Assembly (NCBI GenBank): GCA_030539175.1
Contig: JAUNSN010000007.1
Location: 1 to 39,489, forward strand
DNA length: 39,489 bases
From: a bacterium
GTDB taxonomy: Bacteria > Bacillota_I > Bacilli_A > RF39 > UBA660
Direction of reading: 5' to 3'
The notes under the pieces are model-generated. The model was not told the origin of the DNA, searched no databases, and was given only the letters and a program-made list of their open reading frames with translations. Both the position numbers and the translations under genes were made by a program. Below are positions 1 through 39,489 of the stretch, in pieces (position 1 is the first letter of the stretch; each line of letters opens with the position of its first letter).

Positions 1-342
1 ATCAAACTTATAATTCATATCTTTAAAATATAATAAATATTTATAATAATCTCCATGTAATACAAATGCATTATCAATAGATAAATTATAAATATTTTCT
101 TTTATAATATTTATCATTACTTTAGATTTATCAACTAAGTAGCACTTACTTGCACCATTACTAAGTAATTCAAAGCCAATTGAACCACTACCAGCAAATA
201 AATCAAGACAAATACTTTTATCGATATTTGTCCGAATAATATTAATAACAGATTCTTTTACTTTATCCATAGTAGGTCTAGTTCCAACAACGTTATATCC
301 TTTTAGTTTTCTTCCCTTATACTTTCCACTTATAATTCGCAT
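1..342 (-). CDS. rsmD: 16S rRNA (guanine966-N2)-methyltransferase RsmD, 3' end beyond window
   Basis: Partial gene; the ATG is at 342 and reading runs off the window edge after 114 codons. The product begins MRIISGKYKGRKL and has the Rossmann SAM-binding motif DLFAGSGSIGFE near residue 60, as in RsmD, which methylates G966 of 16S rRNA in the 30S subunit. The catalytic NPPY motif lies beyond the window. The start overlaps the end of the upstream ylbF-like gene by 13 bases, so the two are probably co-translated. The ylbD-ylbE-ylbF-rsmD order is the B. subtilis one, which supports the assignment. Confidence 0.93.
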   Translation of the reverse strand, partial: MRIISGKYKGRKLKGYNVVGTRPTMDKVKESVINIIRTNIDKSICLDLFAGSGSIGFELLSNGASKCYLVDKSKVMINIIKENIYNLSIDNAFVLHGDYYKYLLYFKDMNYKFD

Positions 343-614
343 GATAAATCACCTATTATTTCTTTTATTCTTTTATTAATACTATATAAATACTTATTTA
401 ATTGATTAATATTTCGTAAATAATTAACATAAGTAGTATTTTCTAATAAGACTTTCTTTAAATTAATATCATTATTACTTTGATATTTATTTAACATATC
501 CATAAATTCTTTATTAGCACTTAATATCTTTTTATCTTCTTTTATATTATTTATTAATAAACTATTATCTAATTCATCTAATATATCATAAACTTTAATT
601 ATTACATCACTCAA
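330..614 (-). CDS. ylbF: YlbF-family protein
   Basis: A 94-residue helical protein that I assign to the YlbF/YmcA family mainly from its place directly upstream of rsmD and downstream of a ylbE-like gene. In B. subtilis YlbF works with YmcA and YaaT in a complex affecting RNase Y, competence, sporulation and biofilm formation. The start is TTG at 614, preceded by GAGG nine bases upstream. The 3' end overlaps rsmD by 13 bases. The sequence similarity is modest to the eye; position and size carry the call. Confidence 0.72.
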   Translation of the reverse strand: MSDVIIKVYDILDELDNSLLINNIKEDKKILSANKEFMDMLNKYQSNNDINLKKVLLENTTYVNYLRNINQLNKYLYSINKRIKEIIGDLSCEL

Positions 615-620
615 TTATAT

Positions 621-842
621 CTACCTCATAACATCTAAAAATGATTGGAAATAAGAAATATTTTCTAACATCTTATTAAACTTATCGCTTGGTCTTAATT
701 GATATTTATCTTTCATATCAGCGACAAAATCCTTAAAACTAGCTGGATTCCTATTAAGTTCTTTATACCAATAGGAATGTTCTCTTAAGAAACGTTGGTA
801 ATTGGAGTTATTTTTAATTTGAAATTGAATATCTAAAGTCAT
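621..842 (-). CDS. ylbE: YlbE-like protein
   Basis: A 73-residue protein with the YlbE pattern REHSYWYKELNRNP (family pattern roughly REqPxWYRkLsRnP) near residues 20-33. Function is unknown in the family. It starts with ATG directly after the TAA of the ylbD-like gene and ends 6 bases before the TTG of the ylbF-like gene, so it is an internal member of the operon. Length fits the family, which is about 75-80 residues. Confidence 0.8.
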   Translation of the reverse strand: MTLDIQFQIKNNSNYQRFLREHSYWYKELNRNPASFKDFVADMKDKYQLRPSDKFNKMLENISYFQSFLDVMR

Positions 843-1211
843 TTAATCCTCAAAATGTTTATATAATGGTCTTGGTTCATATTCAAAACTTGTCGTGTTA
901 TTATCTTTCTTAACAAATAAATCTCCCACCAACTCTAAGGCCTTTTGTAAAGAAGATATTCCATTTTGCACTTTATCAACATCTAATTGTTTAGCAAAGT
1001 TTAATATATCACTCATTGTACTATTCTTTTTTTCAAAAGGAATATCTTCAGTCTTTTTTGGTATAATATATTCATTCCAAATATTAGTATCTTCTCCATA
1101 TAATTCATATAATTCATAAAATTTTTGCCATGACATGGTATTATTATTAACATAACTAATTAAAACAGGATATTTCTTTACAAACGATTTAAAATTTTCT
1201 ATCTTACTCAC
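843..1211 (-). CDS. ylbD: YlbD-family putative spore coat protein
   Basis: A 122-residue protein whose N-terminus (FKSFVKKYPVLISYV, then SWQKFYELYELYGED and W) matches the YlbD pattern of a short helical domain. YlbD is annotated as a putative coat protein in Bacillus; the role is unproven. GTG start at 1211 with AGGTGAG upstream. It follows pdp after about 50 bases with no visible terminator and precedes ylbE without a gap. Confidence 0.75.
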   Translation of the reverse strand: MSKIENFKSFVKKYPVLISYVNNNTMSWQKFYELYELYGEDTNIWNEYIIPKKTEDIPFEKKNSTMSDILNFAKQLDVDKVQNGISSLQKALELVGDLFVKKDNNTTSFEYEPRPLYKHFED

Positions 1212-1260
1212 AGTATCTCACCTGTTAAATTATATGCAACTAACATCATATAAGTTATTA

Positions 1261-2532
1261 TTATTTTACAATATCATAAATTAATGTATTACTCACTTGT
1301 TTCTTTGAAGATATAGTAAAAGCATTTCTTACTATATCAAAATTATCTATTACTTTATTTGAATATATTGTTGCTAAAACATCATTAGTCTTAACATAAT
1401 CATTTATTTTCTTATTGATAATTATACCACATCCTAAATCTATAAAACCACCCTTTTTCTCCCTTGATCCACCAATTATAGATATTACTTCACTCATCAT
1501 ATAAGCATTAATATCAAATATATAACCATTTATTTTAGAAGTAACTTCATACTTATACTTAGATGTCTTTAAGTTATTAATATCTCCTCCTTGAGCCTTA
1601 ATCCAAGTTAAAAACTTACTATATGCCTCACCACTTAATAACTTTTCTTTAACTACTTGTCTTGCTTTATCTATATTAACATTTAACCCTAAACTAACCA
1701 TCCAACTAGCAAGCTCAACACAAAGTTTAGTTAAGTTTTCTTCGCCTTTATTTTGTAAAACATCCATTGCTTCCATAACCTCTAAAGAATTACCGATATT
1801 TAAACCTAAAGGAACATCCATATTAGTAATTAAAGCGACTACTTTTTTATCATATTTCTTACCTATTTGGATCATTTGTTGGGCTAATCTTTTACCATCT
1901 GCCTGTGTCTTCATAAAAGCTCCTCGACCAACTTTCACATCTACAACAATATTAGTTGAACCACTAGCAATCTTTTTACTCATAATACTGCTAGCTATTA
2001 AACCAATATTATCTACTGTTCCAGTCGCATCTCGAAGTGCATAAATCTTCTTATCAGCTAAAACTAAATCATCTGAACAAGTTACTAAGGCTATATGTAT
2101 TTTTTTTACTTGATCTTTTATTTTATCAATAGACATATTAACATCATAACCAGCAATTGATTCCAACTTATCTATCGTACCACCAGTTTTACCTAAACTT
2201 CTTCCACTCATTTTAGCAACATTCACACCACAAGAAGCAACTAAAGGACATACTATTAAAGATGTCTTATCACCTACTCCGCCAGTTGAATGTTTATCAA
2301 CAACTTTACCAAGTGAAGAAAAATCTATGGTTGATCCACTTGCGACCATATATTTTACAAAAGAATATATTTCATCAATAGTTAAATCATTTAAACATAT
2401 TGCCATCAATAAAGCACTCATTTGATAATCTGGTATTGTCCCATCAACATAACCGTTAATAACATACTCTATTTCAACATCTGTTAATATCTGTTTATCC
2501 TTTTTCTTAGTTATAATATCAACCATATTCAT
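1261..2532 (-). CDS. pdp: Pyrimidine-nucleoside phosphorylase
   Basis: This enzyme splits uridine, deoxyuridine or thymidine with phosphate to give the base and (deoxy)ribose-1-phosphate, in pyrimidine salvage. Signature stretches are VDKHSTGGVGDKTSL (phosphate-binding region), KMSGRSLGKTGGTIDKLESI and the Lys-rich YALRDATGTVDN segment. I place the start at the ATG at 2532 (MNMVDII, matching MRMVDII of B. subtilis Pdp). This ATG overlaps the scpB stop as TAATG, and GGAGG sits 10 bases upstream. An ATG at 2541 is also in frame but lies only one base from that GGAGGA. Length of 423 residues is normal for the family. Confidence 0.95.
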   Translation of the reverse strand: MNMVDIITKKKDKQILTDVEIEYVINGYVDGTIPDYQMSALLMAICLNDLTIDEIYSFVKYMVASGSTIDFSSLGKVVDKHSTGGVGDKTSLIVCPLVASCGVNVAKMSGRSLGKTGGTIDKLESIAGYDVNMSIDKIKDQVKKIHIALVTCSDDLVLADKKIYALRDATGTVDNIGLIASSIMSKKIASGSTNIVVDVKVGRGAFMKTQADGKRLAQQMIQIGKKYDKKVVALITNMDVPLGLNIGNSLEVMEAMDVLQNKGEENLTKLCVELASWMVSLGLNVNIDKARQVVKEKLLSGEAYSKFLTWIKAQGGDINNLKTSKYKYEVTSKINGYIFDINAYMMSEVISIIGGSREKKGGFIDLGCGIIINKKINDYVKTNDVLATIYSNKVIDNFDIVRNAFTISSKKQVSNTLIYDIVK

Positions 2533-3089
2533 TATAAACATTCCTCCTTATAATTAGAAACAAACAAATCTTTTTCCTCCTCTTTTACTGTATCTGTATT
2601 TATAATAGGCAACTCATCAAGAGATGATATACCAAAATAATCTAAAAAATCATCAGTTGTTTTATATAAAAGTGGACGTCCAGGTAAATCAGATCGCCCG
2701 ACTTCTTTAATCAAGTTACGAGCCAATAACTTTCGTAAAACAAACACAGAACTAACTCCTCTAAGTTCATCAATAGCAACCCTAGTAATAGGTTGATTAT
2801 AAGCAATAATTGCTAAAGTTTCCAAAGATGCTTGGGACAAATTTCTAAAACAATCAGTTACTAAATTTTCATAATAATGTTTATGTTCTGGCTTAGTTGC
2901 TAATTTTAAAGTATCACCAAAACAAACTATTCTAAAACCACGATTTTCTAAAGCATAATTCTTTTTTAAAGAAAATATTATATCTTTTATTTTTTCTTCA
3001 TTAATATTTAATACTTTTTTTAATTCACTAATAGTAATACCTTCATCACCTTGAACATATAAAATACCCTCTACTATTCCTTCAAACAC
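2532..3089 (-). CDS. scpB: Segregation and condensation protein B
   Basis: ScpB is a dimeric winged-helix (kite) protein that binds ScpA in the Smc-ScpAB condensin, which compacts and separates replicated chromosomes. The product has VEGILYVQGDEG near the start, the conserved SQASLETLAIIAYNQPITR block and IRGVSS-like ELRGVSSVFVLRKL, then GRPLLYKTT. GTG at 3089 is preferred because AGGTG lies 6 bases upstream; a GTG at 3098 is possible but has no ribosome binding site. The gene overlaps both scpA and pdp by a few bases, indicating coupled translation. Confidence 0.95.
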   Translation of the reverse strand: MFEGIVEGILYVQGDEGITISELKKVLNINEEKIKDIIFSLKKNYALENRGFRIVCFGDTLKLATKPEHKHYYENLVTDCFRNLSQASLETLAIIAYNQPITRVAIDELRGVSSVFVLRKLLARNLIKEVGRSDLPGRPLLYKTTDDFLDYFGISSLDELPIINTDTVKEEEKDLFVSNYKEECL

Positions 3090-3798
3090 TACTTTCACCT
3101 CTTAACATAACAGTAATATCACTAAAATTATTATCTTGTTTTATAATAATATTACCAGATCTAACTAACTCTAAAACTGCTAAAAATGTCACTATAATAT
3201 AACTTTTAGACGCATTATCAAACAAAGATGTAAAAACTACTTGTCTTTTTTGGAGCAATAATTTTTTTAAACTACTACATCTTTCTTTAACACTAAGTTC
3301 TTTTACAGTTACAGTTGTCGCTAGTGGCTTTATATATTTTTGTTTATCTAAAAAAGAATTAAAAGCAAATATCAAATCACTAATATCTTGATTATCATTA
3401 TACTTAGTATTTTCAACAGCAACAGGTATTCTTGGCATTATAAAAATATCTTTTCTTTGTAATTCTTTATCTTTTAAATAAGGAATCACATCTTTGTATT
3501 TCTTATAATCTTCTAACTTTTTAATTAAATTATCTCTTGGACTTTCTACCACTTCGTCATCTTCTATTATGCTATTATTAGGTAACAAAGAAGAAGATTT
3601 AATTTGAATTAAATCAGCAGCCATAACTAAATAAGAAGATGCGACCACTATATTAAGTTCATTCATGCTTTTTATATATTCTAAATATTGATTAGCAATA
3701 ACTACTACATCAATATCACATATATCAACATTAGATTTTTTTACTAAATGAAGTAATAAATCAAGTGGTCCAGCGAATTTATCGATTGTAATATACAT
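3082..3798 (-). CDS. scpA: Segregation and condensation protein A
   Basis: ScpA is the kleisin that bridges the Smc heads and binds ScpB. The N-terminal kleisin motif KFAGPLDLLLHLVKKSNVDICDI is plain, followed by the AADLIQIKSSSLLP segment; the C-terminus has the winged-helix stretch ending in VMLRGE. I start at the ATG at 3798 (MYITIDKF) because GAGG lies nine bases upstream. It heads the visible scpA-scpB-pdp-ylbD-ylbE-ylbF-rsmD run. Product is 238 residues, typical for low-GC Gram-positives. Confidence 0.95.
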   Translation of the reverse strand: MYITIDKFAGPLDLLLHLVKKSNVDICDIDVVVIANQYLEYIKSMNELNIVVASSYLVMAADLIQIKSSSLLPNNSIIEDDEVVESPRDNLIKKLEDYKKYKDVIPYLKDKELQRKDIFIMPRIPVAVENTKYNDNQDISDLIFAFNSFLDKQKYIKPLATTVTVKELSVKERCSSLKKLLLQKRQVVFTSLFDNASKSYIIVTFLAVLELVRSGNIIIKQDNNFSDITVMLRGESSV

Positions 3799-3882
3799 AA
3801 TTCTCAACCTCATAAATATTATAACTTATAAAAGATAAAATTAAAACAATTATTTTATCATTATAATTAGTATTACTTAAAA

Positions 3883-3906
3883 AAATAAAACCATAAAGTT
3901 TTATTT
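3883..3906 (-). terminator. Intrinsic terminator after the 170-residue membrane protein gene
   Basis: Hairpin with arms AAATAAAAC and GTTTTATTT and a 6-base loop. On the minus strand it is followed by a T run. It overlaps the stop codon of the gene ending at 3901 and separates it from scpA. Confidence 0.7.
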
Positions 3907-4413
3907 AAAATTATTTATAAATTGATTTATAATTGGTAATATAAGTATAAAAACAAATATAATAATTATTATCAAAATAACAATTTGGGCATCTCCTGTT
4001 AAAGCAAAACTCTTTTTTATAACAGGAACATCTTTTACAATATCAGGTATTTCAACTTCATCTTTCTTTTTATCACCAGGAACTAAAGCGATATTAGTCG
4101 GTTCGACTGCTTTGGTTTTTTCCGCAACTTCAACGGTCTTCAACCTATCATCCTCAGCCATTTGTGCCACAGGAATAGAACTAGTATTACTAATATTTTT
4201 AACATCAGTAGCTGGTGAGGCTGGCATTACTGGTTGAAGCAATTCTCCAGCTCCCATAGAATTATTTATTTCTCCAGCACTAATATTTACATCAGTTACA
4301 TTACCAACTTTCATTTGAGGAGAACTCAAAGCCGTGTTTAAATTACCAGTAGCGCGATAAGTCATCACTGGTTCATCAAGTGGTGTATTGGTATTATTTT
4401 CCGTATTATTCAT
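3901..4413 (-). CDS. Tail-anchored low-complexity protein, unknown function
   Basis: I do not recognise a family. The 170-residue product has a disordered, Asn/Thr/Pro/Val-rich region (residues 1-125), a KKK-containing charged patch, and one C-terminal membrane segment near residues 145-168 that is almost entirely Ile, Val, Leu and Phe. This is a tail-anchor layout with the bulk in the cytoplasm. ATG at 4413 follows GGAGG. It ends in a terminator and follows, by 25 bases, the gene for an N-terminally anchored protein of similar composition; the two probably form one transcript with ezrA upstream. A role in the division or envelope machinery is only inferred from position. Confidence 0.7.
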   Translation of the reverse strand: MNNTENNTNTPLDEPVMTYRATGNLNTALSSPQMKVGNVTDVNISAGEINNSMGAGELLQPVMPASPATDVKNISNTSSIPVAQMAEDDRLKTVEVAEKTKAVEPTNIALVPGDKKKDEVEIPDIVKDVPVIKKSFALTGDAQIVILIIIIIFVFILILPIINQFINNFK

Positions 4414-4438
4414 CAACTTACCTCCTCATTAATTAATT

Positions 4439-5368
4439 TTATAATTTCCAAATGTCCGCATCAACCTTTTCAGCAGTTTGCGTATTAGCATTACCACTTA
4501 AATCAAAAGCATTAGCAACTGGTGCTTGTTCTTGCGGTTGCGGTACTACAGAAGGTGACACTTGATTAGTATCTCCAACAAAATTAGGTGATACCCCAAC
4601 ACCAGAATCAGCAACTGTTTCAACCTTTGGTGTAACAAAAGATAATGTGTCAACATTATTAATAGTTGGTACGACTGGGGGAACAGGTTGTTGAGTAGGC
4701 ACTACAGGGACAACTGACGGAACAACCGCTTGTGGCTGACTTACTTGTTCGTTAATACTAGGTATAACAGGTTTCAACAACTCACTTTGATTATTAGCAT
4801 TATTAACGAGTGGTTCTGGCATCACAGGAACAATTGGTGGAATAGGACTCGCAGTAGGTGGTATATTACCAAACGATGGCATAACAGTAGGCGTTACTGA
4901 CTGAGCTGGCCCACTATTAGTCATGTTATTCCCCATCGCAACACCTTGATTAGGTGCAGATAATGGAGTTGCCACAGGTGGTTGTTGATTAACTGGTATA
5001 GGCGTCGGCATAACCACTTCTGGTTTTGCTTCCACACCATTTACTACTCCATTAGAATTAAGATTAGCCTGTTGTAACCCTGGTGCTTGCTCCATAGCAG
5101 GTTGACTAACATTATTAACAGGTTGTTGAGTCCCACCAACTACCATTTGTACACTACCTGGAGATTGCACTGGTGTTGCTCCTTGATCACTTAAAGCAAA
5201 ACCACCATTATTATCTAAAGAAGTTGCAACCTGCTTCTCTTGATTATTTTTACTTTTTTTCTTACTCCGCTTATCGGCAATAAAACCAATAATTGTTATA
5301 ATTATTAAAACACCTATAACCAAAATCCATAAAAAATTTTCATTTAAAAATTCTAAAAACCCATCCAT
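4439..5368 (-). CDS. N-terminally anchored Pro/Gln/Val-rich protein, ZipA-like layout
   Basis: Unknown family. The 309-residue product has one membrane segment at about residues 12-31 (FLWILVIGVLIIITIIGFIA), a basic stop-transfer patch DKRSKKKSK, then about 260 residues of Pro, Gln, Val and Asn low-complexity sequence, ending with DADIWKL. ATG at 5368 follows AGGAGG. The gene lies between ezrA and the tail-anchored protein gene. Membrane anchor, charged patch and P/Q-rich linker resemble the layout of the FtsZ tether ZipA, but no folded FtsZ-binding domain is visible; the short C-terminal acidic-hydrophobic end may be a peptide ligand. That is inference. Local G+C is higher than in neighbours because of Pro, Gly and Ala codons. 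Confidence 0.7.
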   Translation of the reverse strand: MDGFLEFLNENFLWILVIGVLIIITIIGFIADKRSKKKSKNNQEKQVATSLDNNGGFALSDQGATPVQSPGSVQMVVGGTQQPVNNVSQPAMEQAPGLQQANLNSNGVVNGVEAKPEVVMPTPIPVNQQPPVATPLSAPNQGVAMGNNMTNSGPAQSVTPTVMPSFGNIPPTASPIPPIVPVMPEPLVNNANNQSELLKPVIPSINEQVSQPQAVVPSVVPVVPTQQPVPPVVPTINNVDTLSFVTPKVETVADSGVGVSPNFVGDTNQVSPSVVPQPQEQAPVANAFDLSGNANTQTAEKVDADIWKL

Positions 5369-5448
5369 AAATTAAAATACCTCCTCTTTACTATAAATAA
5401 AGAATAACATAAATTAAAACAAAAATCAATCACTATGACAATAAAAAA

Positions 5449-7158
5449 TTACATATTCTTTATAACAATTCTCTTACTAATATCCACTTCAACACTTTCT
5501 AATGCTTTTATAGATGTTTCAAAAGACTGTAAATACATTCCTCTATTAAATAAATCTTCTGCTTTTTCTAAACTTTTTCTTATTTCATAATAACTACTAC
5601 GATATCTATTTCCATATACAATAATCTTTTCACTCATTATTGCATATTTTAACAATTCATTAGTCTTATTATGAATTTTAAATACTAAATCTCTAGCTGT
5701 ATCCACTCTTACATTTAAAACATTAATAACAATTGGTTTTTTATCTAATTCTTTAACAATTTCTTTAATTGAATCTTGTGCCTCCGTAAGTTCTGTAAAA
5801 TAACTATTAGGGATAACTGGAAATTTAAATTCTTTCATTCTATTCTTCGCTTGTTTTAATAAACTATTAATCGCATCCATCTGTTCCCTAGCTCGATATT
5901 CATCATCTTTCATACTAGTAATTGACTGTAATTGATAATCTAAATCATCTTGTAACCGTGATAATTTATTACCTAGACCATCTAATTCATCAACTAACTT
6001 AGAATAAGCAAAAGTTTTACCTTTACCATGTTGACATAGTGTTTTATAATCAGCATTTATCTTTTCTAATTCTTCACTTAAATCATAAAAGTTTTTTATA
6101 TCTATATCTTTTAAATCATAAGTAAGTCTTATTTCATCTAACACTAAATAAATATCATAAACTATCTTATTTAACTTTTCTAACCTTATTTTAAAACTTT
6201 TTATATTATCATGAAAAACATTCTTTGATTCTTTTTCTCTATCAAAATCATTTAACAATCCATCAAAATATGATAACATTGTTTTTAATTCCAATATTGA
6301 ATCCCCTACTTCTAATTTTTTTAAACGATTCATAATAATATCTATTTTATTTCTAATCTCTTTAACATTGTATTCAACATTTAAATAATCAAGGGGATAA
6401 CAATCTCTAATCATTCTCGTATATATTAAACTAACTTCATCAATCTTTCTCGGAATTACCATAGTTGCTAACAATACCACACTTGGTATCTTATCTAATA
6501 CATCCTTCATTCTATTTATTTTATCTTCTAAAGTATAAACTATCTTCTCAACACTAACATAATCATTACGATCCATTTCTTCTTCAAAATTTTGAAACAA
6601 CTTACCAATAGTTTCAAACTCTAAGTTAACTTGTTTACCTATTTCACCATAATCTTTAATAGTTCTTTCAAACTTATTTTTTAATTCCCTATATAAAACT
6701 TTTAACTTAGTTATAATCGCACGATTTCGTTCTTCACTTTTAGTAATAACACTAATCTCATCTAAAAGTAATAAAGATACATTATTTAAATCCTTAATTT
6801 CTATTTCTATATTAGCTATTTTTTTTATTACTTGTTTATATTCTTTCTTAGAAAGCAAGAAATCAGCTTCCGCTAACATATCCGAAAGTTTAGGAACTCT
6901 AACTTCCTTTATTGACTTAAAAGTAGAATCCCAATCATTTAACTTACTCTTTAAATTATCAGTCTTTACTAACTCTCTTACTTTAGTAATCTCTGATAAT
7001 ATTGGAACACCTATTATTTTATTCTTTTCAACCTCTAAATCATCTATTTCTTTTTTATACTTGTCTATCTTTATTTTTCTCACACTAAAAATAGCAATTC
7101 CCATTACAACTAATCCGAAAACAATAATTAACCCCACTATTAATAATATATTATTCAT
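5449..7158 (-). CDS. ezrA: Septation ring formation regulator EzrA
   Basis: EzrA is a membrane-anchored, spectrin-like protein that binds FtsZ and limits or organises Z-ring assembly. The product is 569 residues (B. subtilis: 562), with one N-terminal membrane segment at about residues 4-24, then KIDKYKKEIDDLE and long alpha-helical, coiled-coil repeats to the end. The IGVPILSEITKVREL stretch and the LSDMLAEADFLLSKKEYKQ region fit EzrA. Start ATG at 7158. It sits downstream of sigE, separated by a strong terminator, so it has its own promoter or reads from the 7159-7259 gap. Confidence 0.9.
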   Translation of the reverse strand: MNNILLIVGLIIVFGLVVMGIAIFSVRKIKIDKYKKEIDDLEVEKNKIIGVPILSEITKVRELVKTDNLKSKLNDWDSTFKSIKEVRVPKLSDMLAEADFLLSKKEYKQVIKKIANIEIEIKDLNNVSLLLLDEISVITKSEERNRAIITKLKVLYRELKNKFERTIKDYGEIGKQVNLEFETIGKLFQNFEEEMDRNDYVSVEKIVYTLEDKINRMKDVLDKIPSVVLLATMVIPRKIDEVSLIYTRMIRDCYPLDYLNVEYNVKEIRNKIDIIMNRLKKLEVGDSILELKTMLSYFDGLLNDFDREKESKNVFHDNIKSFKIRLEKLNKIVYDIYLVLDEIRLTYDLKDIDIKNFYDLSEELEKINADYKTLCQHGKGKTFAYSKLVDELDGLGNKLSRLQDDLDYQLQSITSMKDDEYRAREQMDAINSLLKQAKNRMKEFKFPVIPNSYFTELTEAQDSIKEIVKELDKKPIVINVLNVRVDTARDLVFKIHNKTNELLKYAIMSEKIIVYGNRYRSSYYEIRKSLEKAEDLFNRGMYLQSFETSIKALESVEVDISKRIVIKNM

Positions 7159-7259
7159 ATATTTATCACCATCCGATTAATACACATAACATTCTACCAT
7201 AAAACAAAATATTTTTCATCATAATTTGCCATTTTTTTTATTTTATTTAACTATAAGTA

Positions 7260-7285
7260 AAAATTTAGTAATATTACTAAATTTT
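7260..7285 (-). terminator. Perfect-palindrome terminator at the end of sigE
   Basis: A 26-base perfect palindrome (half-site AAAATTTAGTAAT) spans the sigE stop codon and is followed on the minus strand by T-rich sequence. It can form a 12-13 bp stem with almost no loop, and because of its symmetry it could act in both directions. It isolates spoIIGA-sigE from ezrA. Confidence 0.65.
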
Positions 7286-7966
7286 AATTACTCCACTTAA
7301 TCTTCTAATTACCTTCTTTTCTATTCTTGAAATATATGATTGTGAAATACCAAGTTTTTCAGCAACTTCCTTTTGCGTCATCTCTTTTTTACCACTAAGA
7401 CCATATCTTAGTTGCATTATCTCTTTATCTCTAGCATTTAACTTGTCTATTTGTTCACTCAACATATAACTATCATATTCTTTTTCAATACTCTTAGTAA
7501 CAATATCGCTTTCTGTACCTAAAATATCTTCTAAATGTAATTCATTTCCCTCACTATCAAAACTAAGAGAATCTTCAAAGCTAATTTCTGATCTTTTTCT
7601 TTTAGTTTTTCTTAAATACATCAATATTTCATTATCTATACAACGACTTGCATAAGTTGCTAACTTTATATTCTTATCCAACTTATAGGTATTAATACCT
7701 TTTATTAACCCAATACTCCCAATACTAACTAAATCCTCTAAATCTATATTAGTATTTTCATACTTTTTAGCAAGGAATACAACCAATCTTAAATTATGTT
7801 CAATTAATTTTGCCCTTGCTTCTTCATCACCATTAGTAGATAACTGTAAGTATTTAAGTTCATCTTCTCTCGATAATGGAGCAGGTAAAATATCACTACT
7901 ACCAACATAAAAAATTTCACTATATCTTCCTAATAATTTTAGCAGCACCAATTTTAATTTCTTCAT
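7277..7966 (-). CDS. sigE: Sporulation sigma factor SigE (pro-sigma-E)
   Basis: SigE directs early mother-cell transcription during sporulation and is made as an inactive precursor cut by SpoIIGA. The product has a hydrophobic pro-sequence (MKKLKLVLLKLLGRYSEIFYVGSSD) like that of B. subtilis, then region 2 (LIEHNLRLVVFLAKKYENT, DLVSIGSIGLIKGINTY, KLATYASRCIDNEILMYLR) and region 4 (KEMTQKEVAEKLGISQSYISRIEKK). Length 229 residues versus 239. Its ATG overlaps the spoIIGA stop (ATGA) and GGAGG lies inside spoIIGA, so the protease and its substrate are translated together, as in known spoIIG operons. Confidence 0.96.
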   Translation of the reverse strand: MKKLKLVLLKLLGRYSEIFYVGSSDILPAPLSREDELKYLQLSTNGDEEARAKLIEHNLRLVVFLAKKYENTNIDLEDLVSIGSIGLIKGINTYKLDKNIKLATYASRCIDNEILMYLRKTKRKRSEISFEDSLSFDSEGNELHLEDILGTESDIVTKSIEKEYDSYMLSEQIDKLNARDKEIMQLRYGLSGKKEMTQKEVAEKLGISQSYISRIEKKVIRRLSGVIKI

Positions 7967-8760
7967 TTTATCGCCTCCAATAGCTTACTATTTAATATAC
8001 AATCAACACCATCTAACTTTATTTTCTTATTCATGCATCCGACTAACACGTTATTTCTCATCCCTACTCCTTCAATATAAATACTTTGTACTTTTATACA
8101 TTTAATAAGACCATTATCTTGAACTGTATCATAAGGAACTAAAACAATATTTTCATCCATTAGATCAACTTTTATCACTCGTTCATCAACTAAAATAACG
8201 GGTCTTTTTAAATAAGGATCACTTAACTGATTACCAGTATCAACAAATCCTATAACTTCTTTTACTTTGCCATCCATAAAGTATATGTCAACATTATAAT
8301 AATTAGAATAATTAGTTTTTAAAGTTTTAACTTGTTTTATATAAGCAATAATTATAATTGGACTTAATATAAGTAAAACTATAAAATTAATACTAAGACC
8401 ATTATGATAAAATATTAATCCATCATTTTTATAACTAAATTCAATATTTAATAAATATAAAAAACCACCTAAAATAATACTTAAAGTATATAAATAAAAA
8501 ATATTTCTCGCAGTATACCTAATATCACGATAACCAAAAGTAATTAAAGTCATTAGTATAGATATAATTATCTTTAAGCCAAATAATGTTAATGAATTCA
8601 TTTGAATAAACAAAGTTAAAATACTAAATCCACCTAACAAACTACCAAATATTAATCTTTTTAAATTAGTTTTTCTTTTAAGAATAATTGCCACTGCAAA
8701 TAACAATAATAAATCAAATAAGAAATTAAGAACAATAATAACATCTACATATATTAACAT
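7963..8760 (-). CDS. spoIIGA: Sigma-E processing peptidase SpoIIGA
   Basis: SpoIIGA is a membrane aspartic protease that removes the SigE pro-sequence after a signal from the forespore (SpoIIR). Residues 1-145 form about five membrane segments; the C-terminal cytoplasmic domain has the catalytic GFVDTGNQL motif with Asp174 (Asp183 in B. subtilis), followed by DPYLKRPVILVDE. I start at ATG 8760 because GGTG lies just upstream; GTG at 8769 has no binding site. At 265 residues it is somewhat shorter than the roughly 309 of B. subtilis. It overlaps sigE by four bases. Confidence 0.94.
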   Translation of the reverse strand: MLIYVDVIIVLNFLFDLLLLFAVAIILKRKTNLKRLIFGSLLGGFSILTLFIQMNSLTLFGLKIIISILMTLITFGYRDIRYTARNIFYLYTLSIILGGFLYLLNIEFSYKNDGLIFYHNGLSINFIVLLILSPIIIIAYIKQVKTLKTNYSNYYNVDIYFMDGKVKEVIGFVDTGNQLSDPYLKRPVILVDERVIKVDLMDENIVLVPYDTVQDNGLIKCIKVQSIYIEGVGMRNNVLVGCMNKKIKLDGVDCILNSKLLEAIK

Positions 8761-8776
8761 ACGATTCACCCACTAA

Positions 8777-8810
8777 ATTATACATCAATAAAACAAAGAT
8801 ATTTGTCATA
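8777..8810 (-). promoter_or_regulatory. spoIIG-type promoter with Spo0A-box-like -35
   Basis: On the minus strand ATGACA (8809-8804) and TATAAT (8782-8777) are separated by 21 bases, too far for an ordinary sigma-A promoter. The B. subtilis spoIIG promoter has the same oddity (22 bases) and is rescued by Spo0A~P. The -35 lies inside TATGACAAA, the complement of a Spo0A box (consensus TTTGTCRAA) with near-full agreement. The elements lie between the stop of the upstream small gene and the spoIIGA start. Confidence 0.55.
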
Positions 8811-8812
8811 TT

Positions 8813-9073
8813 TTAGTCCATATCAGAAAGTTGTTTATCTATTGCATCCCTTGTCTTTGTCAACATATTTTTTGTAAAATCACTATCACGAGAAGAAAAA
8901 GTCTTAGTTTGCATTTTTCCTTCAGCAACAAAATGTTTACTTGAATTAGTACAAAGAGTTTGACCAACCAACATAAACCAACTTCCCATAGCATTTTGCT
9001 CTGAAGATGTTAAATTATCTATTAAAAGAAAACCAACTAAAAAAGCCGATAAAGTAAAGTTTCGAGGTCGCAT
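8813..9073 (-). CDS. Small protein of unknown function upstream of spoIIGA
   Basis: An 86-residue product with an N-terminal hydrophobic stretch (FTLSAFLVGFLLIDNLTS), then SSEQNAMGSWFMLVGQTLCTNSS, an amphipathic pattern that I believe recurs in small Bacillota proteins of unknown role, and a charged C-terminus. It may be a single-pass membrane protein or a small helical one. ATG at 9073 has GAAGGTGA upstream. It ends at the putative spoIIG promoter. No function is assigned. Confidence 0.65.
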   Translation of the reverse strand: MRPRNFTLSAFLVGFLLIDNLTSSEQNAMGSWFMLVGQTLCTNSSKHFVAEGKMQTKTFSSRDSDFTKNMLTKTRDAIDKQLSDMD

Positions 9074-9101
9074 TATATCACCTTCTTTTTTAGTATATTA
9101 C

Positions 9102-9126
9102 AAAAAAAGCAAAGACATTAATCTTT
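9102..9126 (-). terminator. Weak terminator after the large surface protein gene
   Basis: Minus-strand hairpin AAAGA-ttaatg-TCTTT followed by GC and seven T. The stem is short (5 bp), but it overlaps the stop codon of the gene ending at 9118 and has a good T run. Confidence 0.45.
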
Positions 9127-11694
9127 ACCTTTATTGGCCTTAATAAACTCAACTGAGTTATTTCTAAATTGCAAATATATCGTAAAACCCACACATAGTA
9201 ATACTATAACAACAATTATTATCCATGAATTATTATTATCATTAGTTGTTTCTTCAACTATACTATCACTTTTTATTTTATTAACTTTTATTGAATAAAT
9301 TCTAGTATTTTTATTCTCAGCAACAACAATAATATCAATATTACTATTACTAGATAAATCATCATTACCCTCTATAGTATAAGAGGCTTTATCACTTTCT
9401 AACTCTACTACTATATTAAGTTTAGAAACACTTTCTAAAACATCTATAATATAACTAGTTTTATATTTATCAAAATCTAGTTTATAACCATCTATTATTA
9501 AAGATTTAATATAGTTATTACTTGATAAAGAAGAAGTATTTATTGGCAATATATTACTAGTATTATCACTATTATAATCTCGATAAACATTAATAGTATA
9601 AACTCGTTTATCTTTATTTTCAGCAATTACCGTAATATAAATAACATTAGTGTTTGATAACAATAAATGCTTCCCAAAACTGTTAGTAAATGCTCTATCA
9701 TCTTCTAATTTGCCAGTAACAATAACAAAAGATACATCATTTTCTACATATAAATCATATGTTAGTTTATCTGGTGAAAAAACAGAAGTTAAATAACCAG
9801 TTGAAAAATTCAAACTCTTTAATCTATTATTATTAGACAACACATCAACTATTTCTAAATCCTTTATTATTGTATCTATAAGTAATAAATCACCATTAAC
9901 ATAATTATTATTAATAATAACAGATGTTATTCCAGAAGTTTTCAATTTAAAATTATACTCAATAAAACTATTATTGACTATATCATTAGTAAATAAATAT
10001 ATATATTTATTATTATTAACATAACCAATATACTCTCCCCTTGCTTTAATATCAATTAAATTTAATTGATTACTATCAAACTCTACTTCACCCATTATAG
10101 CATTAAGCACACCATCAACATAACCCTTTAGCTGATAAGTATCATTAACAACCCCTTTATCATTACCAACTATATCAATTGCTACATCAGTTTCATTATA
10201 AGCTATAATATTGTTAATATCATTATATAAATATCTTACATCTAATACATTAACAGAGCCATTATTATCATAATCTCCTGCTACTAAGAAAATATTATCT
10301 AATTGTTCTAAATCTACTAAATGTTTCATCAACATATCGATATCTTCACTTATTACCAAACCGTCTCCAGTGACATCACCCTTAACAATAACATCATATG
10401 AAATAACAATTCCACAATAATTAATTGTTAACTTACTACCAGTTTTTAATGATAAATCATTACTAGTATATTTAACTAATTCTTCATTGCTACTCAATTC
10501 ATCAGTAACATCACTTAATATAACATTATCATTTACTTCAATTATCGAATAAGTATTATCCATAAATTCATAATAAGAAGAATATAAATAACTATTACTA
10601 ATCTTATTATCAACAAATAAATTATTATAGCGACTTAACAAAATATCCCACTGAGCTTTATTAGATAAACTACTTTTTACCTCTTCAGCAAGATTATAAT
10701 AACTAATAACATTATTTCTTAAATCATTATTCATTTCCCCTATCTCACTATTAAATGAAGAAGCACTTTTAGTATTAACAAATTTATAAGTTACTTGATT
10801 AACTAAATTACCATTTATATCATATATACTAAAACAATAATTATAATTACCATCAATTAATTCATTAAAATTTATTTCATTATAAAAACTATCATTAAAA
10901 TTTTGTTTACTATACTTTTTAGTACTATAAACTATTCCATTAATAGTAGTTAAAGCATAATAATATTCACTCTCTGTTAAAAAATTAACATCATTAAAAT
11001 ATATTCTTACTCCATTTCCATTAGCCTTATTACTATTAACTATATATTTACCTTCACTAATATTTAAAACTTCACCATCACTATATTTTACGTTATTATT
11101 CAAAGTTAAACTACCAACCTCATTCATTAATTGGTTATTAGATATATTTAAAGAAGATATTTTTTCTTCTTGAACAACATTAAAACTTATCTCTTTTTGA
11201 TTAAGTATAACAAAATCAGTAATATTAACAAGCATATATTCATCTATTGCATCTAAAGAAGATAAAGAAGTATAATTTCTTAATTCTAATAAGAATTCAT
11301 CATTATTAACAATACTAGACAATTCTTCCCCTAAATCATATAAAGTAACATCTATCTTATAATTACCTACTAAATTATTACTAGTAAAACTATTAGTTAT
11401 TGTATCTAACAATTCCTCACCCAATTTATACATAACAGTTCTTTCTACTATATTATTATTATAACTAATCGTTGATACAACCATATATCTCTTATTATAA
11501 GTCGTACCAATACCTTTAATACTATAATTATAATATTCACTAGTTAAACTAGTCGCATCAATTACTTGATTACTACCATTAGTAATATTATCAATAACTA
11601 GCTCCTCAATCTTTCCATTAGCTACAACAATAACAGAAAAAGTTTGACTCATTAGTACAACAAAGACCATCAAATAACTAAATATTTTATTCAT
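9118..11694 (-). CDS. Large cell-surface protein with dockerin/cohesin-like and cadherin-like repeats
   Basis: The 858-residue product has a signal peptide (MNKIFSYLMVFVVLMSQTFSVIVVANG) and a C-terminal membrane anchor (WIIIVVIVLLCVGFTIYL) with a basic tail. Around residues 440-500 are two dockerin-type calcium loops, GDVTGDGLVISEDIDML and GDYDNNGSVNVLDVRYL. They are followed by a cohesin-like beta domain (VEFDSNQLNLIDI) and two cadherin-like beta-sandwich repeats with the AENKDKRVYTINVYR and AENKNTRIYSIKVNK signatures. ATG at 11694 follows GGAGGG; a TTG at 11712 would overlap that site and is rejected. No LPXTG motif is present. The role is probably adhesion or surface scaffolding; a link to the neighbouring pilus-type genes is unproven. 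Confidence 0.8.
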   Translation of the reverse strand: MNKIFSYLMVFVVLMSQTFSVIVVANGKIEELVIDNITNGSNQVIDATSLTSEYYNYSIKGIGTTYNKRYMVVSTISYNNNIVERTVMYKLGEELLDTITNSFTSNNLVGNYKIDVTLYDLGEELSSIVNNDEFLLELRNYTSLSSLDAIDEYMLVNITDFVILNQKEISFNVVQEEKISSLNISNNQLMNEVGSLTLNNNVKYSDGEVLNISEGKYIVNSNKANGNGVRIYFNDVNFLTESEYYYALTTINGIVYSTKKYSKQNFNDSFYNEINFNELIDGNYNYCFSIYDINGNLVNQVTYKFVNTKSASSFNSEIGEMNNDLRNNVISYYNLAEEVKSSLSNKAQWDILLSRYNNLFVDNKISNSYLYSSYYEFMDNTYSIIEVNDNVILSDVTDELSSNEELVKYTSNDLSLKTGSKLTINYCGIVISYDVIVKGDVTGDGLVISEDIDMLMKHLVDLEQLDNIFLVAGDYDNNGSVNVLDVRYLYNDINNIIAYNETDVAIDIVGNDKGVVNDTYQLKGYVDGVLNAIMGEVEFDSNQLNLIDIKARGEYIGYVNNNKYIYLFTNDIVNNSFIEYNFKLKTSGITSVIINNNYVNGDLLLIDTIIKDLEIVDVLSNNNRLKSLNFSTGYLTSVFSPDKLTYDLYVENDVSFVIVTGKLEDDRAFTNSFGKHLLLSNTNVIYITVIAENKDKRVYTINVYRDYNSDNTSNILPINTSSLSSNNYIKSLIIDGYKLDFDKYKTSYIIDVLESVSKLNIVVELESDKASYTIEGNDDLSSNSNIDIIVVAENKNTRIYSIKVNKIKSDSIVEETTNDNNNSWIIIVVIVLLCVGFTIYLQFRNNSVEFIKANKGKD

Positions 11695-11813
11695 TTTAAA
11701 CCTACCCTCCAATAAAATAATCTTGTTTTCTACTATAACACATTTTTTTATAAATAAAAGAAACTTTACATCTATTTTACAAAAACAATTATAACTTTAA
11801 CTAATAACCCAAA

Positions 11814-11846
11814 AAATTAGATAGATTATAAAATTCTATCTAATTT
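11814..11846 (-). terminator. Terminator after the pilC-prepilin peptidase pair
   Basis: Perfect 12-bp arms AAATTAGATAGA and TCTATCTAATTT around a 9-base loop, followed by six T on the minus strand. It lies 31 bases past the prepilin peptidase stop. Confidence 0.8.
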
Positions 11847-11876
11847 ATATATTACTATTTAAAACTTAATTTAACA

Positions 11877-12641
11877 TTATTTTAACAAATAATTAAATAC
11901 TGTATTAAAGTTTATATCAGTTACTGCTAATATAATAGATGCTACACTTAAAAATGGCCCAAAAGGGATTATATTATTTTTCTTTCTAACTAATTCAATA
12001 ATAGCAATTGGAAAAGCAATAAAAGTTGCTAAAAAGATAGATAAAATTGCCGTATCAAAATTAAGGACTAAACCAAAAAGAAACATTAATTTTATATCAC
12101 CACCACCTAGTGATTCTTTCTTAAAAACAAAATCTCCAAACATTTTTAAACCTAACATTACAACAAAACTAAATATTGCTGATAATAAACAAGCATAAGT
12201 TTCATCTAAACCATTAAATATTAAATTAATTAAAACAATAACAATACAACCAGTTATTAATATTTCATCTGGTATTATCATATATTCAATATCACTAACA
12301 ATAATTATTATTAAACAAGAAATAAATATCAATTTAATTATCAATTCAACATTTAAACCAAAAACATGATAAGCTACGGCAAACAATACCCCTGTTATTA
12401 ATTCTGTTAGAAAATAAGAAAAATTTATTTTTGTATGACAATAACGACACTTTCCCTTATTAAGTAAATAAGAAATAACAGGAATTAAATCATACCATTT
12501 TAATCTATTATTACAAGAAGAACAATGAGATGCAGGTTTAATAATAGACTTACCTTGACCTCTTCTAATACCAACTAAATGATAAAATGAACCAAGAATA
12601 GTACCTAACACAAAGAAAAATATTAACAATAATTTACTCAT
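11877..12641 (-). CDS. comC: Prepilin peptidase / N-methyltransferase (ComC/PilD)
   Basis: This membrane aspartic protease cleaves and methylates type IV prepilin-like proteins. The 254-residue product has the N-terminal cytoplasmic zinc domain with two CxxC pairs (CSSCNNRLKWYDLIPVISYLLNKGKCRYC), about seven membrane segments, and the two catalytic aspartates in VSDIEYMIIPDE and GGGDIKLMF. Its start is 9 bases after the T2SSF-type gene stop, so the two are co-transcribed. ComC in B. subtilis serves competence pili; pilins and the PilB/ComGA ATPase are not in this window. Confidence 0.93.
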   Translation of the reverse strand: MSKLLLIFFFVLGTILGSFYHLVGIRRGQGKSIIKPASHCSSCNNRLKWYDLIPVISYLLNKGKCRYCHTKINFSYFLTELITGVLFAVAYHVFGLNVELIIKLIFISCLIIIIVSDIEYMIIPDEILITGCIVIVLINLIFNGLDETYACLLSAIFSFVVMLGLKMFGDFVFKKESLGGGDIKLMFLFGLVLNFDTAILSIFLATFIAFPIAIIELVRKKNNIIPFGPFLSVASIILAVTDINFNTVFNYLLK

Positions 12642-12650
12642 AAAACCATC

Positions 12651-13955
12651 CTAACCAATTTCACTATATATATCAAACATAGGAATAATAATAGACAATA
12701 AAATAATACCAACAACAATAGCAAGAATAATAATCATTATTGGTTCGACTAAACTTTTTAATTGAGCAACTATATTCTTTTGTTTACTTTGATAATACGT
12801 ACTTACTCTAATCATCATATCAGCCATTTTACCAGTTGTCTCGCCAGTTACCAACATTTCATATGCAGTACTAGGAAAAAATGAACTATTCTTAAAAGCA
12901 ACAGACATATTATCTCCATTACGAAGACTAACAATTGCTTTTTTTATTAAAGATTTATATATTTCATTATTAGTAATTTTACCCAATATTTCAATACTAT
13001 CGGTTATAAAAACATCATGTTTTAATAAAGAACCAAATGTTTTAGTAAACATAATTACCTCGTTATTAATAATAACAGTTTTTATTACTGGTATTTTCAT
13101 TAATAACCATTGATTCATTTTTCTAAAAATAGCAATATTTTTATACATAATTGTATACAATGTAATAATTGATATAATACTTATAATTATTGTTACCGCA
13201 TTATCTTTTAAACTATTACTATAGTTAATAATAGATAATGTTATTTTTGGTAAAGTAGTACCCGCTTGACTATATATATTAGAAAATTGTGGAACTACAT
13301 ATATCATTATAAACGAAACAATTGCAACAGCAAGCACTAAAATAGCACTAGGATAAGTAAGAGCAGCAATAATATCACGTCTATTTTCATCTAAACCATT
13401 ATAATATTCGGCCATATCATCTAAAGTTTCTGGTAATTTACCAGTTAATTCAGCAGCTCTTAGCATATTAACTAACAAATTAGGATAAATTTTTCCTTGT
13501 CTACTTAAAGCATCACTAAAGTTTACTCCAGCATTTAATTCATAAATAATTTTTTGATATAATTTTTTTTCTTTTCTTTTCTTACTTTGACGTTCTAAAA
13601 TAATAAGTGAATCTGTAAGAGGAATACCTGATTTTATATATGTTGATAACTGAGTTAAGAAGAAAGATAAGTCTTTATACTTTATCTTATAATTAACACT
13701 AGAAGCAATAAAAATTGAAGATAAGTTACTCGCCTCTATACTATATACATCATATCCTTGATTAATTAAAAATGACTGAGCATCAACCTTAGAATAAGCA
13801 TCGATATATTCTTTTATCATTTTTCCCTCTTTATTTTTAGCAACATATTTATAACGACGTTTTTTACTACTCCTAATCGCATCAGCAGATTCAAAATCTA
13901 AAAGCATATTCTTCCTAGTTACTTTTTTCTCTTTATGTTTATTTACTTTCTCCAT
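12651..13955 (-). CDS. Type II secretion / type IV pilus inner-membrane protein (PilC/ComGB-like)
   Basis: A 434-residue platform protein of type IV pilus, type II secretion or competence pseudopilus machines. Two T2SSF domains are visible: FFLTQLSTYIKSGIPLTDSL with LTGKLPETLDDMAEYY, and a second at FTKTFGSLLKHDVFITDSIEIL with TGETTGKMADMMIRVSTYYQ, plus three membrane segments. The N-terminal YKYVAKNKEGKMIKEYIDA segment is typical of full-length PilC. ATG at 13955 has AGGAGG upstream; the further-upstream in-frame ATG at 13985 lacks one. It is the first gene of a pair with the prepilin peptidase. Confidence 0.9.
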   Translation of the reverse strand: MEKVNKHKEKKVTRKNMLLDFESADAIRSSKKRRYKYVAKNKEGKMIKEYIDAYSKVDAQSFLINQGYDVYSIEASNLSSIFIASSVNYKIKYKDLSFFLTQLSTYIKSGIPLTDSLIILERQSKKRKEKKLYQKIIYELNAGVNFSDALSRQGKIYPNLLVNMLRAAELTGKLPETLDDMAEYYNGLDENRRDIIAALTYPSAILVLAVAIVSFIMIYVVPQFSNIYSQAGTTLPKITLSIINYSNSLKDNAVTIIISIISIITLYTIMYKNIAIFRKMNQWLLMKIPVIKTVIINNEVIMFTKTFGSLLKHDVFITDSIEILGKITNNEIYKSLIKKAIVSLRNGDNMSVAFKNSSFFPSTAYEMLVTGETTGKMADMMIRVSTYYQSKQKNIVAQLKSLVEPIMIIILAIVVGIILLSIIIPMFDIYSEIG

Positions 13956-14157
13956 TTTGTATCCTCCTCTTTCATTAGGTATCATCTATTTACATACGTT
14001 TACTCTATACATTATAGCATGGGTTAAAAAAAAATAAAATAGTCAATACCTGATTTTTATAAATTTCTTTTCAAACTAAAAGCATTTAAAAAATACTCTA
14101 AATCAATAAACTTTTCTTATTCTTTTACATATAGTATACCAAAGGGGTTGATGCCAA

Positions 14158-14628
14158 ATGTATCCTAGAGGTTTTTATCCACCATTTGGTGGCATGCAAA
14201 ACTTTGGCAACATGGCTAACATGGGAAACATGGCAAGTATGAGTCGAATGGGAGGTATTGGACGAACAGGCGGGCTACTTAGCAAATTAGGGTTAAGAGC
14301 AGGTGCGACTGGAGCTGGTATTAGCAGAGGAATAAATTGGTCAAGTTTAATTACCAATGCGGGTAAAACTTTAAATGTAGTAAATCAAGCAATTCCTATT
14401 GTTAAACAAACTGGACCAATGATAAATAATATGAAGACAATGGTAAAGTTAGCTGGTGTATTTAAAGATAATACCAAAAGTCAAACATCAACAAATAATA
14501 CAAAATCTAATAATACATCCAAGCATGAAAAAACATATTCGACTAAAGAAACTACAGAAGAAAAAGAACAGTTAAATAATGTAAGTAGTACACCTAACGT
14601 TAATAAGCCTAATTTCTTTGTAAATTAA
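14158..14628 (+). CDS. yqfQ: YqfQ/VrrA-family protein
   Basis: A 156-residue protein with a Met/Gly/Asn-rich N-terminus (MYPRGFYPPFGGMQNFG), the block GGLLSKLGLRAG, then INWSSLITNAGKTLNVVNQAIPIVKQTGPMINNMKTMVKL, which matches the YqfQ/VrrA core, and a Ser/Thr/Lys-rich tail. The family is common in spore formers, near rpoD and trmK, and is thought to be envelope- or spore-associated; its exact role is unknown. It is transcribed against trmK, with which it shares a terminator. AAAGGGG lies 10 bases before the ATG. A CATATAGTA motif at 14128-14136 matches the -10 shape (CATAnnnTA) of mother-cell sigma promoters, a weak hint only. Confidence 0.78.
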   Translation: MYPRGFYPPFGGMQNFGNMANMGNMASMSRMGGIGRTGGLLSKLGLRAGATGAGISRGINWSSLITNAGKTLNVVNQAIPIVKQTGPMINNMKTMVKLAGVFKDNTKSQTSTNNTKSNNTSKHEKTYSTKETTEEKEQLNNVSSTPNVNKPNFFVN

Positions 14629-14674
14629 AAGATTAAAGATATAACATGCTTTCCAGTTTTATCTTTAATCTTTT
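14627..14674. terminator. Bidirectional terminator between yqfQ and trmK
   Basis: Perfect 15-bp arms AAAAGATTAAAGATA and TATCTTTAATCTTTT around an 18-base loop, with T runs on either side for both directions. It covers the end of both convergent genes. Confidence 0.8.
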
Positions 14675-15289
14675 TATAATATATTTCTTTGGTATTAACT
14701 TCTCTTTTAATTGAAGTTTTTTATAATCTAATTGTTTCTTTTCTTGAAATAATAAACTATTATTTTTAAGAAGTATTGGTCCAAAGTAATACTCTTTAAT
14801 ACTATACTTCTTTTTTCCTTTTCTAAAAACTATAACAGTATATAATATATTATTTTCTTTAACAATATCCTCATCAAATATATAAAAACCTAACTTTACA
14901 ACATTCTTTCTTAAATAATTCAAATCACTATTACTTTGAACAATAAGTTGGTTTATACCTTGTATTTTAGCTTTTGAATTAACTAAAATATCAACTATTT
15001 TCCTAGAACCTAAACCCGATAATACTATCGTCGTAAAATTTTCATTAATATTCATTAATCCATCAGATATTCGAGTTTCGATTCTTTGTTCTAAACCATA
15101 TTTCTTTATATTTGATACTGCATTTGTTAAGGCCTTTTCATTAATATCACTAGCAATCAACTTAATATTTTTATACTTTTGAGCCAAATAAATATCTAAA
15201 TATCCATGATCACAACCAATATCAGCAACTATCTCGTTATCAGTTATATAGGTTGTTATTAATTTTAATCTTTTGCTTATTCTAATCAT
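14633..15289 (-). CDS. trmK: tRNA (adenine22-N1)-methyltransferase TrmK
   Basis: TrmK makes m1A22 in bacterial tRNAs. The product (218 residues) starts [15 protein letters not shown] and has the SAM-binding motif [17 protein letters not shown], then [15 protein letters not shown] and [14 protein letters not shown], the family pattern. ATG at 15289 lies inside the 3' end of rpoD; AAAGG occurs about 10 bases upstream. The position directly after rpoD is the same as yqfN in many Bacillota. Confidence 0.92.
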
Positions 15290-16382
15290 CAATAAAAGCC
15301 TTTAATAATCGAGAACGTGATGGATGTCGCAATTTTCTTAAAGATTTAGCTTCTATTTGTCTAATTCTTTCTCTAGTAACATTAAAAATTTTACCAACTT
15401 CCTCTAACGTCTTAGGCGTACCATCATCTAATCCAAATCTTAATCTTAACACTTCTTCTTCTCTTTGGGTTAAAGTAAGTAAAGTATCAGAAAGTGTCTC
15501 TTTTAAATTAGAATGTATAGCATATTCCTCTGGCCCCATTGCACTAGCATCTTTTACAAAATCTCCAAGATGACTATCTTCTTCCTCACCAATAGGTGTT
15601 TCTAAAGAAACAGGTTCTTGAGCTATTTTAATAACTTCTCTAACCTTTTCAACCGACATATTCATCTTTTTAGCTAATTCTTCTTCGGTTGGTTCTCTAT
15701 TTAATTCTAATGTTAATTGACGTTGAAAACGAACTAATTTATTAATTGTTTCAACCATATGAACAGGAACCCTAATAGTTCTTGCTTGATCAGCTATTGC
15801 TCTTGTAATAGCTTGTCTTATCCACCAAGTCGCATATGTTGAAAACTTATAACCTTTACCAGCATCAAACTTTTCAACTGCTTTCATAAGTCCCATATTA
15901 CCTTCTTGAATTAAATCAAGAAATAGCATTCCCCGACCAACATATCTTTTCGCAATAGATACGACTAAACGTAAGTTAGATTCAGCTAACTTATTCTTTG
16001 CATCTTCATCACCAGTTGCAATTTTCTCTGAAAGAGCTAACTCTTCTTCTAACGATAACAAACTAATCTTTCCTATTTCTTTTAAATACATTCGAACTGG
16101 ATCATTAATTGTTAATTCCTTAGCTATAGTATTATCTTCTAGTATCTTCTCCAAACTATCTCCACTATCATCTTGCTCTTCTGTCGCAATATCTTCACTA
16201 ACAATTTCAATATGATTTTCAACTAATGAATTATATAACTCATCAAGTGTTTCACTATCTAAATCTAAATCAAAATGTTTAATTTGACTTGCCAAATACT
16301 CATAAGTAATAAAACCCTCTTTTTTACCTTTAGCAATCAACTCTGCTTTGACATTTTCAAAGCTTTTAATCTCTTCTAACAC
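15282..16382 (-). CDS. rpoD: Primary RNA polymerase sigma factor SigA/RpoD
   Basis: The housekeeping sigma factor. The 366-residue product has region 1.2 ([18 protein letters not shown]), region 2 ([45 protein letters not shown]), region 3 ([10 protein letters not shown]) and region 4 ([50 protein letters not shown]). The start is GTG at 16382, sharing one base with the dnaG stop; GGAG lies inside dnaG. The dnaG-rpoD order is the classic macromolecular synthesis operon. Confidence 0.98.
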
Positions 16383-18115
16383 TATACTTTCACTCCTTTT
16401 ATCTCCATTATCTTATCTAATAACTTAGCCTGCTCTAATGGATCAACTTCATTGTTTATTTTTATCTCTAACTTTTTTATTTCATTATTAATATTGTACT
16501 CATTTATAACTTTTATATAATCATTAATCTCTTCAATGCTATATTCACTTTTTAAACAATCATCAATAATAGAACTCAAAGTTAAAAACAAATTATTATT
16601 ATCTATCAAATACGACATAAAATCCGCGAGTACTATATTACCATATTTATGATAATAATGCACTACTTCATTTGCTAAAAAACGATAATTTTCAACTGGT
16701 AAGTAAGATATATTATTTTCAAACAAATTAATTACTTCTTCATCAATTAACATATAATAAATTAAACTTCTTTGAGCTAATTCATATTTACTTCTTCTAA
16801 CAATTTGTTTTTCTACTACATCAACTGTTTTCTTTATTCTCACTTTATTCTTACTTTTAGTTAAATATTGTTTTTTTAACACCTTATAATCTATATCAAA
16901 CTCTTTACTTAGTTGCTTTAACTTTAATTCCCCTAAAATTTCATCATTTATAGTTATTATTTCATCAATAACTTCTTCTATGTATTTAGATACCTCATTA
17001 ATATTAGACATATCTTTATTTTTCTTTAAAATCAACATTTTAAATTCTAAAACATCAAATGCTTTACTTATTTTACTAATAAACTTATCTTTACCATATT
17101 TCAAAATATACTCATCTGGATCAAGATTATCTTCTAATCTAACAATTTTTGGAGCAATATTTAATTCTTCTAATAAAGCAATAGTACTAACAGTTGCTTT
17201 TTCTCCAGCCTCATCACCATCAAAACAAAGTATTATATTATTACTTAATTTTCTAATCAAAACTAATTGTTGTTTCGTTACAGCAGTTCCCATAATCGCA
17301 ACACAATTATCAATTCCCACAGTTGAAGCTCTAATTACATCCATAAAACCTTCCATCACTATAATACTATCATTTTTAAGTAAATGTTTATGAGCATTAT
17401 GATAATTATAAACTATTTCTCTTTTTTTAAAAATAGGAGTTTCTTTAGTATTAATATATTTACTATTATCTTCTGTATTATAAATACGCCCACTAAAAGC
17501 TATAACATTACCAGAAGGATCATATAAAGGAAACATAATACGATTTATAAATATATCCTTAGTTCTTCCATTAGACAACCCTAAAGCTATTAAATCATCT
17601 ATACTATACTCTTTATTTAGTAATAATTTAGTTACACTACTAGCAGTATGCGATAAACCTATTTCAAATTTTTTAATAGTATCACTATCAATACTTCGAG
17701 CTGCTAAATATTTCTTAGCATATGTTCCCAATGAAGTATTAATATTATTTTGATAAAACTTTTTAGCAATATCCAATACTTCATAATACTTATTATTAGG
17801 ATTTTCCTTTTTAGGAATATTACCACCAACAGTTATACCTACTTTTTCACCAAGTAGTTTAATTGCCTCATTATAACTAACGTGTTCATAATCAGCAACA
17901 AACTTAAAAACATTACCAGCTGCTTTACAAGAAAAACAATGATACATCTGTAAATCTGGACTAACACTCATACTTGGATTTTTATCATCATGAAAAGGAC
18001 ATACACCAAAATAATTTTTACCTCTTTTTTCTAGTGGCAAATATAGTGAAACGACATTTACAATATCATTTTTTTGTCTTATTTCATTAACTATTTCTTG
18101 ACTTATATATGACAT
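16382..18115 (-). CDS. dnaG: DNA primase DnaG
   Basis: DnaG makes RNA primers at the replication fork. The 577-residue product has the N-terminal zinc-binding CHC2 finger (Cys39, His42, Cys60, Cys63; [14 protein letters not shown]), the catalytic core with the Toprim motif [11 protein letters not shown] and the acidic [11 protein letters not shown], and a helical C-terminal region for helicase binding. ATG at 18115 has GGGAGG upstream and follows queA by 15 bases. Confidence 0.97.
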
Positions 18116-18130
18116 ATTATCCTCCCATCA

Positions 18131-19159
18131 TTATTTTAAAAACGTACAATCACCAAATGAAAAGAATTTATAATTATTTTTTATAGCATAATGATAAGCA
18201 TCTCTTATTGTATCAATTCCACTAAATGTAGACACTAACATTAATAAAGTAGACTTCGGCAAATGAAAATTAGTAATAATTGCATCCACTACCTTAAACT
18301 GATAACCTGGTTTAATAAAAATATTAGTCCATCCACTAGTTGCTTTAATTTCATTATTAGTCTTACCTACTGTTTCTAATGTCCTAACCACTGTAGTTCC
18401 AACAGCAATTATTTTCTTTTTATTCCGTCGAGTATCATTAATAGTAGAAGCACTACGAGAAGAAATTTCATAATATTCACTATGCATATGATGGTCATCA
18501 ATATAATTTGAACTTACAGGCCTAAAAGTACCTAAACCAACATGTAAAGTTATAAAAACAATATTAACACCTTTTTTTCTTATTCTAGTTAACAACTCAT
18601 CAGTAAAGTGCAACCCAGCAGTAGGGGCGGCCACACTTCCAATATTTTTCGCATAAACCGTTTGATAATCTTCATGATTTGTAATCTTTTGTTTAATATA
18701 TGGCGGTAAAGGCATTTCCCCTAATTGATCTAATATTTCATAAAATACACCATTATATTTAAAAGAAAATTCCCTTATACCCTCTTCACCTATCGCTATA
18801 CATTTAGCCTGTAATATATCATTACCAAACGATATAATATCATTAAGTTTTATTCTCTTAGCTGGTTTAACTAAACATTTCCAGTTATCACCATCCCCCC
18901 TATTTAAAAGTAATATTTCAACAACTGCTTTAGTCGATACTTTAATACCAATTAAACGAGCTGGCAATACTTTACTATCATTAAGTACTAAACAATCCCC
19001 AGCTTCCAAATAATCAACAATATTATAAAACTTTTTATCTACCAACGATGAATCATTTTTATCTATTACCAACATCTTTGCCTCATCGCGATTAACTATT
19101 GGCTTTTGCGCAATTAATTCATTAGGTAAATCAAAATCAAAATCACTTGTTTTAAGCAC
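18131..19159 (-). CDS. queA: S-adenosylmethionine:tRNA ribosyltransferase-isomerase
   Basis: QueA adds the ribosyl part of SAM to preQ1 in tRNA to form epoxyqueuosine. The 342-residue product has FDLPNELIAQKP at the start, RDEAKMLVID, DCLVLNDSKVLPARL, GSVAAPTAGLHFT, LHVGLGTFRPV, HSEYYEI and NFHLPKSTLLMLV. The start is GTG at 19159 with AGGGAAG upstream. It is the first gene of queA-dnaG-rpoD-trmK and has its own promoter and hairpins upstream. Confidence 0.97.
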   Translation of the reverse strand: MLKTSDFDFDLPNELIAQKPIVNRDEAKMLVIDKNDSSLVDKKFYNIVDYLEAGDCLVLNDSKVLPARLIGIKVSTKAVVEILLLNRGDGDNWKCLVKPAKRIKLNDIISFGNDILQAKCIAIGEEGIREFSFKYNGVFYEILDQLGEMPLPPYIKQKITNHEDYQTVYAKNIGSVAAPTAGLHFTDELLTRIRKKGVNIVFITLHVGLGTFRPVSSNYIDDHHMHSEYYEISSRSASTINDTRRNKKKIIAVGTTVVRTLETVGKTNNEIKATSGWTNIFIKPGYQFKVVDAIITNFHLPKSTLLMLVSTFSGIDTIRDAYHYAIKNNYKFFSFGDCTFLK

Positions 19160-19188
19160 ACAACCACTTCCCTAAATTAAAATACAAA

Positions 19189-19276
19189 CATAAAAAATCA
19201 ACATTATGGAATGTTGCATTTGTGTCTAACGTTTGAAGTTAGATACATTATAAAATAAATTAGTTACTAATGTCAA
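19189..19276 (-). promoter_or_regulatory. queA promoter and hairpin-bearing leader (possible attenuator)
   Basis: On the minus strand TTGACA (19276-19271) and TATAAT (19252-19247) are 18 bases apart. The leader then has a hairpin with arms TCTAAC/GTTAGA (7-base loop) and, downstream, CAACATT-ccat-AATGTTG followed by ATTTTTT, a terminator shape ending about 30 bases before the queA start. A terminator between a promoter and its gene suggests regulated read-through. It does not fit the preQ1-I riboswitch consensus. Confidence 0.55.
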
Positions 19277-19339
19277 GAAAAAAAGATACAATAAGCAAAA
19301 AATTTGATTATCGACTCTTTGAGAATATCGTCTTACAAT

Positions 19340-19948
19340 TTATTTATGGCGATGTTGTTCATCAAAACTTAAATTTTTAATATAATTTTCAAGTGTCATA
19401 TTTAAACCATCTAATCCCAAATTTAAAGAACTATAAACATTCTCACCAGCAATTACTTTACCCTCACCACCAGGAACTAATTGGACAAAATTTATATTTG
19501 AAAATTTATCTTTTATGAAAGCATGAGCCATAATTTGAAATATTGCGCTATCATCTGCATAAAACACATCATTCACCATCGCAATATTTGATTTTATAAA
19601 ATCATACATTTGAAATATTTTTCCATCAATAGCATCTTTAGTTTCCCAAGATTTTGTTATTGAATCACGAACAAGACATTGTTTCTCAGAAAATTGTGGA
19701 CCTAACACAACTTTAGTTCCCACCAAATAAGGTTCAATCTCCTTAACAGCTTGCTCTACTACTGAGATATTTTCTACACTAACAAAACTAAATGTCATTT
19801 CATTTATCCAAAGTTGTTCACAAATAACATCTAATCGCTCTACAAAAACCTTAATATCGTTAATCCTAGTTTCCTCAGCAGTACCATCATTACTAAAAAA
19901 TGTATCATGCAAATCACAAAAAAATATACATTCTCGCAAATTTTCCAT
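19340..19948 (-). CDS. Hypothetical protein with weak HAD-like features
   Basis: A 202-residue protein I do not recognise. The N-terminal FFCDLHDTFF resembles HAD motif I (DxDxT) but the spacing is off and the third residue is His; VFYADDSAIFQ later resembles an acidic metal-binding motif. It could be a diverged HAD-fold or a sensor-like protein. It has its own promoter (19973-20001) and AGGAGG before ATG 19948, and stands alone between queA and the interrupted transporter. Confidence 0.6.
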   Translation of the reverse strand: MENLRECIFFCDLHDTFFSNDGTAEETRINDIKVFVERLDVICEQLWINEMTFSFVSVENISVVEQAVKEIEPYLVGTKVVLGPQFSEKQCLVRDSITKSWETKDAIDGKIFQMYDFIKSNIAMVNDVFYADDSAIFQIMAHAFIKDKFSNINFVQLVPGGEGKVIAGENVYSSLNLGLDGLNMTLENYIKNLSFDEQHRHK

Positions 19949-19972
19949 ACTCCCACCTCCTACATTATGTCC

Positions 19973-20001
19973 ATTATATCATCTATTAATAATTTTTCCA
20001 A
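19973..20001 (-). promoter_or_regulatory. Sigma-A promoter of the hypothetical gene at 19340
   Basis: Minus-strand TTGGAA (20001-19996) and TATAAT (19978-19973) with a 17-base spacer, about 25 bases before the ATG at 19948. Confidence 0.6.
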
Positions 20002-20061
20002 ATCATTTACATCACTTTTTACAATTAATTAATATATATTTATAAAAATATATATTAAAAA

Positions 20062-20119
20062 AACACAATAAAAAATACTTAAAAACCATATTAGTTTTTA
20101 AGCATTTTTTTATTGTGTT
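20062..20119. terminator. Long terminator hairpin at the end of the transporter operon
   Basis: Arms of about 25 bases (AACACAATAAAAAA... and ...TTTTTTTATTGTGTT) with one bulge and one G-T pair around CATATTA. The stop codon of the permease lies at its edge, so this was the original operon terminator. It can work in both directions. Confidence 0.75.
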
Positions 20120-20294
20120 AATTCTTAATCAATAATTTCTCTAATATACTAACAATTACATACATTAAATATGACACAATCATAAGAATAATAATACCAC
20201 TAATTACTAAACTTAAATTAAATACTTGCGAACCATAAGTAATTAAATAACCAATACCCTCTTTTGAAACTAAGAATTCTCCCATTATAACTCC
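20118..20294 (-). pseudogene. 3' part of interrupted ABC transporter permease gene
   Basis: On the minus strand this reads GVIMGEFLVSKEGIGYLITY and on to KLLIKN stop, the C-terminus of an SsuC/TauC-type (BPD_transp_1) permease, with no start codon. It continues exactly from the 5' part at 29045-29658: the joined reading is SMSLIG-VIMGEF, a normal EAA-loop-distal segment. The rebuilt protein would be 262 residues, usual for the family. The break is where element 1 begins. Confidence 0.93.
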
Positions 20295-20312
20295 ACTAAT
20301 GACACTATGGGG
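20277..20312 (-). other. Attachment site attL of element 1
   Basis: Junction of host permease sequence and element. On the minus strand it reads ...TGTCATTAGT-GG-AGTTATAATGG, host to the right of GG. The GG (20294-20293) is the only stretch shared with the other junction, fitting a serine recombinase with a 2-base crossover core. Confidence 0.8.
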
Positions 20313-20318
20313 AGAAAA

Positions 20319-21521
20319 TTATTTTTCTTCTAACAACCACTCTAATATGTTTTTATGGATTATGCCATTTTGGGACATATCAAATTTATCTGTTGTTATT
20401 ACATATTTTGGATAATTGTCATCAATTCCTTTATATACGCCAAATTCTCTTTCAATAACTGAATCATCTGCTAAAATGAAAGCTACTTGAATATATATTT
20501 TTTCTTCATATCTTGTTGCTATAAAATCAATTTCACCATTTTCTATATTTCCTACTTTTACGTCATAACCTCTTGATAATTCGTTATATACAATATTTTC
20601 TAAGTATGCTCCCATTTGAAGTTTTTTAGATGAATTCATTATTTGTCCTAAACCTATATCGGTTAAATAGTATTTATATTTTCCATTTAATATTCTTTTA
20701 CCCCTAACATCATATCTGTCAGCTTTGTTAATCAAAATTGCCTTTGTCATATATTCTAAATAATTATACAAAGTAATTTTCGCTACTTCTCTTTTTTCTT
20801 TTAAGAAATAATTTACTAAACTTTCTGCTGAAAACGTTTGAGATGGGGTTGTAACAATATACTCAACTATCCTATTAAATAAATCTAAATCTTTAATGTT
20901 GAAACGTGAAATAATATCTTTTACAATTATTGAATTATATATATCGGATAAATATATTTTTATTTGTTCCTCGTTTGTGAGTGCAAATCTTTGAGGAAGT
21001 CCGCCCCATTTTACATAATCTTCAAAAGCAGTTTCTAATTCATGCTTGTCTTTGATATCCTTTAATTCACAAACTTCTTTAAAAGAAAAAGGAAACACTT
21101 TAAATGATACATATCTTCCTGCTAAATGTGTAGCAAGTTCAGAAGACAATAAATCGCTATTCGAACCAGTTATAAAAATAGAAACTTTTTCTTTGTATTT
21201 TGCTTTAAAAGAATTAACTGCTTTTTCCCATTTATCAACATTCTGAATTTCATCGAAGAATAAATAATATTTTGTGTTGTTAATCATTTTTTTTTCAACA
21301 TATTTATGTAAATCAAAATCATTTTTTATAAAAGAATAATCTTCAAATTCAAAATTAATATAAATTAGTTGTTCTTTCATAACTCCATTATTCTTGATTT
21401 CATCAATTATTTGCAATAAAATTACCGATTTCCCACATCTTCTTATACCCGTAATAACCTTAATAAGATCTTGCTCATAAAATGGTCTTATTTTAGATAG
21501 ATATTTTTCTCTTATTAGCAT
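20319..21521 (-). CDS. AAA ATPase with DUF4143 domain
   Basis: A 400-residue protein of the AAA_14/DUF4143 family. The N-terminal ATPase has the Walker A motif ITGIRRCGKSVIL and Walker B YLFFDEIQNV, then ITGSNSDLLSSELATHLAGRYVSFKVFPFSFKEV; the C-terminal half (GKYKYYLTDIGLGQIM, YLENIVYNELSRGYDVKVG, EIDFIA) has the nuclease-like DUF4143 fold with a GEIDF motif. The family is abundant and its role is poorly known. It is the last gene before attL. A strong promoter and palindromic operator sit upstream. ATG at 21521 follows AAAGGGTG. Confidence 0.85.
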   Translation of the reverse strand: MLIREKYLSKIRPFYEQDLIKVITGIRRCGKSVILLQIIDEIKNNGVMKEQLIYINFEFEDYSFIKNDFDLHKYVEKKMINNTKYYLFFDEIQNVDKWEKAVNSFKAKYKEKVSIFITGSNSDLLSSELATHLAGRYVSFKVFPFSFKEVCELKDIKDKHELETAFEDYVKWGGLPQRFALTNEEQIKIYLSDIYNSIIVKDIISRFNIKDLDLFNRIVEYIVTTPSQTFSAESLVNYFLKEKREVAKITLYNYLEYMTKAILINKADRYDVRGKRILNGKYKYYLTDIGLGQIMNSSKKLQMGAYLENIVYNELSRGYDVKVGNIENGEIDFIATRYEEKIYIQVAFILADDSVIEREFGVYKGIDDNYPKYVITTDKFDMSQNGIIHKNILEWLLEEK

Positions 21522-21542
21522 AATATCACCCTTTCAAGGATA

Positions 21543-21606
21543 ATTATACTATAAGATATATCATTTGTCAATTTTGTTTAATATACTAAACAAAACAATT
21601 GTTTTG
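21543..21606 (-). promoter_or_regulatory. Consensus promoter with palindromic operator for the ATPase gene
   Basis: Minus-strand TTGACA (21571-21566) and TATAAT (21548-21543) with exactly 17 bases between: full consensus. Directly upstream is an inverted repeat with 9-bp arms TTTTGTTTA / TAAACAAAA around ATATAC (21572-21595), overlapping a second perfect 16-base palindrome CAAAACAATTGTTTTG (21591-21606). Such a dyad next to the -35 suggests a DNA-binding regulator, repressor or activator, that controls the ATPase. Confidence 0.7.
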
Positions 21607-21626
21607 TCGATTTTTGTTTAGTAAAA

Positions 21627-22973
21627 TTATGATATTTTAAATTTTATTTCAACTTCATTATTACTAATAATTACTTTATCGATTATGTGTTCTATAATCA
21701 TTCTTTGTTCTTCAAAAGTCATCATGTTCCATGTGCTTTGTAAGTTTTGTAACATTTCAAGGGATGCTATATTTTTTTGTTCATCATATTTAGATTCTGC
21801 AATTTTTAATTCCAGAGTTTCTTTTTCCTCTATCAATTCTTTTAATTTTTCTTTTGTTTCACAAGTAGCAATGCCATCTGATAAAAAGTTAATTAAATTA
21901 TCTATTTGTTTTTGCACTTTTATAAGCCTATTTCCGTATTCTTCTAGGACATTTACTTGCAATAATTCATAATTAGTTTTAAATAGGTTTTTATCTAGTG
22001 CCATAGAAAATAATGATTCATAAACAAGATCTTCAATTTCAAATGAGTCCCATCTTTTATTTTTACAATTAGGATCTTTAATAAATTTAGGTTTGCTTTT
22101 TTGCTGCGAATAGCAGTAGCATATTAATCTTTTACCCCATTTTTGATAACGATACTTAGCACCACAATTTCCACAATAAATTTTTCCTGATAATAGATAA
22201 TGCCTTGCAGTTCTTGATTTACTTCTTAGTTTATTGGTTTCAATTATTTTTTGATATAATTCTTCAGATACAACTCTCTCATGTCTTCCTTTAAATTCCT
22301 TATCTTTATATGGAATTATTCCTAAATTGGTACGACTTTTAATTCTTTTTTCAACTAGACTTTCATTCATCCCGACAATAGAGCCAATTTTAATAAAACT
22401 CATTCCACTAATATAAAGAGAAATCATTTTATGTAGCAGTTTTACCTCAGTAGGATTAGGCACTAATATGCCCAAATTTCTATCATAGAAGTAAGGAAAA
22501 GGTATTTTACCTCCACCTTTCCAAAGTCCATCTTCAGCCCTTTTTTGAATGCCAATTCTTGTTCTTTCCAGTATTGTTTCTCTTTCTAGTTGAGCAAAAA
22601 CAGATAATATACCAATCATTGCTTTTCCAAAAGGAGTAGTTGTATCAAAGTTTTCTCTTATAGAAATAAAACCTACATTATGTTTGTTAAAAACTTCTTC
22701 GATTAAATATAAAGTATCTTTTTGACTTCTTGAAATTCTATCTAATTTAAAAACAAATACACAATCTATTTTGTGATCTTTAACATCTTTTATTAATCTT
22801 TGAATATCAGGTCTATTTAAATCTTTACCACTATAGCCACCATCAATATAATAAACAAACTCTGTATATTCTTTAGCTTTAGCATAACTTAGCAAATATT
22901 CTTTTTGGGCATCAATTGAGTAACCTTCTAATTGAATATCCGTAGAAACTCTAGCATACAGTCCAGCTTTGAT
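21627..22973 (-). CDS. Serine recombinase of element 1 (start codon ATC)
   Basis: The 448-residue product has the serine resolvase catalytic domain: LYARVSTD with catalytic Ser10, GGYSGKDLNRPDIQRLI, FKLDRISRSQKDTLYLIEE, and AQLERETILERTRIG. Next come a recombinase domain (LHKMISLYISGMSFIKIG), a zinc ribbon (CGNCGAKYRY at about residue 267, and a later Cys pair) and a coiled coil. In-frame homology starts at KAGLYARVSTD, where the expected ATG is ATC (22973-22971), with AAGGAGG correctly placed 7 bases upstream. The first usual start (TTG at 22895) would remove the catalytic Ser. So initiation is at a rare ATC, or the gene is a start-codon mutant, or there is a sequencing error. It most likely integrated element 1. 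Confidence 0.85.
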   Translation of the reverse strand: MKAGLYARVSTDIQLEGYSIDAQKEYLLSYAKAKEYTEFVYYIDGGYSGKDLNRPDIQRLIKDVKDHKIDCVFVFKLDRISRSQKDTLYLIEEVFNKHNVGFISIRENFDTTTPFGKAMIGILSVFAQLERETILERTRIGIQKRAEDGLWKGGGKIPFPYFYDRNLGILVPNPTEVKLLHKMISLYISGMSFIKIGSIVGMNESLVEKRIKSRTNLGIIPYKDKEFKGRHERVVSEELYQKIIETNKLRSKSRTARHYLLSGKIYCGNCGAKYRYQKWGKRLICYCYSQQKSKPKFIKDPNCKNKRWDSFEIEDLVYESLFSMALDKNLFKTNYELLQVNVLEEYGNRLIKVQKQIDNLINFLSDGIATCETKEKLKELIEEKETLELKIAESKYDEQKNIASLEMLQNLQSTWNMMTFEEQRMIIEHIIDKVIISNNEVEIKFKIS

Positions 22974-22977
22974 ATTA

Positions 22978-23112
22978 TTACCTCCTTATACTATCATAAT
23001 TATTAGCATATTTTCTTATTAAATCATATATAATTGGTATTTTAATTGTTATATTCTTAGGTAAAGTAATATTACCTTTAGAATCATAATAAGTGACTTT
23101 ATATTTACTCAA
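22978..23112 (-). CDS. Small ORF coupled to the recombinase
   Basis: A 44-residue ORF: TTG at 23112 (AGGGGTG upstream), product starting SKYKVTYYDSKGNITLPKNI and ending YDSIRR. Its AGG AGG TAA end is itself the ribosome binding site of the recombinase, a tight translational coupling. The conserved look (beta strand plus helix, no low complexity) and coupling argue that it is real. Function is unknown; it may be an excisionase-like or regulatory accessory protein, which is inference. Confidence 0.55.
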   Translation of the reverse strand: MSKYKVTYYDSKGNITLPKNITIKIPIIYDLIRKYANNYDSIRR

Positions 23113-23274
23113 GTATAGGCACCCCTATATAATTTTATTTCTTTAACTCTTAATAATGCCATTATTAGTTGTTTAATTCTATTTCGCTTATAAAAATGAA
23201 AATAATTATATAGCAATACAAACAAATAACATCTTTATCATAGATATAAATTACTTAAACATTTAGTTCATTAA

Positions 23275-23303
23275 TTTACATCTAAAAGTATACATGATAT
23301 AAT
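23275..23303 (+). promoter_or_regulatory. Promoter of the XRE-family regulator
   Basis: TTTACA (23275-23280) and TATAAT (23298-23303) with a 17-base spacer, 40 bases upstream of the ATG at 23344. It points away from the recombinase. Confidence 0.65.
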
Positions 23304-23343
23304 TAATTAACAAATAAATAATAATTTGAAAGTGAGGTATATT

Positions 23344-24045
23344 ATGAATCAAGAAAAATTTGGTCAATTTATTAAAGATATAAGAAAAAAACATAATTTA
23401 ACTCAAAAACAATTAGCTGATAAATATAATGTAACTTATCAAGCTGTGAGCAAATGGGAAAACGGTAAAAATATGCCAGATACTTCACTTATTAAACAAA
23501 TGAGTAAAGATTTTAATATAAGCTTAGAAGAAATGTTTGATGGAGAATTTAAAGAACAAAAAAGAAAAAGAAAATATTTGTTATTTGGAATAATAATTAT
23601 AGTTATAAGCATCATTTTAATTTTATTAAATACTATATTAAATCAACAAGAAGATAGTTTCGAATTTAAAACTTTATCTAGTAATTGTGAAAATTTCAAT
23701 ATATCAGGTACTATTGCTTATAATAAAAATAAATCAGCCATATATATTAATAATATAAAGTATTGTGGCGGTAACGATACAGAACAATACAAAGAAATAG
23801 AATGTGTTTTATTTGAAACAAATGGTAATACTGACACAAGAATAAATTCTTATAATTATGATAAAGATGGTAGTATTAAATTAGAAGAGTTTTTAGAAGA
23901 TTTAACAATTTCTATTGATAATCATATTAAAACTTGTGAAGAATACTTAGAAGATAGCTTGTATCTTTCTATAAACGCGACTAATGAAGAAGGAAAAATA
24001 ACAAGTTATAAGATTCCTTTAACCTTAAATAACTGTTCTAATTAA
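23344..24045 (+). CDS. XRE-family regulator with membrane anchor
   Basis: The 233-residue product has an N-terminal helix-turn-helix (FIKDIRKKHNLTQKQLADKYNVTYQAVSKWENGKNMPD), a basic linker (EQKRKRK), one membrane segment at about residues 78-98 (LLFGIIIIVISIILILLNTIL) and an external domain of about 130 residues with four Cys. The layout suggests a one-component membrane sensor whose outside domain could detect a redox or envelope signal. ATG at 23344 with GTGAGG upstream; TTG at 23326 is rejected. It is the first plus-strand gene of element 1. Confidence 0.82.
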   Translation: MNQEKFGQFIKDIRKKHNLTQKQLADKYNVTYQAVSKWENGKNMPDTSLIKQMSKDFNISLEEMFDGEFKEQKRKRKYLLFGIIIIVISIILILLNTILNQQEDSFEFKTLSSNCENFNISGTIAYNKNKSAIYINNIKYCGGNDTEQYKEIECVLFETNGNTDTRINSYNYDKDGSIKLEEFLEDLTISIDNHIKTCEEYLEDSLYLSINATNEEGKITSYKIPLTLNNCSN

Positions 24046-24068
24046 CTCAACTTATTGTTGAGTTTTTT
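24044..24068 (+). terminator. Terminator after the XRE regulator
   Basis: Hairpin AACTCAAC-ttatt-GTTGAGTT followed by TTTTC; 8-bp perfect stem. Confidence 0.85.
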
Positions 24069-24134
24069 CAACTCATACGTTATTGTTTTAATTTTCTTTT
24101 CCATATAACATTAATATTGAGAGGAGAAAAAGTA

Positions 24135-24833
24135 ATGAAAAAGAAAAATTTTTATGTATTTATTATCAAAGGAGTATTAATTATTAGTATTATTATAACA
24201 ATATTATATATTACAAAAAATAACAATAATACTTTAAAACAATTACCAACACCAGAAATAACTAATGGCATACGAGGTGAACAATTTGGTATAGATAAAA
24301 ACATCAATGAAGAAACAATCGATAATTATTTAAATAGAAACGATTCTGTATATCGTGATGTTAGAATGTTAATTGATCCAGGTAATTATGAAGCAATAGG
24401 CGGAGATTCTTATTTGTCTGGGTTTATTGCTGGATTTGAAGTAGTGCCACTACCATATTTAGTAAATGTTAGTAATCTTCCTGAAGACGTTGGTGATACC
24501 TATACAGGAAATACACTTTATACGCAAACAGAAAACGGAAAATATATTGCTAACTACAAAGAGTCACTTCAGATATTAGAATACTTATTTCCTAAAGATA
24601 AGTACATATTCTTAATTTGTGGAGGTGGAGGATATGCAGGTATGACAAAAAATCTTTTAACAGCACTCGGATGGAATGAAAATAAAATTTATAATGTTGG
24701 TGGCTATTGGTATTATGAAGGGGAAAATAAAGTAGAAGTTAAAAATACATCTTATGATGATGTTACCTATGATTTTTGGAAAGTAGCATATCATAATATT
24801 GAGTTTGATACTTTACATTTAATTGAAAAATAA
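24135..24833 (+). CDS. Membrane-anchored rhodanese-like protein
   Basis: The 232-residue product has an N-terminal membrane anchor (residues 11-27) with a KKK start, predicted to put the rest outside. Residues 70-195 look like a rhodanese domain: DVRMLIDPGNYEAIGG, then FIAGFEVVPLPYLV, and the active loop FLICGGGGYAGMTKNLLTALGW with Cys162. In rhodaneses Cys carries the persulfide; the loop here has Gly residues rather than the usual Arg/Lys, so substrate choice may differ. ATG at 24135 has GAGGAG upstream. Its stop overlaps the ATG of the thioredoxin-fold gene (TAATG), so they are co-translated. Confidence 0.75.
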   Translation: MKKKNFYVFIIKGVLIISIIITILYITKNNNNTLKQLPTPEITNGIRGEQFGIDKNINEETIDNYLNRNDSVYRDVRMLIDPGNYEAIGGDSYLSGFIAGFEVVPLPYLVNVSNLPEDVGDTYTGNTLYTQTENGKYIANYKESLQILEYLFPKDKYIFLICGGGGYAGMTKNLLTALGWNENKIYNVGGYWYYEGENKVEVKNTSYDDVTYDFWKVAYHNIEFDTLHLIEK

Positions 24834-25720
24834 TGAAAAAAAAATTTATTATAATAATACCAATAATAATAGTATTAACTATTATAATATATCTACTTAT
24901 ATTTAATAATAAATCAACAGCTTTTTATTTAGAAAACGAATATTATAAAAGCAGCGATATTGTTGAAATCAAATTAAATGATTTTAATAACTTAATCGAT
25001 TCCAAAGAATCGTTTGGTATATTTATATATCAACCTATGTGTTCTACATCATCCAATTTTGAACAAGTTATATATGACTTTCAAAATCAATATCAAATAA
25101 AGTTTTTCAAAATTGCCTTTAGTTCTATAAAAGATACAAAAAATATTAACTTTTTAAAATATTATCCATCATTTATAATATACAAAGATGGGCAAATGAT
25201 AGATTTTTTAGAAGCAGATAAAAAGGAAGATACAAGTATTTATCAATCAGTTGATAGTTTTAAAGAATGGTTTACAAAATATGTAAAACTAAAAGATACT
25301 AATTATACACCTATTGATGAAAGTCAAAATCTAAATTATAGTGAAGACAATAGTAGCATTGTTGATATTTCTTTAGATAACATAGTTAGAGAAGAAAATA
25401 AAGTTAATATTTACTTCTTTTGGGGAAATGGATGTCCTCATTGTGAAGAAGAATTTGCTTTTCTTAATAGTATAGAAAAAGAATATGGGAAATATTATAA
25501 TCTATATACATTTGAGACATGGTATGATGAAGAAAATGCTAAATTGTTAAATGTGTTTGCAACAGCTATGGGAGATAAAGTAACAGGTGTCCCATATACT
25601 ATAATTGGAGATAAATCTTTCTCTGGTTTTACTAGTAGTTATGAAAATGATTTTAAAAATGCAATAATTAACCAGTATAATAATAGCTTTGATGTCTATT
25701 TTGATAAAATAAACAAGTAA
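24833..25720 (+). CDS. Membrane-anchored protein with two thioredoxin folds (CSTS and CPHC)
   Basis: The 295-residue product has an N-terminal membrane segment (residues 5-23) and two thioredoxin-like domains. The first has FGIFIYQPMCSTSSNFEQV with a single Cys70 and FLKYYPSFIIYKDG (cis-Pro region). The second has VNIYFFWGNGCPHCEEEFAFL with Cys201 and Cys204, a disulfide redox centre, and GVPYTIIGDKSFSG. It is predicted to face outside. Coupled to the rhodanese-like gene, it could reduce or accept the sulfur or disulfide from it; that is inference. Ends at the terminator at 25761. Confidence 0.85.
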   Translation: MKKKFIIIIPIIIVLTIIIYLLIFNNKSTAFYLENEYYKSSDIVEIKLNDFNNLIDSKESFGIFIYQPMCSTSSNFEQVIYDFQNQYQIKFFKIAFSSIKDTKNINFLKYYPSFIIYKDGQMIDFLEADKKEDTSIYQSVDSFKEWFTKYVKLKDTNYTPIDESQNLNYSEDNSSIVDISLDNIVREENKVNIYFFWGNGCPHCEEEFAFLNSIEKEYGKYYNLYTFETWYDEENAKLLNVFATAMGDKVTGVPYTIIGDKSFSGFTSSYENDFKNAIINQYNNSFDVYFDKINK

Positions 25721-25760
25721 ATTTATTAAGTTAAAGTTATCAACAACAAATTACCATTTT

Positions 25761-25786
25761 AAAGCAGATGAAATATTCTGCTTTTT
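25761..25786 (+). terminator. Terminator after the thioredoxin-fold gene
   Basis: Hairpin AAAGCAGA-(8-base loop)-TCTGCTTT followed by TT; 8-bp stem with a short T tract. It separates the rhodanese/thioredoxin pair from the MerR operon. Confidence 0.8.
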
Positions 25787-25847
25787 GTGTTATACAACAA
25801 TAATATATATTTTCTTACTAAAAAAAATAGAAATTTCAACATAGCAC

Positions 25848-25878
25848 TTGACTTAAAGCTTACTTTAACTTATATAAT
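25848..25878 (+). promoter_or_regulatory. MerR-type promoter with dyad operator
   Basis: TTGACT (25848-25853) and TATAAT (25873-25878) with a 19-base spacer, the long spacing that MerR activators bend into shape. Within the spacer is the dyad TTAAAG-ctta-CTTTAA (25853-25868). The sequence is close to the AdhR/NmlR type operator (CTTGACTTAAAG...). It drives the MerR gene and the three following genes, and suggests autoregulation. Confidence 0.85.
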
Positions 25879-25900
25879 GTATAATGAAAGGAGAATTTTT

Positions 25901-26347
25901 ATGTCTTATTCTATAAAAGAAATTGCTGATATGATGCAAGTAACAACATCTACAATAAGATATTGGGATAATGAAGGACTTTTACCTCATGTAAATAAGG
26001 TAAGTGGAAGAAGAGTTTTTGAAGATAAAGATTTTAAATGGTTAAGAGTACTTAATTGTATGAAAAAAATTAATATGCCAATTAAAAAAATTAAAGAATA
26101 TGTTAAACTTGCCGAAAAAGGTGATTCAACATTACAAGAAAGATATGACTTAATTTTAGAACAAAAACAGATAATTAAAAATGAAATAGAAGATTTGAAA
26201 AAATGTCTACAAGAATTTGAATATAAAGAATGGTATTATAAAACAGCAATTGAAGCAGATACAGAAAAAGTTGTTGAAAATATTACATCCAGTTGCCCTA
26301 CTTTGGAAGTTGATAAAATACCAAAAAATAAGAAAGGTGGAAATTAA
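25901..26347 (+). CDS. MerR-family regulator of the hydrolase/AKR/flavodoxin operon
   Basis: The 148-residue product has the MerR helix-turn-helix and wing (SIKEIADMMQVTTSTIRYWDNEGLLPHVNKVSGRRVFEDKD), then a long dimer helix (MKKINMPIKKIKEYVKLAEKGDSTLQERYDLI). It resembles aldehyde- or thiol-responsive regulators such as AdhR/NmlR; Cys residues occur at 51, 98 and 136 and one could be the sensor, which is unproven. ATG at 25901 with AAAGGAG. It is next to and co-transcribed with the three enzymes it likely controls; stop and next ATG are adjacent. Confidence 0.9.
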   Translation: MSYSIKEIADMMQVTTSTIRYWDNEGLLPHVNKVSGRRVFEDKDFKWLRVLNCMKKINMPIKKIKEYVKLAEKGDSTLQERYDLILEQKQIIKNEIEDLKKCLQEFEYKEWYYKTAIEADTEKVVENITSSCPTLEVDKIPKNKKGGN

Positions 26348-27337
26348 ATGAAAGAACAATTAAATTTAGTTAAGGAATGGGATAAAACATTTCTTAAAAG
26401 TGACAAAGTAAATCACAAAAAAGTAACATTTCATAATAGATATGGAATAACTTTAGTAGCCGATATGTATGAGCCAATAAATTATGATGGTAAATTACCA
26501 GCTATTGCAGTATGTGGTCCCTTTGGAGCAGTTAAAGAACAATGCAGTGGCTTATATGCACAAACTATGGCTGAACGAGGTTTTCTATCAATAGCATTTG
26601 ACCCATCGTTTACTGGTGAATCTTTAGGCACTCCAAGATATATGGCTTCACCTGATATAAATACAGAAGATTTTCAAGCAGCAATAGATTTTTTATCAAT
26701 ACAAGATAATGTTGATTCTAAAAAAATTGGAATTATTGGTATTTGTGGATGGGGTGGACTTGCATTAAATGCTGCTTCACTTGATACGAGAATTAAAGCA
26801 ATTGTTACTTCTACAATGTATGATATGTCAAGAGTAAATGCTAATGGATATTTTGATGAATTTGCTAATGAAGATGCTAGATATGAAACAAAAAAAAGCT
26901 TAAATGCACAAAGAATTATAGATTATAAAAATAATACCTATGAATTAGCTGGTGGATGTTTAGAATTACCTGTACCAAAAGAAGCACCTTTTTATGTTAA
27001 AGATTATAGTGAGTATTATAAAAAAAGAGCATATCACAAAAGAAGTTTAAATTCTAATGGTGGTTGGAATAAAATTGGTTGCATGTCATTTATAAATCAA
27101 CCTATACTCAGCTTTAGTAATGAAATAAGAAGTTCTGTATTAATGATACATGGCGAAAAAGCACATTCATGTTATTTTAGTAAAGATGCTTATAATAATA
27201 TGATACGTGATAATAAATATAAAGATAATAAAGAACTTTTAATTATTCCTAATGCAGTTCATACTGATTTGTATGATAATTTAGAAGTAATACCATTTAA
27301 TAAAATAGAAGAATTTTTTAAAGAGGCTTTTAAATAA
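26348..27337 (+). CDS. Alpha/beta hydrolase with Cys nucleophile
   Basis: A 329-residue alpha/beta hydrolase of the dienelactone-hydrolase-like group: NRYGITLVADMYEP, PAIAVCGPFGAVKEQCSG, FDPSFTGESLGTPR, then the nucleophile elbow IGIIGICGWGGLAL with Cys133 in place of Ser, and late VLMIHGEKAHSCYFSKDAY and NAVHTDLYDN (catalytic His). Members of this group often accompany MerR regulators and aldo/keto reductases. It has no membrane segment, unlike its neighbours, so it should be cytoplasmic. Substrate unknown. Confidence 0.85.
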   Translation: MKEQLNLVKEWDKTFLKSDKVNHKKVTFHNRYGITLVADMYEPINYDGKLPAIAVCGPFGAVKEQCSGLYAQTMAERGFLSIAFDPSFTGESLGTPRYMASPDINTEDFQAAIDFLSIQDNVDSKKIGIIGICGWGGLALNAASLDTRIKAIVTSTMYDMSRVNANGYFDEFANEDARYETKKSLNAQRIIDYKNNTYELAGGCLELPVPKEAPFYVKDYSEYYKKRAYHKRSLNSNGGWNKIGCMSFINQPILSFSNEIRSSVLMIHGEKAHSCYFSKDAYNNMIRDNKYKDNKELLIIPNAVHTDLYDNLEVIPFNKIEEFFKEAFK

Positions 27338-28311
27338 TGAATAAGAAAAAATTGATTATAATTATTATATTAATTTTAGTAATTATTTTAGGAATAATCA
27401 CTTATATTATGTTAAATACAAATAAAAAAGGAAGTAATAATGTGCCTAATAATGATAATGTTCAAATATTAAATATGCCTAATTATCCAAATGATATGGG
27501 CTTTGATTTTGAAACTAAAACAGCAACATTAAATAGTGGATACAAGATGCCAATAAATGGTATTGGAACTTATAGTTTAACAGGAGATACTTGTTATAAT
27601 TCTATTACTAGTGCATTAAATTCAGGTGTAAGACTTATAGATACAGCTTATATATATGGTAATGAAGAAGAAATAGGAAAAGCTATTAAAGACTCATCTG
27701 TTCCAAGAGAAGAAATATTTATAATTACCAAAATATATCCAAGTCAATTCGATAATCCAGAAGAAGCAATTCAAATGGCATTTACCAAATTAGATGTTGA
27801 GTACATTGATATGATGCTTTTACATCATCCAGGTAGTAATGATGTAAAAGCTTATAAAGCCATGGAAAAATATGTAGAATTAGGTAAAATTAGATCAATA
27901 GGTTTGTCAAATTGGTATGTTGAAGAATTAGAAGAGTTTTTACCACAAATAAATATTACACCAGCATTAGTACAAAACGAAATTCATCCATATTATCAAG
28001 AAAATAATGTTATTCCATATATACAAAAATTAGGTATAGTAGTTCAAGGATGGTATCCACTGGGTGGTCGTGGACATACAAGTGAATTATTAAATAATGA
28101 AACAATTGTAAAAATTGCTGAAAATTATAATGTATCATCTGCTCAAATAATATTAAGATGGAATTTGCAAAAAGGTGTAGTTGTAATACCTGGATCTAGT
28201 AATCCAGAGCATATAAAGGAAAATACAGAACTATATCATTTTGAATTAACAAAAGAAGAAATGGAAGAAATAAATAGTTTAAATCGTGATGAAAAACATG
28301 ATTGGTACTAA
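27337..28311 (+). CDS. Membrane-anchored aldo/keto reductase
   Basis: The 324-residue product starts with KKK and a 20-residue membrane segment (residues 6-26) then a Gly/Asn linker. The AKR (TIM barrel) follows: YKMPINGIGTYS, RLIDTAYIYGNEEEIGKAI, IFIITKIYPSQF, YIDMMLLHHPG, and IPGSSNPEHIKEN near the end. Catalytic tetrad Asp102, Tyr107, Lys132, His163. AKRs use NADPH; with a basic N-terminus the enzyme is predicted outside, where NADPH is absent, which is odd. The topology may instead be inverted or the anchor may keep it at the inner face. ATG overlaps the hydrolase stop (TAATG). Confidence 0.88.
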   Translation: MNKKKLIIIIILILVIILGIITYIMLNTNKKGSNNVPNNDNVQILNMPNYPNDMGFDFETKTATLNSGYKMPINGIGTYSLTGDTCYNSITSALNSGVRLIDTAYIYGNEEEIGKAIKDSSVPREEIFIITKIYPSQFDNPEEAIQMAFTKLDVEYIDMMLLHHPGSNDVKAYKAMEKYVELGKIRSIGLSNWYVEELEEFLPQINITPALVQNEIHPYYQENNVIPYIQKLGIVVQGWYPLGGRGHTSELLNNETIVKIAENYNVSSAQIILRWNLQKGVVVIPGSSNPEHIKENTELYHFELTKEEMEEINSLNRDEKHDWY

Positions 28312-28326
28312 AAGAAAGGAATTATT

Positions 28327-28971
28327 ATGAATCAAAAATTAATTATTATAGTTATAATTGTCGTTATTATATTAGCAATTGGTATTGGAACAACAATTGC
28401 ATTAAATAACAAAAATAAAAACCAAGACATTGATAATAATACTCAGAATAATCAAGAAAATGATGAACCACAAGAAAATCAAAATAATACAAATAATAAT
28501 CAAAGTATAGTTGTCTATTTTTCAGCAACTGGAAATACTGAAAAGATTGCAAAATATATTAGTGAAACATTAAATATTGATACTATAGAAATAATACCAG
28601 AGAATAAATATACAAGTGATGATTTAAATTATGGAAACAATAATAGTCGATCAAACAGGGAACAAAACGATAGTAATGCAAGACCAACAATTAGAAATCA
28701 AATAGATGTATCTTCTTATGACACAATTTATTTGGGTTACCCTATATGGTGGGGAACTGTTCCTAAAATAATTCTTACATTTTTAGATACTAATAATTTA
28801 GATGGAAAAACGATTGTTCCGTTTTGTACATCAGGTTCATCGGAAATTAGCACAAGTGTTAATAATTTAAGAAGTTATAATACCAATATGCAAGTAATAG
28901 ACGGCAGAAGATTTTCACCAACAGCTACCAAAAGCGAAGTTTCTACATGGTTAAATGAAATTAACAAATAA
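28327..28971 (+). CDS. Membrane-anchored flavodoxin
   Basis: The 214-residue product has an N-terminal membrane segment (residues 5-26), a disordered Asn/Gln linker to residue 60, and a flavodoxin domain: IVVYFSATGNTEKIAKYI (FMN phosphate loop 66-71), DTIYLGYPIWWGTVPKIILTFL and PFCTSGSSEISTS. Flavodoxin of this kind is a small FMN electron carrier. It is the last gene of the operon, with AAAGGA 7 bases before the ATG and a strong terminator after it. Confidence 0.9.
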   Translation: MNQKLIIIVIIVVIILAIGIGTTIALNNKNKNQDIDNNTQNNQENDEPQENQNNTNNNQSIVVYFSATGNTEKIAKYISETLNIDTIEIIPENKYTSDDLNYGNNNSRSNREQNDSNARPTIRNQIDVSSYDTIYLGYPIWWGTVPKIILTFLDTNNLDGKTIVPFCTSGSSEISTSVNNLRSYNTNMQVIDGRRFSPTATKSEVSTWLNEINK

Positions 28972-28980
28972 ATATAATTT

Positions 28981-29013
28981 AATAAAGAGATTACTAAAAG
29001 TAATCTCTTTATT
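28981..29013 (+). terminator. Strong terminator at the end of the redox operon
   Basis: Perfect 15-bp stem with arms AATAAAGAGATTACT and AGTAATCTCTTTATT around AAA, followed by T-rich sequence. It lies 30 bases before the right attachment site. Confidence 0.9.
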
Positions 29014-29024
29014 TCTTTTATTTT

Positions 29025-29060
29025 CTCTCTATACCTCTATTAGCCCGATTAAAGACATAC
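29025..29060 (-). other. Attachment site attR of element 1
   Basis: On the minus strand the permease reads TCTTTAATC-GG and then enters the element as GCTAATAGAGGTATAG, where a TAG stops the truncated permease. The GG (29046-29045) matches the GG at attL (20294-20293). Confidence 0.8.
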
Positions 29061-29658
29061 TTATATTTATTTTCAAACTACTAACTATACAATTATAACT
29101 ACTTGGAAATACTACATATCTAAATATTTGAAATTTACTAGCATTAAATGACTGTAATAACTTTATCTTTAAAGTATCTGTATTAACAAAACCAGAATAT
29201 ACAGTCATTACTGTTACTATTACTGAGATTAGCAAAGCCATTATAATAATTGAAGAATTTGTTGCTCCTGCCCATATTATTATAATTGGACCTAATGATA
29301 TTTTAGGTAGACTATTAATAATAGTTAAATAAGGATCTAATACCTTGGAAAGAAACTTATTCCACCATAATATAGTTGCAAGTAATATTCCAATAATAGT
29401 ACCTAGTAAAAAACTAATTGTTGTTTCATAAACAGTAATATATATATGATGATATAGATTAGATGTTTGATGAAGACTTATAATAGTATTTAAAACCATT
29501 TTAGGACTAGATAGAATAAAAGTATTAATAATTTCCTTATCAGCTAAATATTGCCATATAAAGATAAAAAAAGTAATAATAAATAATTGAGTTATAATAA
29601 CTAAAATCTTAGTTTTTCGCTTACTTTTCAAATAATTTTTATGTTCTACACTATACAT
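29045..29658 (-). pseudogene. 5' part of interrupted ABC transporter permease gene
   Basis: ATG at 29658 (overlapping the ATPase stop by 8 bases) reads 204 host codons of a BPD_transp_1 permease: several membrane segments, SLPKISLGPIIIIWAG (EAA-type loop) and SLKINISMSLIG, then four element-derived residues LIEV and TAG at 29029. The natural continuation VIMGEFLVS is at 20294. Co-transcribed with and downstream of the ATPase gene in the ancestral operon. Confidence 0.93.
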
Positions 29659-29986
29659 GAAAATCAATCTCTTTCCATATCTCATTATAGTATTTAGCAA
29701 ATTCAGTCGCACTTCTATTTTTAAAAGGCGTTGACGCATCAGTTAACTTAATAGGAATTATCTTCTTCACTATCGCTGGTCTTTTAGATAACACCACTAC
29801 TCTATCTGCCATGCTTATTGCCTCTGCAATATCATGAGTAACAAGAATAGCAGTCTTATTTTCTTTTTTAATTATGTTATAGACATCATCACTAACCATT
29901 AATCTAGTTTGCGAGTCTAAAGCACTAAAAGCTTCATCTAAAAGAATTATATCGGGATTTGTTGCTAATGTCCTAATTAAAGCAGT
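29651..29986 (-). pseudogene. 3' part of interrupted ABC transporter ATPase gene, also frameshifted
   Basis: Minus-strand reading is TALIRTLATNPDIIL, the segment right after the ABC signature, then a one-base deletion near 29940 (CTTTAG where CTTTTAG is needed) shifts the frame; after it comes LDEAFSALDSQTRLMV (Walker B, D-loop), VTHDIAEAISMADRVVVLS (H-loop) and the normal end. Correcting one base and joining to the 5' part at 37160-37573 gives 248 residues, normal for SsuB/TauB-type ATPases. The frameshift lies inside the catalytic Walker B region, so this gene would be dead even without the insertion. Confidence 0.9.
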
Positions 29987-30000
29987 TGGATGATTACTAA
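29970..30000 (-). other. Attachment site attL of element 2
   Basis: Minus strand reads element TAATCATCC-AACT-GCTTTAATTAGG host. AACT (29986-29983) is shared with the other junction. In the rebuilt attP the arms ATCA/TGAT are symmetric about the central AC of AACT, which I take as the crossover core. Confidence 0.75.
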
Positions 30001-30070
30001 AACCCGCGATTATGTATTTTTATTTTTTTCACTACCTTTTTGAATAAGTTCTTCTACTTTAGTTTTATAA

Positions 30071-30111
30071 CAAAAAAAGACAATTACATTTCATAATTGT
30101 AACTGTCTTTT
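30071..30111 (-). terminator. Terminator after the surface protein gene of element 2
   Basis: Minus-strand hairpin, arms of about 17 bases (AAAAGACAGTTACAATT and its near complement, 15 of 17 pairs) followed by seven T. It starts 9 bases past the stop at 30120. Confidence 0.85.
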
Positions 30112-30119
30112 ATAAAAAT

Positions 30120-32006
30120 TTAACTAAATCTTTTTTTTGTATATAATGTTACACTAATAAGCCCTAACAAACCAACACCACCAAGAATTATATAATTAAA
30201 TATACCATCAGATGTTTTAGGATTTGCTGCTTCATTCAATTTATAAGATAAAGCATATAGAGAAAATTTGTCAGATGCAAAAGTTAATTTCGTTCCATCT
30301 TCACTTACTGTACCATCAATCTTATTAACAGTATCACCATGATTATTCATTAAAAAGAATACATATCCTTTATTTTGTAAATTTTCTGGTATATCAATAG
30401 TGAAAGTTTTTGGAGTCGACAACTCAGTAATACTTAATGTATCATCACCATAATGCAATGTAAGATCAATATCAAATATTGCAACAAGTTGTTCCCCATT
30501 ACTTAACGCTTCTTTAATTTCATCAATAGCTGTTTCATTTGCTGTATCATCTAAAACAATAGGCGTTATTTCAACTACCAAAGTAGCAGTTCCTGCTTCA
30601 ATTGCATTTTTAGCATCATCAGGGAAATTAGCAATATCAGTATCAATAGCCGCTAATAACTCTGCTGGCTTAGGTGTATTAATATTAACAACAGGTGCTG
30701 TTGTAGTTTTAACTTCAATTTCTGTAATTTCTCCTGTTAGACTTGCATCTTTTATTCTAACTTCATATATTCCAGCTGAAAGATTAGTAATTGCTTCTTT
30801 ATTAGAGATAGTATTAAATGTCGTAGCACTCTTTAATTTATATTCATAAACTAAATCTGAATAAAGTCCTATAATCTTTCCATTATCTTCATTATTAGTT
30901 GCTGCAACACTAACTAATGATGGTGCTGTAATTTTCGACCAAGCTGCTGAACCATCACCACCAGTAGTATCTACAGTATTATTATTACCATAATATCCAT
31001 AAGTAGTCCAAGTATGACCATTTTTTAATAATTCAAGATGAATATTTTGATGAACACGACCAATATATTTCAATTCATCAATAGGTTTAACATTACCACC
31101 TATATTCCCTGCTGTATAAGTACCAACTAATTGATCATCAGCATTCACATAGAAATATTGAGTAACACTCTCTGGCAAACTACCTGTATAATTATAAGTT
31201 GGTGTTGAATTGCAATCAACTATTTTTACACCAAAATACGATGTAGGTGATGCATATGTCGTAGCACCAAATAAACCACCTAAATAATAAAATCTATTAC
31301 CAGCAATAGCATTTGTAAAATTTGTAGTAAACGTACCATCAAAAGTTGAATTATCAAATACAATAGCATATTTATTATTTACACCCTTATTAAATTCATA
31401 AGCAGTATCATTATCAGAAGTAGTAATTTGCCCTACTATACCACCAACAATTACATAGTATTTACTAAAATCTAAATTTTTCAAAGTAAAATCAACAGAG
31501 CTTTTAACATTCTTAAAAGTTGTCCCAGATTGAGCAAATAATACTAACCCACCCATTTGATCTAAAGATTCCATTTTTCCAGTTATAGTAATATTTTCAA
31601 ATGAGGTATTAATTGCATAATACGCAAGTGGAGCTCTCATGTTAACAGTGTCTACAACAAATTTTATGTTTTTAAACTCTGCATTTTGCACTTTATCAAA
31701 TATCATATGCCCTTTATTATCTTTTGGTACAGTTGTTGCTCCCAATTTCACCGTATAAGTAATAGTATTATTATTACCATCTAAACTTCCTGTAAAAGCA
31801 TTTGCAATAGCTGTCCATGTTTCATTAATCGTTATATTATTGGTTAATTTATAGTTGCCATCCAATGGATAATTAGCATCTACACCAATTTTAGCTAAAT
31901 CACTAGTTGAACTAATCTCAATTACTTGAGTTTCCGCATTTACATTTACTACACCAACGATTAAAAATGCTGCAAATATAAATAACAATAAACTAAATTT
32001 TTTCAT
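30120..32006 (-). CDS. Cell-wall-anchored surface protein (NPKTS sorting motif)
   Basis: The 628-residue product has a signal peptide (KKFSLLLFIFAAFLIVGVVNVNA), a repeat-rich beta-helix-like region (residues 25-330: EISSTSDLAKIG, NNITINETWTAIANAFTGSLDGNNNTITY, a GLUG-like pattern), then fibronectin- or MucBP-like modules, and a C-terminal sorting signal NPKTSD, hydrophobic ILGGVGLLGLISVTLY, and KKRFS. NPKTS is the sortase-B-like form of LPXTG. ATG at 32006 with AGGAGG upstream. Probably an adhesin or carbohydrate-binding surface protein carried as cargo; no enzyme motif seen. Confidence 0.78.
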   Translation of the reverse strand: MKKFSLLLFIFAAFLIVGVVNVNAETQVIEISSTSDLAKIGVDANYPLDGNYKLTNNITINETWTAIANAFTGSLDGNNNTITYTVKLGATTVPKDNKGHMIFDKVQNAEFKNIKFVVDTVNMRAPLAYYAINTSFENITITGKMESLDQMGGLVLFAQSGTTFKNVKSSVDFTLKNLDFSKYYVIVGGIVGQITTSDNDTAYEFNKGVNNKYAIVFDNSTFDGTFTTNFTNAIAGNRFYYLGGLFGATTYASPTSYFGVKIVDCNSTPTYNYTGSLPESVTQYFYVNADDQLVGTYTAGNIGGNVKPIDELKYIGRVHQNIHLELLKNGHTWTTYGYYGNNNTVDTTGGDGSAAWSKITAPSLVSVAATNNEDNGKIIGLYSDLVYEYKLKSATTFNTISNKEAITNLSAGIYEVRIKDASLTGEITEIEVKTTTAPVVNINTPKPAELLAAIDTDIANFPDDAKNAIEAGTATLVVEITPIVLDDTANETAIDEIKEALSNGEQLVAIFDIDLTLHYGDDTLSITELSTPKTFTIDIPENLQNKGYVFFLMNNHGDTVNKIDGTVSEDGTKLTFASDKFSLYALSYKLNEAANPKTSDGIFNYIILGGVGLLGLISVTLYTKKRFS

Positions 32007-32097
32007 TTTTTTTCCTCCTACTATCATATATATAACATATGTACTAAAAAATTTCAATTAATTTTAATAGAAAAATTTCATTTTACACTATATACTA

Positions 32098-32230
32098 ATT
32101 TTATTCTCACCTCCCAAGTATCGTGATGAAGATTTATTTGATACTAAAACTTAGACCTAAATTTGAAATATTAATAAGAGATGATGACGTAGCAAAAGTC
32201 AATCAAGTTTTTCAAGAAACATGGAAGTAA
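32098..32230 (+). pseudogene. Frameshifted gene scrap
   Basis: In one plus frame it reads PPKYRDEDLFDTKT stop; after a one-base shift the next frame reads LRPKFEILIRDDDVAKVNQ and ends with a stop at 32230. The two frames make a continuous, protein-like sequence, so this looks like the C-terminal tail of a decayed gene. The family is not recognised. No start or ribosome binding site fits. Confidence 0.5.
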
Positions 32231-32257
32231 TAGAAAAATACTTACATAATAAATTTT

Positions 32258-33883
32258 CTACTCAAAATTCCATTTTATTGTAATGTTTCTTTCATTTATA
32301 GTTTTGTTTAAAGAACCAATTTCGATTCTATTTATAAATTCATCTACTATTACTTTATTTAACTTATCAATTTGTTTATATTCCTTGAAAATTTTTAGAC
32401 TATCAGTTGTTTCATTACTATTAGTTTTAAACAAATCAATTTTTTTGTTTATATCATCTATTAATACATCATACTTATCATCAAACTTTAAATATTCATT
32501 TTGTAATATCATAAATTCACGAGCTGTTATTATTCCCTCTACACGATCTTTATATAATGTTTTTAGATATTTTTCTTTATCTAATTTTTTCTTAATCAAT
32601 GCATTTTTTTCTTTCATTAAAGAATTAATTTTATCTTGATAATTAGATTTTAAAATATTTGCATTAGAACTTTTTAATTTTTCTAAATTGTAATACTTTG
32701 AAAACATTTTATTCAGTTCTTCTATTATAATATTTTCTAAAAAGTCAAACCTAATAGATAATTTGTTAATACAATTATCATAACCATTACGAGTTGATGT
32801 ACAAACCAAATATTCATGTTTTTTAGTTGAGTTTTTCTTTAAATAACGACCACAAAGAGAACAATATACTTTACCTGAAAATATATGTATCTTTCCAGTT
32901 TTCTTACAAGCTCGTAAATTATTATTAATTTTATTTTGAACTAATTTCCAAGTATTCATATCAATAATTGGTTTGTGAGCATTTTCGATTCTTATCCAAC
33001 AATTTTTCGGTTTCTTAACAATTCTTTTGTTCTTATAACTTATAGTAGTTCTTTTACCTTGAATTAAATTACCAATATAAACTTCGTTTAAAAGAATAGT
33101 TTTAATAGCATTATGACTCCATTTTATATCCTCAATGTTTCTATCACTAATAATATTTAATTTATAACCTTTCAAATGTTTATAAAAAGAAGGACACGGT
33201 ATATTTCTTTCGTTTAATTTTTTAGCAATAGTTCCATATCCATAACCTTCTAAATATAACTCAAATATTTCTTTTACAATTTCTTTTACATCTTCATCTA
33301 TAATTAATTCATTATTATTTTTAGGATTAACTATATAACCATATGAAGCAAATGGACTAATAAATTCACCATTTTTCATTTTTACAGTAAATGCAGATCT
33401 GATATTATTAGATAAATCTTCTAAATACCATTCGTTTACTAGTCCATTGATTTGCCTAGATTTTTTATTTCCAACGTTAAAAGTATCAGCATTATCAGTA
33501 AAACTTAAAAATCTAACATTCCATTCAATAAACTTGTTATGTAAGTATTTTTCTATTACTTCCATATCTCTTGAAAATCTTGATTGACTTTTACAAAGTA
33601 CAATATCAATTTTCCCATTTTTACAATCTTCAATAAGTCTTTCAAACTCTGGTCTATAAGTACCAGCACCAGATAAATCTTCATCACAATACTCAGCAGC
33701 AATTACCCAATTTTCATGTTTTGAAACTTCTCCCATAAGTAAGTTTCTTTGATTTTTGATTGATTCGCTATCATCATTAGCACTAGTCTTATTCCTATCT
33801 TCAGCAGATAATCTTAAATAAATAGCAACACGTAGAATCTTAATTGTTTCTTTTAAAGAACTATCACCACCATTTTCAATCAT
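32258..33883 (-). CDS. Large serine recombinase of element 2
   Basis: The 541-residue product has the resolvase domain (VAIYLRLSAEDRN with catalytic Ser26, DEDLSGAGTYRPEFERLIEDC, KSQSRFSRDMEVIEKYL), the recombinase domain (ISPFASYGYIVNP, KEIFELYLEGYGYGTIAKKLNERNIPCPSFYK), a zinc ribbon (FSGKVYCSLCGRYLKK with later Cys) and a C-terminal coiled coil. Length and order fit large serine integrases of the TndX/CcrA type. ATG at 33883 has GGAG nine bases upstream; the in-frame ATG at 33961 lacks one. It is the likely integrase of element 2. Confidence 0.93.
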   Translation of the reverse strand: MIENGGDSSLKETIKILRVAIYLRLSAEDRNKTSANDDSESIKNQRNLLMGEVSKHENWVIAAEYCDEDLSGAGTYRPEFERLIEDCKNGKIDIVLCKSQSRFSRDMEVIEKYLHNKFIEWNVRFLSFTDNADTFNVGNKKSRQINGLVNEWYLEDLSNNIRSAFTVKMKNGEFISPFASYGYIVNPKNNNELIIDEDVKEIVKEIFELYLEGYGYGTIAKKLNERNIPCPSFYKHLKGYKLNIISDRNIEDIKWSHNAIKTILLNEVYIGNLIQGKRTTISYKNKRIVKKPKNCWIRIENAHKPIIDMNTWKLVQNKINNNLRACKKTGKIHIFSGKVYCSLCGRYLKKNSTKKHEYLVCTSTRNGYDNCINKLSIRFDFLENIIIEELNKMFSKYYNLEKLKSSNANILKSNYQDKINSLMKEKNALIKKKLDKEKYLKTLYKDRVEGIITAREFMILQNEYLKFDDKYDVLIDDINKKIDLFKTNSNETTDSLKIFKEYKQIDKLNKVIVDEFINRIEIGSLNKTINERNITIKWNFE

Positions 33884-34457
33884 AATAATTATCTCCAAAT
33901 ATTTGGCAATAATTATTAAGTAAGCAATTATTTTTATAAATAGTGTGATTATAACATACATCTATCATATGTCATAGTCTTCTTTCATTTGTTCTAAAAT
34001 AGCTATTATTCTAAGTAATTTTATATTAAAGTTATTTTCTTTATCTATTTCTGATAAATCACTATAAACATTATTTATATTATATTTTATTTTCACATTT
34101 TACCCCCCTTTTATTCTTATAATAAATTATATTCAAAGGGTCTTTAAGTATTTTTGTTTTTTTTAATACATTTTGGTGGGCTGATTTTATCTTATTTATG
34201 AGAATTTTAAGACATTTCTGGGTGCTATTTTAGCAGGCTGACAAACAACATTGCTAGTGGCGAGTTAGCGATAAATCAAGGATTTTCAGAAAAAAGAATG
34301 TCAGCCAATTCATTTCATGTCATACATTTGTGATAACGATTTTCAGGGCAAAATTATAATTAAAAAAACAATCATAATAATTTCTCCTTTTAAAGACACA
34401 AAAAAAGCATAATCATGAATGACTATAACTCTACGAATTAACACTACTGCTATTATA
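33884..34457. other. Long non-coding stretch between recombinase and PHP fragment
   Basis: No intact gene seen in 574 bases. Around 33965-34094 a GTG with a strong AAAGGGGGGT site is followed by a frame that breaks after four codons; a one-base change would extend it to about 43 residues, so it may be a broken recombinase-linked small ORF. Bases 34180-34350 are distinctly less A+T-rich and more complex than the surroundings, with an open plus-strand stretch (SRLTNNIASGELAINQGFSE) without a start. A perfect 9-bp hairpin TGCTATTAT-acta-ATAATAGCA lies at 34448-34469. Confidence 0.5.
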
Positions 34458-34811
34458 CTAATAATAGCACTTGATAAATCGATATGCAAGACGAAAAAAA
34501 ACGAAATTAAAAGGTGTTTTTTTCCGCTTCTTTAATGTTTCGTTTATATTATTTTTAAAAAACTTATTTTGCAATTTACTTTCAAATCCATTAATCTCTA
34601 TTCCTGGCAAGAAATTAACATCGATACCTTTCAGCTTTTCTTTCATACATGTATAATTTGAATAATTTAAAATATTATGATCAGTTTTAACTATCATGTT
34701 AACTTTAATGACAAAAATAATTTCATTTTTTATAAATTCATCAACATCAAAATTACATACATCAAATGAATCATTGGTATGAAAATGAATATCAACTAAA
34801 TTATACTTCAT
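34458..34811 (-). pseudogene. Truncated PHP-domain protein gene
   Basis: ATG at 34811 (GGGGAAG upstream) reads 117 residues. The start is a PHP metal site: LVDIHFHTNDSFD, later MIVKTDHN and FLPGIEING, as in PHP phosphoesterases, some of which are fused to ATPases in defence loci. The product ends in basic and aromatic residues (FVFFRLAYRFIKCYY) unlike the family and is far shorter than usual, so the gene is cut off. It lies directly after the restriction gene and was probably its operon partner. Confidence 0.65.
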
Positions 34812-34821
34812 ATCTTCCCCA

Positions 34822-35890
34822 CTATTTTTTATATCTAATTTGTAAATTCAGTTTAAAAAATATCCTTCCATCTTTTTCATATAATTGAACCATCTTATAT
34901 CTCTTAGAACTAGGAGTCTACAATTTAGTTTGGTTAATTAAATATTTTAAAACTTCTTGCTCAAAGTATATTAAATCAAGGACTACAACATTTCCATCAG
35001 ATTTTACTATAATTAGACCACCATTAACTTCGTTTATCCCATTTTTTATTTGGAAAAAAACCAAAACTTATTCCTTTAAAAAAATCAGATAATTTTTTAA
35101 TTGCAAATTCTTCATCTTTAAATTCATTTGTTGACAAAAATAATTCTTTTAAATTACCACTTACATCATTATAAAAATTAAGTAAAGCTTTACCTAAATA
35201 TAATGGCATATTTGAATCAACCATTTCTAAATTGTATTTAAAGCTTTCATTTGGCACATCAACAAACTTTATTTTACCACCAAATTCATATATTTTCTTT
35301 AACCCATCTCTCAATTTTGTTTTAGATTTAGATGTTGTAATTTGATTTATTAAAGCAATGTGTTCCCTTTTTAATCCTTCTATTTCATATAAAAAATCCG
35401 TTACATGACTAGCATTTAATAAAGTAGCTGGACTTCCTAAACTAGATTTTATGCTATACTTTAAAACAACTCTATCACTTATTTTTGTATCTAAAACAGT
35501 TGCTATTAAATCACTTTTAGTTTGTGAATCTGATTTCAAAAAATCTTGATCTGTCATCTTTTTTAAAATAGGATTCAATTCTTTTATCTCAAAAGCCCCT
35601 TTTCCTGAAGAAACATTTTTTATACTATTTTTAACCATCTCAATACTATTTTCTATTTCTTCAATAGAAATCATATTTTTTAATTCGTTCTGAAAATATA
35701 TTTCAACTTCCTTTTTTGAAGTTAAAATAAAATCTATTAATTTTTGTTTTTCTTTTATAGAAAGTTTTTCAACGATAAATAAATCATTACAAATTTCTTC
35801 CAACTTGCTGTCAACAATATTTAAGTTAGGGTTCTCCAAAAGAGATAATACTACATACATCTCTGACCACTCGCCTCTATTTTTACCCAT
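34822..35890 (-). pseudogene. HpaII-like type II restriction endonuclease, frameshifted and with nonsense codon
   Basis: The intact 5' part starts MGKNRGEWSEMYVVLSLLENPNL, the N-terminal pattern of HpaII-family enzymes, and runs to FGFFPNKKWDKRS stop (35024). Past the stop another frame continues the family C-terminus: NGINEVNGGLIIVKSDG, then TKL, a TAG at 34920-34918, then TPSSKRYKMVQLYEKDGR and KLNLQIRYKK stop (34824-34822). So one frameshift after PNKKW and one nonsense codon remove roughly 70 residues. It overlaps the methyltransferase stop. HpaII family members recognise CCGG; the target here is not established. Loss of the nuclease with retention of the methylase is the usual direction of decay. 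Confidence 0.85.
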
Positions 35891-36980
35891 AAAAATCATC
35901 CAACCTTTCTATCATATATTTTGCCATTTCTTGAATTACTGGAATTGAAACTGAATTACCAAACATTTTATACTTTTGTGTTTCACTTATTTCATGTGGA
36001 AAAGAAAATTTATCTTCTCCATTTTCAATAAAAGCATAATTAATAAATCCTTGTAATTTACCCCATTCTATTGGAGTCATATGTCGTATTCCCTCTTTAT
36101 TAATTGGATTATTTCTTCCAACTAAGATGTTATCATATTCCGAATTGTATTGTCTTATTAAATTTCTTTCTTTTCCAGAACCACCAGTAGCCATAATTGT
36201 GTTAGACACTGGATTTTTTCCTTCATTTACAATAATATAACCAAAGCCAGATTTCGCTTCTGAATGATTTGTTTTATGATTTTTTAAGGTTGTCAATAAT
36301 CTTTCTGATAAATAAAATTTTGAATCAACTTTATTTTCGATTAAATCGTACAAATTATTATAAATTATTTTTTCTCCATGTGTTGGTAATTTTGGAAAAA
36401 TATAATTTTTCGGAATATCTTCTTTTCTAAAACCCATAATAAAAATACGAGCTCTTTTTTGTGGTATTCCAAAGTCTTTTGTTGTTCTTACAAGATCTTT
36501 TGAATTGAAAATAACCTCATTACCTTTTACTTCAACTCCAACAATTTTATAATCTAAAAAATCCAATGTTCTAATAATAGTTTTAAAAGTCTCACCTTTA
36601 CTATGTTTCAACAATCCCTCAACATTTTCCAACATAAAAGCTTTTGGTTTTGTTCTTGATATTATATCAGCAAGATCAAAGAATAAAGTACCTCTTGTTT
36701 GGTCTTGGAATCCTTGTTGTTTTCCAGCAATAGAAAATGCTTGACAAGGAAATCCTGCCAATAAAATTTCATAATCAGTATCTTCAACTTTTTGTTTAAA
36801 ATCTTCAGATGTTACATCATTAAAGGCATCATCGCCATATAAATGCTTGTATGTTAAACAAGCGTATTTATCTATTTCTGCTGACAATACATTTTGAAAT
36901 CTTCCCGTCATTTCATAACCTTTTCGAATACCACCTATACCAGCAAATAAGTCTATGCACTTATATATTTTTCTTGACAT
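35883..36980 (-). CDS. dcm: DNA (cytosine-5) methyltransferase
   Basis: The 365-residue product has the m5C-methylase motifs: I (CIDLFAGIGGIRKGYE), IV with catalytic Cys79 (AGFPCQAFSIAGKQQGF), VI (FMLENVEGLLKH), VIII (QKRARIFIMGFR), and C-terminal IX/X (MTPIEWGKLQGF, KYKMFGNSVSIPVIQEMAKYM). ATG at 36980; GGTGGTGATG upstream, and the in-frame ATG at 37016 is not preferred. It is complete. Its restriction partner is broken, so it is now an orphan methylase that would leave 5-methylcytosine marks on the chromosome. Confidence 0.95.
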   Translation of the reverse strand: MSRKIYKCIDLFAGIGGIRKGYEMTGRFQNVLSAEIDKYACLTYKHLYGDDAFNDVTSEDFKQKVEDTDYEILLAGFPCQAFSIAGKQQGFQDQTRGTLFFDLADIISRTKPKAFMLENVEGLLKHSKGETFKTIIRTLDFLDYKIVGVEVKGNEVIFNSKDLVRTTKDFGIPQKRARIFIMGFRKEDIPKNYIFPKLPTHGEKIIYNNLYDLIENKVDSKFYLSERLLTTLKNHKTNHSEAKSGFGYIIVNEGKNPVSNTIMATGGSGKERNLIRQYNSEYDNILVGRNNPINKEGIRHMTPIEWGKLQGFINYAFIENGEDKFSFPHEISETQKYKMFGNSVSIPVIQEMAKYMIERLDDFYG

Positions 36981-37033
36981 AACATCACCACCTATTATAA
37001 ATAATACCAAAACCATCTTAAATGTATATAAAT

Positions 37034-37062
37034 ATTATAACATGAAAAAAGTGTATATTTAC
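37034..37062 (-). promoter_or_regulatory. Extended -10 promoter of the methyltransferase gene
   Basis: Minus-strand TGTTATAAT (extended -10, TATAAT at 37039-37034) with only a poor -35 (GTAAAT) 17 bases upstream. It lies about 55 bases before the ATG at 36980. Confidence 0.45.
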
Positions 37063-37144
37063 ATTATTTTGTAATACCTTTGTTTAAAAAACATTTATGT
37101 TGTAGTTATAAAGTAATAGTTACTAATAATTATTATTTTGTTGG

Positions 37145-37175
37145 TTAATTTAATCAAAGAGTTCTTTGTCTCATA
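37145..37175 (-). other. Attachment site attR of element 2
   Basis: Minus strand reads host ATGAGACAAAG-AACT and then enters the element as CTTTGATTAAATT. The TGA in it stops the truncated ATPase at 37154. AACT (37163-37160) matches attL (29986-29983). Confidence 0.75.
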
Positions 37176-37573
37176 CCACCAGATAAATTCTTAGGATATT
37201 TTTTAGCAAACTCCTTTAATCCATATGTTTCTAATAAACTTTCTACATAAGATTTTGTATCACAGTTTAATTTCCCCTCCACCTTCAAACCAATTAAACA
37301 ATTGTCAATTATATTTAACCAATCAAATAAACAATCATTTTGGGGCATATAAGAAATCTTAACATTATTCGAATTAATAATTACTCCTTCAGACTGTTTA
37401 TCTAAATTACATAATATTGATAGTAATGTTGATTTACCACATCCAGATGGTCCGACTATGGCAACTATTTCTCCTTCTTTAATATTAAGACTTATATTTC
37501 TAATTGCTTCTATTTCACAATTAGAATCATGATATAACTTTTTTATATTTTTTATTACTAAAATATCTTTCAT
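37160..37573 (-). pseudogene. 5' part of interrupted ABC transporter ATPase gene
   Basis: ATG at 37573 reads 138 host codons: VAIVGPSGCGKSTLLSILCNL (Walker A), KISYMPQNDCLFDWLNIIDN (Q-loop) and NLSGGMRQRT (ABC signature), then CTT TGA of the element. The rest (ALIRTLATNP, Walker B) is at 29651-29982. It belongs to the nitrate/sulfonate/taurine (SsuB/TauB) type and follows the binding-protein gene by three bases. Confidence 0.95.
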
Positions 37574-37576
37574 AGC

Positions 37577-38569
37577 TTACTTAAAATTAGTCGTGTATAT
37601 TAAATCATCATATGGTGCCATTTGTTTTAATTCTCCACTGGCAATCATTATTTCTTGAATATGATTCCATTCATCTTTTGTTATACTTATATCAGTTTTC
37701 CATGCATTACCATTTTTATACCTTTCTACTAATAAAGTTAAATCATTAATTGAAGTATCAGGAAAAAACTCGACTATTGATTTAGCAATAGTTTCACTGT
37801 CATTATTGGCAACAAAATCTAATCCCTTTTGAACTGCATTAGAAAAACTCTTAATTATATCAGGATTTTGCTCTATATAACTACCACGAGCGTGATAAAC
37901 TGTATATGGTACTTCTCCACCTAATTCGCCAATATATGCAACTACATGGCCAAAACCAGCTTTTTCCACACTTAAAGCATTAGGTTCAAACAACGTAACG
38001 AAATCTCCAGTACCACCTATAAAAGCCCCTTCCATTGCAGCAAACGCAACTGAAGTATCAATAGTTAAATCATTTTTCGGATCTATACCAGCTTCTCGCA
38101 AAGCCCATTCAAATGTCATCTCTGGCATACCACCTGCTCTACCACCAATAACATATTTCCCTTTTAAATCATCAAGTGTAAAATTATCATACTTTTCTCT
38201 TGAAACAAGAAAAGTTCCATCCCTTGCCGTTAATCCAGCAAATGTCTTAACATAATCTTTTTCTCCACTTTGGTAAACATAAATAGTCGCCTCACTTCCA
38301 GAAAAACCTATTTGCACATCATTTGACAATACTGCTGCCATAACCTTATCCGCACCTGGCGTAAGTGTAAGTTCAATATTTATACCTTCATCGGCAAAAT
38401 AACCTTGACTAATTGCTACATATTGTGGAGCATAAAAAATAGTATGCGCTACTTCTGCTACTTTTATCGTCGTTAAATCATCTTGTTTATCATTATTTTT
38501 TATAATAACTATTGTTGAAAAACAAATAATTATAGCTAAACAAATAAGCGATAAAATAACTTTTTTCAT
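37577..38569 (-). CDS. ABC transporter substrate-binding protein (NMT1/THI5-like, SsuA/TauA type)
   Basis: The 330-residue product has a membrane or signal segment (residues 5-25) but no clean lipobox, then the NMT1/THI5-like fold: HTIFYAPQYVAISQGYFADEGINIELT, GADKVMAAVLSNDVQIGFSGSEA, GKYVIGGRAGGMPEMTFEWAL and GTGDFVTLFEPNAL. Ligand class is nitrate, sulfonate, aromatic or thiamine-precursor-like; the sequence alone does not tell. ATG at 38569 follows AGGAGG; ATG 38587 overlaps that site. The gene is intact but its ATPase and permease are broken, so it is an orphan. A 14-base dyad TTATACTTGTATAA (38617-38630) lies upstream. No TPP or other riboswitch was recognised. Confidence 0.9.
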   Translation of the reverse strand: MKKVILSLICLAIIICFSTIVIIKNNDKQDDLTTIKVAEVAHTIFYAPQYVAISQGYFADEGINIELTLTPGADKVMAAVLSNDVQIGFSGSEATIYVYQSGEKDYVKTFAGLTARDGTFLVSREKYDNFTLDDLKGKYVIGGRAGGMPEMTFEWALREAGIDPKNDLTIDTSVAFAAMEGAFIGGTGDFVTLFEPNALSVEKAGFGHVVAYIGELGGEVPYTVYHARGSYIEQNPDIIKSFSNAVQKGLDFVANNDSETIAKSIVEFFPDTSINDLTLLVERYKNGNAWKTDISITKDEWNHIQEIMIASGELKQMAPYDDLIYTTNFK

Positions 38570-38616
38570 AAAATCCTCCTTTATCATTTTTATTATATTC
38601 TAAAATAGCAATAATG

Positions 38617-38630
38617 TTATACTTGTATAA
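38617..38630. promoter_or_regulatory. Palindromic site upstream of the binding-protein gene
   Basis: TTATAC-tt-GTATAA with perfect 6-bp arms, 48 bases before the ATG at 38569 in a 174-base divergent intergenic region. It could be a regulator site; a promoter cannot be set firmly. Confidence 0.3.
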
Positions 38631-38743
38631 ATCTTTAAATAATTTTCTAACTATAAAACATAATTTAATCCAACCTTTTATCATTAATCACTTTAATTAA
38701 AAGTCAATTAATGATACAATAGTACTACTGAGAGGAGCAAAAA

Positions 38744-39489
38744 ATGAAACTAGACTATTTAAATGAAAACCAAATTAAAGCAATCAAACACAAAGATGGA
38801 CCTATGCTAGTACTTGCTGGTGCTGGCAGTGGGAAAACTAGTGTTTTAACCAAAAGAGTTGCATATCTAATAGAAAGTGGAGTAAATCCCTATAACATAC
38901 TTGCCATTACCTTTACTAACAAAGCTGCCCTAGAAATGAAAGAAAGAATTTTAAGCATTCTAGGAAATACAGCAAGACAAATACAGATATCTACTTTTCA
39001 CTCTTTAGGATTAAAAATAATTAAAGAAAATATCGAATATTTAATCTATGACAAAAACTTTGTTATACTAGATAGTGATGATACTCTAACACTTTTAAAA
39101 AAAATTATTAAGAATATGAATTTAGATACAAAAATATATATTCCTAGAGTTGTTAGAAGTAAAATAAGTAATGTTAAAAACGAATTAATGAGTATTGATG
39201 AATTTAAGAAAATTGAATTTGATGACAATATTATAAAAATCTATAAAGAATATATCAATACCTTAGTTAATAATAATTCAGTTGACTTTGATGACTTATT
39301 AATTTTACCAATTAAATTATTCAAAGAAAATCCTAATATCTTAATGAAATATCAAGAAAGATTTAAATATTTACTTATTGATGAATATCAAGATACCAAC
39401 GAAGCACAATATATTTTAACCAAGATGCTTAGTGCCAAATATAAAAATATTTTTGTTGTTGGTGATGCTGATCAATCTATATATGCTTT
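38744..39489 (+). CDS. pcrA: ATP-dependent DNA helicase PcrA/UvrD, 3' end beyond window
   Basis: Partial gene: 248 codons from ATG 38744 (GAGAGGAG upstream) to the window end. The product starts KLDYLNENQIKAIKHKDGPMLVLAGAGSGKTSVLTKR (Walker A), then AITFTNKAALEMKERI (motif Ia), STFHSLG, LLIDEYQDTNEAQY (motif II) and VVGDADQSIYAF (motif III), the UvrD/Rep superfamily 1 pattern. PcrA is the essential Gram-positive helicase for repair and replication restart. It reads away from the transporter operon. A TACAAT at 38715-38720 may be its -10. Confidence 0.95.
   Translation, partial: MKLDYLNENQIKAIKHKDGPMLVLAGAGSGKTSVLTKRVAYLIESGVNPYNILAITFTNKAALEMKERILSILGNTARQIQISTFHSLGLKIIKENIEYLIYDKNFVILDSDDTLTLLKKIIKNMNLDTKIYIPRVVRSKISNVKNELMSIDEFKKIEFDDNIIKIYKEYINTLVNNNSVDFDDLLILPIKLFKENPNILMKYQERFKYLLIDEYQDTNEAQYILTKMLSAKYKNIFVVGDADQSIYA

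Follow-up and report, generated by a model that had tools for sequence, protein, structure and literature searches.

The window, that is, the whole stretch of 39,489 nucleotides analysed, contains a C5-cytosine DNA methylase gene that is adjacent to and overlaps the open reading frame of an HpaII-family nuclease, as in a Type II restriction-modification pair (Table 1). The two genes lie in an insert, designated element A, between collinear halves of an ABC transporter ATPase gene that are ~7.2 kb apart. They share the insert with a truncated open reading frame, a serine recombinase gene, an inverted relic of a recombinase gene, and a gene for a 645-amino-acid protein. Element A qualifies as an integrative element, with a large serine recombinase and a target gene that is split with a short shared core.

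TABLE 1 Features of the restriction-modification pair, elements A and B, and the split ABC transporter operon in the window
Feature	Position	Strand	Evidence
ABC operon binding protein, not split in the window	37577..38587	-	PF09084 (NMT1)
ABC ATPase, 5' part, residues 1-138	37160..37573	-	Domain match and comparison of halves
Element A, ~7.2 kb, between the ABC ATPase halves, ACT at both junctions	29984..37159		Both gene halves, junctions
C5-cytosine DNA methylase, intact, 366 codons including stop, start MSRKIYK	35883..36980	-	PF00145 positions 1-323 of 324, E 2.4e-75
HpaII-family nuclease, truncated open reading frame of 291 aa, overlaps methylase end	35024..35899	-	PF09561 positions 1-290 of 359
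Lesion 1, frame change right behind PNKKW	35038..35049	-	Sequence, second PF09561 match, profile of relatives
C-terminal nuclease remnant, out of frame	34822..35049	-	PF09561 positions 288-359, E 4.4e-14; 61-64% identity to L015-L019
Lesion 2, TAG in nuclease remnant, ~39 codons past lesion 1	34918..34920	-	Second PF09561 match and profile of relatives
Truncated open reading frame, 117 aa, behind nuclease, PHP-like by eye only	34458..34811	-	Open reading frame
Large serine recombinase of element A	32258..33961	-	Resolvase, Recombinase, and Zn-ribbon domains; clade of ATPase-138 recombinases
Inverted relic of recombinase gene beside intact recombinase	32117..32256	+	Inverted repeats I1 (70 nt, 89%) and I2 (37 nt, 81%) versus 33530-33693
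645-aa protein in element A, surface-protein-like by eye	30120..32057	-	Open reading frame; no Pfam match
ABC ATPase, 3' part, ~residue 139 to end, open to end	29651..29983	-	Comparison of halves
ABC permease, 5' part, residues 1-214	29038..29679	-	Comparison of halves
Serine recombinase of element B	21627..22895	-	Resolvase and Zn-ribbon domains; clade of permease-site recombinases
ABC permease, 3' part, residues 210-268, split off by element B (~20301-29037)	20124..20300	-	Comparison of halves

The program that listed open reading frames placed the methylase start 12 codons earlier, at 37016. The truncated open reading frame behind the nuclease had no match in Pfam, NCBIfam, or PHROG. Between it and the recombinase gene is a block (34130-34400) without a long open reading frame; a repeated insertion sequence was considered for this block and dropped because the block is single copy in the genome. 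Rfam searches at gathering thresholds returned nothing in the window and one tRNA in five operon loci.

A preliminary description, made from the letters alone, had read the pair as an intact methylase next to an HpaII-like nuclease that was broken by a frameshift just after PNKKW and by a later TAG, with the remaining frames still spelling the C terminus of the family. Domain and profile searches agreed with this reading on each point. The nuclease open reading frame, which ends in GFFPNKKWDKRS directly before its stop codon, matched RE_HpaII (PF09561) with an E value of 1e-46 and a score of 160.3 bits (Pfam cut-off, 25), and the match to the methylase domain covered all but the last model position. 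When the genome itself was searched, a second PF09561 match, to the positions missing from the first, was found in another frame at 34831-35049 (52.1 bits), with one TAG within it. A profile built from five intact relatives recovered three collinear pieces in the nuclease region: positions 4 to 287 in the frame 35027-35908, positions 287 to 326 at 34921-35067, and positions 328 to 357 at 34825-34917. Chance is excluded as the source of these pieces because they are collinear and because of their E values. The gene is thus a broken member of PF09561 and not a complete enzyme in a single frame. At the first lesion both readings overlap on the bases for the conserved W and the N-G that comes next in the nearest relatives, and a run of six A adjoins the frame change. 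The TAG reads as a second, separate change.

Relatives of the nuclease were collected with alignment-based scans, which confirmed at least 540 relatives in genome_contigs (the best 80 of the at least 540 were kept) and 12 in viral_contigs; further loci came from genomes of the class and from plasmids. A single window protein as the query confirmed no relative in genome_contigs or viral_contigs, whereas the alignment-based scans succeeded. A six-frame scan found a full-length, single-frame nuclease in 94 of 101 non-window loci, some of them probably duplicates (L007 and L021, for example, had identical scores), and an end like that of the window in none. It had been proposed that the truncation would be refuted if the family normally ended at WDKRS, and these full-length loci show that it does not. 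Among the remaining loci, L008, L011, and L023 are one locus with a nuclease broken near its N terminus, the nuclease of L099 runs off the contig, L106 contains a fragment, and neither L009 nor L010 had a nuclease match in the six-frame scan. The nucleases of the relatives were 341 to 384 amino acids long. In 93 of 96 loci examined (window counted) a methylase was located on the same strand within 1.5 kb.

Among the matches listed, the five nearest intact pairs were L015 to L019, which have the same methylase-nuclease order as the window and methylases 75 to 77% identical to that of the window. The likeness of the nuclease to that of L007, which is accompanied by a different methylase, had suggested a swap of methylase and nuclease. 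This was rejected because in L015 to L019 the nuclease and the methylase nearest to those of the window occur together. The nucleases of L007, L020, and L022 were 46 to 47% identical to the nuclease of the window and their adjacent methylases only ~30% identical, so related nucleases pair with different methylases. In six loci (L039, L045, L046, L062, L066, and L102) methylase and HpaII-family nuclease were in one open frame of 638 to 761 codons, and these are apparent natural fusions. In the genome of the window (95.8% complete) a second relative of the methylase was not found; L259 contained a distant methylase relative, the only other one in loci L242 to L281.

The part of the nuclease that was lost is strongly conserved. 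An alignment of 66 of the 94 full-length nucleases had 17 invariant and 32 nearly invariant columns, and 15 of these 49 fell in the lost tail. In the predicted structure of the intact relative L016 (pLDDT, 94; pTM, 0.91) the lost part consists of strands and a helix. A Foldseek search of the PDB with this model gave no match at E values of ≤0.001, the top hit being HinP1I at 0.15, and searches of PDB sequences with the nuclease, alone and as a profile, gave no restriction enzyme among the matches. Structural re-alignment placed HinP1I (Z, 6.9) and MspI (Z, 6.8) first, with unrelated chains at 4.4, although a Z score under 8 may reflect just a common arrangement, according to the caveat of the re-alignment tool itself. 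The aligned model residues were 1 to 352 for HinP1I and 1 to 350 for MspI, and the lost tail is within this range. MspI cuts CCGG. Residues K128, D130, S149, I150, K151, and S152 are common to the window nuclease and the five intact relatives; they precede the first lesion and are kept. We take this K-x-D ... S-I-K-S pattern to be the catalytic core. Since the catalytic-looking residues are kept and the structural matches are weak, loss of function is something that we infer. However, because the lost tail holds so many of the most conserved positions, the nuclease has probably lost its fold and its ability to cut, and the loss of the nuclease proposed in the preliminary description is judged probable.

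Three other accounts of the broken gene were considered. An intact nuclease might only look broken as the result of assembly or sequencing errors: the lesions are known from the assembly, and the six-A run beside the frame change is a plausible place for a miscall. However, there are two separate lesions within ~40 codons, one of them a stop codon, and the neighboring methylase has none. Furthermore, because the two readings overlap at W-N-G, a homopolymer miscall of one base cannot alone reconcile the frames, and such errors are a very unlikely explanation. It is also quite improbable that the 291-amino-acid protein still cuts, either alone or in combination with a C-terminal fragment produced separately. 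Retention of the conserved K-x-D ... S-I-K-S stretch would speak for activity, but the conserved positions and confidently modeled secondary structure that are missing, from a region that aligned to HinP1I and MspI, speak against it, and the remnant that would have to supply them is itself interrupted by the TAG. The short A run might also suggest a programmed or phase-variable frame change that at times yields full-length nuclease. This seems extremely improbable, as the later TAG would still end translation and such a break is absent from 94 of the 101 relatives scanned.

The nuclease thus appears to have been broken by two genuine lesions, and these look recent relative to the age of the gene. 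The N-terminal part of the nuclease was 49 to 53% identical to L015 to L019, and the out-of-frame remnant, at the identity given in Table 1, has not degenerated. The same two parts were 57% and 63% identical in a control pair of intact nucleases at a similar distance (L016 versus L020). The end branch of the window was 0.8 in the nuclease tree and 0.3 in the methylase tree. The sister group was shorter in both trees, and selection may already have been somewhat relaxed before the lesions arose. Neither the ATPase halves nor the permease halves have a lesion, whereas the nuclease inside element A has two. There are two possible reasons: decay of the nuclease may have begun before the element arrived, or selection may still act on the split ATPase and permease genes.

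The preliminary description had also proposed a CCGG-like target. Counts of CCGG were compared with expectations from tri- and dinucleotide counts in samples of 254 kb of the small, 1.29-Mb genome of the host, 55 to 80 kb per non-carrier of the nuclease family, and 62 to 100 kb per carrier. In the host, 13 CCGG were observed versus 56.1 expected (54.9 for one strand), an observed/expected ratio of 0.23, the lowest of the 256 tetranucleotides. CCGG was below expectation in 18 of 21 host stretches (Poisson tail, 5e-12), and the window contained none. Among ten relatives of the same bacterial family without a nuclease match, the ratio ranged from 0.47 to 1.98, and CCGG was never the most depleted tetranucleotide. 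It was the most depleted in 5 of 13 other carriers (G420 [L015], 0.04; G424 [L019], 0.14; G421 [L016], 0.13; G426 [L022], 0.20; and G121 [L008], 0.17). The proposed target was thus supported in part: CCGG was depleted in the sampled host DNA, but some carriers do not fit, as CCGG was more weakly or not depleted in six of them (G427, 0.41; G425, 0.65; G422, 0.80; G428, 0.98; G423, 1.05; and G280, 0.69). The ratio for CTGG/CCAG, which was 1.19 here, 0.81 to 1.22 in the ten non-carriers, and 0.73 to 1.24 in the 13 other carriers, does not separate deamination from restriction avoidance. In the samples (L170 to L179) of two carriers with intact HpaII-family nucleases, G304 (1.57) and G197 (2.45), CCGG was the most over-represented tetranucleotide (rank 256).

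The available portion of the study by Rusinov et al. (PMC4687349) reports that the recognition site is avoided in roughly half of these cases, with long-resident systems showing this more frequently, and that CCGG is over-represented in Helicobacter with CCGG systems. The pattern across carriers fits this account. It is possible, though on balance doubtful, that the CCGG shortage is unrelated to the pair, being either a trait of the lineage or the trace of another, lost system. The two carriers with over-represented CCGG and two moderately low non-carriers (G015, 0.47, on 4 observed versus 8.5 expected, and G007, 0.69) would be compatible with this explanation. In addition, avoidance is known from genomes that now have no such system, and Rusinov et al. 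interpret it there as the mark of systems since lost. However, with the host counted, CCGG was the most depleted tetranucleotide in 6 of 14 carriers versus 0 of 10 non-carriers (one-sided Fisher P, 0.022, with genomes counted regardless of kinship), 3 of the 5 nearest intact pairs are in genomes with ratios of 0.04 to 0.14, and the genome of the window is without a second relative of the methylase. The shortage is therefore better read as involving this pair: the imprint makes CCGG specificity and former activity of the pair plausible and probably dates from past activity of this system or a similar one. Should the element be a recent arrival in the host, the imprint would be older than it and would have to stem from an earlier stay of the same or a similar system. 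In one other genome (G121), a broken HpaII-family nuclease (L008) is likewise next to an open methylase frame, and CCGG is the most depleted tetranucleotide.

Considered together, these observations are probably best explained by a Type II restriction-modification system of the HpaII family, carried on a ~7.2-kb serine-recombinase element, that most likely recognized CCGG and that appears to have lost the last fifth of its nuclease through recent lesions, the frame change at the conserved W-N-G and the TAG. The remaining methylase is probably an orphan that places m5C at CCGG, and the shortage of CCGG would be the imprint of former activity. The preliminary description had also linked the pair to post-segregational killing; because the pair is on an integrated element, any such killing upon its loss would have stabilized that element and not a plasmid.

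The pair itself belongs to a known restriction-modification family, of which it is a broken representative, and its decay is ordinary. HpaII-family systems (PF09561 with a C5 methylase) share with the window the nuclease family and the methylase-then-nuclease order on one strand, and intact pairs annotated as HpaII family are present on plasmids of Lactococcus petauri and Acinetobacter pittii. In contrast, the nuclease of the window is broken and the pair is on a chromosomal recombinase element. The likeness to the lost-system traces described in the available portion of PMC4687349 is a site avoidance that outlasts the nuclease; unlike those traces, the window still has the broken nuclease and the intact methylase. 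The loss of a restriction system would thus have been caught midway, on a delimited element and with the presumed site still avoided, and the system would allow measurement of how long a CCGG imprint lasts. Four findings go beyond the preliminary description: that the pair is on a recombinase element, that the ABC operon is split, that the host has a CCGG imprint, and that the decay looks recent.

The site occupied by element A is one of several in the ABC operon. In a survey of 98 genomes of the bacterial family, each another genus by tally, a binding-protein match was found in 77. The binding protein was split on one contig and strand in 19 of the 77, near residue 80, 153, or 206; in six more genomes, outside these 19, the halves were on different contigs (G007, G016, G021, G463, G464, and G467). 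The inserts of all 19 genomes were examined; they were 3.0 to 13.3 kb long, each contained a serine recombinase, and G447 had two of them. Splits in the ATPase were near residues 138 and 195, and those in the permease were near residue 207, for a total of six sites: the binding protein has three, the ATPase two, and the permease one. The three genes are undivided in other genomes, such as those of L280 and L281.

When 34 recombinases were placed in a tree, exactly one branch matched each of the six sites. This requires five changes, the minimum, whereas shuffled site labels required a mean of 20.6 changes and were as low in 0 of 200 shuffles. Taken singly, the two sites with two rows each were weak (values equally low in 7 and 6 of 500 shuffles). 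Site labels were assigned by the 5' permease part near the recombinase for L273, L274, and L275 and by the 5' ATPase part for L271, these being the sole parts of the split gene within those stretches. The tree left out pieces at locus ends in L250, L252, L254, L257, L261/L279, and L272 and one L272 row that duplicated an L249 row. Close relatives of the window recombinase (E ≤1e-100) were found in 16 of the 98 genomes, and 12 of these 16 had an ATPase fragment ending or beginning near residue 138, on the same contig in 10 (exceptions, G302, G432, G437, and G471). In G431 there were two ATPase pieces on opposite strands. Element A is thus located at the ATPase site at which the same recombinase clade occurs in other genera. 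Loci of other genera that are split at the same ATPase codon had a GTT-type core at the junctions.

These results provide good support for the view that the ABC operon is a family-wide docking array with six or more attachment sites, each served by a separate serine recombinase clade. This unusual landing strip for many mobile elements is the part that a specialist would not expect, and six recombinase clades from many genera, at sites a few hundred bases apart, are a natural set of site-specific recombinases. In the titles and abstract openings of the limited selection of open-access literature searched, the ABC operon was not met as an integration site. As described in the available part of the study by Durrant et al. 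(PMC10083194), diverse serine recombinases converge on one conserved target gene, such as that for prolyl isomerase; its main text does not contain the words "ABC transporter." That convergence is on one conserved site, whereas in the ABC operon six sites are distributed over three genes and each is used by a different clade.

The gene halves were open frames up to the junctions. Stops had been reported in several survey rows, but re-examined pieces were open from the junction (in G002, for example, residues 147 to 333 included a TGA and residues 150 to 333 were open). Given these open and collinear halves, precise excision of the elements would be the boldest interpretation; the transporter would then be switched by mobile elements, and the cargo, including defense genes such as the restriction-modification pair of the window, would ride on the switch. 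This is speculation, and we consider it unlikely. The docking array nevertheless raises the question of whether the interrupted transporter is restored by excision. Split genes with readable halves, as for element A, are also described in the portions available of reports on developmentally excised elements, including SPbeta in spsM (PMC4191935), skin in sigK (PMC5025042), and the heterocyst elements (PMC4874684). Regulated excision is a feature of the SPbeta and skin type, whereas element A is known from its sequence, through the two gene halves.

The cargo was scanned as 83 of 89 listed open reading frames, after removal of binding-protein pieces and one recombinase. The 83 proteins included arginine-deiminase and carbamoyltransferase enzymes and HipA-like, RhuM, AAA_21, and macro-domain proteins, and some matched defense-candidate models. 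At binding-protein residue 153, the elements in L242, L243, and L248 were ~3 kb long and consisted of a recombinase and one other open reading frame of at least 110 amino acids, which was HipA-like.
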